DNA from: Gemmobacter sp. 24YEA27
Lineage (GTDB): Bacteria > Pseudomonadota > Alphaproteobacteria > Rhodobacterales > Rhodobacteraceae
Direction: 5' to 3'
Assembly (NCBI RefSeq): GCF_030052995.1
Contig: NZ_JASJPW010000001.1
Location: 926,501 to 990,500, forward strand
DNA: 64,000 nt
Shown here: positions 1 through 64,000 of the stretch, one piece after another
Layout of the letters: each line of letters starts with the position of its first letter
Position numbering within the stretch: position 1 is the first letter of the stretch
The notes under the pieces: model-generated
Told to the model about the DNA's origin: nothing
The model's database searches: none
The model's input: the letters and a program-made list of their open reading frames with translations, nothing else
Position numbers and translations under genes: made by a program

Positions 1-312
1 ATCCGCGAGGGGCGGTTTTCGATTGCCAAAGGCCATGCTTTCCAGGGCGAAGACCTGATGCGGGGCCGTATCATCGAGGCGCTGATGTGCGACTTCCGCG
101 TCTCGGGTACGGAACTGACGCGTGATTACGGTGCCAGCCCGACCCGGCTTGCGGCGCTGTTTGACGCGGTCAGCCTGCGGTTCGGGGATATGGTCCTGCG
201 CGACGGCGCCGACCTGATCATCCCGCCCTGCGGCCGGCCGCTGACGCGGATGATCGCGCGGATGTTTGACGCCTATGACAGCGCGAAGGCGCAGCATTCG
301 GCCGCGGTCTGA
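1..312 (+). CDS. hemN: Oxygen-independent coproporphyrinogen III oxidase, C-terminal part
   Basis: The reading frame is open from the first base, so the gene begins upstream and only about the last 103 residues are seen. They resemble the C-terminal domain of HemN: a GHAF segment, then RGRIIEALMCDF, an acidic helix and a final MIARMFDAYD stretch. HemN is a radical-SAM enzyme that decarboxylates coproporphyrinogen III in anaerobic haem synthesis. The catalytic N-terminal cysteines lie outside the window. In Rhodobacter relatives hemN (hemZ) and fnrL sit close to the ccoNOQP genes, and here the cco genes follow 10 kb downstream. It converges on the glycosyltransferase gene with only three bases between stop codons. 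Confidence 0.85.
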   Translation: MREGRFSIAKGHAFQGEDLMRGRIIEALMCDFRVSGTELTRDYGASPTRLAALFDAVSLRFGDMVLRDGADLIIPPCGRPLTRMIARMFDAYDSAKAQHSAAV

Positions 313-315
313 TCC

Positions 316-1545
316 TTACGCGCCCTGCACCAGGCTTTCGACCAGCGCGACCTGGGCTGGCAGGCAGACCCGCTTCAGATCATATTTCGCGACCACCTCG
401 GCGCGGGCGCGGGCGCGGATCGCGTCAAACCGCCCGGGTTCGGCCAGGCATTCCGCAAGCTGGCGCGCCCATGCTTTCTGGTCGAAGAAATCCACCAGAA
501 GCCCGGTCTCGCCATGGCGGATCATCTCTTCGACCGGCGCGGTACGTGACCCGACGACCAGAGCGCCCGCCGCCATTGCCTCGACCATCGACCAGGACAG
601 CACGAAAGGATAGGTCAGATAGGCATGTGCCCGACTGACCTGCATCAGCCGCAGATAATCGGCATAAGGCAGCTTGCCGGTGAAATGCACGCGGGATAGA
701 TCAAGCCGGTCCTTCACCTTATCCAGGATGATATCCTTCCAGCCCTTCGCACCCTTCGGGGCGGCACCATAGCTCACCTCATCGCCGCCCACGATCACCA
801 CCTGGGCATTGGGGCGTTCGCGCATCAGGCGCGGCAGCATCCGCATGAAGATATGATAGCCGCGATAGGGTTCGAGATTGCGGTTCACGAAGGTCAGCAC
901 CTCGTCCCCGGCCCGCAAGACCTGGCCCGATGGCGTGGTGAACTGCGCGCGCGGATCGGGGCGGACGATGTCGGTATCGACGCCGTCAAAGATCACATCC
1001 ACCATCGGGCGCAGCGTGGCGGGCAGCGTCGAGGCCTGCCATTCGGTCGGCGCGAGCCCGCGATCGGCATGAACCAGTGCCTGACCGAGATGCGCGGCGC
1101 GGCCCTGGGCGATCATCACCTGGTCAAAGCCGCCGGGCGAAAATTCGGGGTCAAAGCCCACATCCTGACCGGCGCCGCGATAGTAGAATTCGGAATAGAC
1201 CAGCAGTTTCGCCTTGGGCCAGACCTCTTTCAGAAAGAGCGTCTCGCCCCAGCCGGAATGGCCGATGATCAGATCGGGCGAGAACCCCTCGCGGTCGCGG
1301 ATGGTCATGGCGGCGCGGGCCGCAACCACCCCCCGGTCGGAATTTGTGGTGTAATTGCGCCCCAGACGCGTGGCACGGGGATCGACCGGGTCGGGCGTGA
1401 ACTTGTAGTGCCAGGTCTTAACCGGCGAGGGCCGGTCATTCCCGTGATCGGTCAGCGCGCGGCAGTCATGTCCACGCCGCACCAGTTCCGGCGCCAGATG
1501 TGGGAACTGGCCAGGGAAATTCTGGTGGACAAAGAGGATCTTCAC
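316..1545 (-). CDS. Glycosyltransferase family 4 protein
   Basis: 409 residues with a GT-B two-domain plan. The N-terminus MKILFVHQNFPGQFPHLA opens a typical Rossmann strand, and the C-terminal half holds a group 1 donor-binding region (VEAMAAGALVVGS followed by PVEEMIRHGETGLLV near residues 325-355). It should transfer a sugar from a nucleotide sugar; acceptor and product cannot be read from sequence. Its start codon overlaps the yejF stop by four bases, so it is translated with the yej peptide ABC operon as a last gene. This is an odd partner for a peptide importer and may point to envelope-related peptides. Family confident, substrate unknown. Confidence 0.8.
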   Translation of the reverse strand: MKILFVHQNFPGQFPHLAPELVRRGHDCRALTDHGNDRPSPVKTWHYKFTPDPVDPRATRLGRNYTTNSDRGVVAARAAMTIRDREGFSPDLIIGHSGWGETLFLKEVWPKAKLLVYSEFYYRGAGQDVGFDPEFSPGGFDQVMIAQGRAAHLGQALVHADRGLAPTEWQASTLPATLRPMVDVIFDGVDTDIVRPDPRAQFTTPSGQVLRAGDEVLTFVNRNLEPYRGYHIFMRMLPRLMRERPNAQVVIVGGDEVSYGAAPKGAKGWKDIILDKVKDRLDLSRVHFTGKLPYADYLRLMQVSRAHAYLTYPFVLSWSMVEAMAAGALVVGSRTAPVEEMIRHGETGLLVDFFDQKAWARQLAECLAEPGRFDAIRARARAEVVAKYDLKRVCLPAQVALVESLVQGA

Positions 1546-3191
1546 GCATCCTCCCCGAGGGAGCCTGTTGCAGCGCCTTCGGGAGCCTCTTCTGCGCTGA
1601 CCGGGCGCAGATCACCAAAGGCGGCTTCCATCAGCGCGCGGGTGTAATCGCTGGCGGGGCGGCGGAAAACCTGTTCGGTCGTACCGGATTCGACCACATC
1701 CCCCGCCCGCATCACCATGACCTTATGCGACATGGCGCGGATCACCCGCAGGTCATGGCTGATGAAGATATAGGCCAGCCCCCATTTCCGTTGCAGCCCG
1801 CGCAGGAGTTCGACGATCTGCACCTGTACCGTCATGTCCAGCGCCGAGGTCGGCTCGTCCAGCACCACAAGTTTCGGGCGCAGGATCATGGCGCGGGCAA
1901 TGGCGATACGCTGCCGTTGCCCGCCGGAAAACTCATGCGGGTAGCGGGTCATCATCTCGGGGTCGAGCCCGACCTCACGCATGATGTCTGTCACCATATC
2001 GCGCGGGTCGCGGCCCGGTTCGACGCCATGCACGCCGAGGCCTTCGGCGATGATCTGTTCCGCCGTCATCCGGGGCGAGAGGCTGCCGAACGGGTCCTGG
2101 AACACGATCTGCATGTCGCGGCGCAGATCGCGCAGTGCCTGGCCGCGCAGCCGCGAGATATCCTTGCCCATGAAAAAAACCGGCCCCTCCGAGCCGATCA
2201 GCCGCATCAGGGCCAGCGCCAGCGTGGTTTTGCCAGAGCCGCTTTCGCCGACAATGCCCAGGGTTTCCCCGGCACGGACCGCGACATTGGCATCGTTCAC
2301 GGCTTTCACATGCCCGACGGTGCGCTGAAGGAAGCCCTTGGTGATCGGGAACCAGACTTTCAGATGTTCAGAGCGGACCACTTCCGGGGCGTCAGCTGCC
2401 ACCGGCCCGGGGTGGCCTGCGGCCTCGGCCGCCAGCAGTTTTTGCGTATAGGGGTGCTGGGGGTTGCCGAATACCTCGGCGGCTGGCCCCTGTTCGACGA
2501 TCACCCCGTTTTGCATCACGCAGACCCGGTCGGCGATGCGGCGCACGATGTTCAGATCATGGGTGATGAACAAGAGGCTGAGGCCTTCGGACGCTTTCAG
2601 CTCGGCCAGCAATTCAAGGATCTGCTTCTGGATCGTCACATCCAGCGCGGTGGTCGGCTCATCCGCGACCAACAGCTCTGGCCCATTGGCCAGCGCCATG
2701 GCGATCATGACGCGCTGGCGCTGCCCGCCCGAAAGCTGATGCGGCCAGGCGTTCAGCCGGCTTTCCGGGTCGCGGATGCCGACCTTGGTCAAAAGCTCAA
2801 TCACCCGCGCCCGCGCTTTGGCGCCGCGCAGGCCCTGGTGCAGTTCCAGGCTTTCGGTGATCTGCCGCTCGATCGAATGGAGCGGGTTCAATGAGGTCAT
2901 CGGCTCCTGGAAGATGAAGCTGATATCATCGCCCCGCATCTGGCGCAGCTCGGCCTCTGAGAGTTTCGCGATGTCGCGCCCCTGCCAGGAGATGGTGCCC
3001 GAGACCGTGGCGTTATCGGCCAGAAGCCGCACGGTCGACAGCGCGGTCACCGATTTCCCGGAACCGCTTTCGCCGACCAGGGCCACTGTCTCGCCCTTGC
3101 CCACAGAGAAAGACACGCCCTTCACCGCCTCGATCTGGCGACCGTCCTGGGAAAAGCTGACGCGCAGGTCTTTTACGTCAAGCAGGCTCAT
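1542..3191 (-). CDS. yejF: Peptide ABC transporter, fused double ATP-binding protein YejF
   Basis: 549 residues containing two complete ABC ATPase domains in one chain, as in YejF. Each half has a Walker A (GESGSGKS near residue 38 and GESGSGKT near 314), an LSGGQRQRV or FSGGQRQRI signature, and a Walker B (LLVADEPTTALD, LVVLDEPTSALD). The QHPYTQKLL motif after the first domain is typical of oligopeptide-class ATPases. It powers uptake through the YejB/YejE permeases. The gene overlaps yejE upstream and the glycosyltransferase downstream by four bases each, which indicates a tightly coupled operon. Confidence 0.93.
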   Translation of the reverse strand: MSLLDVKDLRVSFSQDGRQIEAVKGVSFSVGKGETVALVGESGSGKSVTALSTVRLLADNATVSGTISWQGRDIAKLSEAELRQMRGDDISFIFQEPMTSLNPLHSIERQITESLELHQGLRGAKARARVIELLTKVGIRDPESRLNAWPHQLSGGQRQRVMIAMALANGPELLVADEPTTALDVTIQKQILELLAELKASEGLSLLFITHDLNIVRRIADRVCVMQNGVIVEQGPAAEVFGNPQHPYTQKLLAAEAAGHPGPVAADAPEVVRSEHLKVWFPITKGFLQRTVGHVKAVNDANVAVRAGETLGIVGESGSGKTTLALALMRLIGSEGPVFFMGKDISRLRGQALRDLRRDMQIVFQDPFGSLSPRMTAEQIIAEGLGVHGVEPGRDPRDMVTDIMREVGLDPEMMTRYPHEFSGGQRQRIAIARAMILRPKLVVLDEPTSALDMTVQVQIVELLRGLQRKWGLAYIFISHDLRVIRAMSHKVMVMRAGDVVESGTTEQVFRRPASDYTRALMEAAFGDLRPVSAEEAPEGAATGSLGEDA

Positions 3192-4296
3192 CGGAAGGTC
3201 TTTCTCGGGTCGAATGCGTCGCGGATGCCTTCAAAGATGAAGATCAGCAGCGTCAGCATGATGGCGAAGGTGAAGAAGGCGACAAAGGCCAGATGCGGCG
3301 ATTGCAGATTGGCCTGGGCCTGGCGCGAGAGCTGGCCAAGGGATGGCGCCGACAAGGGCAGGCCAAAGCCCAGGTAGTCGAGCATCGCCAGCGTGCCGAT
3401 GGTGCCGGTGACCATGAAAGGCAGCATGGTCAGCGTGGCGACCATCGCATTCGGCAGCATATGGCGGAACATGATCTGAAGATCGGGCACCCCAAGGGCG
3501 CGTGCCGCCCGCACATATTCGAAATTCCGCGCGCGCAGGAATTCGGCCCGCACCACACCGACCAGCCCCGTCCAGCCGAACAGCACCAGAAGGAACACCA
3601 TCAGCCAGAAGCTCTTCGCCCAGATCGCGGTCAGGATGATGATGACATAGATCGAGGGGATCGAGCCCCAGAGCTCGATCACGCGCTGGAAAATCAGGTC
3701 GGTCTTGCCGCCGAAATATCCCTGGACAGCACCCGCTGCGACACCAAAAAGCCCGTTCAGCACCGTGACGATCAGCGCGAAGGTGACGGAAAGGCGGAAG
3801 CCATAGATCACGCGGGCCAGCACGTCACGGCTGGCCTCATCGGTGCCCAGCCAGTTCTGCGCCGAGGGGCCGGCAGGGGCGCGACCGCCGGTATCGACGA
3901 TGGTGCTGTATTGATAGGGGAGCGGTGCCCAGAGGATCCAGCCCTTCCGGACCGGCTCGCCCATGACGGTACCCTTCTCGTTCAGCTCGGCCATGACAGC
4001 GGCAGTGTCATTCTCGCATTCCGCGCTGCCGCCGGTCATGATCAGACATTGCACCTCGGGCTGGCGATAAGTGGCCTCGGTGCGCAGGACACCGCCAAAG
4101 CGGGTCTCGGGTAGAATTTGAGGAAGGGCATGTGCCAGCTGCCCTGATAGCGCACCAGCAGAGGCCGGTCATTGGCGATCAGCTCTGCCCCGAGCGTCAG
4201 CACATAAAGCACGCCGAAAATGATCAGTGACCAGAAGGCCCGCCGGTTGGCTTTGAAATTGCGCCAGCGGCGCTGGTTCAGCGGCGAAAGTGCCAT
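3188..4296 (-). pseudogene. yejE: Peptide ABC transporter permease YejE, frameshifted
   Basis: Two adjacent frames together give one YejE. The first (4042-4296) encodes the N-terminus with SPLNQRRWRNFKANRR and the first membrane helix, through LLVRYQGSWHMPFLKFYP. The second (to 3188) carries the rest, including QNWLGTDEASRDVLAR and the permease EAA loop (ARALGVPDLQIMFRHMLPNA). Adding one G at about 4107-4113 (coding CCGAGACC to CCGGAGACC) restores a continuous protein reading YPETRFGGVLRTEATY, which matches the family. This is either a recent single-base loss or a sequencing error; the flanking operon genes are intact except yejA. Role: inner-membrane permease subunit. Confidence 0.88.
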
Positions 4297-5447
4297 CAGC
4301 CCGCCCTCTTCGAGAAATCAATACGGGGATCGACGAGCACATACATCAGATCCGAGATAATCCCCACGACCAGCCCGATCAGCCCAAAGGCAAACAGCGT
4401 GCCGAACATCACCGCAAAATCGCGTTCAATCGTGGCACGGTATAAAAGCAGCCCCAGACCGTCCAGCGTGAAGATCATCTCGATGATCAGCGACGAACCG
4501 AAGAAAACCCCGAGGAACAGTGCCGGAAAGCCCGCAATCACGATCAGCATCGCATTGCGGAAGACATGTCCGTAAAGCACGCGGCGTTCTGACAGGCCCT
4601 TGGCGCGGGCGGTCATGACATATTGCTTGCGGATCTCGTCAAGGAAGCTGTTCTTGGTCAGAAGCGTCAGCGTGGCAAAGCTGGCGATCAGCTGCGCCGT
4701 CACCGGCAAAGTGATATGCCAGAGATAATCGCCGACCTTGCCGATCCAGGACAGGCTGTCCCAGTTGTCCGATGTCAGCCCCCGCAGCGGGAACCATTGC
4801 CAGTAGGTGCCCCCGGCAAACAGCACCATCAAGAGGATCGCAAACAGGAAGCCGGGGATCGCATAGGCGGCGATGATGATGCCCGAAGACCAGGTGTCGA
4901 ACGAGGATCCGTCCTTCACCGCCTTGCGGATGCCCAGCGGGATCGAGATCAGATAAGCGATCAGCGTCGACCACAGGCCCAGCGTGATCGAGACCGGCAT
5001 TTTCTCGATGATCAGATCGACGACCGAGATCTTGCGGAAAAAGCTCTCGCCAAAGTCAAAGCGCGCATAGTTCCACATCATGATGCCAAAGCGCTCCCAG
5101 AACGGGATCATTTCTTTGTGGCAGGCCTCGTTGCGGATGTCGCGTCTGCCGGTGAAACCATCGTCACAGATGATACGGGCAAAGCCGAATTGCTCCTCAA
5201 GCTGTGCCCGGTATTCGGGGGAAAGGCCTTGCGCGCCGGTATAGCCCGACTGGCCCGCGTCGCCGGTTCCGGCATCACCGCCCGCCCCGGCGATCCCTGC
5301 AATGGAATCGCCAGACCCCTGCAGCCGTGCCTCGATCTGATCCAGCGGGCCGCCCGGCACCACATTGGTGAGGGCGAAATTGATCAGCATGATGCCGAAC
5401 AGGGTCGGGATCACCAGCAACAGCCGTCTGAGAATATAGGAGCCCAA
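4296..5447 (-). CDS. yejB: Peptide ABC transporter permease YejB
   Basis: 383 residues, an integral membrane subunit of the peptide importer. The N-terminus [22 protein letters not shown] is the usual first helix of DppB/YejB proteins, followed by a VPGGPLDQ motif. A long periplasmic insert (about residues 45-120, Gly-rich then [12 protein letters not shown]) is normal for YejB but absent from DppB. The EAA loop ([20 protein letters not shown]) lies near residue 285. The stop adjoins the yejE start. A 57-base gap separates it from yejA, so the four genes form yejABEF. Confidence 0.92.
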
Positions 5448-5504
5448 GGTCGTCCCGCCTGTTCGTTCAAAATTCGGTCGTGAGAGGATCGGTCAGAAGA
5501 GAGA

Positions 5505-7552
5505 TCACTGTCGCAGCGCGCCGCTGGCCTTCAGAGCAGCGGCTTTTTCCGCGTTGACCCACCACCAGCTCAGCTCGCCTGTGGCATAGGGCGGCAGCAC
5601 GGCGGGGTGTTCATACATGTCGTAATACGCGACCCAGACCTCGGGCTTGTGCCACATGGGCACGCGGAACCTGTCGGCGCGCAGCACCCGGTCAAGGGCA
5701 TGAACCGCCGTGGTGACCTCGTCGCGGGACTGTGCCGCGACGATGACATTGATCAGCCGGTCCACCGCCGGATCTTTCAGCCCGGCAAGGTTTCTGACCG
5801 AGACATCCGCCTCGGCCGATCCGATCCATTGGCGCAGGCCGGAATCGGGGAAGTAGTCAAAGACAAAGAAGGTACTGGTGAAGTCGAAATCATAATCCGG
5901 GTTGCGGGTCCGCACCTCATATTGCGCGGAATCGATCTGATTCACGCCGGCATCAATGCCGACCGCGCGCAGGTTTTCGACAAAGGGCGCCAGGATCTTT
6001 TCAAAGGTCGGGTTGTCGTCAAGGATCTCAAGCCGCAGCGCCACGCCTTTTGCATTGCGGCGGATGCCTTTGTCATCCACCAGCCATCCCGCCTCATCGA
6101 GCAGTTTCGACGCCTTGAGGAGGGACTTCCGGTCCAGCAGCTTTCCGGCATCCGAGACGGGCTGCGAATAGGGCGCGTCGGTCAGAATCCCGGGCGGCAG
6201 CAATCCTTCCCCGACCAGGGGTTCCAGCAGCGCGACCTCTTCCGGCGCGGGCGGGCCTTCTGCCTGCAACCAGGAATTTTCCCAGAAGGAATTGATCCGC
6301 TGGTATTTGCCGAAGAACAACGTGTCGTTGCTCCATTCAAAGTTGAACAGGATCGCAACGGCCTCGCGCAGTCGTGGATCCTGCCAGATGCCGCGGCGCA
6401 GATTGAAGACCCAGGACTGGCCGTTGGAAACTCCGTCACGGGGCAGTTCTTCCTTGCGGACGCTGCATTCAGCACGGCGGGGAAATCGTAGTTCAGCGAC
6501 CATTGCCGCGCGACGTTTTCCTGGCGGAAAGTATAGGCGCCGCCTTTGAATCCTTCGAAACCGGCATTGGCCTCGGCGAAATATTCATAGCGGATCACGT
6601 CGTAATTGTTCATGCCTATGCCGAAAGGCAGATCCTGCGCCCAGTAATCGGGATTGCGCCGATAGCTGATCGTGGTCGGGCTTTTCGCTGGCAGAACAGG
6701 CACATAGGCGCCGGTCCCAAGGAAGGGCTGCATCGAGCCCTGTTCGAGATCCATGTCCCGCGCCTCGTAATCGGCCTTTGAGAGGACCGGCAGCCCGCCA
6801 ACCATCGCCGGCAGGTGACGGCTGGGCACGCCGGGCTGGAAAGTGAATTTCACCCGCAGCGGGTCAAGTGCCTCGACCGAGGCCACCTGGGCCTCAAGCT
6901 GCGGACGAAACTCGGCAAGGCCCTTGGTGAGAAAGACGTTGTAGGAAAACACCACATCTTCGGCACTCAGCGGCGAGCCATCCGAGAACCGCACATCATC
7001 GCGCAGGTTGAAGATCACCCAGGAGCGGTCTTCGGGGAATTCCATCGTGGTGCACATGAGGCAATAGGATGAGCCGATCTCGTCGGCGGTGCCGGTCAGG
7101 ATCCCTTCCAGCATCATCGTGGCGCCCTGGGCCGCGCGGCCCTGGACCGAAAAGGGGTTCATCGAATCATAGCCGTCCTGAATGGCCTGCATGCTGAACT
7201 CGCCGCCTTTTGGCGCGTCGGGGTTCACATAAGGCAGGTAAGGCATATCCGCCGGATGCAGCAGCGTGTCGGAATTGAAGGTGGCAATCCCATGCGAGAT
7301 GATCACGCCGGTTTCGGCCTCAGCCACGAGTTCTTGTGCATCGGCGGGCGCGGCTGTCGGCGTGACTTCGGCCGGAGCGGCCTCCTGGGCGCGCAGGGCG
7401 CCGGCGGTCATCAGGGCCGCAGCCAGCGCGAGGGTTCCGGTCAGCAGGACGGCACGCATCCGGGACAGGGGGGCGGGATCCCGGACCATGATCGCGGGTT
7501 TGCCCGCCATCATCCGGCCTTTGTCGCCCCTGCGATCCGCCCTTGCCGCCAT
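5505..7552 (-). pseudogene. yejA: Extracellular solute-binding protein YejA (family 5), frameshifted
   Basis: Two overlapping frames make one periplasmic peptide-binding protein. The N-terminal frame (from 7552) holds a signal peptide whose hydrophobic core starts at an internal Met encoded at 7457-7459 (MRAVLLTGTLALAAAL), then GIATFNSDTLLHPADMPYLP and RFSDGSPLSAEDVVFSYN, typical of SBP family 5. The second frame continues with SNGQSWVFNLRRGIWQDPRLREA, a hallmark of this family, to the end at 5505. One base is missing near 6455-6465; restoring a G in coding AATGCAGC gives FPAVLNGSVRKEELP. Several upstream start codons are possible. First gene of the operon and likely the peptide receptor. Confidence 0.87.
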
Positions 7553-7654
7553 TCCATCCCCCGGTTTCTGCCAGTTCCGGATTGTGATGCTAAAGCCATG
7601 CCGCGCGGGGGGAAAGGCGCGAATGCGTTACTCTGGTGATGCGCGACTGAAAAA

Positions 7655-7677
7655 GGCCGCACCAGAAAGGTGCGGCC
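7655..7677 (-). terminator. Rho-independent terminator of the cytochrome c gene
   Basis: A perfect 9-bp stem (GGCCGCACC / GGTGCGGCC) with a 5-base loop. Read on the minus strand it is followed by a run of T (plus-strand A run 7650-7654). It lies 43 bases beyond the stop of the minus-strand cytochrome gene. Confidence 0.85.
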
Positions 7678-7720
7678 ATTGTTTTCAGCGGAATTTTTCC
7701 CCGGATGGCGGGGAAATCCG

Positions 7721-8251
7721 TTATTGTTGCTGTTCCAGGAAGGCGATCAGGTTGATGCGCTCATCCTGCTTCGGCAGGCCTGCGAAAGACATCTTGGTAT
7801 TGGCGGCAAAGGATTTCGGCGCGCGCAGGAAATGGTCCAGCTCTTCCGCATCCCATTTCGTGCCATCGGTGCCGTGATCCGCCATCGAGGAGGAATAGGC
7901 AAAGCCCGCAGAGCTGGCGATCTGGCGGCCAACCACACCGTTCAGATGCGGGCCGGTGCCGTCGGTGCCATCAAGCTTGTGGCAGGCCTTACATTTGTTG
8001 AAGACCTTTTCGCCCTTGGCCGGATCTGCCGTCGCCATCAGCGCGGCAATATCAACCACCTCGGCCGGTTCGTCGCCGCCGGCAGCTGCGCCGGTGTCGA
8101 TCGTATAGGCCTGGGCGACCTCTTCGCCATGACCGCCGCCATGCGGCGCGGTGCTGTAAAGTGCAGACGCAGCCCAACCCCCCAGCAGCAGCACAAGAAG
8201 TGCGCCACAGACAGCTCCGGTCGCCTTGGTCATCGTCATTGTGTCGAACAT
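7721..8251 (-). CDS. cycM: Membrane-anchored cytochrome c552 (CycM type)
   Basis: 176 residues, the same length as Paracoccus CycM as I recall it. Residues 10-32 form an uncleaved hydrophobic anchor. A flexible Ala/Gly/Glu-rich linker follows, then a class I c-type haem domain with CKACH (residues 87-91) and a likely axial Met at 154 in TKMSFAGLP. CycM-type proteins carry electrons between the bc1 complex and terminal oxidases at the periplasmic face of the membrane. It is transcribed divergently from pheA and has its own terminator. The anchor makes a soluble c2/c550 unlikely. Confidence 0.88.
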
Positions 8252-8375
8252 GTCGAACGCATCCCTTGGTCGTCTTGCCCGGTATTAGCCGCTTCCCTGC
8301 ATGGCTTGCAAGGTGTAGGAGCGCGACCAATCGCCTCTCATGTGCGAAACCCGCGATTTTTCAGGAGTTCATGCC

Positions 8376-9230
8376 ATGTCCGCATCGGTCGCCGACACCA
8401 GATCCGGCCTGATTTCCTTTCAGGGCGAGCCTGGCGCCTATTCGCACCAGGCCTGCGCTCAGGCGCGGCCGGGGATGGAGGTGCTGCCCTGCGGCACTTT
8501 CGAGGAGGTGGTCGAATCTGTCCGCGACGGTCGGGCAGATCTGGGAATGCTTGCGGTCGAGAACTCGACCTATGGCCGGGTGGCGGATGTTCACAGCCTG
8601 TTGCCGAATTCGGGCCTGCATATCATCGACGAGACTTTCGTGCGGGTGCATGTGAACCTTCTGGGGGTAAAAGGCGCGCGCGTGGCGGATGTGCGTGAAG
8701 CGCATGGCCATGTGGTGATCCTGCCGCAATGCGCGGGTTTCCTGAGAGAGCACAATATCCGCGGCGTGATCAGTTCGGACAATGCCAAGGCCGCGCGTGA
8801 GGCGGCGGAGGCGAATGACCCGTCCCATGCGGCGCTGGCGAGCGAGCTTGCGGCCGAAATCTACGGGCTCGACGTGCTGGCCCGCCATATCGAGGATCAC
8901 GCGAATAATACCACCCGCTTTCTGGTGATGAGCCGCGCGCCCGATCACCGGCGCCGGGCCGAGAAAATGGTCACGACCTTCACCTTCCAGGTCCGCAATA
9001 TTCCGGCGGCGCTTTACAAGGCGCTTGGAGGTTTCGCGACCAATGGCGTCAACATGACCAAGCTGGAAAGCTATATGGTCGGCGGCCATTTCACCGCCAC
9101 CGCCTTTTACGCCGATGTCGAGGGCCATCCCGAAGATCCGGCGCTGGCGCGGGCGCTGGAGGAGCTGAGCTATTTCACCACCGAGCTGAATATCCTCGGT
9201 GTCTATCCGGCCTCTGGCGAGCGGCGCTGA
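8376..9230 (+). CDS. pheA: Prephenate dehydratase
   Basis: 284 residues from the ATG at 8376, chosen because AGGAG lies at 8363-8367; an in-frame ATG at 8340 lacks this. The catalytic domain starts with ISFQGEPGAYSHQA and includes LGMLAVENSTYGRV and NNTTRFLVM (the Thr-Arg-Phe signature). A C-terminal ACT domain begins near TTFTFQVRNIPAALYKAL and contains KLESYM, the phenylalanine-sensing ESRP-like segment. It converts prephenate to phenylpyruvate in phenylalanine synthesis and is probably feedback-inhibited by phenylalanine. No chorismate mutase domain is fused. It converges on the universal stress gene with a 24-base gap. Confidence 0.95.
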   Translation: MSASVADTRSGLISFQGEPGAYSHQACAQARPGMEVLPCGTFEEVVESVRDGRADLGMLAVENSTYGRVADVHSLLPNSGLHIIDETFVRVHVNLLGVKGARVADVREAHGHVVILPQCAGFLREHNIRGVISSDNAKAAREAAEANDPSHAALASELAAEIYGLDVLARHIEDHANNTTRFLVMSRAPDHRRRAEKMVTTFTFQVRNIPAALYKALGGFATNGVNMTKLESYMVGGHFTATAFYADVEGHPEDPALARALEELSYFTTELNILGVYPASGERR

Positions 9231-9254
9231 GCCGCCCGCCACGGTTCCGGGCGT

Positions 9255-10100
9255 TTAATGTGCCATGAATACAGGGACTTCGGCGCTTTCCAGCATATTG
9301 CGGGTGGCGCCGCCCAGGATCGCCTCGCGGAACCGGGAATGGCCATAGGCCCCCATCACCAGCAGGTCGGCGCCGATATCCTGGCATTGCCGCGCCAGCA
9401 CATCCGAGACGCGCGGCAGGGTGCGCGCCAGCACGGAAACCTCGGCCCTGACCCCGTGACGCACCAGCATCTGGCACAGATTGCCACCGGGGTCTGATCG
9501 TTCGGGCCCGTTCGCCGACGGGTCGACCACGGTGATCACCACCTCTTCCGCGCGCTTGAGCAAAGGCATCGCACGGCGCGCGGCGACCATTGCCTCGCGG
9601 CTTTGATTCCAGGCCAGAACGACCCGTTTCGGCAAAGCCGCAGGCAGACCGGAGGCGGGCAGCACGAGGACCGGCGCTGCGCCGTCGAACAGGGCGGCTT
9701 CAAGCACCGCTTCGCCTTCGGCGCCCTGATCATCGCCATAGGGCTGCGGCAGCACCACCAGATCGCTGTAGCGCGCGCGGGCACCGACCAGCTCTCCGAG
9801 GGCGCCCAGCTGACAGACCGCCGAATCAAGCGACCAGCGCAGGTCCTGGCCCTGGGCTTCGAGCGCCGCGCGCAGGCGTTTTTCGCGCAAGGCTGCCTCT
9901 TCGGCGGCGCGTTCCATCGCCACCTGCATGATCACCGCACCGGTGCCGATATAGGCATAACCCAGCTGCGAGCGGTCCACCCCGAGCGCGAGCGTTTCAA
10001 GATGCGCATCCATCGCGAGCGCGAGTTTCGTGCCCGCATCCACGGCGGTTCGCGTGCCGGTCTCTGAACTGGCGATGGTGAGAAGCGATTTATAGGCCAT
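9255..10100 (-). CDS. Universal stress protein, tandem UspA-like
   Basis: 281 residues from the ATG at 10098-10100, preceded by GGGAG at 10109-10113; an upstream in-frame ATG at 10133 lacks a site. The start AYKSLLTIASSETGTRTAV and the C-terminal half (VVLAWNQSREAMVAARRAMPLL, then LLVMGAYGHSRFREAILGGATRNML) match Usp domains. The last segment has the ATP-binding G-x2-G-x9-G(S/T) layout as GAYGHSRFREAILGGAT. It is divergent from ccoN, as in Rhodobacter and Paracoccus, and the FNR box at 10173-10186 lies 73 bases upstream. Oxygen-limited expression is therefore likely. Confidence 0.85.
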   Translation of the reverse strand: MAYKSLLTIASSETGTRTAVDAGTKLALAMDAHLETLALGVDRSQLGYAYIGTGAVIMQVAMERAAEEAALREKRLRAALEAQGQDLRWSLDSAVCQLGALGELVGARARYSDLVVLPQPYGDDQGAEGEAVLEAALFDGAAPVLVLPASGLPAALPKRVVLAWNQSREAMVAARRAMPLLKRAEEVVITVVDPSANGPERSDPGGNLCQMLVRHGVRAEVSVLARTLPRVSDVLARQCQDIGADLLVMGAYGHSRFREAILGGATRNMLESAEVPVFMAH

Positions 10101-10172
10101 GACCCGTCTCCCGCAGGGTTGTCGGAGGTTCATTCACAACCAGAACGCTAGAGGCCCGGCCCGGGTTCCGCT

Positions 10173-10186
10173 TTGATGGAGGTCAA
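10173..10186. promoter_or_regulatory. FNR/FnrL box, usp-proximal
   Basis: TTGAT-GGAG-GTCAA matches the consensus TTGAT-N4-ATCAA at nine of ten fixed bases. It lies in the usp-ccoN intergenic region, closer to usp. FnrL activates genes of microaerobic respiration in this family, so this site probably serves the divergent stress gene. Confidence 0.75.
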
Positions 10187-10220
10187 ATTCCTGTGCGTGT
10201 CCGATGCTGTGTTTCAGGCC

Positions 10221-10235
10221 GTGGCAAGATGCCAC
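10221..10235. promoter_or_regulatory. Inverted repeat GTGGCA-AGA-TGCCAC
   Basis: Perfect 6-bp arms with a 3-base centre, placed between the two FNR boxes of the usp-ccoN intergenic region. It resembles a dimeric regulator site. No binding protein can be named from sequence. Confidence 0.45.
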
Positions 10236-10249
10236 AGCGCCTGGACGTG

Positions 10250-10263
10250 TTGACGCAGATCAA
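10250..10263 (+). promoter_or_regulatory. FNR/FnrL box upstream of ccoN
   Basis: TTGAC-GCAG-ATCAA matches TTGAT-N4-ATCAA at nine of ten positions. Its centre is about 110 bases before the ccoN start, leaving room for a class II promoter and a leader. This fits the known FnrL control of cbb3 oxidase genes. Confidence 0.8.
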
Positions 10264-10366
10264 GGCGCGCGCCCCCCGTCTATAGCACAAGGCAAACAGT
10301 CCGGAGGTCTGTCAGGGGGGATCCAACCCCCTCAGACGCCGTGGATATAAGACGAGGGAACGCCTT

Positions 10367-11971
10367 ATGTGGGATTACGTCAAACTGATCGCGCTTGGCC
10401 TGATCGCGGTTCTCGCCGCGATCGCGGCCAATTTCGCGCGCGATCTGGCTTATCAGGTCAATGCGATCACGGTCATGCTGGCTGCCGCTATCACCTTTGT
10501 GGTGGTGCTGCGCGGCGTTGGTGAACCGAAGGTCATCAACAAAAACGAATATCTGGACGGTGTCGTCCGCGCCGGCGTGATCGCCACCGCCTTCTGGGGC
10601 GTTGTCGGCTTTCTGGTCGGCGTCGTTATCGCGAGCCAGCTGGCCTGGCCCTGGCTGAATTTCGAATTCCTGCAGGGGATCGGCAATTTCGGGCGTCTGC
10701 GCCCGCTCCATACCAGCGCCGTGATCTTTGCCTTTGGGGGCAATGCGCTGATCTGTACCGCGTTCTACGTGGTGCAACGCACCTGCGCCACGCGGCTCTG
10801 GGGCGGCAATCTGGCCTGGTTCGTGTTCTGGGGCTGGAACCTGATGATCATCCTGGCGGCGAGCTCCTATGTCCTCGGCGGCAGCCAGGCCAAGGAATAT
10901 GCCGAGCCCGCCTGGCATATCGACATCTGGATCACCATCGTCTGGGTCGCCTTCCTCGCGGTCTATGCCGGCACGGTGATGCAGCGCAAAGAGCCGCATA
11001 TCTATGTGGCGAACTGGTTCTACCTCGGCTTCATCATCACCATCGCCATGCTGCATATCGTCAATAACATGGCGGTGCCGGTCTCGATCTTCGGGTCGAC
11101 CTCGGTGCAGGTCACCGGCGGCGTGCAGGATGCGATGATCCAGTGGTGGTATGGCCATAACGCGGTGGGCTTCTTCCTGACCGCAGGCTTCCTTGGCATG
11201 ATGTATTATTTCGTGCCGAAACAGGCCGAACGCCCGGTCTACAGCTATAAGCTGTCGATCATCCACTTCTGGGCACTGATCTTCCTTTATATCTGGGCCG
11301 GCCCGCACCACCTGCATTATTCCGCGCTGCCGGAATGGGCCTCGACCCTTGGCATGGTGTTCTCGATCATCCTGTGGATGCCGTCCTGGGGTGGCATGAT
11401 CAACGGTCTGATGACGCTTTCGGGCGCCTGGGACAAGCTGCGCACCGACCCCGTTCTGCGGATGATGGTTGTGGCGCTTGGCTTTTACGGCATGGCCACC
11501 TTCGAGGGCCCGATGATGTCGATCAAATCGGTGAACTCGCTGTCGCATTACACCGACTGGACCATCGGTCACGTTCATTCCGGCGCGCTTGGCTGGAACG
11601 GGCTGATCACCTTCGGCGCGCTTTACTATCTGACGCCGAGGCTCTGGAACCGCGAGCGGCTTTACAGCCTGGCGCTGGTGTCCTGGCATTTCTGGCTGGC
11701 GACCATCGGCATCGTTCTCTACGCCTCGGCGCTTTGGGTCTCGGGGATCATGGAGGGCCTGATGTGGCGCGAAGTCGACGCCAATGGCTTCCTCGTCAAC
11801 GCTTTTGCCGACACCGTGGGCGCCAAATATCCGATGAACGTGGTGCGCACATTGGGAGGGCTTCTCTACATGGGGGGCGCGCTCATCATGTGCTGGAACC
11901 TCTGGATGACCGTCCGTGGTCAGGAAGCGAAAGCACCTGTCAATGCCAACAACGCCATTCCGGCGGCGTGA
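10367..11971 (+). CDS. ccoN: Cytochrome cbb3 oxidase subunit I (CcoN)
   Basis: 534 residues with about 12 membrane helices. It reduces oxygen to water at a haem b3-CuB centre and pumps protons. Visible motifs include the low-spin haem histidine in [17 protein letters not shown], the CuB/active-site region [17 protein letters not shown] (His-Asn), the [11 protein letters not shown] histidine pair, and the [20 protein letters not shown] histidines near the C-terminus. It heads the ccoNOQP operon behind an FNR box. A further membrane segment precedes the conserved core at the N-terminus. Confidence 0.97.
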
Positions 11972-11982
11972 GCGAGGGTTAA

Positions 11983-12726
11983 ATGTCCATACTCGACAAA
12001 CATAAAAAGATCGAAACCCACGCGACGCTGTTGATGGTGCTGGCCTTTATCGTGGTCGCGATCGGCGGTCTCGTGCAGATCGTGCCGCTTTTCTATCTCG
12101 AGAACACCATCGAGAAGGTGGAAGGGGTTCGCCCCTATACCCCGCTCGAACTCGCGGGCGCGCAGGTCTATAAGAACGAGGGCTGCTACAACTGCCACAC
12201 TCAGATGATCCGCCCGATGCGGGACGAGGTGACGCGCTATGGCCATTACAGCCTTGCCGTCGAATCGATGTATGACAAGCCGCATCAATGGGGATCGAAA
12301 CGCACCGGGCCGGATCTGGCCCGGGTGGGCGGGCGCTATTCGGATGAATGGCATGTGGATCACTTTACCGATGCCAAACAGGTGGTGCCGGAAAGCCTGA
12401 TGCCGCCCTATGGCTTCCTGAAGAACAAGGTGATCGACGGCAGATATATCGCCGATTCCCTGAAGGCGAGCCGCATCGTCGGCATTCCTTACACCACTGA
12501 GATGATCGAAAACGCGCAGGCCGATTTCCTGGCCCAGGCCAATCCGGATGCCGACAGTTCCGGCCTGGAGGCACGTTACGGCGAGGCCGCTTTCGGCCGC
12601 GCGGTCAATGTCCGGAACTTTGACGGCTCGCCGAAGATCACCGAGATGGATGCGCTGATCGCCTATATGCAGGTCCTGGGGACGATGGTCGATTTCTCGA
12701 CCTTCACCCCGGATCCGACACGCTGA
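11983..12726 (+). CDS. ccoO: Cytochrome cbb3 oxidase subunit II (CcoO)
   Basis: 247 residues: one N-terminal membrane anchor (about residues 14-35) and a periplasmic mono-haem c domain with CYNCH at 68-72. Conserved [18 protein letters not shown] follows, and a MPPYGFL segment supplies the likely distal Met ligand. It passes electrons from CcoP to CcoN. The start lies 11 bases after the ccoN stop and the ccoQ start follows 12 bases after its stop. Confidence 0.97.
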
Positions 12727-12738
12727 GGGGGGTAAAGG

Positions 12739-12960
12739 ATGGAACTCTATTCATTCCTGCGCGCCACCGCCGACAGCTGGGGCCTTCTGCTTATGTTCCT
12801 GATGTTTGTCGGCATCGCGTTCTGGGCCTTCCGCCCGGGCAGCCGGAAGACCCATGACGAGATTGCCAGCTCGATTTTCCGCAATGAGGACCGCCCCCGG
12901 ATTGAAAATTCCGCGGCGGGCCCCGCGGAGCCCCGCAACAGCCAGCAGACGGAGGCGTGA
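12739..12960 (+). CDS. ccoQ: Cytochrome cbb3 oxidase subunit IV (CcoQ/FixQ)
   Basis: 73 residues with a single helix at about residues 12-32 and a soluble polar tail. The MFVGIAFWAFRPGSRKTHDEIA segment is typical of CcoQ. The subunit has no haem and is thought to stabilise the complex. Its position between ccoO and ccoP is conserved; the ccoP start is only three bases on. Confidence 0.93.
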   Translation: MELYSFLRATADSWGLLLMFLMFVGIAFWAFRPGSRKTHDEIASSIFRNEDRPRIENSAAGPAEPRNSQQTEA

Positions 12961-12963
12961 TTC

Positions 12964-13842
12964 ATGTGCGCCAAAAAGATTACCAAAGTCGAACGTGACG
13001 TTCCGACCACCGGCCATGACTGGGATGGCATCCAGGAGCTGGACAATCCGATGCCGCGCTGGTGGGTCTGGGTGTTCTATGCCTGTATCGTCTGGGGCAT
13101 CGGTTATACCATCGCCTATCCGGCCTGGCCTTTGCTGACCCGTGCGACGCAGGGTGTGATCGGCAATAACGAACGCGCCAATGTCGCGGCAGAGATCGCC
13201 GACTGGAATGCGAGGAATGCCGGCAACCGTGAAAAGCTGGTGGCGACCGATCTGAACGCGATCGGCGATGATCCTCAGCTTGCGGCTTTTGCCGAAAATG
13301 CAGGGGCTGCGGTGTTTCGCACCAACTGCGTTCAGTGTCATGGTGCAGGTGCGGCCGGGATTCAGAGCCTCGGCTATCCGAACCTTCTGGATGATGACTG
13401 GCTCTGGGGCGGCTCGATGGAGGCGATCCATCAGACCGTCAGCCACGGGATCCGCAATACGACCGATCCGGATGCGCGCTACAGCCAGATGCCTGCTTTC
13501 GGAAAGGATCAGCTGCTGGAGAAACCGCAGATCGCCGAAGTGGTGGAATATGTGCTGCAGCTTTCGGGCCAGGAGCATGACGCCGTGCTGGCCCTGGCGG
13601 GGGCGACGGTCTTTGCCGATAACTGTTCCTCCTGCCATGCCGGGACCGGCAAGGGCGACCGCGAACAGGGCGCGCCCGATCTGACAGATGCGGTCTGGCT
13701 CTATGGCGGCTCGCGCGAGGCGATCACCTATAGCGTCAACAATGCGCGGTTCGGGGTGATGCCCGACTGGGCGGGGCGGCTGTCCGAGGCCGATATCCGC
13801 GCGGTCAGCTGGTATGTTCACAGTCTTGGCGGTGGCGAGTGA
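12964..13842 (+). CDS. ccoP: Cytochrome cbb3 oxidase di-haem subunit III (CcoP)
   Basis: 292 residues. An N-terminal soluble stretch with [14 protein letters not shown] precedes one membrane helix (about 34-55). Two c-type haem domains carry CVQCH (122-126) and CSSCH (221-225). CcoP accepts electrons from periplasmic cytochromes such as the CycM-type protein in this window and hands them to CcoO. The operon ends just after it at a strong terminator. Confidence 0.97.
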
Positions 13843-13850
13843 TACATGAG

Positions 13851-13870
13851 ACGGGCCCTTCGGGGCCCGT
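13851..13870 (+). terminator. Rho-independent terminator of ccoNOQP
   Basis: An 8-bp GC stem ACGGGCCC / GGGCCCGT closed by a stable TTCG tetraloop and followed by TTTT. It begins nine bases after the ccoP stop. Confidence 0.92.
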
Positions 13871-14523
13871 TTTCATATCCGGGGGCGCAGAAGCCGCCAG
13901 GCCCGCCGGCTGCGAGGGCGGGGGGCGGTTTTTGATTCTCCGACAGCCGCGGGCGAGTGCGCGCGGCCCACGCAACCTGAGGGGGCGGGCTGGCAAATAG
14001 TGGCCGCGCCATGGCAGTAGCGGCAGGATCGGGGAGGGGGGCGCATCCGATTAACAAATTAACATTTCATATAAAAAATCATGATCCCTGACGCGATCTC
14101 CCGGGGGTTTCGTCCTGAAAGCACCGCGAACCTGCCCGATTTGAGCCCAAAACAATGGACATGGTCTGACCATGTTCAGTCACGAGTCAGGGCAGGCAAA
14201 TGTCAGGCCAGGTTTTGCAGTTTGAGGAAGAAGGCGGTCACCGGTTTGTTGTGGCGGTCAGAGCACGGCGTTTGGGGCAGACGGATCTCTTCGCGCGCCT
14301 GTCCAGTCCCCAGCCGGCTGAGTTCAGGTCGCGGCGGGCCGGTCGTGGTGCGGTCAGGACTGGCGGGAGCGGCCAGGATCCCGGACAGGACATGGCATGT
14401 GAGACCGCCTCCAAAGACCAGGCCGGAGCCTTGTAGCAACCGGCAGGACGAGCCCTGGCGTGCAGGGACTGGTCCGTTTTGATGTCTGTAAGCGGCCTGT
14501 CCGCAGCAAATTGAGAGGCCTTC
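13871..14523. promoter_or_regulatory. Long upstream region of the dynamin-like operon
   Basis: About 650 bases without a convincing gene. An AT-rich patch at 14049-14080 contains two direct ATTAACA repeats (14050-14056, 14058-14064) followed by CATATAAA, a plausible promoter core in otherwise GC-rich DNA. At 14159-14175 there is a perfect inverted repeat ACATGGT-CTG-ACCATGT, a candidate operator. The short open frames in this interval have no recognisable protein similarity. Confidence 0.45.
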
Positions 14524-16557
14524 ATGACGAAGGGTAACATCAGGCTGAAGCATCGCGAGGGGTTCGGGGAACTGAACCGCTATTGGTCGCGCCTGGCGGA
14601 TCTTGAGAAGGCGGTCGAGGATTTCTACGATTACTCGCTGGCCTTTGTCGAAGAGCCGATTGACCGGGTGCTGGACAAGATCCGGTCTTTTGAGCCGTCG
14701 GTCTCGGTGATCGGCCAGATCAAGGCCGGGAAAAGCACGCTGGTCAATGCGCTGGTGGGCGAGACCGATCTCTTGCCCTCAGATGTGAACCCCTGGACTT
14801 CGGTGATCACCGCGCTGCATCTGAACAGCCGGCACCGGCCGATGAATACCCGCGCGCTGTTTCGCTTTTTCGACCAGCATGAATGGGACCGGCTGGTCGC
14901 AACCGGGGGCCGGCTTGGCGAGATGGCCACCCGCGCCGGGTTCGAGCAGGAGGCCGATGAGGTGCGCGCGCAGGTCACGCAGATGCGCCAGAGCACCGAG
15001 GCGCGGCTGGGGGCGGATTTCGCCAGTATCATCGGGTCGAACCATTCTTTCCCGTACCTCGATAAGGAAACGATCAACCGCTACATCTGCTACGGTGACC
15101 CGTCCGACCTGAAGGACGCATCGGGCGACGGCGTCTATGCCGATATCACCAGGACCGCCGATCTTTATATTGACGCCGAAGGGCTGCCGTCGGGCCTGTG
15201 TATCCGCGACACGCCCGGCGTGAATGACACATTCATGATGCGCGAGCAGATCACACTCAACGCGATCCAGGACAGCCGGATCTGCGTCGTTGTGCTGTCG
15301 GCACATCAGGCGCTTTCCACCATGGATGTGGCGATCCTGCGCATCATCTGTGCCGTCGAGGCGCGCGAAGTGGTGATTTTCGTCAACCGGATCGACGAGC
15401 TGGCCGATCCGAAGGCCGAAGAGGAAAAGATCCGCGCCTCTATCCGCCGCACATTGGCGCGGCTGGGGCTGGATCAGGATATCCCGATCCTGTTCGGCTC
15501 GGGCTATTGGGCGAATTTCGCGCTCTCGGGCAAGGGCGCGCTGATGCCGCGCAGCCTTGCCTCGCTGCAACAGCTGCATCCCGATCTGGATATCACCGAC
15601 CATGAGGCGCTGCGCGAGGCGGCGTTCGAGGCCTCGGGCGTGCCCGCATTGCACCGGCTGATTGCCGAACGTGTGATCGATGGCCCTGGGGCGGCTTTCC
15701 TGAAAGACATCGAAGCCGAGATCAAACTCATCATCGAGATGAGCGAAGCGGTGGATTCGGCGGCGCGGTTGCGCGATGCCGGGATGGCGGTTCTGACCAT
15801 CAGCCAGGAAGAGCTGATGCTGAAGGTGGCAGATTCGCTGCAAAAGGTGATGACCACATTTGACGCGGCAGCCGTTGATCTGCGCAGCGCGTTGCACGAA
15901 CGCCTGACCCGCGCCCGCGAAACCTTTGTCGATTCCGCGGTCGAGGCGCTGCAATCGCATATCCAGGCCTTTGGCGAGACCGGCTCCTGGGATCACGACC
16001 CGACCGGCCTGCGGATGATGATGCGCACGGCCTATCTTTCGTCCTGTGCCAGACTTCGCCGCGAGGGCGAGATCAGCTTTGAATCGGTGCTTGATGCAGT
16101 GCAGGACGTGCTGCAAAACGAGCTTGGCGTCTATCGCAATGCCGCCAGCATCGATTTTCCGGAACAGCAGCAACATAGCGCGCCGACCGTGCTGGCCCGC
16201 ACGCTGTCCTTCGATCTTCAGGGCACCTGGTGGCATCGGATCTGGGATACCGGCGCGACCGGCAGGCTGGCAGGGCGCTTCCTGCGTTTTGGCCAGGCGA
16301 AGAAGGTCGAAAAGAAATACCGTGCGCTGATTATCGAGGAGACCCAGCCGCTGATCGACAATCTGCTGACGGATTTCTTTGATCCGGCGGTCGCAGCCAC
16401 GCGTGAAATCGTCACCGGATTTGCGCTGGATCAGAGCCGGTTCTGCGAGGCGCTGCTGGAGCGGCTGCATGAAAAGGGGCCGGACGAGAACAAGGCCGGG
16501 CAGTCGGATGAGACCAGTCTCGCCCGTCTGGCCGAGATGCGGAGGTTGTCGGCGTGA
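14524..16557 (+). CDS. Dynamin-like large GTPase 1
   Basis: 677 residues. The G domain has P-loop GQIKAGKS (64-71), a switch I Thr in SDVNPWTSVIT, DTPG (229-232) and NRID (288-291). An N-terminal helical segment precedes it, and long helical regions follow (about 370-560), the usual neck/trunk of bacterial dynamin-like proteins. A Trp-rich patch TWWHRIW at 568-574 could insert into membrane. Such proteins bind and reshape membranes on GTP hydrolysis. The start is supported by AGAGG at 14513-14517. It shares the PSDVNPWTSV and DTPGVND signatures with GTPase 3 and overlaps GTPase 2 by four bases. Actual role unknown. Confidence 0.85.
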   Translation: MTKGNIRLKHREGFGELNRYWSRLADLEKAVEDFYDYSLAFVEEPIDRVLDKIRSFEPSVSVIGQIKAGKSTLVNALVGETDLLPSDVNPWTSVITALHLNSRHRPMNTRALFRFFDQHEWDRLVATGGRLGEMATRAGFEQEADEVRAQVTQMRQSTEARLGADFASIIGSNHSFPYLDKETINRYICYGDPSDLKDASGDGVYADITRTADLYIDAEGLPSGLCIRDTPGVNDTFMMREQITLNAIQDSRICVVVLSAHQALSTMDVAILRIICAVEAREVVIFVNRIDELADPKAEEEKIRASIRRTLARLGLDQDIPILFGSGYWANFALSGKGALMPRSLASLQQLHPDLDITDHEALREAAFEASGVPALHRLIAERVIDGPGAAFLKDIEAEIKLIIEMSEAVDSAARLRDAGMAVLTISQEELMLKVADSLQKVMTTFDAAAVDLRSALHERLTRARETFVDSAVEALQSHIQAFGETGSWDHDPTGLRMMMRTAYLSSCARLRREGEISFESVLDAVQDVLQNELGVYRNAASIDFPEQQQHSAPTVLARTLSFDLQGTWWHRIWDTGATGRLAGRFLRFGQAKKVEKKYRALIIEETQPLIDNLLTDFFDPAVAATREIVTGFALDQSRFCEALLERLHEKGPDENKAGQSDETSLARLAEMRRLSA

Positions 16558-17765
16558 GGAGCTTCTGGAACCGCAGGAAACCGGCCGATCCGGTGGCTGA
16601 ACGCCCTGGTGCTCCGGTGCAGCGCAAGCCGCGCATCCTGATCGCGGGCGAATTCAGCGCCGGCAAGACCCAGCTGATCAATGGGCTGGTCGGCGGGCTG
16701 ATCGGCGGCCCGGTGCTGCCGTCGAATGTCACCGCGACCGCGCTGCCGCCGGTCTGGCTGGTGCGCGGCGAACCGGCGCTGATCCGTGTTGGCCTTTCCG
16801 GCCGGGGCGAGCCGCTGGCCGATCTGAACACTGTCGATCTGGAAAAGACCCAATATTGCTTGATGGCGCATCCGGCACCCGTCCTGACCGGGATGGATAT
16901 TATCGACACGCCCGGCAATTCCGATCCGAACATGGCGGCCGAGACCTGGCAGCGCATGCTTGAATTTGCCGATGCAGTGGTCTGGTGCACCAATGCAACC
17001 CAGGCCTGGCGGCAAAGCGAAAAGGCGGTCTGGCAGGCGATGCCGGCGCGGCTGCGGCAGAATGCGACCATGGTGGTGACCCATGCCGATCTGCTGGGCA
17101 GCCCGGCCATGGCAGACCGCGTGTTGCAGCGCGTCCAGCGCGAGGCCGGCGCGTTTTTCGAGAGCTTCCTCATGGCGTCTCTCTTGCAGCGCGAAGATCT
17201 TGACCGCATCGCGGCCCGTCTGCGTATGGTCAGCGGCAGTGTGCGGCAGGATGGGGCGCCCAATACGCTGATCGGCCAGTTCGCGGCCTCGGTGCCGGTG
17301 CGCGTCACGACGCCTGAGCCGGCGACCGCATCCGTTGCGACCGGGGCTGCGGCCCCGCAGCCCGCTCCTGCCCTGAAAGCGCAGAATGAGGCCGGGGAGA
17401 CCCCCGATCTTTCCACATCACCGCGCGCTGCGGTCGGGGCCAATGTCCTGCAGCTCGTGCGCAACCGCCGCCCGGAGGAGGCCGCGCCCGAAACCGCGCC
17501 CGAAACCCCGCCTCCGGCACGCGCGGCTCTGGTCCGTGCCGCGCTGGCCGGGGCAGAGAGCGGGCATGCGCGCAGCCTCTGGAACGAAATGAGCCAGAGC
17601 GTTGACCACAGCGATCCGGAATCGCTGCTCGCCGCTGTGGATCATTTTATCGCCCGGCTGGATGCGCAGCCCGCCCAGGCCGGCGCTGTGAATAGTAACT
17701 CTGTGAATAGTGGCTCTGCCAGTGGTGCCGGACGTGCCGGTTTCTCTGCGGATTTTTGTGAGTGA
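16554..17765 (+). CDS. Small dynamin-related GTPase 2
   Basis: 403 residues, starting at GTG in a GTGA overlap with the previous stop and preceded by GGAGG (16540-16544). The G domain is near the N-terminus: P-loop GEFSAGKT (32-39), DTPG (118-121) and, where NKxD is expected, THAD (176-179). Beyond about residue 230 the chain is low-complexity, rich in Ala, Pro and Glu, with no obvious trunk. It could be a regulatory partner of the three larger GTPases, as heteromeric bacterial dynamins often come from adjacent genes. The N-terminus MRSFWNRRKP is basic and aromatic and may touch membrane. Confidence 0.75.
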   Translation: MRSFWNRRKPADPVAERPGAPVQRKPRILIAGEFSAGKTQLINGLVGGLIGGPVLPSNVTATALPPVWLVRGEPALIRVGLSGRGEPLADLNTVDLEKTQYCLMAHPAPVLTGMDIIDTPGNSDPNMAAETWQRMLEFADAVVWCTNATQAWRQSEKAVWQAMPARLRQNATMVVTHADLLGSPAMADRVLQRVQREAGAFFESFLMASLLQREDLDRIAARLRMVSGSVRQDGAPNTLIGQFAASVPVRVTTPEPATASVATGAAAPQPAPALKAQNEAGETPDLSTSPRAAVGANVLQLVRNRRPEEAAPETAPETPPPARAALVRAALAGAESGHARSLWNEMSQSVDHSDPESLLAAVDHFIARLDAQPAQAGAVNSNSVNSGSASGAGRAGFSADFCE

Positions 17766-17774
17766 GGAGCTGAC

Positions 17775-19897
17775 ATGCAAATTGCACCTGACCAGCGCCA
17801 GGAACTGAATTTTCTTCGGGATTCCCTTGACGGGATCGACAAGGTCATCAGCCGTGACATGCGTCCGGGCTTTCGCGCGCTGCGCGAGCGGCTGGACAAC
17901 TGGGCCGCAAAAGTCGCGGTGATCGGTCAGGTCAAGGCCGGCAAATCGACCTTTCTGAACGCTTTCCTTTACAGCCATGATTTCCTGCCCTCGGATGTGA
18001 ACCCCTGGACTTCGGTCGTCACCAATATAAGGGTGAACCTGCCCGGTGACCCGGTGATGGGGGCCAAATTCGAATTCTTCGGCAATGCTGACTGGAACGA
18101 GATCGTCAATGGCGACAGCCGCATCCGCAAGCTGACCGAACAGTTGCTGCCGGGCTTTGACACCCAGCTTTTGCGCGAACAAAGCGACCAGATGCGCCGC
18201 CGCGCCGAGGAACGGCTTGGCAAGCGCTATGCCGATCTCCTGGGGACGGCGCATGATTACGACTACGTTTCCTCCGATCTGCTGCGCAGCTATGTCTGCG
18301 CCGGGGCCGAAGATGAGACCGATCCGACGGCGGCAGGGCGTTATGCGATGCTGACCAAAGTCGCGAATGTCTATATGCGGCTGCCGGAATTCCAGGTGCC
18401 GACCATCATCACCGATACGCCCGGCGTGAATGACCCCTTCCTTGTGCGCGATGAATTCACCTGTCGCAGCCTCGACAAGTCGGATGTTTTTGTCATCGTC
18501 CTGTCGGCGCATCAGCCGCTGACCGATGTCGATATCGCGCTGATCCGGATCCTCGCGAAACAGGATAACAAGGATGTCCTGGTCTTCGTGAACCGGATCG
18601 ACGAGCTGGACGATTACGACACCGATGTGCCGCGCGTGATCGAAGATGTCTCGCGGCGTCTGTGCGGTGCGATCCCGGATATTGATTTCACCATCGTGGC
18701 CGGTTCGGCCTGGATGGCGGATCTGACGCTCCAGGACGGGATGAGGCCGAGGCCGATCGCGCCGCTCTCGATGACACCCGCCTCGCGCGCTATATCCATT
18801 CGCGCTACGGCTATCTGCCCGATGACCGCTGCGAGCGCCTGATGCTCGCCTCTGGCATGCGCGACGTGAAAGTGGCGCTGTCACAGCTGATCGATTCAGG
18901 TGTCGGCCGGTCGCAAATGGCGCAGATCAAGGCCGATATCCGGGCCGAGCTGAATGGCGCGCTGTTTGTGGCGCGGCGCGAACGGGCCTCGCTGCAAACC
19001 CAGGCCGGCAGCGTCAACAGTGAGGTCGCCACGATGGCGATCGAGGATCTTCAGCTGGAGATCGACGCCATCCGCAAGGTGCAGACCGAGCTGGAAGGCC
19101 ATGTCGAGAATGCCGAGGTGCAGATCGAGAAAGTGCTGACCAGGTCCTGGTCCAGGCTGGAAACCCGGCTGATTGGTATGATCGAGAGCTTTATTGAAGA
19201 TCAGAAGCCGGAATTCGAGGCGCGGATCATGGCCGGAAAGCTGCGTGGCGAGACGGCGCGGGCGATGGAAATCGACCTCTCGCCTTTGCAAAAAGTCATG
19301 GAGCGCGAGCTTACTTCTGCCTGGAGGAACTCGCGCGCGGGCACCGATGTGGTTCTTTCGAACGGGCTGTCATCGTGCCAGCAAACCATCAAAGACCGCT
19401 TCCAGGAACGGGCCGAGGGGATCGACCTTTCCGATCTGCCCTATGATGAATTCGTCTCGACGCTGACGCTGGCGAAACGGTCGCTCAGGGTGAATTTCAT
19501 CTCGAATCGCAGCTGGGCTTTCTGGCGCCGGCCCGGGATCAATGTCGAAAAGAGCCTTGCCGCGCTGAAGATGATCGCGGCAGAAGAGCTGCGCCCGCCG
19601 ATGGAAAAACTTCTGGCCGCCTTCAATGAGGCCCAGGTGGAACGCGCCGATGCCGGCATCGACCGGCTCCGCGTGATGCTCCGGATGTTCGAGCTCTCGC
19701 TGAATGAGCGGGTGCACCGGCTGAAGAAAGACATGGTGGAATTCGAAATGGTCGTGAATGACCCCGATTTCCGCCGCCGCATCGTCCACCGGCTGCAAAG
19801 CCAGATGGAGGTGCTGGAGCGCCGGCTGATCAACCTTTCAGCCGTGGAAAGTGCGCTGGCGCAGGCGGATGTGACGCGGGCCGCCGCTGCGGCCTGA
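17775..19897 (+). pseudogene. Dynamin-like large GTPase 3, frameshifted
   Basis: Two frames (17775-18842 and 18842-19897) form one protein of about 707 residues once a single G is restored at 18738-18740; GGG to GGGG gives LQDGDEAEADRAALDDTRLARYI. The G domain has GQVKAGKS (51-58), PSDVNPWTSVVT, DTPG (214-217) and NRID (273-276). The second part is mostly helical, with a likely coiled coil (EDLQLEIDAIRKVQTELEG). A RSWAFWRR patch is encoded at about 19508-19531, in the same relative place as the Trp patches of GTPases 1 and 4. Whether the break is real needs resequencing; the rest shows no decay. Confidence 0.82.
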
Positions 19898-20333
19898 CAG
19901 ACGGGCAGCCCTGACCGGGGGCGGACGGCCTGGTACGCCAGGCTGGTTGGCCGGGGAGCCGGATATGGCGGGAACGGGTTCTCAGACCGTCGGTTCCCGC
20001 CATTCTCCGTTGTGAATTCCGTCGCTTTTCGTGGCTTTTTAACGCGGCGGAAAGGCGATCCCGGAACAAAGAAAATCCTCCGGAGATCCACAAATTCTTC
20101 ACAAAGCCGGGACAGTTTCATCTTGTACGAGGAGGAGGTCATCTGGCCGGCTTCTCCGGATGTGTGATGGTTCTCGTGTCGGAGCGGTTTTTGCTCTTTC
20201 TGGTCCTTTGTCCTCAGCCGGCGGCCCGCCTGTTTCCTGATCCCCTGGGAATTTCAGGCAGATTGTGCCCCCTTGGGGACGCAGCTGTCCTTGCGATGCT
20301 GCGATCTGTGCGCCGGCACAGGGGAAGGGGAAC
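19898..20333 (+). promoter_or_regulatory. Intergenic region before GTPase 4 with a 10-bp hairpin
   Basis: 436 bases without a convincing gene. It contains a perfect 10-bp stem TGGCGGGAAC (19966-19975) / GTTCCCGCCA (19993-20002) with a 17-base loop and no T run, perhaps an attenuator or RNA-stability element. The gap suggests that the fourth GTPase can be expressed separately from the first three. Confidence 0.45.
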
Positions 20334-22382
20334 ATGAAAGACATTCAAACCACCGCAAATGGTGCCTTCGCCGGATCAGCGCTTTCCGGATCGGCCTCTG
20401 TCGCAACAAATTCCTCCGGGCCGGGCTGCCCGCCGAACCTCGACCTGCTGAGCCGGGGTGCCGAGGTCATCACACCGTTACTCCAGACGCTTGAGACCTT
20501 GCGGGACACCGTCCTTGCCAGGGCGCGCGAGAGCGACAGCGCGATGAGCCGCAAACTTGTGTCGCTTGCAAAGCAAACTGGCAGTTTCGAGGCCTCGGTC
20601 ACGCTGGTGGGGCAGTTCAGGGCCGGCAAGACCGCGCTGGTCAATGTGCTGAGCGGTCGGCCCGGACTGCTGCCGGAGGATGGGTCCGCCCTGACCCCGG
20701 TTGTCACTGAGCTGCATGTCAATGCGCGGCAGGCCAGCCGCCGGACCCGTGCCCTGTTCCGGTTCTTTGACCCCGGCGATCGGGACAGGATGATGCGCGA
20801 CACCGCGCACCGCCATCTTTCGGCGGATGTCGAGGCGCTTTCGGGCAAAAGCCACAAATTCAGCTATGTCGATCGCGAACTGATCGGGCGTTATCTCTGC
20901 GCCGGTGACGCTGATCATCAGCAGCTGAACCCGCAATGCCAGCAGGGCAAGTTTGCGGATATCACCAGATCGGCAGAGATCTGGCTGGATGTGCCGCAGC
21001 TTCCGGGCAGCTATCTGTTCCGCGATACGCCCGGAGTGAATGATACGTTCCCCATGCGCGAACAGGTCACGCACCAGGCGCTGCGCGGGGCAAAGGTCTG
21101 TGTCGTGGTTCTCTCGGCGCATGAGGCGCTGAACACCACCGATCTTGCGCTGATCCGGCTGATTTCAAGCTCGGAATCGCGTCAGCTTGTGCTGTTCGTC
21201 AACCGTATCGACGAGCTCGATACGCCCTCAGAGCAGGTGGCCGGAATCTATGAGAGCATCCACAAAACGCTGCGCCCCTATGGCCGTCTGCGGGATGTGA
21301 AGGTGGTATTCGGTTCGGCCCGCTGGGCTGAGATGGCGCTGCGGGGCGCGCGCCCGGAACGTGACGACGCGGGCAAGACTGCGCTGTCCGACTGGGCCCG
21401 CAATTGCGATGTCGGGGCCGATCCGCGCAATATGGCGCATCTGTGGAAGCTGTCCGGCATTCCCGAGCTGATGCGCTGCATCAATGAGCGTATCGTTGAG
21501 GGGTCGGGCGCCCGCCATCTGGCGGCGATGCGCGGCAGGCTTGCCAATATCGCCGCCGCCAGGGCCGCCCGCAAGGCATTGGTCAGCGGCCGCGATACTG
21601 CAGGACGGCTGGCAGCTGTCGATCCGGAACAGCTGCGCGGCGATCTTGATGCCGTTGTCAGTCGCGCGCGGCAAAAACTGGAAGAGACGCTTTCCCGGCT
21701 GGAGGGCGAGCTGGCACCGGCGCTGACCCAGGTGCAGCAGGATTATGTGCTCCGCGCCACCGACGCTCTGACCGGCCATTTGTGCAAAACCGGCACGGAT
21801 GACAGCTGGACCTTCAATTCCTCGGGGCTGCGGCTGGTGCTGCGCACGACCTGTGACCGGTTTTCGGCCCGGGCGCGGGCGCAGGTGGAGACGGTGTTCT
21901 ATTGCGCGGCAAGTGATCTGCGCGCGGTCTGTGCCGGCGCATTGGGGCCGGCGGTCGGCGGGTTCCGGATCGAGCCGCCGCAGGTGCCCAAAGCGCCGCC
22001 GCCGGTGGTGATGGGCAAAACCATCACCATCACCCTCCGCCGCAGCTGGTGGAGGCGCTGGTGGCTGCGTGGCAGGAACCCCGCCACGCTTGCCGCCGGC
22101 TATCGCAGCCTGATCGAGGCCGGGATCGGCTCGGCGACCGATGATCTGAAACAGAGCCAGGTCATTGATCTGTCCAGAGAAATCAGGCGCATATTCGATG
22201 ACTTTCTCGCTGAGCAGACCGCGACCGTGCTTGATCTCGCCAAACAGCAGCCCGAGGGCGGTGATCTCGGGGCGCTGCGTGCGAATGTGGTTGCCACGAT
22301 CCGACCGGGGAAGGCGTCTGGGAGTGATCCCGAAGTGGATCCCGATCCCGGTGAGCTGCGCAAAGCAGTGGGGGGCTATTGA
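20334..22382 (+). CDS. Dynamin-like large GTPase 4
   Basis: 682 residues from the ATG at 20334, next to a purine-rich GGGGAAGGGG site; an upstream in-frame start at 20265 lacks one. The G domain carries GQFRAGKT (93-100), an LTPVVTELHVN switch I region, DTPG (231-234) and NRID (290-293). It aligns along its length with GTPase 1, including the ALFRFFDP segment after the P-loop. A strongly basic and aromatic patch RRSWWRRWW at about 568-576 is the clearest membrane-insertion candidate in the cluster. An N-terminal Ser/Ala-rich extension of about 40 residues is distinctive. Function unknown; membrane remodelling inferred from family. Confidence 0.84.
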   Translation: MKDIQTTANGAFAGSALSGSASVATNSSGPGCPPNLDLLSRGAEVITPLLQTLETLRDTVLARARESDSAMSRKLVSLAKQTGSFEASVTLVGQFRAGKTALVNVLSGRPGLLPEDGSALTPVVTELHVNARQASRRTRALFRFFDPGDRDRMMRDTAHRHLSADVEALSGKSHKFSYVDRELIGRYLCAGDADHQQLNPQCQQGKFADITRSAEIWLDVPQLPGSYLFRDTPGVNDTFPMREQVTHQALRGAKVCVVVLSAHEALNTTDLALIRLISSSESRQLVLFVNRIDELDTPSEQVAGIYESIHKTLRPYGRLRDVKVVFGSARWAEMALRGARPERDDAGKTALSDWARNCDVGADPRNMAHLWKLSGIPELMRCINERIVEGSGARHLAAMRGRLANIAAARAARKALVSGRDTAGRLAAVDPEQLRGDLDAVVSRARQKLEETLSRLEGELAPALTQVQQDYVLRATDALTGHLCKTGTDDSWTFNSSGLRLVLRTTCDRFSARARAQVETVFYCAASDLRAVCAGALGPAVGGFRIEPPQVPKAPPPVVMGKTITITLRRSWWRRWWLRGRNPATLAAGYRSLIEAGIGSATDDLKQSQVIDLSREIRRIFDDFLAEQTATVLDLAKQQPEGGDLGALRANVVATIRPGKASGSDPEVDPDPGELRKAVGGY

Positions 22383-22896
22383 CGGGCGGTCGGGATGGCC
22401 GTGAGACGTCTCGTCTCCGGGGGGCAGCATCCGCCTGGTCTGGCGGACAGCGGTTCTGTTTCGCCGGAAAGCACGGCTTGTATCAGGCTTTTTTGTGAGG
22501 CCGACATTTTGCAATATCGCGACCTGATTGACAGGCCGGGCGCCACTGACCCGAATATTCCGCTGAAAGGCCGGATCCCCAACACCGGCCACGCCACTGC
22601 GCTGATCTGGGGCAACAGACTGTTCAGGCCTTGCGTGAAAGCGTGCGCGGCTGCGTCAGACCTCGCGCGTGCTGATCACCTGCAAGGACAGGATCACCTC
22701 TGACGAGGACTGCCACAAAAGTCGAACGCCGGCCGGAGCGCGAGACCGAAGTGCTTTCTGATCGTTGATCCGCGACTGCGGTCTGCCTCGGATGGTGACG
22801 CCGCCACTGTTCGCGGCTAGAATGCCGCGATCCGCGATGGTCGCCGCGCTGATCGCGGCGCAGACCACCCCAGCAGCGTTAAGTCAGGGAAATGCG
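22383..22896. other. Intergenic region, no gene recognised
   Basis: 514 bases between GTPase 4 and the GFA-type gene. A short open frame at 22395-22703 has no recognisable motif and no clear ribosome site. I see no terminator with a T run. Confidence 0.4.
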
Positions 22897-23538
22897 ATGA
22901 AGGATGCAACCGGGGGCGGCGCCAGATGCCCGTTCGGCTTTGGTGGAGAGGCAGGCGCGTCTTTCGCGGCAAGCCCGCAGCGCGCCACTCCTGTCCCGGA
23001 AATCTCTCCGGAATCTGATGGTTATCGCCATGTCGCGGGCGCACAGGATCTGGCGTGCGACACATTGCCGGGGTTTTTGTCCGCGCCGGTTCCCGAAGGT
23101 GAAAATGGTCTCGCTACTGGCCGCTGTCTTTGTGGCCAGGTCAGTTTCCGGTCGGGCCAGCCGGTCTCGATGGTCTTTGCCAGCCATGACGCGGCGTCGC
23201 GCAAACGTGCGGGCGGCGTGGCGCTGACGATCATGCTGCGCGCGGGAAGCACGGAATTCGCGGGATGGGACAATCTGGCGCAATACCAGGTCTCGGCGCG
23301 TGAGGTCTCGTATTTTTGCCGGACCTGCGGCACGCCGGTTCTGACGCGCCACCTTGCGCCCGATGCGATGGCGGGGATGATCTCGCTTTCTGTGGGGCTG
23401 CTGGACCGGACCGAAGGGCTGCGGCTTGCGGCCGAGATCAGCCATGACGAAAAGCCGGACTTCTACGCCTTTGCCGGTGAGCGCCGGGTGATCACCACCG
23501 GTGAACTTGAGGCGATTTTCGCCGGGCGCGGGCGCTGA
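22897..23538 (+). CDS. GFA-domain (CENP-V/Gfa-like) zinc protein
   Basis: 213 residues from the ATG at 22897, with AGGGA at 22886-22890. The first 70 or so residues are low-complexity. The GFA fold follows with zinc-binding GRCLCGQVSF and a CRTCGTPV pair. The family includes glutathione-dependent formaldehyde-activating proteins, but most members have no proven reaction. The linker cysteine usually seen between the two motifs is not obvious here, and the long N-terminal extension is unusual. It sits alone between the dynamin block and ccoG. Confidence 0.7.
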   Translation: MKDATGGGARCPFGFGGEAGASFAASPQRATPVPEISPESDGYRHVAGAQDLACDTLPGFLSAPVPEGENGLATGRCLCGQVSFRSGQPVSMVFASHDAASRKRAGGVALTIMLRAGSTEFAGWDNLAQYQVSAREVSYFCRTCGTPVLTRHLAPDAMAGMISLSVGLLDRTEGLRLAAEISHDEKPDFYAFAGERRVITTGELEAIFAGRGR

Positions 23539-23579
23539 GGGCCGGCTTGCGCGAGAGTATGCGAGCGGCCTGACTGGGG

Positions 23580-23591
23580 CCCACATGTGGG
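23580..23591. promoter_or_regulatory. Perfect palindrome CCCACATGTGGG next to an FNR box
   Basis: A 12-base perfect palindrome ending one base before the FNR box upstream of ccoG. It may be an independent operator or an extension of the FNR site. Confidence 0.4.
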
Positions 23592-23592
23592 A

Positions 23593-23606
23593 TTGATCCA
23601 GGTCAA
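23593..23606 (+). promoter_or_regulatory. FNR/FnrL box upstream of ccoGHIS
   Basis: TTGAT-CCAG-GTCAA matches TTGAT-N4-ATCAA at nine of ten fixed bases. It lies about 230-295 bases before the two possible ccoG starts and suits co-induction with ccoNOQP under low oxygen. Confidence 0.78.
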
Positions 23607-23900
23607 GGCCCGGACGCGGCGCTTTTGGCATTAAGAAACCGCCCCGCCTTTTCGAACCCCATCGAAGACGGCGGGGGGCGACCCTGGCCCAACCCTTCCT
23701 GTTCGCGCGTTCCGGGGTTTGGTCAGGGTCGGGATCCTGGCCGCGCCCGCTGACCTTTCAGTCACGGCTGCGGCATTTGCGCACTGCGGCACCGCACAGG
23801 ATCAAACTTGAATCGCTCATGGAATATTTGACGCATGTCAAAGCCGGATTGCTGCCGGTCTGCGATACCAAACTGCAACAGCCGATTCCGGAGCGAGTCC

Positions 23901-25337
23901 GTGTCCATACCAGAAGCCAGCCCGCCGAGCCTTTACGCGGCGCGTGAGCCGATCTTTCCCCGCCGCGTCAAAGGCCATTTTCGCACGGCGAAATGGTGGA
24001 TCATGGCGATCACGCTGGGCATTTACTACATCACGCCCTGGATCCGCTGGGATCGCGGGCCGAACCTGCCCGACCAGGCGGTGCTGGTGGACCTGGCCAA
24101 TCGCCGCTTTTTCTTTTTCATGATCGAAATCTGGCCGCATGAATTCTATTTCGTCGCGGGTCTGTTGATCATGGCGGGGCTGGGGCTGTTTTTGTTCACC
24201 TCCGCCGCCGGGCGGGTCTGGTGTGGCTATGCCTGTCCGCAAACCGTCTGGACCGACCTTTTCATCCTGGTCGAACGCTGGATCGAGGGGGACCGCAATG
24301 CCCGAATCCGCCTGCACCGGAGCAAATGGACGGCAGAGAAGATCCGCAAAAGCGCGGTGAAATGGACCGCCTGGTTCCTGATCGGGCTTGCAACCGGCGG
24401 TGCCTGGATCTTTTACTTCACTGATGCGCCGACTTTGCTGCGTGACCTGGTGACGCTCAGCGCCAGCCCCGTCGCCTGGATCACAATGCTGACGCTGACC
24501 ATGACCACCTTCGTTTTTGGCGGGTTCATGCGCGAACAGGTCTGCATCTATATGTGCCCCTGGCCCCGTATCCAGGCCGCAATGATGGACGAAGAGACCA
24601 TCACCATCGCCTATCGCGACTGGCGCGGCGAGCCGCGCGGCAAGCCAGGCTCTGACAAGGGCGACTGCATCGACTGCATGGCCTGCGTCAATGTCTGCCC
24701 GATGGGGATCGACATCCGTGACGGCCAGCAACTGGCCTGCATTACCTGCGGGCTTTGCATCGACGCCTGCAATGACATGATGGATAAGATCGGCAAGCCG
24801 CGCGGGCTGATCGACTATCTCGCGCTGACCGACGAGGCCCGCGAGCGCAGGGGTGAGCCTGCTGTTCCGGCCTGGAAACATGTTCTGCGCCCCCGCACGA
24901 TCCTTTACACCTTGCTCTGGGCCGGGGTCGGGGCGGCGCTGGTGGCGGCTTTGTTCCTGCGCAGCCCGATTGATGTCAACGTCACTCCGGTGCGCAATCC
25001 GACCTTTGTGACGCTCTCGGACGGCACGATCCGCAACACTTACGAGATCCGTCTGCGCAATATGGAAGGCGAGGCCCGCTGGTTCTCCTTTTCTGTCGAA
25101 GACCCGGCGCTGGCTTTGTCGGTCGAAGGCGGCACAGGGGGGCGGATAAAAGTTCCGGCCAATGAAACTGCGCATGTGCGGCTTTACGTAACGGCGGCAC
25201 CCGGGACGGCGGCGGCCAGAGCGCAGCGCAGCGACATCCGGCTCTGGATTGAGGGCGAGGCGGTGCCCGGCGTCAAAGATACCACCGATCTTGTGTCGAA
25301 AGACACGGTCCTCAACGGCAAAGGCGACCAACCATGA
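23901..25337 (+). CDS. ccoG: Cytochrome c oxidase accessory protein CcoG (RdxB/FixG)
   Basis: 478 residues from a GTG at 23901 with GGAG at 23890-23893; an in-frame ATG at 23835 would add 22 residues not typical of the family. Five or so membrane helices surround two ferredoxin-type clusters (CIDCMACVNVCP from residue 256 and CITCGLCIDAC from 280), plus membrane-proximal CGYACPQTVW and YMCPWPR motifs. A periplasmic immunoglobulin-like C-terminal domain follows. CcoG is implicated in copper reduction during cbb3 assembly. First gene of ccoGHIS; ccoH overlaps its stop. Confidence 0.93.
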   Translation: MSIPEASPPSLYAAREPIFPRRVKGHFRTAKWWIMAITLGIYYITPWIRWDRGPNLPDQAVLVDLANRRFFFFMIEIWPHEFYFVAGLLIMAGLGLFLFTSAAGRVWCGYACPQTVWTDLFILVERWIEGDRNARIRLHRSKWTAEKIRKSAVKWTAWFLIGLATGGAWIFYFTDAPTLLRDLVTLSASPVAWITMLTLTMTTFVFGGFMREQVCIYMCPWPRIQAAMMDEETITIAYRDWRGEPRGKPGSDKGDCIDCMACVNVCPMGIDIRDGQQLACITCGLCIDACNDMMDKIGKPRGLIDYLALTDEARERRGEPAVPAWKHVLRPRTILYTLLWAGVGAALVAALFLRSPIDVNVTPVRNPTFVTLSDGTIRNTYEIRLRNMEGEARWFSFSVEDPALALSVEGGTGGRIKVPANETAHVRLYVTAAPGTAAARAQRSDIRLWIEGEAVPGVKDTTDLVSKDTVLNGKGDQP

Positions 25338-25885
25338 GCAACTTCCAGCTTTCGGGCTTTCAGCCGATCTTCCTTCTGTTCGTCCCGCTGGTTCTGGTGG
25401 TGATCGGCTTTGGCCTCTGGTTCCGGCGCGGCAGGCTGACAGGGGGGAAAGTGCTGGTCGCGACGCTGTCCTTTTTCGGGATCGTCACGGCAGTGAATAT
25501 CTTCATGGCCTTCAAGGCGGTATCGACATTTCCGGGGCTCGAAGTGCAAAGCTCTTACGTCGCGGGCCGGGGATTCGACGGCCGTCGCGAGGCGCAGGAG
25601 GCGCTTGGCTGGGGGATCGAGCAGGTTTACGAGCCGGGCCGGATGTCCCTGACGATCACCGATGCCGTCGGCCAGCCGGTCGAGGCGCGCGCGCTTGAGG
25701 CGCTGATCGGCCGCGTGACCATCGCAAGGGATGACCAGACCCCCGATTTCCGCTGGACCGGGAAAGGCTATGAGGCGGCGGTCGAACTTGGTTCTGGCGA
25801 ATGGATGATGAAGGTGCAGGCCATCGCGCAGGATGGCACGCCTTTCGAACGCCGGCTGGATTTCACCGTGGCACCAAAGGGCTGA
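25334..25885 (+). CDS. ccoH: cbb3 oxidase assembly protein CcoH (FixH)
   Basis: 183 residues with two N-terminal hydrophobic segments (about 9-29 and 39-60) and a soluble periplasmic domain of FixH type (VQSSYVAGRGFDGRREAQEALGW, then a beta-rich region). The start overlaps the ccoG stop by four bases. CcoH helps assemble cbb3 and interacts with the oxidase in related bacteria. Confidence 0.9.
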   Translation: MSNFQLSGFQPIFLLFVPLVLVVIGFGLWFRRGRLTGGKVLVATLSFFGIVTAVNIFMAFKAVSTFPGLEVQSSYVAGRGFDGRREAQEALGWGIEQVYEPGRMSLTITDAVGQPVEARALEALIGRVTIARDDQTPDFRWTGKGYEAAVELGSGEWMMKVQAIAQDGTPFERRLDFTVAPKG

Positions 25886-25895
25886 GGTCAAGATC

Positions 25896-28106
25896 ATGAG
25901 CATGACGGCCAGCGATCTGAACCGGATGTCTGAGAGCCCCGGCGGCATTTCGGCCTGCCCGGCCTGTGTCGTGGCCCCCGCCGCCGCCGATCTGGCGCGG
26001 GTGGTGAAGGAGGCGCGGATCGTGCTGTCACTGCCCGCAGCGCATTGTGCGGACTGTATCTCGACGGTGGAAAAGGCGCTGCAGGCGGTGCCGGGGGTGC
26101 GCTCGGCACGGCTCAATCTGACCTTGAAGCGGGTCTCGGTGGATGCCGGGCCAGAGATCACGCCCACCGACCTGGTTCAGGTGCTGGATCGCGCCGGCTA
26201 TGAGGCACATGAGCTGGATCCGGGGCTTTTATCGGTGACCGAGACCGACCGACAGGGCCGCGAGCTTCTGATGCGGATGGGTGTCGCCTTCTTTTCCATG
26301 ATGAATGTCATGCTGTTGTCGGTGGCGGTCTGGTCCGGCGCCGATGGGGCGACGCGCGACATGTTCCACTGGATTTCCGGCGCCATCGCGCTGCCGACGG
26401 TGGTGTTTTCCGCACAGCCGTTTTTCAGGGGCGCCTGGCGGTCGGTGAAGGCGGGGCGGCTGGGGATGGATTTCCCGATCAGTCTCGCGATTGTGCTGGC
26501 CTGTTGCATCTCGATTTTCGAGACCATCAATTCCGGGCCGCATGCCTATTTCGATGCCGCCGTGATGCTGACCTTCTTTCTGTTGATCGGGCGTTACCTC
26601 GACCACCGCACCAGGGCGATTGCGCGGTCTGCCGCGCAGGAGCTGGCCGCGCTGGAAGTGCCGCGCGCCATCGTGCTGACGGAGGGTGCCGAACTGGTCA
26701 AACCGATCAGCGAGGTTGCGGCCGGTGACCTGGTCCTCGTGCGTCCCGGCGGGCGGATGCCGGTTGACGGCGTGGTGACAGAGGGCGCCTCCGAGATCGA
26801 CCGCAGCCTTTTGACCGGCGAGACGCTGCCGGTCGCGGCCCATCCCGGCACCTTGGTCTCGGCGGGAGAGGTCAATCTGACCGGCCCGCTGACTATGCGC
26901 GTCACGGCGGCGGGCAAGGACAGCTCGCTGCATCAGATGGCCGATCTGGTCGCGGTGGCCGAGGCCGCAAAGACCCGCTACACCTCGCTGGCCGAACGCG
27001 CCGCGCATGCCTATTCCTCGATCGTGCATGTGCTGGCGGCGGTCGCCTTCACCGGCTGGCTGATCTGGACCGGCGGCGATTTCCGCTTGTCGGTCAATAT
27101 CATGGCGGCGGTGCTGATCATCACCTGCCCCTGTGCGCTTGGCCTCGCGGTGCCGGCGGTGCTGACCTCGGCGAGCGGAAAGCTCTTCCGCAAGGGGATG
27201 CTGATCAAGGACGGCACCGCGCTGGAGCGGATGTCGCAGGTCGATACAGTGGTGTTTGACAAGACCGGCACGCTGACCATGGGCCAGCCGCTGGTGACGA
27301 ACCTGGACGATCACCCGCTGTCCGCGCGCGAGGTTGCACTGGCGCTGGCCGGGGCCTCCTCGCATCCGCTGGCCATGGCGCTTGCCGAGGCGGCACGTGC
27401 CGCAGGCGTGCGCCCCGCGCGCGTTGAGGAGATCCGCGAGATACCCGGCTACGGCATCGAAGGCCGCTGGAAAGGGATGCGCGTTCGCTTTGGCCGCGCC
27501 GAATGGTGCGGCACTGATGCGGGCAGCGAGACCGCAACCTGGCTTTCCACTGGCGAGGGCGCGCCGCGCGCCTTCACCTTCACCGACCGGCTGCGCCCTG
27601 GTGCTGCCGAACTGATGGCCGCACTGAAGGCGGGCGGTCAGCGGGTGATCCTTCTGTCGGGGGACAATGCGGCGGCGGTGTCGTCACTGGCGGCAGAGCT
27701 TGGGATTGACGACTGGTCGGCGGGCGTTTTGCCGTCTGAAAAAGCCGCGCGGATCCGGGATCTGCGGGCCGGGGGCGCCCAGGTCCTGATGGTCGGCGAC
27801 GGGCTGAATGACACGGCAGCGCTGGCCGAGGCCTGTGTCTCGATCTCGCCCGCCTCGGCGCTGGATGCGGCGCGGGTGGCCTCGGATATCGTGTTGCTGG
27901 GGCAGAATATCGCGCCCATCGCCGATGCGATCCGCATTTCGCGTCAGGCCTCGAAGCGGATCGTCGGGAATTTCAGGATTTCCGCAGGTTATAATATCGT
28001 GGCAGTGCCGCTGGCGCTTTTCGGCCTTGCGACCCCCCTTGCGGCGGCGCTTGCGATGTCGCTGTCATCAATTACGGTCTCGCTCAACGCCCTGCGTCTG
28101 AAATAG
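25896..28106 (+). CDS. ccoI: Copper-translocating P-type ATPase CcoI (FixI)
   Basis: 736 residues from the ATG at 25896, after GAGG at 25884-25887; a longer in-frame start at 25833 would overlap ccoH. An N-terminal heavy-metal domain has CADC (51-54) in place of the usual MxCxxC, and an extra CPAC lies just upstream. The P1B-ATPase core shows CPCALG (from 411) in the transport helix, the phosphorylated DKTGT (from 455), an SSHPLAMA nucleotide-binding motif and GDGLND (from 634). CcoI supplies copper for the CuB site of CcoN. Confidence 0.95.
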   Translation: MSMTASDLNRMSESPGGISACPACVVAPAAADLARVVKEARIVLSLPAAHCADCISTVEKALQAVPGVRSARLNLTLKRVSVDAGPEITPTDLVQVLDRAGYEAHELDPGLLSVTETDRQGRELLMRMGVAFFSMMNVMLLSVAVWSGADGATRDMFHWISGAIALPTVVFSAQPFFRGAWRSVKAGRLGMDFPISLAIVLACCISIFETINSGPHAYFDAAVMLTFFLLIGRYLDHRTRAIARSAAQELAALEVPRAIVLTEGAELVKPISEVAAGDLVLVRPGGRMPVDGVVTEGASEIDRSLLTGETLPVAAHPGTLVSAGEVNLTGPLTMRVTAAGKDSSLHQMADLVAVAEAAKTRYTSLAERAAHAYSSIVHVLAAVAFTGWLIWTGGDFRLSVNIMAAVLIITCPCALGLAVPAVLTSASGKLFRKGMLIKDGTALERMSQVDTVVFDKTGTLTMGQPLVTNLDDHPLSAREVALALAGASSHPLAMALAEAARAAGVRPARVEEIREIPGYGIEGRWKGMRVRFGRAEWCGTDAGSETATWLSTGEGAPRAFTFTDRLRPGAAELMAALKAGGQRVILLSGDNAAAVSSLAAELGIDDWSAGVLPSEKAARIRDLRAGGAQVLMVGDGLNDTAALAEACVSISPASALDAARVASDIVLLGQNIAPIADAIRISRQASKRIVGNFRISAGYNIVAVPLALFGLATPLAAALAMSLSSITVSLNALRLK

Positions 28107-28115
28107 GGAGCGCTT

Positions 28116-28277
28116 ATGGAAATCCTCGGCATCCTGATCCCGGTCTCGCTGTTTATGGGGGGGATTGGCCTTCTGGCCTTCATCTGGGCCATGCGGTCGC
28201 GGCAGTTTGACGACCCCGAAGGCGATGCCAGCCGGATCCTGACGAAAGACTGGGACGACAAGCCGCGCCCGGATTGA
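28116..28277 (+). CDS. ccoS: cbb3 oxidase maturation protein CcoS
   Basis: 53 residues with one membrane helix (MEILGILIPVSLFMGG... to about residue 26) followed by SRQFDDPEGDASRIL, the family signature. GGGAG at 28106-28110 supports the ATG at 28116. CcoS is needed for cofactor insertion into cbb3 oxidase. It closes the ccoGHIS operon, nine bases after ccoI. Confidence 0.93.
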   Translation: MEILGILIPVSLFMGGIGLLAFIWAMRSRQFDDPEGDASRILTKDWDDKPRPD

Positions 28278-28417
28278 GCGGGATTTCCGGACGTCGCGGC
28301 CGGCGATGTTTGCGGGCTTGTGCTGGCGGATGAAAACCGTGCGGCGTTCCTGGACGTTTCGCGGCAGAGGGACGGGGCGGAAGGACGGGGCAGGCAGACG
28401 GGGCAGGGGGAATGAAA

Positions 28418-28445
28418 AAGGCTCCGGGTCTGATCCCGGAGCCTT
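28418..28445. terminator. Bidirectional terminator between ccoS and the D,D-carboxypeptidase
   Basis: An 11-bp stem AAGGCTCCGGG / CCCGGAGCCTT with a 6-base loop. On the plus strand it is followed by TTCTTGTTTT, and on the minus strand by a T run (plus-strand A run 28415-28419), so it can stop transcription from both convergent genes. Confidence 0.88.
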
Positions 28446-28478
28446 CTTGTTTTGTGTCAAAGCTATCGCCCGGGGGGC

Positions 28479-30566
28479 TCAGGCCGGCCCCATCGTTTCG
28501 CAGGCGGTGCCGCGTGCGCGCAGCCGGCGGCAGGCGAGATCGGCCTGATCTTCGGTGAGACCAAGGAAGGAGGCGCGGTATTTGCCGCCCTTTTGCGTGA
28601 CCTTGCGCAGCCCCTGGTCGAGGGTGGCGCTTTCGGTCAACCCGGTGCGCAGAAGCGCACGTTCGGCCTCGTAATGCGAGTTATAGGCGCCGACCGCGAC
28701 CCCAAAACCGCGCCCACCCGAGGTCGATTTTGACACGACGACCAGCTCTTCAGCCGGTGCTTCGGGCGCAGGCTCTGCCGCCGCCATGCGGACGGGTTCA
28801 AAGATCGGCGCGCGACGGGTCGGGGCCTCGGGATCAGTGACCATGGTTTGCGCATTCGCCGCCACGGTTTCCACGGCTGTCAGCGCGCCCTCATATCCCG
28901 ACGGGGCGGGGAGTTCGGACATCACATCGGGCGCGACATCGCTGGCCCCGGCAAGCCGGATCACTTCGGCCTCCGGCCTGGTGGCCGGTTCTGCGGCAGG
29001 GGCGACAAGCTCATAAACCGGAGCGGGTTCAGGGGCGATTTCGGCCAGCAGCGTTTCAGGGGCAGCCTCAGGCGCTGCAGCTGCCCGCGTCACATGTTCG
29101 GGGCGCGGCATCGGCCGCAGCCCTGCCAGAGCCACATCCTGCGCGGCGGGGGCAACGGCCTCGGGCGCCGGGGTTTCTGCCGGGGCACCACCAGCGGCCA
29201 GTGCCGCAGCCTGGGCCTCAAGGCTGCCCGGAGCGCTGGCCGAAGCACTGGCCGGTGCGACCGCAGCCATCGCCACGGCCGGTGCCTCTTCGGCAACCGG
29301 TGCCGCAGCGGCTGCGGCGGCCAGTGCGGCCTCGACCGCTTGCGGGTCAACCGTTTCGATTGCGGCGCCGGATGCGGACCCTGACGCGGCTGCAAGCTCG
29401 ACCGCCTGTGCCTCAAGCGTGCCGGGCGGCGGTGGAACGGCGGTGGCTTCGGCCAAAGCCGATTCGACGCCTTCTGCAATGGCTGCCGAAAGCGCATCCG
29501 GCACCACGACCGGCGCCGCCTCGGCGATCAGGGCCTCGGGGGCGCCTCCCCGGGCGGGGCGGGCTTTCGGACGCGGCGAGCTGGTCATCGCGCCGGACAC
29601 GCGCAGCGTCTTGGCAGCGCCGCCGGGCACATTCGGCGTGTCGATGGCCGCAGAGCTGTTATCGGCAAGCAGGTCGGCGGCGATGGCATCGCCGCCCTGG
29701 ATACCGGCAGCAGCCGGCCGCTTTTCACGCACGCCATTCTTCGCGAGGTTAAAGCCCTTGTTCATCAGCTCGACCATCTTCGCGTTGCGCTGTGCGGTCG
29801 ATGTGCCGCCAAAGACAGTGGCAATGATGCGCTTGTCGCCACGCTTGGCCGATGCGGTCAGGTTGAACCCGGCGGGCACGGTATAGCCGGTCTTGATGCC
29901 ATCCGCGCCTTCATAGCCGTCGAGGAACCGGCTGTTGGTGTTTACTACCTTGGCAATGCCGGCATCGGCGGTGCGACGCGAGAAGATGTTGTAGAATTGC
30001 GGGAAGTCGTAAAACAGGTGCCGCCCGAGCAGGTTCATGTCGCGTGCGGTCGAAAGATGGCCGGTCGCGGTCAGGCCATTGGCGTTTTTGAAGGTGGTGT
30101 TCTTCATCCCGAGCGCGCGGGCGGTGCGGGTCATGCGGCTCGCGAAAGCCGCCTCATTGCCGCCGATATGATCGCCAAGCGCCGAAGCCGCATCATTGGC
30201 GGATTTGATCGCGGCGGCGCGGATCAGATAGCGCACCTTGATCTGCTGCCCGGCCTTGAGCCCCAGCCGCGAGGGCGGCTGCGCGGCGGCATGTTTCGTC
30301 ACGGTGACCACGGTATCAAGCGACAGACGCCCGGCCTGGATCTCCTGGAAGGTGATATAGAGCGTCATCATCTTGGTCAGCGAGGCGGGATGCAGACGCG
30401 TATCCGCATTCTGCGACCAGAGTTCCTCGCCGGTGCGCGCATCCATGATGATCGCAGCAAAGGGTGCAGCATGGGCCGGAGTCGGCGCCAGCGCAGGAAG
30501 AATCAGCGCAAAAAGCGCGATGAATAGCGTTATGCTGCGGATAAACCGCCCGATAAGCGATGCCAC
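28479..30566 (-). CDS. D-alanyl-D-alanine carboxypeptidase with C-terminal SPOR domain
   Basis: 695 residues. A signal peptide ends near ALAPTPAHA (about 25-33). The S11 peptidase domain has SLTK (62-65), SAN (122-124) and KTG (225-227). About 280 residues of Ala/Pro/Glu-rich low-complexity linker follow. The last 70 or so residues (GFGVAVGAYNSHYEAERALLR, then YRASFLGLTEDQADLACRRL) form a SPOR domain that binds denuded glycan, typical of septal targeting. It trims the terminal D-Ala of peptidoglycan stem peptides in the periplasm. The linker is unusually long, and its length may vary through GCC-type repeats. Confidence 0.9.
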   Translation of the reverse strand: MASLIGRFIRSITLFIALFALILPALAPTPAHAAPFAAIIMDARTGEELWSQNADTRLHPASLTKMMTLYITFQEIQAGRLSLDTVVTVTKHAAAQPPSRLGLKAGQQIKVRYLIRAAAIKSANDAASALGDHIGGNEAAFASRMTRTARALGMKNTTFKNANGLTATGHLSTARDMNLLGRHLFYDFPQFYNIFSRRTADAGIAKVVNTNSRFLDGYEGADGIKTGYTVPAGFNLTASAKRGDKRIIATVFGGTSTAQRNAKMVELMNKGFNLAKNGVREKRPAAAGIQGGDAIAADLLADNSSAAIDTPNVPGGAAKTLRVSGAMTSSPRPKARPARGGAPEALIAEAAPVVVPDALSAAIAEGVESALAEATAVPPPPGTLEAQAVELAAASGSASGAAIETVDPQAVEAALAAAAAAAPVAEEAPAVAMAAVAPASASASAPGSLEAQAAALAAGGAPAETPAPEAVAPAAQDVALAGLRPMPRPEHVTRAAAAPEAAPETLLAEIAPEPAPVYELVAPAAEPATRPEAEVIRLAGASDVAPDVMSELPAPSGYEGALTAVETVAANAQTMVTDPEAPTRRAPIFEPVRMAAAEPAPEAPAEELVVVSKSTSGGRGFGVAVGAYNSHYEAERALLRTGLTESATLDQGLRKVTQKGGKYRASFLGLTEDQADLACRRLRARGTACETMGPA

Positions 30567-30749
30567 GTCGCCGATCCTTTGCCTGTTTCGGACCCCGGTT
30601 TTTATGGGATCTCACTTCTGCCTGACGGAGAGGCTAGCACAGGTCACCCTGGTGGAAAACCCGGAAATTTCAAGGGGTTTTCGCGGAATTTTCACCTGAT
30701 GCAGCTATGTTTCACCCGCCATATCCAGGGTGAATCGTCGCAAGTATCG

Positions 30750-31457
30750 CTATTTCCTGGGGCCTTGGCAGAGGTCTTGCAGCAATCCGGGCAGGAAAGA
30801 CAGGTCCGCAAGGTGACGGTAGCGGGGGTTCTGCACAGGTTCATCGGCGGATTCCAGCTCCCAGGCGGGTCCGTTGGGCACATGCACGCCCCAGGCACCG
30901 GCCTCCAGCGGTGCCACCACATCCGAGCGCATCGAATTGCCGGTCATCAGCGCGCGCGCTGCCCCCTCGCCATGGCGGGCAAAAATCTTCCGGTAAACTT
31001 CGGGCGTCTTTTCCGACACGATCTCGACCGCATCGAAACGATCACCAAGCCCGGACTGTGCCAGTTTGCGCTCCTGATGCAAAAGATCGCCCTTGGTGAT
31101 CAGGATCAGCCGATAATCCCCCGCCAGGGCCTCGACCGTCTCGCGGGCATGGGGGATCAGTTCGACCGGATGATCCAGCATCGCGCGCCCGGCACCCAGC
31201 AGTTCCGCGATCACCGAAGCCGGCACGCGTCCCTCGGTCACCTCGATCGCGGTTTCGATCATCGACAGGGTAAAGCCCTTCACCCCATAGCCATAGGCGC
31301 CGATATTGCGCTTTTCCGCCGCAAGCAGCCGCTCTTGCAGCTGATGCGGGTCGCTGTAATCGCGCAGGAGATCGGTGAAATGCTCCTGGGTGAGGCGGAA
31401 AAACGCCTCATTCTGCCACAGCGTATCATCCGCATCAAAGCCGATGGAGGTGATCAT
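30750..31457 (-). CDS. HAD-family hydrolase
   Basis: 235 residues with the HAD nucleophile motif GFDADDTLW near the N-terminus (nucleophile Asp at residue 8), a ITKGD motif II near residue 120, and SMRSDVVAPLEAG as motif IV. The cap is a small helical type. Likely a phosphatase of the HAD-IA group; substrate unknown. Single-gene unit facing away from clpS. Confidence 0.8.
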   Translation of the reverse strand: MITSIGFDADDTLWQNEAFFRLTQEHFTDLLRDYSDPHQLQERLLAAEKRNIGAYGYGVKGFTLSMIETAIEVTEGRVPASVIAELLGAGRAMLDHPVELIPHARETVEALAGDYRLILITKGDLLHQERKLAQSGLGDRFDAVEIVSEKTPEVYRKIFARHGEGAARALMTGNSMRSDVVAPLEAGAWGVHVPNGPAWELESADEPVQNPRYRHLADLSFLPGLLQDLCQGPRK

Positions 31458-31574
31458 CTGGCGGTTCCCCGGTGTTGTTGTGACACGGGCGTTGATGCAT
31501 CAATGCGATCTTAACACTCTCGTGGCTCTTTTCGTGGTGAGAAAAGCGATTATATTCCTGTCAGATTCAAGACA

Positions 31575-31976
31575 ATGCGAATCCTTTCAGCAGCCGGAGA
31601 ACCCGATTTGGCCTATAACCCGTTTACCCTGTCTGACCGCGAAAATGGTCCGGGCGCCGGTGGGTCGGGTGGCGCACCGGGCGAGGAGACGTCGCTTCTT
31701 GCCAAGCCCAAGCCGAAGACACAGCGCCCGCCGCTTTATAAGGTCTTGCTGCTGAACGATGACTACACACCGATGGAGTTTGTGGTCCATATTCTGGAAC
31801 GCTTCTTCGGGATGAACCACGCCCAGGCCTTCGATATCATGCTGATGGTTCATAAAAAGGGTCTCGCCGTAGTCGGGGTCTTTTCGTTCGAAGTGGCCGA
31901 GACCAAGGTCGCCCAGGTGATGGATTTCGCCCGCCGTCACCAGCATCCGCTTCAATGCACGATGGAAAAAGAGTAA
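31575..31976 (+). CDS. clpS: ATP-dependent Clp protease adaptor ClpS
   Basis: 133 residues from ATG 31575. A TTG at 31608 with GGAGA at 31596-31600 is at least as likely and would begin (M)AYNPFTLSD. The core [19 protein letters not shown] and the following [15 protein letters not shown] with histidine and acidic residues form the N-degron pocket. ClpS delivers N-end-rule substrates to ClpAP. clpA is not next to it in this window; the next gene is an rRNA methyltransferase. Confidence 0.92.
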
Positions 31977-32012
31977 GGCGGGCGAAACTGGCCCTCGCGT
32001 TACAGGCGGAAC

Positions 32013-32999
32013 ATGCGTGCATCCCGGATAGAGCTGGCCCTGGAACAGGGCCTTTTTGTGCTTCCTTCAGAAGGTAAGATTGCCGTCTATCGCCCGCAGG
32101 AAGGCGATGACCTCTCAGATCTTCCCAAAGATCGTACCGTCGTGCTGACGGGCTTTCGCCCTGACCGCGACCATTTTGCGGCGCGCGGTTACGCGGTCGA
32201 AGGCGAGGGGCCCTGGGCGGCGGCGCTTGTCTGCGTGCCGCGTTCGCGCGAATATGCACGCGCGCTTCTGGCCGAGGCGGCAGCAGCGGTAAGCCCGGGC
32301 GGGCCGGTGCTGGTTGACGGGCAAAAGACCGACGGTATCGAGACCGCGCTGAAGGATCTGAAGCCGCTCGTCGCGCTGTCGGGCCCGATTTCCAAAGCGC
32401 ATGGTCGTATAGCGGCCTTCCCCGCCGGACCGGAACTGGCAGCATGGACCGCCCGCCCGCGTGAGATCGGGGGCGGTTTCATCACCCGTCCGGGGGTGTT
32501 TTCCGCCGATGGGCCGGATCCGGGATCGGTGCTGCTGGCAGAGTCGCTGCCTGAAAAGATCGGCCCGAAAGTGGTCGATCTGGGCGCGGGCTGGGGCTAT
32601 CTTTCGCAAGCGATCCTTGCACGCAACAGCGTCAGACGGCTTGATCTGGTCGAGGCCGAAGCAGTCTCGCTGGACTGCGCGCGCGAGAATATTCAGGACC
32701 TGCGCGCCCGGTTCCACTGGGGAGATGCGCTGAATTTCCGCCCCGAAAGCCTTGTCGAGACCGTGGTGATGAACCCGCCCTTCCATATCGGCCGCAGCTC
32801 TGACCCGAGGCTGGGGCTGGCCTTCATCCAGGCGGCGCGGAAGATGCTGGCGCCGGATGGGGCGCTCTGGATAGTCGCGAACCGCCATCTGCCCTATGAT
32901 GAGGCGCTGACGACCCATTTCCTGGAATATGAGACAATCGCGCAGACCAATGCGTTCCGCGTGACCCGCGCCATCAAGCCGCGCCGCCCGACCCGCTAA
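32013..32999 (+). CDS. RsmC-like class I SAM methyltransferase
   Basis: 328 residues in two parts: a degenerate N-terminal domain and a C-terminal methyltransferase domain with VVDLGAGWGYLSQAIL (SAM-binding loop, about residues 188-203) and the catalytic NPPFH motif near 252. This layout and NPPFH match RsmC/RlmG enzymes that make N2-methylguanine in rRNA. The exact nucleotide cannot be told from sequence; 16S G1207 (RsmC) is most likely. Confidence 0.82.
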   Translation: MRASRIELALEQGLFVLPSEGKIAVYRPQEGDDLSDLPKDRTVVLTGFRPDRDHFAARGYAVEGEGPWAAALVCVPRSREYARALLAEAAAAVSPGGPVLVDGQKTDGIETALKDLKPLVALSGPISKAHGRIAAFPAGPELAAWTARPREIGGGFITRPGVFSADGPDPGSVLLAESLPEKIGPKVVDLGAGWGYLSQAILARNSVRRLDLVEAEAVSLDCARENIQDLRARFHWGDALNFRPESLVETVVMNPPFHIGRSSDPRLGLAFIQAARKMLAPDGALWIVANRHLPYDEALTTHFLEYETIAQTNAFRVTRAIKPRRPTR

Positions 33000-33025
33000 G
33001 CGCTGCCAGAACCCCGAGATCCAGC

Positions 33026-33838
33026 ATGTCATTTTCTCTTTCCGGCAAGACCGCCATCGTTACCGGCGCCGCCAGCGGCCTCGGTCTCGCCATCGCACGC
33101 CACCTGATCCATAAGGGCGTGCGGGTCATGCTGGCCGATGCGGATGAGGCACGGCTGATGGCCGAAATGGGTGAGGCGGCCCAGGACGAAAGCTCGGTGC
33201 GACTGTTCCCGGGTGATCTGACGAAAAAACTGACGCTGGTGAACCTCGTCTCGGCCACAATAGAGGCCTTTGAGCGGATCGATATACTGGTCAATGCCGC
33301 GCGCCGCTGCCAGATCTCAGATGTGCTGAACCCCGATGCCGATCATGTCGAGACGCTCTGGCAGCAGAATGTGGTGGCGACGCTGCGGCTCAGCCAGCTT
33401 GTGGCGAAACGGATGATCCAGGCCGCCGCGGGGACCGAGCCGGATGAATATGGCGCTGTCGGCTCGATCATCAATTTCTCATCGGTGGCGGCGGTCCGGG
33501 TACAGCCGGAATTGCTGGGCTATTCCATGGCCTCGGCGGCGGTAGAGCAGATGACGCGGACCCTTGCCGTGGCGCTGGCGCCGAAAGGGATCCGGGTCAA
33601 TGCGGTCTCGATCGGCTCGGTCATGAGCGCGAGCCTGCAACTGGCGCTGAAAGAGGCGCCTGCGCTGCGGGAACGGATCGAAAGCGGCACGCCCCTTGGC
33701 CGGATCGCGGCGCCTGACGAGCTGGTCGAGACGATCCAGTATCTCGCCTCGGATGCGTCGCGCTTTGTGACCGGCCAGGTGCTGGTGGTGGATGGCGGGC
33801 GCGGGCTGCTGGATGCCGTCGCCGCGCCTGCGTTCTGA
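33026..33838 (+). CDS. SDR-family oxidoreductase lacking the active-site lysine
   Basis: 270 residues with the Rossmann TGAASGLG cofactor motif (about 13-20) and the catalytic Ser in INFSSVAA. The active-site pattern YxxxK reads Y166-S-M-A-S170, so the proton-relay lysine is Ser (codon TCG at 33533-33535). NNAG is also altered to VNAARR. The C-terminal DGGRGLL is normal. The protein may bind a dinucleotide without being an ordinary dehydrogenase, or may have an altered mechanism. It follows the methyltransferase by 26 bases. Confidence 0.82.
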   Translation: MSFSLSGKTAIVTGAASGLGLAIARHLIHKGVRVMLADADEARLMAEMGEAAQDESSVRLFPGDLTKKLTLVNLVSATIEAFERIDILVNAARRCQISDVLNPDADHVETLWQQNVVATLRLSQLVAKRMIQAAAGTEPDEYGAVGSIINFSSVAAVRVQPELLGYSMASAAVEQMTRTLAVALAPKGIRVNAVSIGSVMSASLQLALKEAPALRERIESGTPLGRIAAPDELVETIQYLASDASRFVTGQVLVVDGGRGLLDAVAAPAF

Positions 33839-33863
33839 CGCCCGCGTTACAGGGCGCCGGGCC

Positions 33864-34520
33864 TCAGCCCTGTTCGGCCACGAGCCAGGGCAGTTCCGAG
33901 AAATCCGAGAACCGCGCGGTCTGCGGCATCTCTTCGGCCGGCGATTTGCGGTAGCCTTCGGTGTAGAGGAGGAAGGGCAGCCCGGCTGCGACCGCGGTAT
34001 CGGCATCGACTTCGCTGTCGCCGACATAGAGTGCGGTCCCGCCGCCCAGTTCGGTGATGCACAGATGCAGGGGCGCGGGGTCCGGCTTCAGCGCGACGCG
34101 GCCCCCGCCGACGATGGCCGCGAAATAGCCGGTCAGCCCCATCTGATCGAGGACGATCCGCGCCGCCGTCTCGGGCTTATTGGTGCAGATGCCAAGCGGG
34201 TGGCCCGCGGCCTGCAAGGCGTCAAGCGCCGCGATCACACCGGGATAGATCCGGGTGCGCGCGGTGGGATCGGCCTCATATGCGGCCTCCATCGCGGCAA
34301 CCAGCCGGGGATGTTGCGCCATGTCAACGCCCCGGGTCTCCATCGCGCGCCGCACCAGATTGGCGACGCCTTTGCCGATGAAAGAGGTGACCGTGGGAAG
34401 GTCAAAAGGCGCCTGGCCTTCGGCTTGGAACACCTGGTTCAGCGCGGCCTGGAGATCGGGGACGGAATCGATCAGCGTGCCGTCGAGGTCGAAGATGACC
34501 GGAGTTGCAGCGGCGGTCAT
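33864..34520 (-). CDS. gph: Phosphoglycolate phosphatase
   Basis: 218 residues. The HAD motif [19 protein letters not shown] near residue 10 is characteristic of Gph; GICTNKPE (motif II) and [18 protein letters not shown] (motif IV) follow. It dephosphorylates 2-phosphoglycolate. The start overlaps the stop of the rpe gene by four bases, a coupling also seen in other proteobacteria. Confidence 0.9.
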
Positions 34521-35209
34521 TGGCGGGCTGCCTCGGCCACGGCGCGCAAAGCGCGGATATTTTCGCCATAAGGCGCGGGGTTTTTCACCGACCCGCCGGA
34601 GAAGACGGCAGATCCCGCCACCAGCACATCGGCGCCGGCTGCAACGACCAGCGGGGCGGTCTCGGTGGTGACGCCGCCATCGATCTCGATATGGATCGGG
34701 CGATCGCCGATCATGGCGCGCAGACGGCGGATCTTGTCGATCTGCGACAGGATCAGCTTTTGCCCGCCAAAGCCCGGATTGACCGTCATCACATTGATCA
34801 GGTCGATCTGGTCGAGCAGATATTCCACCGATTCAATGCCGGTCGCGGGGTTGAGGCAGATCCCCGCCTTGACGCCGTATCCCCGGATCGCCTGAAGCGA
34901 GCGATGCATATGCGGGCCCGCTTCGAGATGGACCGAGATGAAATCGGCGCCGGCTTTGGCAAAGGATTCGAGATAGGCATCGACCGGCGCGATCATCAGA
35001 TGGACATCCATCACGCCTTTGATATGCGGCCGGATCGCGGCGCAGGTCGCCGGGCCGAAGGTGATATTCGGAACGAAATGCCCGTCCATCACATCGACAT
35101 GCACCCAATCGGCACCCTGGGCCTCGATCGCTTCGCATTCGGCGCCGAAATTGGCGAAATCGGCTGAGAGGATCGAAGGGGCGATTTTGATCGCGCGCGA
35201 GAAGCTCAT
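34517..35209 (-). CDS. rpe: Ribulose-phosphate 3-epimerase
   Basis: 230 residues, a TIM-barrel epimerase interconverting ribulose 5-phosphate and xylulose 5-phosphate. Motifs: [15 protein letters not shown] at the start, [18 protein letters not shown] (metal-binding His and Asp), [16 protein letters not shown] and IEIDGGVT. It forms an operon with gph. Confidence 0.95.
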
Positions 35210-35301
35210 ATGCGGGGCCTTTCCGACTGGGATGCGCCTGAAATAGCCGTGATCGGGTCCTGGTGCCAGAGCGGATTGCGGCCGCTGTCAGCCTCGCGGC
35301 G

Positions 35302-35874
35302 TCAGCCCCGGCGCAGCCAGACATAAAAGGCGCCGGTGCCGCCATGTTTCAGATGCGCTTCGGTCACTTCCTGCACCACTGCCGACAAAGGCGGCAGGCG
35401 CAGCCAGTGCGGCACCTGATGGCGCAGCGCGCCGATGGGGCGCGGCACCGGCTCATAGACCTGTTTGCCCTTGCCAGTGATCACCAGCACCAGCCGCTTG
35501 CCCGAAGCCTGCGCCCCCATCAGAAAGGCGATCAGTTCGGGATGCGCCACGGCAAGCGTCATACCGTGCAGGTCGATCCGTGCCTCGGGCGCGATCTTGC
35601 CGCGTATCATCTTTTTGTGCAGCCCGGCATCCATCCGCAATGGCGGCGGCGCGGCGGGCTTTTGCACGGGGGGCGCCTTTTCGCCAAGCCGAAACCGCGG
35701 CAGTGCCGGTTTTGGCGGCGGGGGAGGCGGCAGGGTCTCTTTCGGGAAGATGGCCTCTTGCGCCACATCCTCGGGGATCGCCCCGTTCGGCACATCATGC
35801 ATCGGGCGCAGGGTCCGCGCCACAGCCTGCCAGAGGTCACGTTCCTCGGGGCGGAGCACCCTTCGCCGCGCCAA
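35302..35874 (-). CDS. Smr-domain protein
   Basis: 190 residues with a Pro-rich N-terminal half and a C-terminal Smr domain: RIDLHGMTLAVAHPELIAFL, then LVLVITGKGKQ and a final AFYVWLRRG. Smr domains are nucleases or nucleic-acid binders; this stand-alone form is common in alphaproteobacteria (DUF2007/YdaL-like). It starts four bases after the mltA stop and probably shares its transcript. Confidence 0.85.
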   Translation of the reverse strand: MARRRVLRPEERDLWQAVARTLRPMHDVPNGAIPEDVAQEAIFPKETLPPPPPPKPALPRFRLGEKAPPVQKPAAPPPLRMDAGLHKKMIRGKIAPEARIDLHGMTLAVAHPELIAFLMGAQASGKRLVLVITGKGKQVYEPVPRPIGALRHQVPHWLRLPPLSAVVQEVTEAHLKHGGTGAFYVWLRRG

Positions 35875-35877
35875 GGC

Positions 35878-36912
35878 TCAGTTCCCCCCGGTCAGCGCCC
35901 AGGCGCGGTCGATGGGCAAAAGCTGCACCATCCGCCCGCCATCGCGCACGATCCCGGCGGCATCGCCTGCGCGGTCGCCATAGCCGTAGAAAATATCCGC
36001 CCGCTGCGCGCCCTTGATCGCGCCGCCGGTATCCTGCGCCACCATCAGCCGGCTGAGGGCCGCCTGGCCCTCTTTCTCGATCCATACGGGCGCGCCCAGT
36101 GGCACGAAAGCCGGGTCGACGGCCAGCGAGCGCATCGGCGTGATCGACTTGCCCATCGCGCCGATCGGGCCCTTTTCGGGGGGCAGATTGCTGATCTTGC
36201 GGAAGAAAATATAAGAGGGGTTGTGGTTCAGCAATTCGGCTCCGATGGCCGGATTGCGGCGCACAAAGGCCTGGATGGTCTGGGCCGAGACCTGATGCGC
36301 CGCGAACATGCCGCGCCGCACCATCTCTTGCCCGACCGAGCGATAGGCATGGCCGTTGCGGCCCGCATAGCCCAGCCGGATCGTCGATCCATCGGTCATC
36401 TTCACCCGGCCCGAGCCCTGGATATGCAGAAAGAACACTTCAACCGGATCGTCGATCCAGGCGATTTCCAGCCCGCGCCCGCGCAAAGCCCCGGCTTCGA
36501 TCTCGGAACGGCTGTAATAGACCATGCCGTCCTGCAGATCCGGCGGGCGGCGGTACAGTGGCCAGGCATAGGTGGGGGTGCGGACCGGCGAGCCATTCAG
36601 CTCCGGCTCGTAATAGCCGGTGAAAAGTGCCGGCGGCTTGCCGATGATCACCGGGCGGAACAGGAGTTCAAAAAACGCCCGCGCCGAGGCATTGTCTTTC
36701 GGCACGTCGCCGGCCAGCTTGCAGACCGGGCGCCAGTAAGGGGCATCAAGCTGGTTGCAGGTGACAAGAAACGCCTCGAGCGCCTCAAGCTGTCCGCCCT
36801 CGCGCCAGCCGGACAGGGATTCGAACTCCACCATCTCGGCGCGCGCCTCATCGGCGCCCGTCACCGCAGCCAGTCCGACCAGTAATGCGATGACCAGAGG
36901 GCGCAGCAGCAT
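35878..36912 (-). CDS. mltA: Membrane-bound lytic murein transglycosylase A
   Basis: 344 residues with a signal peptide (about 1-26). The MltA core has LFTGYYEPELNGS and IQGSGRV, and the C-terminal 3D domain has AQDTGGAIKGAQRADIFYGYG with the catalytic Asp. No lipobox cysteine is evident, so it may be soluble in the periplasm or membrane-held through its N-terminus. It cleaves peptidoglycan glycan strands. It lies between the Tim44-like gene and the Smr gene. Confidence 0.92.
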   Translation of the reverse strand: MLLRPLVIALLVGLAAVTGADEARAEMVEFESLSGWREGGQLEALEAFLVTCNQLDAPYWRPVCKLAGDVPKDNASARAFFELLFRPVIIGKPPALFTGYYEPELNGSPVRTPTYAWPLYRRPPDLQDGMVYYSRSEIEAGALRGRGLEIAWIDDPVEVFFLHIQGSGRVKMTDGSTIRLGYAGRNGHAYRSVGQEMVRRGMFAAHQVSAQTIQAFVRRNPAIGAELLNHNPSYIFFRKISNLPPEKGPIGAMGKSITPMRSLAVDPAFVPLGAPVWIEKEGQAALSRLMVAQDTGGAIKGAQRADIFYGYGDRAGDAAGIVRDGGRMVQLLPIDRAWALTGGN

Positions 36913-36921
36913 GGCATCAGA

Positions 36922-37581
36922 TCAGTCGCCGGTGGCGACCAGCTGCCAGTTCGGGTCATCCGACCCCATCTTGCGCGCAAAAACCCAGACGTCGCGCTGA
37001 CGTTTGACGGCCTTGGCGTCGCCTTCGATGACCGTGCCGTCCTTGTCGCGCACCACCGAAGTCAGCTCGCCGACAAAGCGCACCGTCAGTTCGGCAAAGC
37101 CGGAAACCTGGTCAAAGGTCGCCTCTTGCAGCGCCATTTCCTTCAGTCCGACGAAATTCGCCTCGACCGTCAGGCCGCGCGCCTCGCGGGCCTGGATCAC
37201 TTCGGAAAAGCTGGCCTCGACCTCGTCCCCGAGGAAATCGCGGATCGGGTCGAGATCGCCACGCTCAAAGGCCATCAGGATCATCTCATAGGCCTGACGC
37301 GCGCCCGAAAGGAACGGCGTCAGCGCGAAGGAGGGCTCGGCTTTCTTCATGCCCGCGAGGGCCTTTGCCGCATCCGAGCCCTCGGCCACATGATCGGTGA
37401 TGTCACGGTCAGGCCCGCCCTCGATCACCTCGAATTCACGTTTCACCGGGGCCTGCGTATCCTCGAGCGGGAGCGGTGGCTTTTCGAAACCATCGCGGGT
37501 GCCAAGCACCGAACGGAGCTTGAGGACCAGAAAAATAGCGACCCCGGCAAGGACCAGGAGCTGGATAAGCATGGAATTCAT
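36922..37581 (-). CDS. Tim44-like domain protein
   Basis: 219 residues. One N-terminal helix (about 4-22) anchors the protein; an acidic linker and a C-terminal Tim44/TimA domain (FLSGARQAYEMILMAFERGDLDPIRDFL onward) follow. In alphaproteobacteria this gene is often the first of a set with mltA and smr, as here. It is thought to act at the inner membrane; the role is not established. Divergent from fxsA across about 150 bases. Confidence 0.85.
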   Translation of the reverse strand: MNSMLIQLLVLAGVAIFLVLKLRSVLGTRDGFEKPPLPLEDTQAPVKREFEVIEGGPDRDITDHVAEGSDAAKALAGMKKAEPSFALTPFLSGARQAYEMILMAFERGDLDPIRDFLGDEVEASFSEVIQAREARGLTVEANFVGLKEMALQEATFDQVSGFAELTVRFVGELTSVVRDKDGTVIEGDAKAVKRQRDVWVFARKMGSDDPNWQLVATGD

Positions 37582-37733
37582 CGGTCATCCCGCCAAAAAA
37601 CACTGGCGCCGCCCTGTCGCGATGGCCGGAAGATGCGGCAAAGGCTTGGGGAGGCGTGATTGATCTCCTATGTAGGTTTTAGCAGGCCGCAAGTAAACCT
37701 TGCGACAATGATGCTTTCGACAAGGACCCCAAA

Positions 37734-38270
37734 ATGCCGCGTTTTTTGCTGATTCTGGCCTGGCCACTGATTGAAATCGGTTTGTTTGTGGTTGTCGGGG
37801 GCTGGATTGGCCTCTGGGCGACCCTTGCCTGGGTGGTCGGGACGGCGGTTGTCGGCATTGTGATCCTGCGAATGGTGGCGCGGCGCGGCGCCGGGCTTTT
37901 GCGCAACGGCCTCAACGGTGGCCTGAACCGGGGGCTGAGCGGAGCAGCTATGGCGGGCGATGCGCCGGTTACCGGGCTGATGCGGGGGCTTGCAGCCGTC
38001 TTGCTGATTTTGCCGGGGTTTCTGACCGATGCGCTTGGTTTGTTGCTTTTGCTGCCGCCGGTGCAGGCTCTGGTGAAAGGCGCAGTGCTGGCCCGTGTCA
38101 GCGCCATGGGGGCCGGTGCGTTTTCGCAGCGTCAGGCGGGCGCCGGCAGGGGGCAGGCCAGCATGCAGCAAGGTGATGTGACGCTCGATGGCGAATGGGT
38201 CGAAGTGCCGCCCGAACATCCCGCGGCACCTGGTCGCAACCGCCCGTCGCGCTGGACCGAAATCGAATAG
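37734..38270 (+). CDS. fxsA: FxsA-family membrane protein
   Basis: 178 residues with membrane helices at about 4-24, 27-45 and 80-100, beginning MPRFLLILAWPLIEIGLFV as FxsA proteins do. The C-terminal third is polar. FxsA overproduction relieves phage F exclusion in E. coli; the normal role is unclear. It is 176 bases upstream of secB, as in related genomes. Confidence 0.85.
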   Translation: MPRFLLILAWPLIEIGLFVVVGGWIGLWATLAWVVGTAVVGIVILRMVARRGAGLLRNGLNGGLNRGLSGAAMAGDAPVTGLMRGLAAVLLILPGFLTDALGLLLLLPPVQALVKGAVLARVSAMGAGAFSQRQAGAGRGQASMQQGDVTLDGEWVEVPPEHPAAPGRNRPSRWTEIE

Positions 38271-38446
38271 CTGCCTAGGGAGCTGAACCTGGTCATGGAA
38301 CCGGAGCCACCCCACGGGCTGACCCCGGAGCTTTCCATTGAGCGCCGCCCCCCGCTCTGCTAGGGGAGGGCGGTAGCTTTGACTGGCGCGGCGCGCCCCC
38401 GGGCGGGCAAACTGCCTCTGCCCGCGCAAATTCCAGGAGGATTTCG

Positions 38447-38950
38447 ATGGCCGAAGAAACAGGTGCAAACGGGGCTCAGGCTCCGCAGGTCCGGATGCAG
38501 GTTCTGGCGCAATATATCCGCGACATGAGTTTTGAAAATGTCGTGGTGCAAAAGGGCCTCGCCGGCGTCGAAGTGCAGCCCGATGTGCAGGTGGCGGTCA
38601 GCCTTGATGCGCGTAAACGCAGTGTCGAGAACCAGTATGACGTGATCACCAAATTCAAGGTCACCTCGAAGAACAAAACCAATGCCGAGACGCTGTTCCT
38701 GCTCGAACTGGAATATGGCGGCACCTTCCTGATCGACGGTGTGCCCGAGGATCAGCTGCATCCGTTCCTGCTGATCGAATGCCCGCGCCTTCTGTTCCCC
38801 TTCGTGCGCCGTATCATTTCGGATGTGACCCGCGACGGTGGCTTCCCGCCGCTGAATATCGACAATGTCGATTTTCTGGCACTTTACCGTCAGGAAATCG
38901 CGCGCCGCCAGGCCGCCCAGACCGAAGCCGCGCCGCTGGTCACCAACTGA
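38447..38950 (+). CDS. secB: Protein-export chaperone SecB
   Basis: 167 residues. Conserved SecB features: VLAQYIRDMSFENV near the start, VTSKNKTNAETLFLLELEYGGTF, LIECPRLLFPFVRRIISDVTRDGGFPPL and DNVDFLALY. It is a tetrameric cytosolic chaperone handing preproteins to SecA. AGGAGG at 38432-38437 precedes the ATG. Confidence 0.96.
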   Translation: MAEETGANGAQAPQVRMQVLAQYIRDMSFENVVVQKGLAGVEVQPDVQVAVSLDARKRSVENQYDVITKFKVTSKNKTNAETLFLLELEYGGTFLIDGVPEDQLHPFLLIECPRLLFPFVRRIISDVTRDGGFPPLNIDNVDFLALYRQEIARRQAAQTEAAPLVTN

Positions 38951-38978
38951 TCCGCGCGGAAGAACCGCAGAATATGAC

Positions 38979-39006
38979 AAAGGCGGCAGAGCGATCTGCC
39001 GCCTTT
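38979..39006 (+). terminator. Rho-independent terminator of secB
   Basis: A perfect 12-bp stem AAAGGCGGCAGA / TCTGCCGCCTTT with a GCGA tetraloop, followed by TT. It lies 28 bases after the secB stop; the A run on its left would also let it act on the minus-strand rlmH transcript. Confidence 0.88.
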
Positions 39007-39053
39007 TTGCTGTCTTGCCGGCTGTGATCAGAACCGGGGACCAGAACCGGGGA

Positions 39054-39524
39054 TCAGACCCGGTGATAGGGGCCGCCCGCAAGGATCGTCGCTGCGCGGT
39101 AAAGCTGTTCGGCGAGCATCACCCGGACCAGCATATGGGGCCAGACCATCGCACCAAAGCTGATCGAGTGATCGGCTCTGGCCCTGAGGTCAGGGTGAAT
39201 GCCATCGGCCCCACCGATCACAAAAGCCAGATCCTGCCGCCCGGCGTCGCGCCATTTCGCCAGCAGGCCCGCGAAATCCGGCGATGACAGCTGCCGCCCG
39301 CGCTCATCCAGGGTGCAGATCAGCGCGCCCGAAGGAATTGCCCGCGTCAGAAGCGCGGCCTCGGCCTCCATGCCGCCGCCCTTTTTGTCCTCGACCTCAA
39401 TCTCGGCGGCGGGGCCAAGCGCCAGCGCGCGGCCCTGCTTGCCGAAACGGTCAAGGTAATCGTCGATCAGATCGCGTTCGGGCGAGGCACGCAGCCGCCC
39501 GACCACACAAAGATGAACCCGCAC
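39054..39524 (-). CDS. rlmH: 23S rRNA (pseudouridine1915-N3)-methyltransferase
   Basis: 156 residues from a GTG at 39522-39524, the usual family length; a longer frame upstream would overlap rsfS. The SPOUT fold is recognisable from VRVHLCVVGRLRASPERDLIDDY, the SAM-knot region LAFVIGGADGIHPDLRARAD and the C-terminal LVRVMLAEQLYRAATILAGGPYHR. RlmH methylates pseudouridine 1915 on assembled 70S ribosomes. It starts four bases after the rsfS stop. Confidence 0.94.
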   Translation of the reverse strand: MRVHLCVVGRLRASPERDLIDDYLDRFGKQGRALALGPAAEIEVEDKKGGGMEAEAALLTRAIPSGALICTLDERGRQLSSPDFAGLLAKWRDAGRQDLAFVIGGADGIHPDLRARADHSISFGAMVWPHMLVRVMLAEQLYRAATILAGGPYHRV

Positions 39525-39528
39525 CGGC

Positions 39529-39996
39529 TTACAGGGTGCGGGCGGCCCCGACCTGTCCGGCGGGCAGCCACATCTTTTCCAGCTGGTAGAATTCACGCAC
39601 TTCCGGGCGGAAGACATGGACGATCACATCGCCCGAATCGATCAGCACCCAGTCGCCGGTTTCTTTGCCTTCCATGCGGGAGACGATCCCGAAGGCCTGT
39701 TTCAGCCGTTCCGACAATTTCTCGGCAATCGCCGCCACCTGGCGCGACGAACGTCCCGAGCAGATCACCATGTAATCGGCAACATCCGAGCGGCCGCGCA
39801 GATCGATCAGCACGACATCCTCGGCCTTGTCATCCTCGACCGAGGACATGACGGCATCGCGAACGGCGTCCGAGCTGAATTCCGTCTGGGCAGGGCGTCC
39901 GGCGCGCGGGGCAACCGGCAGGCCGGTTGCAGGGTCAGTATGGGACAGGGAAGTGTCCTCCAAAGCAGCGCGCAAGCCCCGCGCCGGGCATCTCAC
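39529..39996 (-). CDS. rsfS: Ribosomal silencing factor RsfS
   Basis: 155 residues, with a poorly conserved N-terminus of about 45. The RsfS core has VVLIDLRGRSDVADYMVICSGRSSRQV, then DWVLIDSGDVIVHVFRPEVREFYQLEKMW, the standard ending. It binds L14 and blocks 30S-50S joining in stationary phase. The start is uncertain: a strong GGAGGA (39956-39961) points to an in-frame CTG at 39948, while the first ATG is at 39996. Confidence 0.92.
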   Translation of the reverse strand: MRCPARGLRAALEDTSLSHTDPATGLPVAPRAGRPAQTEFSSDAVRDAVMSSVEDDKAEDVVLIDLRGRSDVADYMVICSGRSSRQVAAIAEKLSERLKQAFGIVSRMEGKETGDWVLIDSGDVIVHVFRPEVREFYQLEKMWLPAGQVGAARTL

Positions 39997-40069
39997 GACA
40001 GCCTATCACCCGGAGCGGGTAATCTCAACATTCGACGGATCAGGTCGCATCGCGGTGGCGGCGGAGGGC

Positions 40070-40564
40070 TCAGAGCGCGAAGGCCGCAACTTCGGCCCGG
40101 GTGCCCGAATGGCAGCGCCAGACCATCACGTGACCCGCCATTGGCCGCCCGCCCACCGAGGCGGGCAGATCTTCGCGCCGCGGTGCAACCCGCTCTGTCA
40201 GCGCCTTTATCGCTGCTGACCGCGGGGGCGGGTGATCCGGATTGCCGGCTTGAAGCGCAAGGCCGCGCGGGCGGGGCATCTCATCGAAGGTGATCCCCTT
40301 CCTGCCCAGGACCGGGAGCTTCATCTGCCTGTCCGCGGTCGAACCCGGCATCCAGAACCGCCAGGTCTCGCTTTGGACGGCCAGGATCAGCGGCCTGGTC
40401 ATCCCGAGCGTCCGCCCGTCGTGATTCTTGCCGTTGAAATAGCCCGAGCGCGCCTCCCATCCCGCGTCAGACGGGGTCTGGCCGCCTTCCCCATGGCCGC
40501 ATCTGGCCCGACCCTTGCCTGAGACAGGATTCGGGGCTAGATACCAGCTTATGCAAGGGTTCAT
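40070..40564 (-). CDS. Hypothetical protein, possible
   Basis: A 164-residue open frame whose codons are GC-rich in third position from about 40440 onward, suggesting real coding. An internal ATG at 40400-40402 (MTRPLILAVQSETWRFW) is the more credible start and would give about 110 residues. No known domain is recognised. It lies upstream of and opposite to leuC. An overlapping plus-strand frame (40232-40522) looks like its shadow. Confidence 0.35.
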   Translation of the reverse strand: MNPCISWYLAPNPVSGKGRARCGHGEGGQTPSDAGWEARSGYFNGKNHDGRTLGMTRPLILAVQSETWRFWMPGSTADRQMKLPVLGRKGITFDEMPRPRGLALQAGNPDHPPPRSAAIKALTERVAPRREDLPASVGGRPMAGHVMVWRCHSGTRAEVAAFAL

Positions 40565-40727
40565 CTATTTCAACATCACCGATCATGCGCGTCTTCCGGC
40601 GCGGTTTTTCGGCGCGACCCGCAACATTCTCGCACGTCTTTGACGCGGCGGGCGGGATTACCTGCCCAGATGCCGCCGGACCTCGTGAACCAGACAATCT
40701 GACAAGCTATCCCAAAAGGTGAGAGCC

Positions 40728-42161
40728 ATGACCGCCCCTAAATCGGCCGCTCCGAGAACACTCTACGACAAGATCTGGGACGACCACGTCGTCCATACTT
40801 CTGAAGACGGCACCTGTCTTCTGTATATCGACCGCCATCTGGTGCATGAAGTCACCAGCCCCCAGGCGTTCGAAGGGCTGCGGATGACCGGCCGCAAAGT
40901 GCGCGCGCCGGAGAAAACCATCGCGGTGCCCGACCATAACGTGCCCACGACCGAGGGCCGTGAGACCCATATCGACAATGAGGAATCACGCATCCAGGTC
41001 GATGCGCTGGACAAGAATGCCCGTGAATTCGGCGTGGTTTACTATCCGGTGACCGATATTCGCCAGGGTATCGTGCATATCGTCGGCCCGGAGCAGGGCT
41101 GGACGCTGCCGGGCATGACCGTGGTTTGCGGCGACAGCCATACCGCGACCCATGGTGCTTTCGGCAGCCTCGCGCATGGCATAGGCACGTCCGAGGTCGA
41201 ACATGTTCTGGCGACGCAGACGCTGATCCAGAAGAAATCGAAAAACATGAAGGTCGAGATCACCGGCAAATTGCTGCCCGGTGTGACCGCGAAGGACATC
41301 ACCCTTGCCGTGATCGGCAAGACCGGCACCGCCGGTGGTACCGGCTATGTCATTGAATATTGCGGTGAAGCGATCCGCGAGCTTTCGATGGAAGGCCGCA
41401 TGACCGTCTGCAACATGGCCATCGAAGGCGGCGCCCGCGCTGGCCTTATCGCGCCGGATGAGAAGACATTCGCCTATTGCATGGGCCGCCCTCATGCGCC
41501 GAAAGGCGCGAAATGGGAGGCTGCGGTCTCGTACTGGAAAACCCTCTTCACCGATGAGGGGGCGCATTTCGACAAGATCATCACGATCAAAGGCGAAGAT
41601 ATCGCGCCGGTCGTGACCTGGGGCACCTCGCCCGAAGACGTGCTGCCGATCACCGCGACTGTGCCCTTTGCCGCCGATTTCCAGGGCGGCAAGGTCGAGG
41701 CCGCACAGCGCTCCATCGACTATATGGGCCTGACGCCGGGCATGAAGCTGACCGATGTAAAGGTCGATGCGGTGTTCATCGGGTCCTGCACCAATGGGCG
41801 GATCGAAGACCTTCGCGCCGCAGCAGGGATCCTCAAAGGCCGTAAACTGGCGCCGGGCGTCCGTGGCATGGTCGTTCCGGGGTCGGGCCTCGTGCGGCTC
41901 CAGGCCGAGGAAGAGGGGCTGGCGCAGATCTTCACCGATGCCGGCTTCGAATGGCGTCTGGCCGGGTGCTCGATGTGTCTGGGCATGAACCCAGACCAGC
42001 TGGCCCCGGGCGAGCGCTGCGCTGCCACTTCGAACCGCAATTTCGAGGGCCGGATGGGTCGTGGCGGCCGTACGCATCTGATGTCGCCGGTGATGGCGGC
42101 CGCAGCGGCGATTACCGGCCACCTGACCGATATCCGTGATATCATGGCGGAAACCGCCTGA
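40728..42161 (+). CDS. leuC: 3-isopropylmalate dehydratase large subunit
   Basis: 477 residues from the ATG at 40728, with AAAAGGTGAG just before it. Aconitase family: [13 protein letters not shown] start, [25 protein letters not shown], and 4Fe-4S ligands in [16 protein letters not shown] and [12 protein letters not shown]. With LeuD it isomerises 2- and 3-isopropylmalate in leucine synthesis. leuD is downstream, separated by a DUF308 gene. Confidence 0.97.
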
Positions 42162-42187
42162 TTTCACACAGTCAAAGGACAGTCGTC

Positions 42188-42709
42188 ATGAAGGGTTCCA
42201 CAACCAGCATTCTTGCAGGTGTGCTCGCCGTAATAGCCGGGCTTATCGCACTGATCTTTCCGCTTCCTGCCTCATTGGCGGTGGCGGTGTTTGTGGGCCT
42301 CGCCTTCCTGATTTCGGGTGCGCTGGGGCTCTTTGCCGCCTTTTCGGACAAAGAGCTGCCATCGCGCGGCTGGCTGATGCTGCTGGCGCTGATGCAGCTG
42401 GTGCTGGGCGTCTGGCTGCTGGCCAACCCGCTGGCGGGCCTGATTTCGCTGACGATCATGGCAGGAGCGCTGTTCTTCGCGACCGGTGTGTTGCGGCTGG
42501 TCTGGGCCTTCCGTCTCGGAACATCCGCAGGTCAGGGCTTCTGGGTCCTGATCCTGACGGGGCTGCTTTCGGTCGGGCTTGGGCTCTATGTCCTTTTCTT
42601 CCTTCCCGCAGCCAGCGCGATCCTGCTTGGAACGCTTCTGGCCATCGAACTTCTCTCTGTCGGCGCCGCCCTGATCGCGATGGGCATCGCGCTGCGAAAA
42701 CTCCAATAG
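42188..42709 (+). CDS. HdeD/DUF308-family membrane protein
   Basis: 173 residues, almost entirely hydrophobic, with about six helices arranged as paired repeats (LAGVLAVIAGLIALIFP, LMLLALMQLVLGVWLLANP, LILTGLLSVGLGLYVLF). This matches HdeD-type DUF308 proteins, linked to acid resistance in E. coli but of unknown mechanism. It is placed between leuC and leuD, 26 bases after leuC and nine before leuD, so it is almost certainly co-transcribed with leucine genes. Confidence 0.82.
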   Translation: MKGSTTSILAGVLAVIAGLIALIFPLPASLAVAVFVGLAFLISGALGLFAAFSDKELPSRGWLMLLALMQLVLGVWLLANPLAGLISLTIMAGALFFATGVLRLVWAFRLGTSAGQGFWVLILTGLLSVGLGLYVLFFLPAASAILLGTLLAIELLSVGAALIAMGIALRKLQ

Positions 42710-42718
42710 GTAGCCCCA

Positions 42719-43324
42719 ATGGATAAATTCACCACCATCACCGGGATTGCGGCGCCGATGCCGCTTGTGAATATCGACACCGATATGATCATCCCGAAGC
42801 AATTCCTGAAGACGATCAAGCGGTCGGGCCTCGGCGTGAACCTGTTTGACGAGATGCGCTACACGCTCGACGGCAAGGAAATTCCGGATTTCGTGCTGAA
42901 CCAGCCGGCATATCGTGAAAGCCAGATCATCGTCGCGGGCGATAATTTCGGCTGCGGCTCCTCGCGCGAGCACGCGCCCTGGGCATTGCTGGATTTCGGG
43001 ATCCGCTCTGTGATCTCGACCTCTTTTGCGGATATTTTCTACAATAACTGCTTCAAGAACGGCATCCTGCCGATCATCCTGCCGCAAGACGCGGTCGACT
43101 ATCTGATGGATGACGCGAAAAAGGGCGCCAATGCCCGCATCACCGTGGATCTTGAGAACCAGACGGTTTCGGCCTCGGATGGCAAGAGCTTTGCCTTCGA
43201 GGTGGACGCGTTCAAAAAGCACTGCCTCCTGAACGGGCTCGATGATATCGGGCTCACGATGGAGAAAGTCTCGGCAATCGACACATTCGAGAAGCAAAAC
43301 GCGGCCGCCCGGCCCTGGGCCTGA
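42719..43324 (+). CDS. leuD: 3-isopropylmalate dehydratase small subunit
   Basis: 201 residues. Motifs: [25 protein letters not shown] at the start and [23 protein letters not shown], the swivel-domain substrate loop. It pairs with LeuC. A terminator follows 50 bases after the stop, ending the leuC-DUF308-leuD operon. Confidence 0.96.
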
Positions 43325-43376
43325 CGTCTGGCCCCTCTAAGTCTTGCCGGGGCAATCCCGACGCGGTTGATTTCAG

Positions 43377-43400
43377 CGCGGCATCCCCCGGGGTGCCGCG
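43377..43400 (+). terminator. Rho-independent terminator of the leu operon
   Basis: Stem CGCGGCA / TGCCGCG with additional CCCC-GGGG pairing inside and a six-T tail (43401-43406). Confidence 0.9.
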
Positions 43401-43601
43401 TTTTTTGTCGATCTGTTGAATTCGCGTGATTTTTTCTTCCGGTTTCACCGGGGATTGTCGCTTTTGCTCCATTCTTGCAACATCTTTGCCCTGTTTCGGC
43501 CACAGGGCCAGGGTCTCATGAGGATGATAGTTGCTTCACTCGGCGAAAGTAGGCAAAAGTTGGACAAAATTGAGGCGATCCGCCATAATGTCGGCGGGAT
43601 C

Positions 43602-44498
43602 ATGGGAAACAGGAGGCGGCATCGTATCGCTTCCGTCCATGTTGAGGAAGTGAAGGCAGTGGTCTCACGACTGACCGGCGCCCTTGTGCGCGCATTTCTG
43701 GTGATGCTTCTCATCGCCACACCCTCGGTGATCCTGCCGGGGACGGGGCCTGATACGCAGCAGATGGTGGCGCTGATCGCTTTGTTCGGCGGTGCCCTGA
43801 CCTTTGCCGAATACAATGCCGTCTATCCGAGCCTGGTCGAATTCCGCGACGCGCCACCCTTTAACCGCATCCGTTTCCTCGCGCTGTTTCTCACCGTTTT
43901 CATTCTGTCGGTGATCGAGGCGGCCAATATCGCTCCTACTTCCTTTACCCGCCTGTTCGAAGCGCTTGGCCTGTTGATCGGGCATTCGCTCGACTTTCCC
44001 TATTCGCCCGTCCGCCTTGCCTCGATGATGATGTCGGAAAATGCGAGCCCGGCCGATATGTCGGCTGTCCGCAGCGCCGCCGGAACGGCCTATATCATCT
44101 CGCTGATTTCGCTGGCTTTCTTCGTTGTGATCTTCAAGCTGAAAGGCTGGCCGTCACGCTACAAGGATTTCAATGTCTGGGTGAATCTGCCAACATTCGA
44201 GCCGACAGCCGGCGGCGATGTGGTGGACCGGCTTGAGCGGGACGCGCGTCTTAACCTTTCCTTAGGCTTTCTGCTGCCATTCCTGATCCCGGCAGTGGTG
44301 ATTTTGGTCTCGGGCGGGTTTGATCCGGTAACCCTCACCTCGCCGCAGACCCTGATCTGGACGATGGCGGCATGGGCATTCATTCCGGCTTCTCTTTTGA
44401 TGCGCGGCGTCGCCATGGGGCGGATCGCGGCCATGATCCGGCAGCGCCGCGTCGCCAATCTGCCGCCCACACATCCGGGCATTGTTGCGGTCATCTGA
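43602..44498 (+). CDS. Conserved integral membrane protein of unknown function
   Basis: About 298 residues from the ATG at 43602; a longer frame begins at 43416, right after the leu terminator, but its N-terminus looks non-coding. Five or so hydrophobic segments are seen (LVRAFLVMLLIATPSVIL, MVALIALFGGALTFA, FLALFLTVFILSVIEAA, AYIISLISLAFFVVIF, FLLPFLIPAVVILVSG). No domain is recognised. It overlaps the next gene's region and probably forms a unit with it. Confidence 0.7.
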   Translation: MGNRRRHRIASVHVEEVKAVVSRLTGALVRAFLVMLLIATPSVILPGTGPDTQQMVALIALFGGALTFAEYNAVYPSLVEFRDAPPFNRIRFLALFLTVFILSVIEAANIAPTSFTRLFEALGLLIGHSLDFPYSPVRLASMMMSENASPADMSAVRSAAGTAYIISLISLAFFVVIFKLKGWPSRYKDFNVWVNLPTFEPTAGGDVVDRLERDARLNLSLGFLLPFLIPAVVILVSGGFDPVTLTSPQTLIWTMAAWAFIPASLLMRGVAMGRIAAMIRQRRVANLPPTHPGIVAVI

Positions 44499-45550
44499 TC
44501 GCCTGGCTTTGCCTGATCCTGTTGCCCGTCTCTGCTGCGCTGGCCGAGACGGGGGTGAAACTTGCGGTGTGGAACATCGAACTGGAGCGCCGGGGCCCTG
44601 GCCTTTTGCTGCGCGACATCGTCAGTGGCAAAGATGCTCAGATCGAGGCGGCGCTGCGGGTGCTGGCACATCTTGATGCCGATGTGATCCTGCTGGCAGG
44701 GTTCGATTATGACCACGGGCTGCTGGCGGCGCGGCATTTTGCCGACCGGCTGGCCCTGATCGGGCCGGATTATCCGCATCTCTTCGCGCTGCGGCCCAAT
44801 CGGGGTGTCGCGACCTGTCTTGATCTGGATCTTGACGGGCGGCGCGGCGGGCCGGGCGATGCCCAGGGCTGGGGCTATTTCGCCGGGCAGTCCGGCATGG
44901 TGATCCTGTCGAAACTCCCGACTGACAGCGCCGCTGCGCGCGATTTCAGCGCCTTTCTCTGGGCCGATCTTCCCGGCGCGCTCTGGCCGCAATCGCTGCC
45001 TTCAGAGGCGCGCGAGGTGCTGCGGCTCTCGACCACCGGCCATTGGGAGGTGCCGCTGATCCTCCCCGATGGCAGGCGGCTGCGGCTGTTGACCTGGCAT
45101 GGCTCGGCGCCGGTTTTCGGTGCCCCGGTCGAGGTGAATGCGCGGCGCAACCATGATGAGACCGCCTTCTGGACCGCGTTGATCGAGGGGCGGCTGCCAT
45201 GGGCACCGCCGGTTCCCCCCTTTGTGGTGATGGGGATCAGCAATCTCGACCCTGTTGACGGGGATGGAAGACATGATGCGATCCGCAGCCTGATTGCGCA
45301 TTCCGCGCTGCAGGACCCGGCACCGCGTGCGGCTTTTGCACCGGCAGATCCGGGTCAGCTTGGTGATCCGGCGCTGGACACGGCAGTCTTTGCGCCAACC
45401 GGAGGCCTGCGCACGGCGGTGATCCTGCCCGATGCCGCGTCTGAGGTGGCTGAGGCGGGGATCCTGCGCCCGGCACCGGAGGATCCGCTCTCGGATGCCG
45501 CCAGCGCCGCGTCGCGCAGCTTTCCGCTCTGGATCAGGCTGGTGCCATGA
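44372..45550 (+). CDS. Endonuclease/exonuclease/phosphatase-family protein
   Basis: The frame opens at 44372, but the part before 44495 overlaps the previous gene and is probably not translated. The true N-terminus is likely a signal peptide starting near a CTG at 44495 (LIAWLCLILLPVSAALA), coupled to the preceding TGA. The mature part starts KLAVWNIELERRGPG, the first EEP strand with Asn-Ile-Glu, and later has LLTWHGSAPVFG and FVVMGISNLDP where GDFN is usual. The degraded GDFN and a missing final SDH motif leave catalysis uncertain. Confidence 0.6.
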   Translation: MGIHSGFSFDARRRHGADRGHDPAAPRRQSAAHTSGHCCGHLIAWLCLILLPVSAALAETGVKLAVWNIELERRGPGLLLRDIVSGKDAQIEAALRVLAHLDADVILLAGFDYDHGLLAARHFADRLALIGPDYPHLFALRPNRGVATCLDLDLDGRRGGPGDAQGWGYFAGQSGMVILSKLPTDSAAARDFSAFLWADLPGALWPQSLPSEAREVLRLSTTGHWEVPLILPDGRRLRLLTWHGSAPVFGAPVEVNARRNHDETAFWTALIEGRLPWAPPVPPFVVMGISNLDPVDGDGRHDAIRSLIAHSALQDPAPRAAFAPADPGQLGDPALDTAVFAPTGGLRTAVILPDAASEVAEAGILRPAPEDPLSDAASAASRSFPLWIRLVP

Positions 45551-45559
45551 GCGCGGGGC

Positions 45560-46429
45560 TCAGCCGATCCGTCCCATCTGGCGCCGGATGCGGCGCGCCT
45601 GGTCCAGCTCCGCATTGATCGCCCCGCCCGCAAGGATGGCCCAGACCGAGAGGTAGAGCCACATCATCAGGATCACCGCGGCCCCGATAGAGCCATAGAT
45701 CCTGTTGTAACTGTTGAAATTCTCGAGATAGAGCGAGAAGCCCATCGAGACCCCCGCCCAGGCCAGGGTCGCGAAAATGACCCCGCCCGAGAACCAGCGC
45801 GAACGCTCGTTCCGGGGTACATTGGGGCCGTAACGATAGAGGATCGAGAGGCAGATCAGCACCAGCAGCAGCATCGCCGCCCAGGGCAAAAGGCGGCTCA
45901 GCCGCGGGGCAAAGTCATCCAGCGGCATCCAGGACAGGAGGATCGGCACCACCACCACCGTCGCCAGCGTGCCAATCAGCGCACCGATCAGCGCGAGCGT
46001 CAGAACAAAATCCCGCGCCATGCCACCCAGCCAGGAGCGCGGTACCGCGCGATGCACCACATCAAGCCCCTGGACCAGCGCCGAAACCCCGTTGCGCGAC
46101 GAATAAAGCGCGACCAGCAGCGAAAGGACCGTGGCCCAGCCCAGCGTCGTGCGCGGCGCATTGACCAGCCCCATGACCTGATCATGGATCAACGCGCTGG
46201 CATCGGGGGGCAAAAACCGCTCGGCCACCTGAAGATAGCCCGCGATCACCACCGGATCGGCCATCATCCCCCAGATCGCCACCACTGCCGCAAGGCCTGG
46301 AAAGACCGCGAACATGGCGTAAAAGGCCACTCCGGCGGCGACGAGGCCGAAATGGCCATCGGTCATCCGCTCGATCACCGCCGTGATAAAGCGCCAGATC
46401 CGGCGCAGCGCCTTCATTGCCGGATCCAT
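45560..46429 (-). CDS. YihY/BrkB-family inner membrane protein
   Basis: 289 residues with six helices and family motifs VAAGVAFYAMFAVFPGLAA, a short loop with TLGWATVLSLLVALYSSRNGVSALVQGLD, and RWFSGGVIFATLAWAG plus YGSIGAAVILMMWLYLSV. Family members were once called ribonuclease BN or virulence factor BrkB; the function is unknown. It overlaps the DUF4105 gene start by 16 bases. Confidence 0.88.
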   Translation of the reverse strand: MDPAMKALRRIWRFITAVIERMTDGHFGLVAAGVAFYAMFAVFPGLAAVVAIWGMMADPVVIAGYLQVAERFLPPDASALIHDQVMGLVNAPRTTLGWATVLSLLVALYSSRNGVSALVQGLDVVHRAVPRSWLGGMARDFVLTLALIGALIGTLATVVVVPILLSWMPLDDFAPRLSRLLPWAAMLLLVLICLSILYRYGPNVPRNERSRWFSGGVIFATLAWAGVSMGFSLYLENFNSYNRIYGSIGAAVILMMWLYLSVWAILAGGAINAELDQARRIRRQMGRIG

Positions 46430-47361
46430 GTCGAGAAATCTTCGCCCGGCGGCATTTCACGCGCGCGCGGCGAGATCAGCGCGCGGGCGCGCTTTTCGTC
46501 CAGCGTGCCTGTTCCTGCAAGGGCACCGAGGCGGTCGAGATATTCCGGCAGCAGGCCCGGCATCACGAGGCTGCGGTCCAGCGGCAGATCGGAAGACAGC
46601 ACCCGCGCCAGCGTCCACACCACCGAGGCACAATTCGCGGTTACGGTATTATACCAGACGGGCCGGTCGTTCAGGTCATTGCCCAGCCTGAGAAAGCCAA
46701 GGAAGACCGCGATTTGCTGATCCTGGGTCAGATCCAGCGGATAAAGATGCACTTCTTCAGCGCGCGGCACCGCACGCCATTGCACGATATCCGCCTCATC
46801 AGCGGCGATCAGCGACAGCTCGAACTGGCGGAAAAATCCGCCCAGGGCAGAGAAACTCTCGCCTTTCTCGCGGCGGATCTCGACCGAGAAGGTCAACGGC
46901 GCGCCGTCCTGGAACCGGAAGCTGACCAACAGATGCGCGATTTTCGGATTGCCCCAGGAGGAGGTGATCATATCGACCCCGTCGAGCTTCGCCAGATCGA
47001 CGGTGCGGCTGGTCCAGCCCTCAACGGCCTCATCGGCGGTCTTCCAGCGAAAAGTGCGGATGTTTTCCAGATGAACCAGGCTGCCCTCGGCCTCGCCCTT
47101 GACGATATGCGCCACATCAGGCGCCCAGTCGCGGTCCTGGCGCGGCTGCAGGCTGAAAAACCAGCCCAGGACCAGGATCAGCAGCACGGCAAGCCCGGTC
47201 CAGCCCCAGCCGGGCCCCAGCCGCGCCCAGGCCACCAGGAGGACCGCAAGTCCCAGACCGGCCAGTGCCAGCGGGCGTGCATGCGGGAATTGCACCCAGA
47301 ACGCCGCCGCAGCCCAGACCACAACAAGACCAAGGACCAGCCAGAACACCACTGCTTTCAC
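46414..47361 (-). CDS. DUF4105-domain protein
   Basis: 315 residues. Three N-terminal helices within the first 70 residues precede a periplasmic or cytosolic domain with [35 protein letters not shown] and [15 protein letters not shown], the latter with a conserved Asn-Cys that resembles a papain-like thiol centre (DUF4105). Enzymatic activity is not proven. It overlaps ubiG by four bases. Confidence 0.82.
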
Positions 47362-48098
47362 CGTTTCACACTCGCCGTAACATAATTGACCGTAAGATCG
47401 CGCGAAGACAGGCTCCAGCGCCAGGAGACCGGGTTAAAAACCATCCCCTTGCGATCCACCGGGTCAAGCCCGGCGCGGCCGATCAGATCATAAAGCTCAT
47501 CCGGCGTGATGAATTTCGCCCAGTCATGCGTGCCTTTCGGCAGCCAGCGCATGATCCATTCGGCCCCAATGATCGCCATGGCGAAGCTTTTCGTATTGCG
47601 GTTCATGGTCGAGCAGATCATCAGCCCGCCGGGCTTCAACAGCTGCTGGCATGCGGTCAGATAGGCCAGAGGATCGGCAACATGTTCGACCACTTCCATA
47701 TTCAGCACCACGTCATACCGCTCACCCTCTGCGGCCAGCGCCTCGGCGGTGGTGTGGCGATAGTCGATCCGGAGGCCCTGGGTCTCGGCATGGACGCGGG
47801 CCACCGGGATGTTGCGTTCGGCCGCATCGGCGCCGGTCACATCAGCCCCCAGCCGCGCCATCGGCTCGGACAACAGCCCGCCACCGCAGCCGATATCGAG
47901 GAGACGCAACCCGTCAAAAGCGCGCGGTGCCGTCAGATCCCGGCCGAATTCGCCGGCAATCTGGCTGGTGATATAGTCTAACCGGCAGGGGTTCATCAGA
48001 TGCAGCGGGCGGAATTTACCTTTCGGATCCCACCATTCCTCTGCCATGGCCTGGAACTTTGCGACCTCGGCAGGATCGATAGTGCTTGCGGCTGACAT
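47358..48098 (-). CDS. ubiG: Ubiquinone biosynthesis O-methyltransferase UbiG
   Basis: 246 residues. UbiG hallmarks: [49 protein letters not shown] (SAM site), [14 protein letters not shown], and [12 protein letters not shown]. It catalyses both O-methylations in ubiquinone synthesis. It is divergent from the prolyl aminopeptidase gene. Confidence 0.95.
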
Positions 48099-48147
48099 CG
48101 CATGTCCTCGTTCGACTTTGTCTTTTCATCACGTTATATAGACCGCA

Positions 48148-49113
48148 ATGGACCAGAGATCAGGACAAAAACGCGCGTCGGACTTCCTTTACCCGCCGGT
48201 CGAGCCCTTCGACCAGCGTATGATGGATATGGGCGACGGCCATCAGGTCTATGTTGAACAATGCGGCAATCCGGATGGGGTTCCGGTCATTGTCTTTCAC
48301 GGCGGTCCCGGCGGCGGCTGCAGCCCGCTGATGCGGCGCTATTTCGACCCTCGTCATTACCGGGTGGTGTTGTTCGATCAGCGCGGCTGCGGCAGGTCGA
48401 TGCCCCGCGCCTCGGTGATCCGCAACACGACCTGGGATCTGGTCGCCGATGTCGAGCGCATCCGCGAGGCGCTTGGCATCGAGCGCTATATCGCTTTTGG
48501 CGGCAGCTGGGGGGCGACGCTCGCGCTGATCACCGCCATCACCCATCCCGACCGCGTTTCGAACCTGGTGCTGCGCGGGGTCTTCCTAATGACGCGGCGC
48601 GAGCTCAACTGGTTCTACGGCGGCGGCGCGGGGACGTTTTTCCCCGAGCTGTGGCAGCGTTTCATCGATCCGATCCCGGAGGAAGAGCGCGGCGATCTGA
48701 TCGCGGCCTATCACCGGCGGCTCTTTTCGGGCGACCGGACGACGGAAATCCGCTACGCGCGGATCTGGTCGGGCTGGGAAAATGCGCTGGCCTCGATCAG
48801 CAGTGACGGCTGGATGGGCGAAAGCCCCGCCGATTACGCCCATGCCTTTGCCCGGCTCGAGAACCATTATTTTACCAATGGCGGATTTCTGGAGCAGGAC
48901 GACTGGATCGTGCAGAACCGCGTCCGGATCGCACATATCGACACCGATATTGTGCAGGGGCGCTATGACATGGTCTGCCCGCCGCTGTCGGCCTGGAGCC
49001 TCGCCGAAGGCTGGACCAAAGCGCGGGTGCATTTCGTGCCCCTGGCCGGTCACGCGCTGTCGGAGCCCGGCATTTCCGAAGCGCTGGTGCGGGTGATGGA
49101 CCGTCTGCGCTGA
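48148..49113 (+). CDS. pip: Prolyl aminopeptidase
   Basis: 321 residues of the alpha/beta hydrolase fold (S33). Motifs: FHGGPGGGCSPLMRRYFDP (oxyanion HGGPG), FDQRGCGRSMPRA, and the nucleophile elbow FGGSWGATLAL. The Asp in GRYDMVCPP and His in LAGHALSE complete the triad. It removes N-terminal proline from peptides. The GTTGAC region after the stop shows no strong terminator. Confidence 0.93.
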   Translation: MDQRSGQKRASDFLYPPVEPFDQRMMDMGDGHQVYVEQCGNPDGVPVIVFHGGPGGGCSPLMRRYFDPRHYRVVLFDQRGCGRSMPRASVIRNTTWDLVADVERIREALGIERYIAFGGSWGATLALITAITHPDRVSNLVLRGVFLMTRRELNWFYGGGAGTFFPELWQRFIDPIPEEERGDLIAAYHRRLFSGDRTTEIRYARIWSGWENALASISSDGWMGESPADYAHAFARLENHYFTNGGFLEQDDWIVQNRVRIAHIDTDIVQGRYDMVCPPLSAWSLAEGWTKARVHFVPLAGHALSEPGISEALVRVMDRLR

Positions 49114-49378
49114 AGCACCGTTGACGTGTGACAAGGCCACTTTGTTTCGGGGAAGGGCGAACGTCTGCAACCGGTGCCCTGCGATCTTCTGCGGCTTTGC
49201 GTGAACTGGCGCAGGGCGCCCCCATAAATTGTGCTTTTCTGCAGGTGCAGCCGCGACATATAGGCGATCCCCCCTGAACAGCCGGAGAATTCCTGCCGGA
49301 CGGAGGCGATGTCCGCATGACTTTGGCCCGGTGAAAAAGCCCTTGTTTATCCGGCCTTCGCTCAATATACGAGGCGGT

Positions 49379-49468
49379 GGAGATGTGGCCGAGTGGTCGA
49401 AGGCACACCCCTGCTAAGGGTGCAGGCCCGGAAGGGTCTCGAGGGTTCGAATCCCTTCGTCTCCGCCA
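49379..49468 (+). tRNA. tRNA-Ser (anticodon GCU)
   Basis: 90 nucleotides including an encoded CCA. The acceptor stem GGAGATG pairs with CGTCTCC (one G-U), and the anticodon loop reads CTGCTAA, giving GCU for AGC/AGU. A long variable arm (AGGCCCGGAAGGGTCTCG region) is typical of class II tRNA-Ser. The T loop GGTTCGAATCC is standard. It marks the left edge of a decayed integrative element. Confidence 0.95.
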
Positions 49469-49564
49469 CTTGGCCTTCAAGGCATTGAACGCCAACGTTA
49501 TTTTCAAGGAAAATCTGGTCGAGCCTGTTCCTGCTACAGCACACTGCTACAGCGGGGGCCAAGG

Positions 49565-49687
49565 ATGGGCACCACATCACGACTCGTCAGACGCGGAGCG
49601 GTCTTCTACTTCCGCATGAGCGTTCCGCGCCGCCTCGTTGCCCGAGTCGGGCGCAGCGAACTCTCCTTGACGTTGCGGACTGGCTGA
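49565..49687 (+). pseudogene. Tyrosine recombinase (phage integrase), N-terminal stub
   Basis: 40 codons from ATG 49565 to TGA 49685-49687. The peptide has TSRLVRRGAVFYFRM, VPRRLVARVGRSELSLTLRT, which matches the N-terminal region that opens many alphaproteobacterial tyrosine integrases (YYFRRRVP type). The whole SAM-like and catalytic domains are absent, so this is a remnant. Its site, 97 bases past tRNA-Ser in the outward direction, is where such integrases normally sit. Confidence 0.7.
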
Positions 49688-50031
49688 CGTGTGACACTCA
49701 TTCTTTCAGGAACCCGGAACAGACCGGATGAAACCGGAAGAACCCGGACAGGCCAACAAAATCAGGGGTTTCCGCAAGCTCGAAGCTTGAAAACAGGCCA
49801 AACCGGCGTGTCATGCAGGAAGGCCCCAAAATGGCCTTTTAAGAGGCCTTGAAGCCGGAAGGTCGGCGAGAGCTGGCCAGAACGGTTGCAGCGTAAGATA
49901 GCACGAAATCAGGCAGATAAGACGTCCGTGGCGCGTTGTTAGCCGAGGATGCCAGGAGCGGAACCTACAAATTTCCCCGTAAGTTTGCCGCGCCGGTTGT
50001 ATGTTCGCTAAATTGTTTAAAATTCAGTAGC
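49688..50031. other. Non-coding remnant inside the integrative element
   Basis: 344 bases with no gene. There are imperfect repeats built on AACCCGGA/AACCGGA (49710-49760). An AT-rich stretch with CTAAATTGTTTAAAATT lies at 50007-50023, and its near copy occurs upstream of the sdh-like operon. Confidence 0.4.
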
Positions 50032-50607
50032 TTATAATCTGTAGCTGTCGGGCTGCGCCGTGGGTGAACCTACAACAGATTCCTGCCCGCTCGCCGCCTT
50101 GTTGAGGGTCACAGCCGTGCCGCTGGCAACCAGAAAGAGCATGCTTTTCCCGCCACCGCTGATCTCGGAGTAGTCCAGATCAACCCCAACAACAGCGTCT
50201 GCACCAAGTGCATGCGCTTCGAGCCTCAGCTCATCAAGCGCTGTCTTTCGGGCATCCCGAAGGCCCTGCTGCATCGTCGCGCTCCGCCCGCCGAACGTAT
50301 CTCGGAACGCCGATGCTATGTCTTTGAACAGGTGCATGCCTATGACCACCTCGGCGGTCACTATGTCCAAGCGTTGGCCAACGGGAAGGTTGTGAGCAGT
50401 TTCTGTTGTCAGAATGATGCGCGCCATCGCGTCCGATTGAGATTGAGCAGCGATTTCTTGCGCGCGTTTTTTCTCAGCGTCCAAGGCCGCTGCCTGCTCT
50501 CTTGCAATCTGATCCTCGGCTAGGCGAACGCACGGCAAACAGGAGACGCCCTGCATTTTTGCAGACTGCACAAAGCTCCCGCAACGCGCGCATGTAACGG
50601 TTCCCAT
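50032..50607 (-). CDS. YbjQ-type heavy-metal-binding domain protein with N-terminal zinc ribbon
   Basis: 191 residues. Residues 6-26 form CARC...CLPC, a likely zinc ribbon. A charged helix (about 30-60) links to a YbjQ/UPF0145-like domain: [46 protein letters not shown], then [25 protein letters not shown]. YbjQ proteins form pentamers of unknown function. It lies five bases downstream of the repressor gene on the same strand, so may be co-expressed. Confidence 0.75.
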
Positions 50608-50611
50608 CTCA

Positions 50612-51295
50612 CTATTCCCTATTTGTATGCCCCCACCACATCACCTTGCCGATGATGCTGATGGTTTCAATTTTCGCAAACTGTGGCCCGTAGTCAGGAT
50701 TGTCAGAAATCAGCAGCAGCTCAGCATCAGAAGCTCTATCGATACGCTTTATGCGCGCATGGCCGTCTTCGATGAACGCAAAAATCGAGCCGCGCTGGCT
50801 TTTGCCATCCATTTTTCGCGCTGGCAAACACGTCTTGCTCTGGTCGATCAGGACAAGATCCCCTGACCATATACACGGTTGCATGCTATCGCCTTCCGCC
50901 CTGGCCAGAACCGCGGAAGCCGGTGGAACGCCGATCTTCCCTAGCCAATCCTTACGGAATGCCAGGTAGTCGACGAGCTGCTCCGACGCATTGGCGAAGC
51001 CTCCCCCTGCCGACAAGCTCACAGCGTGTAACGGGACATGAGCGAAATCTTCGCTGACAGCTTCAGTTTTTCGCAATGCTGGAGCACCGCTTAGCCCGTC
51101 GAGAGTTATTTCAAGGCCGAGCACCTGACAAAGCCGCTGCAGCTTATCGAAGGTTGGCGATGAGCCTCTTCGAATGTTCTGCAAGGCCGATCCGTCTGAT
51201 TGACCGAATGCTCGTCGCCCGACCTCAGCCTGCGAGAGGCCTAGTTCCGCCCGCCGGGCATCCAGAAGTGCAAATAGTGCGCTGGTTTCGATCAT
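50612..51295 (-). CDS. Phage-type repressor, XRE HTH with S24 LexA-like peptidase domain
   Basis: 227 residues from the ATG at 51293-51295; a longer frame upstream is less likely. The N-terminal HTH is [25 protein letters not shown]. The C-terminal LexA/CI-type domain has [18 protein letters not shown] with the catalytic Ser, and a Lys expected near RGSIFAF. It probably represses the element and may self-cleave after DNA damage. It faces away from a small gene across an AT-rich operator region, the classic lysogeny switch layout. Confidence 0.82.
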
Positions 51296-51297
51296 TA

Positions 51298-51404
51298 TGC
51301 AAAAATACACAAAATGCGTCAGCCCACACAAGCCGGGTAAATTTACAACGGACTGTTTCCATATCTCTGCATATTTACCTTTGCAATGCCTCTGTAACTT
51401 TGCA
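51298..51404. promoter_or_regulatory. Divergent switch region with TTTGCA repeats
   Basis: AT-rich DNA between the repressor and the divergent small gene. Three copies of TTTGCA occur: inverted at 51298-51303 (TGCAAA), direct at 51380-51385 and direct at 51399-51404. The last two are 19 bases apart, each preceded by a TNAC pair, which is a plausible pair of repressor operators. Confidence 0.4.
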
Positions 51405-51415
51405 TAGAGTGCGGT

Positions 51416-51661
51416 ATGGATACGCAACACCTACTCACCCTCGCGCAAACCTATGCCGCTCACATTGAGCGGGGCCTGCACACGGTCGCTGGCAGGGTCG
51501 GCATACACGGAAGATTTTTCACGAGACTGGCTGAAGACGGCGAGTGCCGTCTGAGCGCGTACAAGCATGCCTTCAATTGGTTTGATGAAAACTGGCCTGC
51601 GGACCTGACCTGGCCTCAGGACATTCCCCGCCCATCCCCCCAGAAGCCGGAGGCTGCATGA
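51416..51661 (+). CDS. Small phage-type protein, possible Cro-like role
   Basis: 81 residues: MDTQHLLTLAQTYAAHIERG, later RLAEDGECRLSAYKHAFNWFDENWP. No named domain is recognised, but such small proteins divergent from S24 repressors are common in alphaproteobacterial prophages and may bind DNA. Its stop overlaps the next start (ATGATG), so they are coupled. Confidence 0.6.
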   Translation: MDTQHLLTLAQTYAAHIERGLHTVAGRVGIHGRFFTRLAEDGECRLSAYKHAFNWFDENWPADLTWPQDIPRPSPQKPEAA

Positions 51662-52149
51662 TGCCGCTGCTTTACCGCCTGCGCCGCAGAGTGGCGCTGT
51701 TTGTTTGCCCGGAGCTGAGCGCCGAGTCGCGGCTCAAGGCCACGCTGGCCGAGGCGCGCGCGATGCGCGCCCCGGCTGGCTTTATGGATCTAGGCCTGGC
51801 GATTTTTGCCCGGACCGAACGCGCGCCGTTTTCTGACTTCATGGGCGCGCTCGTGACGGTTCACTTTCGTCAAGAACGCCCGCCTTTCAGTGCCAGCTAC
51901 CGGGAAACCGCCAGATTGGCGCAGCACTTTGGCTGGGCCATCCCAGCGCAAAAAGCGGCACGGCGCTGGATCGCGCCGAAGCGAATGCTTCGGTCAGTCA
52001 TTCCGCACTGGGATCGCGATCACGCCTTTGAGGCGGCGGTCAGAGAATTCGCGCAGAAGAGCATTGGCCGCGAGCAGATCGACGATGTAGAGCCGTTCTT
52101 TGCCGGTAAACACCGCCTCCACCGCCGTCTTCCCTCGCCATGGCCTTGA
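51658..52149 (+). CDS. Phage-like hypothetical protein, C-terminus altered by IS21 junction
   Basis: 163 residues; the first 140 or so look genuine (LYRLRRRVALFVCPELSAES..., FMDLGLAIFARTERAPFSDFM). From about 52086 onward the DNA is antisense to a degraded IS21 transposase, so the last 20 or so residues are probably not native. Function unknown. Confidence 0.5.
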   Translation: MMPLLYRLRRRVALFVCPELSAESRLKATLAEARAMRAPAGFMDLGLAIFARTERAPFSDFMGALVTVHFRQERPPFSASYRETARLAQHFGWAIPAQKAARRWIAPKRMLRSVIPHWDRDHAFEAAVREFAQKSIGREQIDDVEPFFAGKHRLHRRLPSPWP

Positions 52150-52801
52150 ACCAGTGGCGGCTCATGGCTCGATGTCGCAGATGCCGCGCGTGCAGGTGCC
52201 GCGGAAGAAGGCGAAGGCGCGATCATGCGCGTCGAAGATCGAGCCATTGGGCGCCATCGGTCCGAGCCCGATGGCGAGGCTCCTGGCTCGCGCGCGGGTA
52301 GGCCCGAACGAACATCATCCGGCTGTGGCAGAGGCGGACATGGGCCACCTTGATCGTGACGGTCACGCCTGAGACCAGCACCACCTCGTGGCTCCGGTCG
52401 AACTGGTAAGCCTCTCCAGGATCATAAGAAAGCGGCACATAGGCCTCGGCCGCCGCTGTCCCGCGGCTTTGCGACCAGGTGCGGGCAAAGCGACGGATGG
52501 CGTCGTAGCCGCCTTCATAGCCAAGGGCGCGCAACTCCTCGAAGATCCGGATCAGCGTCAGCCGCTCTCGGGACGGCTTGCCCGCATTCGCCGCGAGCAG
52601 CCGGTCAAGCTGGTCCTGCCACGGCCCGATCCGCGGCATCGGCTGATGCGTCCGCTCGTAGCTGAAGTCCGTCTCATCCGACCGCAGGATCTTGCGGACG
52701 GTGTTCCGGGAGACGTGCAGCTCTCGCACGATCTTCTTCATCGACCAGCGCTGCACGTAGAAGGCCCGCCGGACCCGCGCAATCGTATCCACCTGCTTCA
52801 T
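52086..52801 (-). pseudogene. istA: IS21-family transposase IstA, truncated and frameshifted
   Basis: The N-terminal frame (from 52801) has the IstA helix-turn-helix MKKIVRELHVSRNTVRKIL and the start of the DDE domain. After VRAYPRASQE the frame is lost, and further IstA-like pieces (DAHDRAFAFFRGTCTRGI and AVEAVFTGKERLY) appear in other frames down to about 52086. The C-terminal half and istB are missing. A remnant of an insertion event. Confidence 0.8.
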
Positions 52802-52911
52802 CTCCCCCTCCGTCCGCTGACCCGCAGCGAACGGTCTGACGAAATATCAGGGGGGTCAAAATTGGGCGCCGATGCCCCCGTTAGGGGGTGAAAGTTGCAC
52901 GCCGAAACACA

Positions 52912-53225
52912 CTTTGCATCCCTGACGAAATACGCGGTGGCCCTTCGTCGGGAAAACAGTCCACTGGACTGTTTTCTCACCCTCCTCGATTTAGGATGTC
53001 GCGCTCGTCGCAAACCCGGGCCAGCTCCCGCTTCAACAGGCGGATCTCGCCATCCTTCCCGGTCTCGCCTGATGCCGTCTTCGCGAACTTGCGCTTCCAG
53101 GCATAGAGCGAGTGCTTGCTCACGCCGAGCCGTTCAGAAACCTCGCTGACCGGGTAGCCCCGCTCCGTGATCTGAGCGACCGCATCGCGCCTGAAGTCGT
53201 CGCTGAAAGTGGCTGTGCCCATCAT
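52912..53225 (-). pseudogene. IS3-family transposase OrfA, interrupted and truncated
   Basis: From 53225 the frame encodes MGTATFSDDFRRDAVAQITERGYPVSEVSERLGVSKHSLYAW..., a typical IS3-group OrfA with leucine-zipper-like ELARVCDERDIL. It stops early at 52977. The expected continuation (ATAYFVRDAK) is found in another frame at 52912-52944, past an inserted palindromic stretch. OrfB is absent, the IS21 fragment lying where it should be. Confidence 0.75.
52952..52976. repeat. 25-base palindrome inside the IS3 OrfA remnant
   Basis: A 12-bp perfect inverted repeat around one central C (arms GAAAACAGTCCA and TGGACTGTTTTC). It sits exactly where the OrfA reading frame is broken, as if a short palindromic element had inserted there. 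Confidence 0.6.
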
Positions 53226-53351
53226 GGCCTCCTTGCCTCAAAATTAGCAAAGAAGGCGTCCACAAAACATGGGGCTATTCAATGCGGGGCGGTAACTGAT
53301 CCAAGCTTTGACTGATCGCTGTGTGCCGCCAGTGCCGGCCGCATTTTTTTC

Positions 53352-54053
53352 TCAGGTCAGCGAGACCTGGTAGACCAGCCCGTCGGTGCGGCACAGGCTC
53401 CGGCGGCGTTCCACAACGCGGCCCATGATGTCAAAAGCCATCCGGTCGATACAAAGGATCGGGGCGCCGGGTTTCAGGTTCAGCGCCTTTGCCGTTTCGC
53501 GATCGGCCTCGGCGGCGGTGATCGATTCATCGGCGCGCAGGATGATGCAGCCGTAATTCTGCTGATAAAGCACATAAAGCGTGTTCGGCAGCGGCGCCCG
53601 CAGATCAAGCCCCGCAAAGCGGTTTGCCGAAACCACCGCGGTTTCCAGCATGCTCGGAACACCTTTCAGGCTGCGCAGCCGCCGGATCTCGTAGACCCGG
53701 GCCGGTGCCTCGTCGAGCACCTTCCGCTCCTCTTCGGTCGAGGCGCGGCTGGTCACCACCTCGCTCATCAGCTCGGGGCGAATCATTGTCCCGTCAGCCT
53801 CGCGCAGGCGGAAAAAGTTGAAGAGCGCATTATCCGGTGTGCGGGCGGTGACAAAAGTGCCGCGGCCCTGTTCACGTTTCACAATACCCAGCTGTTCCAG
53901 CACCATCAGGGATTTGCGCGCTGTGCCCTGCGACACGCCGGTATCTGCCGCGATCTGCATTTCACTGGGCAACATCGAGCCCGGAAGCAGCTCGCCCGAG
54001 GAAATCTGGGCGACGATCCGGTCGATCACGGTCTGGTAAAGCGGTGCGGCCAT
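53352..54053 (-). CDS. GntR-family regulator (HutC type) of the suy locus
   Basis: 233 residues from the ATG at 54051-54053, preceded by AGGAA; the longer frame to 54194 runs through the promoter. The winged HTH is PLYQTVIDRIVAQISSGELLPGSMLPSEMQIAADTGVSQGTARKSL. The C-terminal UTRA ligand domain ends with DRMAFDIMGRVVERRRSLCR. A regulator on the opposite strand upstream of suyAB was described in Paracoccus pantotrophus, and this fits. It likely senses sulfolactate or a related compound. Confidence 0.82.
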   Translation of the reverse strand: MAAPLYQTVIDRIVAQISSGELLPGSMLPSEMQIAADTGVSQGTARKSLMVLEQLGIVKREQGRGTFVTARTPDNALFNFFRLREADGTMIRPELMSEVVTSRASTEEERKVLDEAPARVYEIRRLRSLKGVPSMLETAVVSANRFAGLDLRAPLPNTLYVLYQQNYGCIILRADESITAAEADRETAKALNLKPGAPILCIDRMAFDIMGRVVERRRSLCRTDGLVYQVSLT

Positions 54054-54119
54054 TTCGGGTTCCTGGTGTTTTCCCGACGCTATCACGCGGGCCGATCTGT
54101 GCACAAGAATTATAGAATA

Positions 54120-54135
54120 ACTCTTGTATAAGAGT
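54120..54135. promoter_or_regulatory. Inverted repeat ACTCTT-GTAT-AAGAGT, likely GntR operator
   Basis: Perfect 6-bp arms with a 4-base centre, in the AT-rich gap between the divergent GntR gene and suyA, 58 bases before the suyA start. A second CAAGA/TCTTG pairing (54103-54126) overlaps it. Confidence 0.55.
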
Positions 54136-54192
54136 AATTGTACATGATACGAGTTGAGCATCGGATAGAACAGCAATCCCGGGGAGGAGCCC

Positions 54193-54480
54193 ATGAGTAT
54201 CCCGCAACTTCTGGTCCATGATCACGAGGACAATGTCGGCGTGGTTGTCGTCGAGAACCTGAAAGCCGGCACCGAGATGATCTGCGTCGTCACGCATGAC
54301 AATTCGGACTTCCGCCTTGTCGCCAATGCCGACATCCCGATCGGTCACAAGGTCGCGCTGAAGCCGCTCAAGGCGGGCGATACCGTCACCAAATATGGCG
54401 AAGACATTGGCCGCATGGTCGGAGATGCCGGCATCGGCGACCACGTCCATACCCATAACTGCAAAACGAAACGGTGGTGA
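54193..54480 (+). CDS. suyA: (2R)-sulfolactate sulfo-lyase small subunit
   Basis: 95 residues forming an SAF/UxaA N-terminal-type domain ([21 protein letters not shown], then [29 protein letters not shown]). The alpha subunit of sulfolactate sulfo-lyase is about this size. With SuyB it cleaves 3-sulfolactate to pyruvate and sulfite. Without context it could also be read as an altronate dehydratase-type subunit; the regulator-suyA-suyB-suyZ order favours Suy. suyB starts four bases after its stop. Confidence 0.8.
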
Positions 54481-54484
54481 TCAG

Positions 54485-55666
54485 ATGGCACTCGATTTCA
54501 GCAATGCGACGGTGAAAGCCTGGCGGCGTGAGAATGGCCGCGTCGGTGTCCGCAACCATGTTCTGATCCTGCCGGTGGATGATATCTCGAACGCCGCCTG
54601 TGAAGCGGTGTCAAACAACGTCAAAGGCACGATGGCGCTGCCGCATGCTTACGGGCGTCTCCAGTTCGGTGAAGACCTCGAGCTGCATTTCCGCACCATC
54701 ATCGGCACCGGCGCCAACCCCAATGTCGCCGCTGTGGTGGTGATCGGGATCGAGCCGGAATGGACCAAGGTCATCGTCGACGGCATCGCCAAAACAGGCA
54801 AGCCCGTCACCGGCTTCTCCATCGAGCAGAAGGGCGATTTCGAGACCATCCGCGCCGCAAGCTGGAAGGCCAAGGAATATGTCCATTGGGCGTCCGAGCT
54901 GCAGAAAGAAGACTGCCCGATCTCGGATCTCTGGATCTCGACCAAATGCGGCGAGAGCGACACGACCACGGGCCTCTCCTCCTGCCCGACCGTCGGCAAT
55001 ATGTATGACAAGCTGCTTCCCCAGGGCATTTATGGCTGCTTTGGCGAGACCTCGGAAATCACCGGGGCCGAGCATATCTGCGAGAAACGCGCCGCAACCC
55101 CCGAAGCTGCCGCCAAATTCAAAGCGATCTGGCAGGCCTATACGGATGATGTGATCTTTGCGCATCAGACCGATGACCTCTCGGACAGCCAGCCGACCAA
55201 GGGGAACATCCTCGGCGGTCTGACCACCATCGAGGAAAAGGCGCTCGGCAACCTGGAAAAGATCGGCCGCACTTCGACCTATATCGATGCGATGGGCCCG
55301 GCTGAGGCACCGTCAAAGGGGCCGGGGCTTTATTTCATGGACAGCTCTTCGGCCGCGGCGGAATGTGTCACGCTGATGGCGGCGGGCGGCTATGTTATCC
55401 ACACCTTCCCGACCGGGCAGGGCAATGTGGTCGGCAATCCGATCGTTCCGGTGATCAAGATCTCGGGCAATCCGCGCACGCTTCGCACCATGTCGGAACA
55501 TATTGACGTCGATGTGACCGGTGTGCTGACCCGCGAGAAGACCATAGATCAGGCCGGCGACTCGCTGATCGAGATGATCATCCGCACCGCGAATGGTCGT
55601 CTGACCTGCGCCGAAGCGCTCGGTCATCGCGAATTCTCGATGACGAAGCTTTACCGCAGCGCCTGA
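54485..55666 (+). CDS. suyB: (2R)-sulfolactate sulfo-lyase large subunit
   Basis: 393 residues, matching the 42 kDa beta subunit. UxaA-family features: [46 protein letters not shown] (likely iron-ligand Cys), and [31 protein letters not shown] longer in-frame start at 54395 lies within suyA and is not needed. The enzyme is probably iron-dependent and cytosolic. A strong hairpin separates it from suyZ. Confidence 0.82.
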
Positions 55667-55694
55667 TCTGTGATCCTAGACCTGCTATAGGACC

Positions 55695-55721
55695 CCGGCC
55701 CCGCGATCGTCGCGGGGCCGG
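55695..55721 (+). other. 12-bp hairpin between suyB and suyZ
   Basis: CCGGCCCCGCGA / TCGCGGGGCCGG with a 3-base loop and no T run. It lies 28 bases after the suyB stop and 32 before suyZ. It is probably an mRNA-processing or stability element, or a partial terminator that sets the suyAB:suyZ ratio. Confidence 0.6.
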
Positions 55722-55753
55722 TGAAATACGGTCTGAGCCCGGAGCGGAAAGCT

Positions 55754-56815
55754 ATGGCACAAATCGACGAAACGCGGGCCTCTGATACCCGCCCCGCCGG
55801 CCTGCGTGGTACGGCGCTATGGCAGTCTGCCAATACTCTGTTTCCCGGCATTGCGGTTGCGATCCTTGTCGCGGTGACCGCGCAGTTCCTGTCCGAGCAT
55901 TACGGCGCGCCGGCGATGCTGATGGCGCTTTTGATGGGGCTCGCGCTGAACTTCCTTGCCGATCAGGGCACGCGGACCGAGGCCGGGATCGGCTTTTCCG
56001 CCCGCACTGTGCTGCGCCTTGGCGTGGCGCTGCTGGGCGCGCGGATCTCGGTCGAGATGCTGACAAAGCTTGGTACCGGGATGATCCTGCTGGTGATCGC
56101 GGGTGTGGCGGTCACGATCCTGTTCGCAATGCTGGCCGCAAAGGTTTTCGGGCGCGGCTGGCGCATGGCGCTGCTTTCTGGCGGGGCGGTGGCGATCTGT
56201 GGGGCCTCCGCTGCCATGGCGATTGCCGCCGTGTTGCCGCGCACCGATAAATCCGAGCGCAACCTTGCCTTCACCGTGATGGCCGTCACCATCCTGTCGA
56301 CCGTCGCGATGATCGCCTATCCGCCGCTTTCCGGCTGGTTCGACTTTACGCCCCTGGAATCCGGCGTTTTTCTTGGCGGGACGATCCATGACGTCGCCCA
56401 GGTCGTCGGCGCCGGTTTCTCGATCAGCCCGGAGGTGGGCGAGACGGCGACGGTCGTCAAGCTGATCCGCGTTGCCATGCTGGCGCCGGTGGTGCTGGTG
56501 TTTTCTCTGGTGATCCGCGCCGGGCATCTGGGTGAAGACAGTACCGGCGGCATCCGCCCGCCCTTATTGCCGTCATTCGTGATCTGGTTTCTGGTACTGG
56601 CCGCGCTGAATTCCTTTGGCGTGATCCCGGCCTCTGTCGCCTGGTTCGCCGAACAGGCCAGCCGCTGGGCCCTCTTGACCGCCATCGCCGCCGTGGGGAT
56701 CAAGACCTCGCTGGTGAAGATGATGGAAGTGGGTGGCTCTGCCATCTGGCTCGTCGTGGTCGAGACCATCTTCCTTGCCTGTTTCATCCTTGCGGGCCTG
56801 CATCTGATCAGCTGA
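55754..56815 (+). CDS. suyZ: YeiH/COG2855 membrane protein, putative sulfate/sulfite exporter SuyZ
   Basis: 353 residues from the ATG at 55754 (GGAG at 55741-55744). Ten or so helices with family motifs LFPGIAVAILVAVTAQFLSEHYGAPAMLMALLMGLALNF, LRLGVALLGARIS, SGGAVAICGASAAMAIAAVLP and LGGTIHDVAQVVGAG. In Paracoccus pantotrophus a COG2855 gene, suyZ, is co-transcribed with suyB and proposed to export the sulfur oxyanion released by desulfonation. A second homologue lies 5 kb downstream. Confidence 0.82.
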   Translation: MAQIDETRASDTRPAGLRGTALWQSANTLFPGIAVAILVAVTAQFLSEHYGAPAMLMALLMGLALNFLADQGTRTEAGIGFSARTVLRLGVALLGARISVEMLTKLGTGMILLVIAGVAVTILFAMLAAKVFGRGWRMALLSGGAVAICGASAAMAIAAVLPRTDKSERNLAFTVMAVTILSTVAMIAYPPLSGWFDFTPLESGVFLGGTIHDVAQVVGAGFSISPEVGETATVVKLIRVAMLAPVVLVFSLVIRAGHLGEDSTGGIRPPLLPSFVIWFLVLAALNSFGVIPASVAWFAEQASRWALLTAIAAVGIKTSLVKMMEVGGSAIWLVVVETIFLACFILAGLHLIS

Positions 56816-56843
56816 ACGACTTTTCGCTTTTCGCCAGACCCTT

Positions 56844-56865
56844 GCCCCGCCCGTTGTGGCGGGGC
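56844..56865 (+). terminator. Rho-independent terminator of suyABZ
   Basis: Stem GCCCCGCC / GGCGGGGC with loop CGTTGT and a T run (56866-56870), 28 bases after the suyZ stop. Confidence 0.9.
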
Positions 56866-56890
56866 TTTTTATGCGGCGACCTCGTTTAAT

Positions 56891-56905
56891 GTAAGTTTTG
56901 CTTAC
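56891..56905. promoter_or_regulatory. Inverted repeat GTAAG-TTTTG-CTTAC upstream of the sdh-like operon
   Basis: Perfect 5-bp arms with a 5-base spacer in the AT-rich promoter region before the iron-sulfur subunit gene. The same GTAAG-N5-CTTAC layout recurs at 63341-63355 before the ABC gene. Likely operator of a shared regulator. Confidence 0.55.
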
Positions 56906-56986
56906 TAAATTATTTAAAATTAGTTCCTTAGTGTTAGAAAAAACATGCGCTACACCGTGTTCAAGGGAAGAGCCAACAGGTGCGCT

Positions 56987-57715
56987 GTGAGCGGGAACGA
57001 AAAGGTGATGGACGTGTCGGTCTGGCGCGGGTCCGGAGACGAGGGCGCTTACGAGAGCTTTCAGGTCCCGGCGCAGGACAATCAGACCGTGCTGGATGTG
57101 GTGAGCTATATCCAGCAAGAGCTCGACCCGTCGCTGACCTATCGCTATGCCTGCCGCGTCGGCATGTGCGGCTCCTGCGCGATGATGGTGAATGGCCAGC
57201 CGCGCTGGACCTGCCGGACCCATGTGAAAAAGGTGCTGAACGGCGACAGGCTGACCGTCGGGCCGCTGCGCAATCTGCCGGTGATCCGAGACCTCGCCGC
57301 CGATATGGACCCGTTTTTCGAGAAATGGATCAAGGCGGGTGGCGTCCATAAACCGGGCCTCAGCCGCGACGACGCGATCCAGCAGGTCAGACCGGAAGAT
57401 CCGGGCAGGGTCGAGGCCAATAAGGCGATTGAATGCATCAATTGCGCGGTCTGCTACGCGGCCTGCGACACCGTTGCCGGCAATCCCGATTACCTGGGTC
57501 CGGCGGCGTTACAACGGGCCTGGACGCTTTACAACGATGTCAAAGTCACCGACCGCGCAGCGGTTCTCGCCAGCGTGACCGGGCCCGGGGGCTGCACCAA
57601 TTGCCACAGCCAGGGCAGCTGCACCCGGTTTTGCCCCAATGAGCTGGACCCGCTCAGCTCCATCGCCGGGCTGAAACGCGCGGCGGCGCGGTCGTTTTTC
57701 GGGGGGAAAGGCTGA
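56987..57715 (+). CDS. Succinate dehydrogenase/fumarate reductase-like iron-sulfur subunit
   Basis: 242 residues from GTG 56987 (AGG at 56978-56980); ATG 56945 and ATG 57008 are alternatives. The [2Fe-2S] domain has CRVGMCGSCAMMVNGQPRWTC. The second half has CINCAVCYAAC and two more Cys groups (GGCTNCHSQGSCTRFCP), consistent with [4Fe-4S] and [3Fe-4S] centres. It links the flavoprotein to the membrane quinone site. First gene of a six- or seven-gene operon. Unusual: the third Cys group carries extra cysteines and a His. Confidence 0.87.
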   Translation: MSGNEKVMDVSVWRGSGDEGAYESFQVPAQDNQTVLDVVSYIQQELDPSLTYRYACRVGMCGSCAMMVNGQPRWTCRTHVKKVLNGDRLTVGPLRNLPVIRDLAADMDPFFEKWIKAGGVHKPGLSRDDAIQQVRPEDPGRVEANKAIECINCAVCYAACDTVAGNPDYLGPAALQRAWTLYNDVKVTDRAAVLASVTGPGGCTNCHSQGSCTRFCPNELDPLSSIAGLKRAAARSFFGGKG

Positions 57716-58047
57716 TGCTGGGGATCCGGCTTTATATGGCGCAGCGCCTGAGTGCGATGGTGATGGGACCGCTGGTGATCGGCCATCTGGCGGTGATGAT
57801 TTACGCGATCCAGGGCGGGTTGTCTTCGGCCGAGATCCTTGGCCGCACCAAAGGCTCGATCCCCTGGTTCCTCTTCTACGGCGCTTTTGTGCTGGCGGTC
57901 TCGGTTCATGCGGCCATCGGGCTGCGGGTGATCCTGCATGAGGTCACAGGCCTGAGGGGCCGCCTGCTGGAAGTCTTCACCTTGGGCGTCATGGCCCTGT
58001 TGACCGTGATGGGAGCACGCGCCGTTCTGGCCGTGACACTGCTGTGA
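57715..58047 (+). CDS. Succinate dehydrogenase-like membrane anchor subunit 1
   Basis: 110 residues with three helices. Its ATG shares a base with the preceding TGA. VIGHLAVMIYAI and VSVHAAIGLRVILHE place histidines where haem b ligands are expected. It resembles the anchor cytochrome b subunits of short four-subunit succinate dehydrogenase/fumarate reductase complexes. Confidence 0.75.
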   Translation: MLGIRLYMAQRLSAMVMGPLVIGHLAVMIYAIQGGLSSAEILGRTKGSIPWFLFYGAFVLAVSVHAAIGLRVILHEVTGLRGRLLEVFTLGVMALLTVMGARAVLAVTLL

Positions 58048-58385
58048 TCGGGCCTCACCGGCGCCACCCGCTCTGGCTTGCCTATATGCTGCACCGTGCC
58101 TCTGGCTTCGCTCTGGCTTTGTTTCTGCCCGCGCATTTCTGGGTACTGTCGCTGGCACTGACCGATCCCGATCAGCTCGATCAGTTCCTCAGCTTTGCCG
58201 ATAACCCGTTGGCGAAAGTCGCGGAATTCGGCCTCGTCTTCCTGCTGGCGGTGCATTTCTTCGGGGGGCTGCGGCTCCTGGCGCTGGAGTTCCTGCCCTG
58301 GTCGCAGCGGCAGAAAAGCCTGGCCGCCGGTGCGATTGCGGGGGCGTTTCTGATCTCCGGCACATTTCTTCTCAGGGCGATATAA
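58044..58385 (+). CDS. Succinate dehydrogenase-like membrane anchor subunit 2
   Basis: 113 residues from a GTG overlapping the previous TGA. It has the SdhC signature YMLHRASGFALALFLPAHFW and a second His in LAVHFFGGLRLLALE, typical haem b and quinone-site residues. Three helices. Together with subunit 1 it anchors the complex and feeds electrons to quinone. Confidence 0.78.
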   Translation: MIGPHRRHPLWLAYMLHRASGFALALFLPAHFWVLSLALTDPDQLDQFLSFADNPLAKVAEFGLVFLLAVHFFGGLRLLALEFLPWSQRQKSLAAGAIAGAFLISGTFLLRAI

Positions 58386-58388
58386 CCC

Positions 58389-60143
58389 ATGACCAGGTTT
58401 GAGATTGAGCGCGACGAGACGGATATCCTGATCCTTGGGTCGGGCGGGGCCGGATTGTTTGCGGCGCTGCATGCGGCGCAGAGCGCGGCCCCGGGCACGC
58501 GGATCACCCTGGCGGTGAAGGGGCTGATCGGCAAATGCGGCTGCACGCGGATGGTGCAGGGCGGCTATAACGTGGCACTTGGCGGTGGCGACACGGTTGA
58601 GCGCCACTTCATGGATACGATCAATGGCGGCAAATGGCTGCCGAACCAGGATATGGCCTGGCGGCTCTGCGAGCAGGCCGTGGTCCGCATCCGCGAGCTG
58701 GAAAACGAGGTTGGCTGTTTCTTTGACCGCAACCCGGACGGCTCGCTGCATCAAAAGGCCTTCGCGGGCCAGACCGCCGACCGCACCGTCCATAAGGGCG
58801 ATCTGACCGGGATCGAGATCATCTCGCGGCTGATGGAGCAGGTGCTGGCACGGCCGGTGCAAAAGCTGCAGGAGCACCGCGCCATCGGGCTGGTGCCGAC
58901 GAAAGACGGCGCCTCTCTGGCGGGGGTGCTGTTCATCGACATGCGGACCGGGCGCTTCCGCTTTGTCCGCGCGAAGGCCGTGATGATGGGCACCGGCGGG
59001 GGCCCTACCATGTACAAATACCATACGCCCTCGGGTGATAAGACGATGGACGGGCTGGCGATGGCGCTGCGCGCGGGCCTGCCCTTGCGCGATATGGAGA
59101 TGGTGCAATTCCATCCGACCGGTCTTCTGGCGGGCGATTACACCCGCATGACCGGCACGGTGCTGGAAGAAGGCTTACGGGGTGCGGGCGGGCAGCTTTT
59201 GAACGCGCGCGGTGAGCGGTTCATGTTCGATTATGACCAGCGCGGCGAGCGGGCGACCCGCGATGTGGTCAGCCGCGGCATCTATGCCGAGATGCGGAAG
59301 AACAACGACCCGACCCAGACCGGCATGTTCATCTCGATGGGGCATCTGGGGCCGGACAATGTCCGCAAGAAATTCGCGGGCATGGTGAAACGCTGCGCTG
59401 ACAGCGGGTTTGACCTTGCGGCGGGCAAGGTCGAGGTGGTGCCGACCGCGCATTATTTCATGGGCGGCGTGGTCGTGGACCCCGATACCCGCACCGAGAT
59501 GGAGGGGCTTTACGTCGCGGGCGAAGATGCCGGCGGCGCGCATGGCTCGAACCGGCTGGGCGGCAATGGGGTCGCGAATTCCACCGTCTTTGGCGGTATC
59601 GCGGGCGATGTTATGGCGGCTGACATCCGCAAGATGTCCTTGCGCGACCCGGATGAAGCGGTGCTAGCGGCGGAAGTTGCCCGTGCCTGCCATCCGTTCT
59701 CGAAGAAGGCCGATCGGATCCAGCCTCTGCGCCACAAGCTGCAGGAGGGGATGTGGGAAGATGTCGGCGTGATGCGCACCGGCGCCGGGATTCAGCGCGG
59801 CGTCAGACGCATCGCAGAACTCCGCAGTGAACTGATGGAGACCGGCGTTGACCCGGCAAACCTCGCTTTTAACCTGACCTGGCATGACTGGCTGAACATG
59901 GCCTCTCTGGTCGAGGTCTCGGAAGTCATCGCGCGGGCGGGGGGGCTGCGCGAAAACTCACGCGGCGCGCATTTTCGCGAGGATTTCCCCGAAAGTGGCG
60001 ATCTTGAAAGCTCATACTTCACCCTTGCCCGCAAGCAGGGTGACGCACTGACCCTGACCCGCGAACAGGTGCAGTTCACCATTGTCCGCCCTGGCGAGAC
60101 GGTGCTGCCCGCGCATGAACCCGAAACGCTTGTCGCGACCTGA
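58389..60143 (+). CDS. Succinate dehydrogenase/fumarate reductase-like flavoprotein subunit
   Basis: 584 residues. The FAD-binding start is ILILGSGGAGLFAALHAA. Substrate-site motifs of the family are present: QFHPTG (His242), EEGLRGAGGQLLNARGERFM (Arg), PTAHYFMGG (His) and HGSNRLGGNGV (Arg). The His that covalently binds FAD in classical SdhA/FrdA (SHTxxAQGG) is Cys52 here (GCTRMVQGG; codon TGC at 58542-58544), so FAD is probably not bound through 8-alpha-N3-histidyl. The electron chain to the Fe-S and anchor genes is complete. Substrate is probably a dicarboxylate or analogue, not assured to be succinate. Confidence 0.87.
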   Translation: MTRFEIERDETDILILGSGGAGLFAALHAAQSAAPGTRITLAVKGLIGKCGCTRMVQGGYNVALGGGDTVERHFMDTINGGKWLPNQDMAWRLCEQAVVRIRELENEVGCFFDRNPDGSLHQKAFAGQTADRTVHKGDLTGIEIISRLMEQVLARPVQKLQEHRAIGLVPTKDGASLAGVLFIDMRTGRFRFVRAKAVMMGTGGGPTMYKYHTPSGDKTMDGLAMALRAGLPLRDMEMVQFHPTGLLAGDYTRMTGTVLEEGLRGAGGQLLNARGERFMFDYDQRGERATRDVVSRGIYAEMRKNNDPTQTGMFISMGHLGPDNVRKKFAGMVKRCADSGFDLAAGKVEVVPTAHYFMGGVVVDPDTRTEMEGLYVAGEDAGGAHGSNRLGGNGVANSTVFGGIAGDVMAADIRKMSLRDPDEAVLAAEVARACHPFSKKADRIQPLRHKLQEGMWEDVGVMRTGAGIQRGVRRIAELRSELMETGVDPANLAFNLTWHDWLNMASLVEVSEVIARAGGLRENSRGAHFREDFPESGDLESSYFTLARKQGDALTLTREQVQFTIVRPGETVLPAHEPETLVAT

Positions 60144-60160
60144 ATAAAGGAAGCCAACCC

Positions 60161-61116
60161 GTGATACCGATCAATGTGATCCAGTCCACCGCCGAGGCGC
60201 TGATGGCCAAAGCCGCGATTGAAATCCCGAGGATTACCTCGGCGGGCTGAAGGCGGCGGCGGAAACCGAGGATGGGGATCTTTCCTCCTTCGTTCTCCAG
60301 GCGATGCTGGAGAATTACGAGGCCGCGAAACAGGACCGCCGCGCGATGTGCGGCGATACGGGCACGCCGCGCTGGTATGTGAAGATGGGCAATGACGCCC
60401 GGATCGAGGGCGGGCCGATCGCGCTGGAAGAGGCCTTGCGTCGGGCGACCTCGAACGCGACGTCTTCGGTGCCGCTGCGCCCCAATCGGGTACATCCTTT
60501 GTGGCGCACCGATTACAACAACAATATCGGCATCGGCGCGCCCGAGATCGAATATGGCTATGAGCCGGGCGGCGACTGGATCGACCTGATCACCGTCCAC
60601 AAGGGCGGGCTGTTCGGGACGGATTACCGGATGCTCTTCCCGTCAGACGGCATCCAGGGGATCAAGCGCTTCTACCTTGATTGTCTGGTGGCTTTCGGCA
60701 AACGCGGCCTCGCCTGTCAGCCGGCGATCATCGGGATTGGCCTCGGTGGCTGCAAGGATACCTGCATGGTGCTTGGCAAACGCGCGGCCTGCCTGCGCAC
60801 AGTGGGCGACCGCAATTCCGACCCGAAAATCGCGGCACTGGAGGAAGAGTTCAAAGAGCTTGGCAATTCTATCGGCATGGGCGCGATGGGCTTTGTCGGC
60901 AAGAATATGGTGATCGATACCCATATCGAGGTCGGCTACTGCCATACCGGCGGCATGCAGATGTCGGTCCATGCCTTCTGTCTCTCGTCACGTCGCGCGG
61001 TCGCCCGCATCTTCCCCGACGGGCGCGTCGAGCATCGCACCGATCCCGACTGGTTCACCCCCTATCAGCGCCGCGAAACCGTCGGCTGGGAAATGTCGCG
61101 GGAGGCCGCAGAATGA
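60161..61116 (+). pseudogene. Class I fumarase/L-tartrate dehydratase alpha-like subunit, frameshifted
   Basis: Begins at GTG 60161 with AAAGGAAG just upstream. After IPINVIQSTAEALMAKAAIEIP the frame breaks; adding a G at about 60229 (CCGAG to CCGGAG) gives EDYLGGLKAAAETEDG and joins the downstream frame, about 318 residues in all. Fe-S hydratase motifs follow: MCGDTGTPRWYVKMG and GIGLGGCKDTC and EVGYCHTGGMQ, with the cluster cysteines in place. It should add or remove water on a fumarate- or tartrate-like acid together with the next gene. The gene is otherwise intact, so the break may be a sequencing error. Confidence 0.82.
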
Positions 61117-61781
61117 AACCGCGTGAGGTCATCCTTTCCACCACGCCGACGCCGGAAGACATCGCGGCTTTGCGCCTTGGTGATATCGTTTACCTCAATG
61201 GGCTGATGTATACCGCCCGCGAAGGCGTCTATATGCGCGCGCTGGAGCAAAGCGCGAATATCCCGATGGAGCTGCCGTCGCAAAGTGCCGCGAATTTCCA
61301 CTGCTCGCCCGCCGCGACGATCCGCGAGGATGGTACGTTTGATCTGGGCGCTGTGACCGCCACGGCGAGCTTCCGCTTCGCGAAATGGCTGCCGGAATGG
61401 ATGGCGAAGACCGGCGCGAAGCTGATCATCGGTAAGGGCGGCATGTCCTCGAAAGACTACAAGGACTACTTCGTCCCGAATGGCGCGGTCTATCTGTCGA
61501 CGGTCGGCTACGGCACCGGCGCCCTGCTCGGGCGCGGGGTCGAGAATGTCGAGGCCGTCCACTGGAATGAGGAACTTGGCCTTGCCCAAGCGATGTGGGT
61601 GATCCGCTGCAACCGGATGGGGCCCTTCCTTGTGGCCTCCGACCTTGACGGCAATTGCCTCTTCGAGCGCGAGAATGCCAAAATCGCCGGGAATCTTGAG
61701 CGGATCTATGAGGGCACCAGACCGGCTGTCCTGAAACGCTTTGGCGAGACCGATGACCGTGGCGACGAGCTGATCGGATGA
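61113..61781 (+). CDS. Class I fumarase/L-tartrate dehydratase beta-like subunit
   Basis: 222 residues from the ATG at 61113, overlapping the alpha stop by four bases. Typical beta features: LSTTPTPEDIAALRLGDIVYLNG, MYTAREGVYMRAL (the catalytic-loop TxRD becomes TARE), and LIIGKGGMSS, then YLSTVGYGTGALLGRGV. It completes the hydratase. Its last bases overlap the YeiH-type gene by four (ATGA). Confidence 0.85.
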   Translation: MKPREVILSTTPTPEDIAALRLGDIVYLNGLMYTAREGVYMRALEQSANIPMELPSQSAANFHCSPAATIREDGTFDLGAVTATASFRFAKWLPEWMAKTGAKLIIGKGGMSSKDYKDYFVPNGAVYLSTVGYGTGALLGRGVENVEAVHWNEELGLAQAMWVIRCNRMGPFLVASDLDGNCLFERENAKIAGNLERIYEGTRPAVLKRFGETDDRGDELIG

Positions 61782-62790
61782 ACAGCCTCGTGGCAGAGGT
61801 GCCGGGCAGCTGCCGGCGGCTTTTCCCGGGGCTGGTTTCGGCGGTGACAGTGGCGCTGGCCGCGAAATTCATCTCGGAACATTACGGCGCGCCGGTGATG
61901 CTGATGGCGCTTTTGATCGGGATGGCCTTCACCTTCCTCGCCGAACCCGACATGAAAACCGCCGAAGGGATTGAATTCGCCTCGAAAAAACTATTGCGCT
62001 TTGGCGTGGCGCTTCTGGGTCTTGGATCACCGTGCAGCAGATTGCGGCGGCCGGGATCGGCGTTGTCCTGCTGGTTTTTGCCGGAGTGGGGCTGACCATC
62101 CTTGCCGGCGTGGCGCTGGCGAGGTTCACCGGGCGTTCATTGCCCTTCGGTCTTTTGACCGGCGGTGCGGTGGCGATTTGCGGCGCCTCTGCCGCGCTGG
62201 CGATTTCCTCGGTCCTGCCGAAATCCGGCCCCGGACAGGAACGCGATACCATCTTCACGGTGATCGCCGTGACCGCACTTTCCACGCTCGCGATGATTGT
62301 CTATCCGATGATCGGGGCGGCGCTTGGCCTGTCAGATCATGCGATGGGCGTTTTTCTTGGCGCCACGATCCATGATGTCGCCCAGGTGGTCGGCGCGGGC
62401 TATTCGGTCTCGGACGAGGCCGGCGCCACAGCGACCTTCGTAAAGCTGCTGCGGGTTGCGCTGCTGGTTCCGGTTGTGGTGCTTTTATCGCTGATGTTCA
62501 GCCGGGGGGGCGCTGCGGGGCAGGGCGGCCGATTGCCTGTCCCGTTCTTTGTGATTGGCTTCGCGGCGCTGGTGCTGATCGGCAGTACCGATGTCATCCC
62601 GCCCGAAATCAGCGCCCTTTTGCTTGATCTGTCGCGCTGGTGCCTGATCACCGCCATTGCCGCGCTTGGCATGAAAACCTCGCTGAAAAAGCTGGGAGAG
62701 GTTGGCGGTGTGGCCATCGGCATCGTCTGCGGCCTGACCGTTTTGCTTGCCGTTTTCGCGCTGGCGGCGATCCGGATCTTTGAAATCTGA
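61778..62790 (+). pseudogene. Second YeiH/COG2855 (SuyZ/TauZ-like) membrane protein, frameshifted
   Basis: Two frames join into one of about 337 residues when one base is added near 62019-62025 (restoring LLGLRITVQQIAAAG). Motifs match suyZ: FPGLVSAVTVALAAKFISEHYGAPVMLMALLIGMAF, LRFGVALLG, TGGAVAICGASAALAISSVLP and LGATIHDVAQVVGAGYS. The presence of a desulfonation-type exporter inside an sdh-hydratase operon suggests that the pathway releases sulfite or sulfate. It overlaps the beta subunit gene by four bases. Confidence 0.8.
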
Positions 62791-62808
62791 CCTCTGAGGG
62801 GCAAGACC

Positions 62809-63123
62809 ATGTTCGTTGATATGCGGACCTATACGCTGAAGAATGGCAATGTTTCCAAATTCCTCAAGCTTTATGAGGCTGAAGGCCTTGCCGTACAGAC
62901 CCGCATCCTCGGCAATCTGGTCGGCTATTATTTCACCGATATCGGCCCTTTGAACCAGATCGTCCATATGTGGGGCTATGCCAGCATGGATGACCGCTGG
63001 GAGCGGCGTAAGGCCCTCCAGGCTTCGGACGAATGGCAGAATTACGCCGTGCAGATGCGGCCGCTGGTCGATCATATCGAGACAAAAATCCTGATCCCGG
63101 CGCCGTTTTTCCGCCAGGACTGA
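62809..63123 (+). CDS. NIPSNAP-family protein
   Basis: 104 residues of ferredoxin-like alpha/beta fold: MFVDMRTYTLKNGNVSKFLKLYEAEGLAVQTRILGNLVGYYFTDIGPLNQIVHMWGYASMDDRWERR is the NIPSNAP pattern. Such small proteins often occur in catabolic operons with unknown roles. It follows the YeiH-type gene by 18 bases and closes the operon. Confidence 0.82.
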   Translation: MFVDMRTYTLKNGNVSKFLKLYEAEGLAVQTRILGNLVGYYFTDIGPLNQIVHMWGYASMDDRWERRKALQASDEWQNYAVQMRPLVDHIETKILIPAPFFRQD

Positions 63124-63627
63124 TGAGCCTTGATGGCAGAAGGCCACCTGGACCCTGCCATGTCACGCCAGCTGGTTTGTGCCGCGCATGAGGTCACGAT
63201 GTACGATCTCACCCCGGGGCGGCTGACAGTCTTGTGGTGGCAGGAGGCCCTGCGCCGCCATGCGCTTTGCCAGGGCAGAGCTTCGTCTGCAAGGGGCGGC
63301 GCATGATCCCTGGCGACGGCATTTTCTGCGCCAGGTGTGTGTAAGCAATACTTACGGAAGATATTAAGATTTTTAGATTTTCTTGCGAAACCTTCTCCCC
63401 TAACCTTAAGACAGGAAGCTGGCTCGGTTGCGTCTTGTTTCCCGGGGCGGCGATGCGGCTTCGTGCCATTTCCGAATGACATCGTCCTGAACGGGCTGCA
63501 AAAAGACCCGTTTTCGCAAGCCTGCCGGAAAAGGCGTGGGATGGTATCCCACACCTGACCGGCGGGCCCCTATCCACTGGGAACAGCGTTGGGAGGCGCG
63601 GTTCCGGCAGATTTAGAGGGAGGAGAG
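63124..63627 (+). promoter_or_regulatory. Promoter region of the ABC gene with two inverted repeats
   Basis: About 500 bases with no convincing gene. It contains GTAAG-CAATA-CTTAC at 63341-63355, in an AT-rich patch like that before the sdh-like operon, and a perfect repeat GTGGGAT-GGT-ATCCCAC at 63536-63552. Both are candidate operators. The final GGGAGGAGAG at 63618-63627 is the ribosome site of the ABC gene. Confidence 0.5.
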
Positions 63628-64000
63628 ATGCAGCCAAATGATCCGCTGCTGACCGTACGGGGGGTAACCCTGCAGTATAAAACACCAAACCGTCTGATCA
63701 CCGCGACCTACAGGGTCAGCTTCGACGTGTTTCAGGGGGATCGCTTTATCCTTCTTGGGCCGTCGGGTTGCGGAAAATCGACCCTGCAAAAGGCGGTGGG
63801 CGGCTATATCACGCCGACCGAGGGCGAGATGCGGCTCAAGGGGCGCAAGATCACCCAGCCGGGGCCGGACCGGATGATGGTGTTCCAGGAATTCGATCAG
63901 CTCTTGCCCTGGAAGACCGTCCGCCAGAATGTGGCCTTTGCCCTGACCGCGTCGAAGAAACTCAGCCCCCGCGAGGCGGATGAGAAGGCGATGGAATATG
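63628..64000 (+). CDS. Taurine/sulfonate/nitrate-type ABC transporter ATPase, 5' part
   Basis: The first 124 residues only; the gene runs off the window. Walker A is GPSGCGKST (about residues 47-55) and the Q-loop VFQEFDQLLPWKTVRQN has the LLPW variant typical of SsuB/TauB/NrtD and HMP-importer ATPases. The signature and Walker B lie beyond the end. Substrate cannot be decided; context with sulfolactate genes makes a sulfonate or related organic acid plausible. Confidence 0.83.
   Translation, partial: MQPNDPLLTVRGVTLQYKTPNRLITATYRVSFDVFQGDRFILLGPSGCGKSTLQKAVGGYITPTEGEMRLKGRKITQPGPDRMMVFQEFDQLLPWKTVRQNVAFALTASKKLSPREADEKAMEY

Follow-up and report, generated by a model that had tools for sequence, protein, structure and literature searches.

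A 64-kb stretch of the genome of Gemmobacter sp. 24YEA27, referred to here as the window, encodes a complex II-like flavoprotein complex and a class I fumarase-like hydratase beside genes of putative sulfolactate cleavage and sulfite export, which raises the question of what substrate such a combination would consume. The locus probably serves the catabolism of 3-sulfopropionate, a sulfonate counterpart of succinate; we infer the substrates and reactions from gene content, linkage, residue changes and a shared motif.

Organization of the cluster

A GntR/UTRA regulator gene (53352..54194, minus strand; PF00392, PF07702; true start probably inside the ORF) diverges from suyAB-like genes on the plus strand, where all further cluster genes within the window lie. 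The suyA-like gene (54193..54480), for the small subunit of 3-sulfolactate sulfo-lyase, is assigned from its position, from homologues beside SuyB elsewhere and from a weak TIGR03248 match, and has no match in the Pfam scan; the suyB-like gene (54485..55666; PF20629, PF04295) encodes the large subunit. The putative SuyAB sulfo-lyase thereby appears to comprise a UxaA-type large subunit and a separate small subunit. A suyZ-like YeiH/COG2855 exporter follows (55754..56815; PF03601, with TIGR00698 under its cut-off). The complex II-like module consists of an SdhB-like FeS subunit (56945..57715; PF13085, PF13534; TIGR00384 above cut-off), membrane anchor 1 (57715..58047; PF01127), membrane anchor 2 of the cytochrome b556 type (58044..58385; PF01127; TIGR02970 above cut-off) and a flavoprotein, the proposed 3-sulfopropionate dehydrogenase (58389..60143; PF00890, PF02910 and family residues). 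Next come hydratase alpha (~60161..61116; PF05681), hydratase beta (61113..61781; PF05683), a second YeiH/COG2855 exporter (61778..62790; PF03601 over 62032-62787), a NIPSNAP protein (62809..63123; PF07978) and the ATPase of a Tau/Ssu-type ABC importer, the first import gene (63628..64000), which runs past the window end and continues in L002 at 12129-14868. Pfam and NCBIfam scans thus recovered every component that an earlier note on this DNA had listed beside suyABZ: the four-subunit flavoprotein complex, the two-subunit hydratase, the second COG2855 exporter, the NIPSNAP protein and the sulfonate-class ATPase. Past position 64000, where that note had suggested looking for further importer genes, the genome encodes the permease and binding protein, followed by TauE, with ComC-like, SlcC-like and LysR genes on the minus strand. 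The best NCBIfam match of the ComC-like protein, NF040650 (L-sulfolactate dehydrogenase), scores 178.7 of 500 bits and so lies under cut-off. None of the importer genes reaches an NCBIfam TauABC or SsuABC cut-off: the ATPase is closest to ntrCD and TauB among the best 25 of 184 families, the permease to SaoP/ntrB/SsuC and the binding protein to SsuA_fam, all under cut-off.

Operator-like inverted repeats of the form GTAAG-N5-CTTAC precede both sdhB (56891..56905, plus strand) and the ABC genes, upstream of tauB (63341..63355, plus strand). The pattern was picked by eye from the window before counting; it occurs exactly twice in 64 kb (56891 and 63341), and two copies were reached in 0 of 100 shuffles. 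The shared operator that had been proposed is therefore real as a motif. In the closest relative (L021/L045), only the pre-tauB copy is kept.

That relative, Paracoccus sp. IB05 (95-97% identical), served as the reference for a frame check. Two genes, hydratase alpha near 60225 and the second exporter near 62023, have each lost a single base without compensation, with an apparent frameshift in both. A 3-hydroxyacid dehydrogenase gene of the relative is missing from the window (63142..63248, plus strand): ~100 bases (63146-63247) stand in place of ~900 and retain only a weak trace (25 amino acids, 48%, E=0.28) of this gene, which is nearly whole in L021 and L022. Such damage makes it a serious possibility, somewhat short of an even chance, that the cluster is decaying in this very strain, with the hydratase and one exporter broken and a feeding dehydrogenase lost, a state compatible with the 3-sulfopropionate reading. 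Both single-base deletions may, however, be assembly errors, the remaining cluster genes are open, and hydratase alpha has an open frame that starts with an internal ATG at 60304.

Flavoprotein and hydratase as relatives of TCA enzymes

All parts of a complex II are present: a flavoprotein with FAD_binding_2 and Succ_DH_flav_C domains, an FeS protein and membrane anchors. The module shares with SDH/FRD its four subunits, FeS relay, anchors, catalytic arginine and carboxylate-binding histidine and arginine; residue roles were assigned from FrdA/SdhA positions, with the substrate-site threonine corresponding to FrdA Thr244. On this assignment, the catalytic arginine and the substrate histidines and arginine (His242, Arg291, His355, Arg389) are kept in 101 of 101 module loci. 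Unlike SDH/FRD, the module flavoprotein has Cys52 at the position of the covalent-FAD histidine (100 of the 100 loci covered there, one further locus lacking coverage), Glu260 at the substrate-site threonine (101 of 101 loci; threonine in the organism's own SDH), a new Arg54 and an inserted T-[RK]. It falls under the curated cut-off in all of the best 25 of 30 matched families, including the SdhA/FrdA models TIGR01812 (408.9 of 567.3) and TIGR01816 (335.9 of 727.35). Residue 253 is arginine in six SuyB-linked loci and lysine in one, as against 79 and 15 in unlinked loci. Because Glu260 is uniform and Arg/Lys253 is not split by SuyB linkage, a single substrate is suggested. The exchange of threonine for glutamate would nonetheless bring no obvious gain for anion binding, which counts against 3-sulfopropionate.

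The hydratase contains both the alpha (PF05681) and beta (PF05683) domains of class I two-subunit fumarases and the L-tartrate dehydratase TtdAB. Its alpha subunit, scanned in its open part alone (~48 N-terminal residues missing), is above the TIGR00722 cut-off and reaches 167.1 of 276 for NF004885 and 120 of 365 for NF006084. The beta subunit lies under the equivalog cut-offs for fumarate and tartrate enzymes (NF006082, 117.9 of 264; NF004708, 113.5 of 269) and under the subfamily cut-off of TIGR00723 (111.1 of 145.15). The enzyme is distinct from this genome's FumC, which is above cut-off and encoded elsewhere, as is the organism's own SDH, whose flavoprotein is 33% identical to that of the module and whose anchors and FeS subunit were recognised by eye beside it. 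The possibility that the module encodes redundant TCA enzymes was rejected because an SDH and a FumC are encoded separately, module beta being the genome's sole PF05683 protein. In L035 and Methylobacterium, a distant hydratase homologue (34-36% alpha, 27-31% beta) is found instead, beside a 61-64% flavoprotein, an exchange that counts in favour of the 3-sulfopropionate reading. Between the hydratase subunit genes lies a CaiB-type CoA-transferase gene in 10 of 104 loci and a methyltransferase-like gene in some; either would be superfluous for 3-sulfopropionate.

Distribution and genomic neighbourhood

In the genome collection, a relative of the flavoprotein is encoded at no fewer than 581 places (tblastn E<=1e-3), some of which may belong to another family. 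Named loci comprise the 80 top-ranking ones among these 581, and their titles, uncounted, are largely of Rhodobacterales type; the census therefore has a phylogenetic bias and counts sequences rather than independent events. Close relatives among the matches listed bear names such as 'L-aspartate oxidase', 'fumarate reductase flavoprotein' and 'FAD-binding protein', and the trait is therefore easily missed in surveys. Dereplication of 107 module loci left 101, of which 76 have full flanks once 25 with short flanks are left out. Twenty random 20-kb stretches from six genomes, six of them from the organism's own genome and one of those containing its SDH, served as controls; a count of 0/20 bounds a family's background only below ~14%.

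Of the 76 full-flank loci, 58 have TauE or YeiH nearby (controls 0/20), which speaks for the 3-sulfopropionate reading, and 18 have neither, which speaks against it. The order put forward in the earlier note, namely quinone-linked dehydrogenation, then hydration, then release and export of sulfite, is supported. Genes that would produce 3-sulfopropionate or consume 3-sulfolactate recur beside the module, though at a minority of the loci, a scarcity that weighs against the 3-sulfopropionate reading. Downstream, SuyB is found near 7/101 loci (7/76 with full flanks), SlcC-like genes near 7/101 and ComC-like genes near 6/101; upstream, a sulfolactaldehyde-reductase-like dehydrogenase (bHAD) occurs near 7/101 and a succinate-semialdehyde-type dehydrogenase (GabD) near 9/101, for example in NT-26, with 0/20 controls for each. 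Upstream bracket genes are near 10 of 76 loci, and four loci have both brackets. The SuyAB-linked module extends over Pseudogemmobacter/Paracoccus, Methylobacterium, a Rhizobiaceae MAG and a further alphaproteobacterial family.

At the genome level, SuyB is present in 9/16 module genomes versus 18/178 others (Fisher p=3e-5), or 6/13 versus 18/169 with the organism's own genus collapsed (p=0.003). SuyAB as an obligatory partner is rejected, since no SuyB occurs in seven of the 16 module genomes, an absence that also weighs against the 3-sulfopropionate reading. Xsc exceeds its cut-off in five of these seven. Alone it is hardly enriched (9/16 versus 66/178; 75 of 194 genomes overall), while SuyB or Xsc is found in 14/16 versus 74/178 (p=4e-4). 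G059 and G170 have neither above cut-off, and Xsc as a universal replacement for SuyAB is not established.

A proposed route for 3-sulfopropionate and its alternatives

In the proposed pathway, the ABC importer would take up 3-sulfopropionate, and SdhBCDA would oxidize it to 3-sulfoacrylate, passing electrons via the FeS clusters to quinone. The hydratase would add water onto C2 of 3-sulfoacrylate to give 3-sulfolactate, the enantiomers of which could be interconverted through sulfopyruvate by the SlcC/ComC-like dehydrogenases. SuyAB would then split (R)-sulfolactate into pyruvate and sulfite, and the YeiH/TauE exporters would remove the sulfite. In related clusters, the sulfolactaldehyde-reductase-like and succinate-semialdehyde-type dehydrogenases probably feed in 3-hydroxypropanesulfonate or homotaurine via 3-sulfopropanal, and Xsc may carry out the last desulfonation in place of SuyAB.

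Several described systems resemble this scheme. Roseovarius nubinhibens ISM carries the module, including its only PF05681 protein (its only class I fumarase), together with Xsc, and has no SuyB match at E<=1e-20. A thesis (Mayer), cited second-hand in the available text of PMC11489063, describes the same intermediates in this species, from homotaurine through 3-sulfopropionate and sulfoacrylate to sulfolactate; that text names no genes for the steps from 3-sulfopropionate onward, presents the thesis as the sole report of bacterial 3-sulfopropionate degradation and treats a Bilophila route as still to be investigated. From sulfolactate, R. nubinhibens proceeds to Xsc according to the accessible part of PMC6278857. 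The statement in the earlier note that its author knew of no such pathway for these families thus calls for qualification. The searched literature, mostly without subscription journals and judged largely by titles and opening lines of abstracts, yielded no described catabolic genes for sulfosuccinate or 3-sulfopropionate; the single matching mentions in the available portions of PMC5982446 and PMC6316539 each mean DMSP. The SlcC-ComC-SuyAB sulfolactate pathway of Chromohalobacter, Paracoccus and Taurinivorans, as given in excerpts of PMC12421959 and PMC10507020, has the same downstream gene set; here, unlike there, it is coupled with a dehydrogenase-hydratase module, the presumed source of the sulfolactate. 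HpfXYZ of Enterococcus gilvus likewise represents succinate-family enzymes retuned to 3-sulfopropionate but makes this compound and consumes none, going by the same available text of PMC11489063. 'Cluster 3' of P. wurundjeri, tied by its authors to the Krebs cycle in the accessible part of PMC12421959, spans 11 consecutive locus numbers with a TauE homologue seventh, as in P. onubensis (L050), a match to the module in number and position only. The module is probably induced in P. wurundjeri during growth on sulfofucose, from which no 3-sulfopropionate would be expected to arise, and this counts against the 3-sulfopropionate reading. Another passage met in the search for 3-sulfopropionate or sulfosuccinate genes presumably has 3-sulfinopropionate as its actual substrate.

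Sulfosuccinate, the example substrate of the earlier note, would be oxidized to sulfofumarate; water added to the carbon bearing the sulfonate would then yield oxaloacetate and sulfite directly, so that module and exporter suffice. TctA-type carriers near 32/76 loci, compared with SuyB near just 7/76, and the DctA-type carriers of Methylobacterium would suit this substrate. It is nonetheless unlikely, because its route needs neither the upstream nor the downstream bracket genes and leaves SuyAB, SlcC, ComC, GabD and the sulfolactaldehyde-reductase-like enzyme, all recurrent, without a use; the invariant Glu260 and unsplit residue 253 suggest one substrate, and the R. nubinhibens report, as relayed in the available text of PMC11489063, names 3-sulfopropionate.

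A different exit from 3-sulfopropionate, with water added at C3, would give 3-hydroxy-3-sulfopropionate, then malonate semialdehyde and sulfite, and through MmsA acetyl-CoA. This course would account for loci that have neither SuyAB nor Xsc, and a gene for a CoA-acylating (methyl)malonate-semialdehyde dehydrogenase indeed lies near the module in Pseudomonas sp. MPC6 (directly after fumB; TIGR01722, 695 bits over 448.5) and in Cupriavidus P-10 (~1.4 kb from sdhB). As MmsA is near just 2/101 loci, SuyAB, SlcC and ComC would stand idle in the window cluster, and the thesis route, second-hand in the accessible text of PMC11489063, runs through sulfolactate, it is quite improbable, even though those two loci fit it.

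Alternatively, the module might be a conventional operon for an organic acid (methylsuccinate/mesaconate or tartrate) or a duplicated part of the TCA cycle, with sulfonate genes as its neighbours by coincidence. Its families, those of SDH, of class I fumarase and of tartrate dehydratase, agree with this, and the CaiB-type gene would fit citramalate activation, but the reading is very unlikely given the exporters near most loci and no controls, the separately encoded SDH and FumC, the invariant glutamate and the repeat common to the module and the Tau-type importer.

For 3-sulfopropionate, the locus supplies concrete candidate genes for its breakdown. On balance, we favour the view that a stretch of the TCA cycle was duplicated and retuned for sulfonates, its quinone-linked 3-sulfopropionate dehydrogenase and sulfoacrylate hydratase being the missing, widespread and plasmid-borne 3-sulfopropionate genes, with interchangeable desulfonation ends (SuyAB, Xsc and possibly malonate semialdehyde/MmsA). 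If true, the sulfonate carbon of homotaurine or 3-hydroxypropanesulfonate would enter metabolism via a copy of TCA chemistry.

Gene layout of the cluster

In the Gemmobacter sp. 24YEA27 genome (window at C1:926501-990500), the forward strand from window position 54193 encodes, in order, suyA, suyB, suyZ, sdhB, two membrane anchors, sdhA, the alpha and beta subunits of the hydratase, a second PF03601 exporter and NIPSNAP; the last gene, for an ABC ATPase, is truncated by the end of the window. Gene and domain calls confirm the set described in an earlier note, namely an sdh-like complex, hydratase, exporter, NIPSNAP and ABC ATPase beside suyABZ. The binding protein and permease sought beyond 64000 are also present: past the window, the forward strand of the genome encodes the permease, a binding protein of SsuA type and TauE, and the reverse strand then encodes ComC-like (Ldh_2) and SlcC-like (D-2-hydroxyacid dehydrogenase) enzymes plus a LysR regulator. 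Flanked by suyABZ on one side and by these genes past the window on the other, the SDH-fumarase module sits in the middle of a sulfolactate-type cluster. By flavoprotein identity, the closest module genomes are Paracoccus sp. IB05 (98%), Pseudogemmobacter bohemicus (96%) and P. faecipullorum (91%). Transposase-like ORFs, by eye of IS21 and IS3 type, lie at window 52223-53225, upstream of a GntR gene.

That the module supplies the TCA enzymes of the genome is ruled out by a separately encoded SDH and a FumC over cut-off. The flavoprotein of this SDH, whose gene adjoins anchors and an FeS subunit identified by eye, is 33% identical to that of the module, which falls under the curated cut-off of every one of 25 NCBIfam families shown (30 matched). 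Compared with Paracoccus sp. IB05 (L021), the window carries uncompensated single-base deletions near 60225 in hydratase alpha and near 62023 in the second exporter, seemingly shifting the frame of both genes. Absent from the window, at 63145-63248, is a dehydrogenase gene that is nearly whole in loci L021 and L022 (297/300 aa aligned) and cut by the locus end in L023. The window copy reflects either decay or assembly errors.

Genes bracketing the module and its candidate substrate

Between 3-sulfopropanal oxidation to 3-sulfopropionate and the conversion of sulfolactate to products, the gap would be one dehydrogenation and one hydration, which would be SDH and fumarase chemistry, as on succinate and fumarate. 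The order of dehydrogenation, hydration and sulfite loss in the earlier note is supported. Its example substrate, sulfosuccinate, is revised here: with all reactions inferred from sequence, the module probably acts on 3-sulfopropionate.

The flavoprotein was found at E<=1e-150 in 16/194 related genomes. Further loci came from 15 annotated plasmid records, in which the module is plasmid-borne, and from the best 80 of at least 581 in a named genome scan; the resulting 107 loci gave 101 after dereplication at 97% DNA identity, 76 of them with >8 kb on both sides. Controls were twenty 20-kb stretches drawn at random from six of these genomes; each gene family counted below among the 76 loci was found in 0/20 of them unless stated. 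Hydratase alpha (>=60% identity) and beta (>=50%) each accompany the flavoprotein in 73/76 loci. Also nearby are TauE (54/76), YeiH (15/76) or either exporter (58/76), a Tau-type binding protein (14/76), TctA (32/76), NIPSNAP (15/76) and a LysR orthologue (>=45%; 49/76). Downstream markers are SuyB (7/76), SlcC (7/76) and ComC (6/76), and upstream markers are bHAD (6/76) and GabD (7/76). Most loci have neither bracket nearby, the upstream bracket occurring in 10/76; both together are found in four loci (L022, L023, L045 and L046). SorA/SoxC, sulfite-oxidase-like, is linked in 13/76 and also occurs in 1/20 controls, making it weaker evidence.

Complete SuyAB, SlcC and ComC sets are present in the window clade, in the related genome G161 and on plasmids of Methylobacterium radiotolerans and M. 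oryzae, and a Rhizobiaceae MAG locus has SuyAB with a Tau-type importer. In Pseudorhizobium NT-26, two dehydrogenases follow the module, one closest to sulfolactaldehyde 3-reductase (PRK15461; 324 bits, under the cut-off of 348) and one of succinate-semialdehyde type (TIGR01780, over cut-off); relatives of the two also occur in L106, from a Chromatiales symbiont. G161 and Methylobacterium carry a distant hydratase homologue (alpha 34-36%, beta 27-31%) beside a 61-64% identical flavoprotein, so the hydratase function seems to be retained despite gene exchange.

Other neighbors include an acetolactate-synthase-like TPP enzyme, far under the Xsc cut-off, in 22/76 loci (L039 9410-11011, L044 15648-17273 and relatives), and MmsA (2/76). 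CoA-acylating malonate-semialdehyde-type dehydrogenases near the module in Pseudomonas MPC6 (L043 17325-18815) and Cupriavidus P-10 (L042 9609-11084) hint at a second exit. CaiB is nearby in 9/76; a CaiB-type CoA-transferase gene (class III, by eye), matching that of Roseovarius nubinhibens ISM (L058), separates hydratase alpha and beta in 10/104 loci (L025, L058, L066, L075, L078, L080, L089, L107, L109 and L123). A homocysteine S-methyltransferase-like gene (by eye) takes this place in L026, L071, L096 and L100 and is left unexplained by the 3-sulfopropionate route.

Roseovarius nubinhibens, P. wurundjeri and regulation

In R. nubinhibens ISM, the literature describes homotaurine metabolism via 3-sulfopropionate, sulfoacrylate and sulfolactate (a thesis cited in PMC11489063), and sulfolactate conversion through sulfopyruvate and sulfoacetaldehyde to Xsc (PMC6278857). 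Its gene content matches this reported route: it has the module with an 83% identical flavoprotein, a hydratase alpha that is the sole PF05681 protein in the genome, Xsc over cut-off, and no SuyB relative at E<=1e-20. Among the 194 related genomes, SuyB occurs in 27, comprising 9/16 with the module vs 18/178 without (p=3e-5; p=0.003 with the own genus collapsed), and SuyB or Xsc over cut-off in 14/16 vs 74/178 (p=4e-4), p-values that ignore deeper phylogeny. Xsc alone is found in 9/16 vs 66/178, and G059 and G170 are the two module genomes with neither.

PMC12421959 reports a P. wurundjeri 'cluster 3' (MDP0926751-0926761), with nine proteins up on sulfofucose, assigned to 'fumarate and tartrate metabolism' and with a TauE homologue at MDP0926757 (once printed MDP0926575). 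The P. onubensis module region has eleven genes (sdhB, anchor, anchor, sdhA, fumA, fumB, tauE, lysR, tauA, tauC, tauB), with TauE seventh; from this match in gene number and TauE position, cluster 3 is probably the module. Sulfofucose breakdown is not predicted to yield 3-sulfopropionate, so induction would reflect either a shared signal or a role not understood.

A motif picked by eye from the window, GTAAG-N5-CTTAC, has the form of a LysR T-N11-A box. Within the window it is found exactly twice, at 56891 and 63341. Exact copies sit no more than 450 bp before sdhB in 11/97 loci; over their full 1.97 Mb these loci contain 14 exact sites, against none in 400 kb of control stretches. TAAG-N5-CTTA lies within 300 bp upstream of sdhB in 14/94 loci vs 0.30 expected at the frequency seen elsewhere in the loci, and a half-relaxed form in 23/94 (7 sites in the 400 kb control); spacing-shifted and scrambled versions gave 0/94. 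The motif is not universal, since most loci lack an exact site and the closest relative keeps only the copy before tauB. The LysR beyond the window is 57% identical to that of R. nubinhibens.

Residues of the flavoprotein family

Flavoprotein residues were compared in 17 aligned members and in 101 dereplicated loci. Source names for members (P0001-P0120) include L-aspartate oxidase, fumarate reductase flavoprotein and FAD-binding protein. L115, deposited under the name Oceanobacillus sp. HTM 045 and with a 79% identical flavoprotein in its module, is probably mislabelled or contaminated.

His242, Arg291, His355 and Arg389, invariant in 101/101 loci, correspond to FrdA/SdhA residues of the dicarboxylate site and of proton transfer. 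The substrate-site threonine is replaced by Glu260 in 101/101, the FAD-linking histidine by Cys52 in 100/100 loci covered there, and Arg54 is new, in 100/100 covered. Position 253 belongs to an insertion that the own SDH lacks; it is Arg in 85 loci and Lys in 16, a difference that does not follow SuyB linkage (6 R and 1 K with SuyB, 79 R and 15 K without). By sequence, the flavoproteins form a distinct, uniform family, and this uniformity, together with the unsplit position 253, suggests one substrate class.
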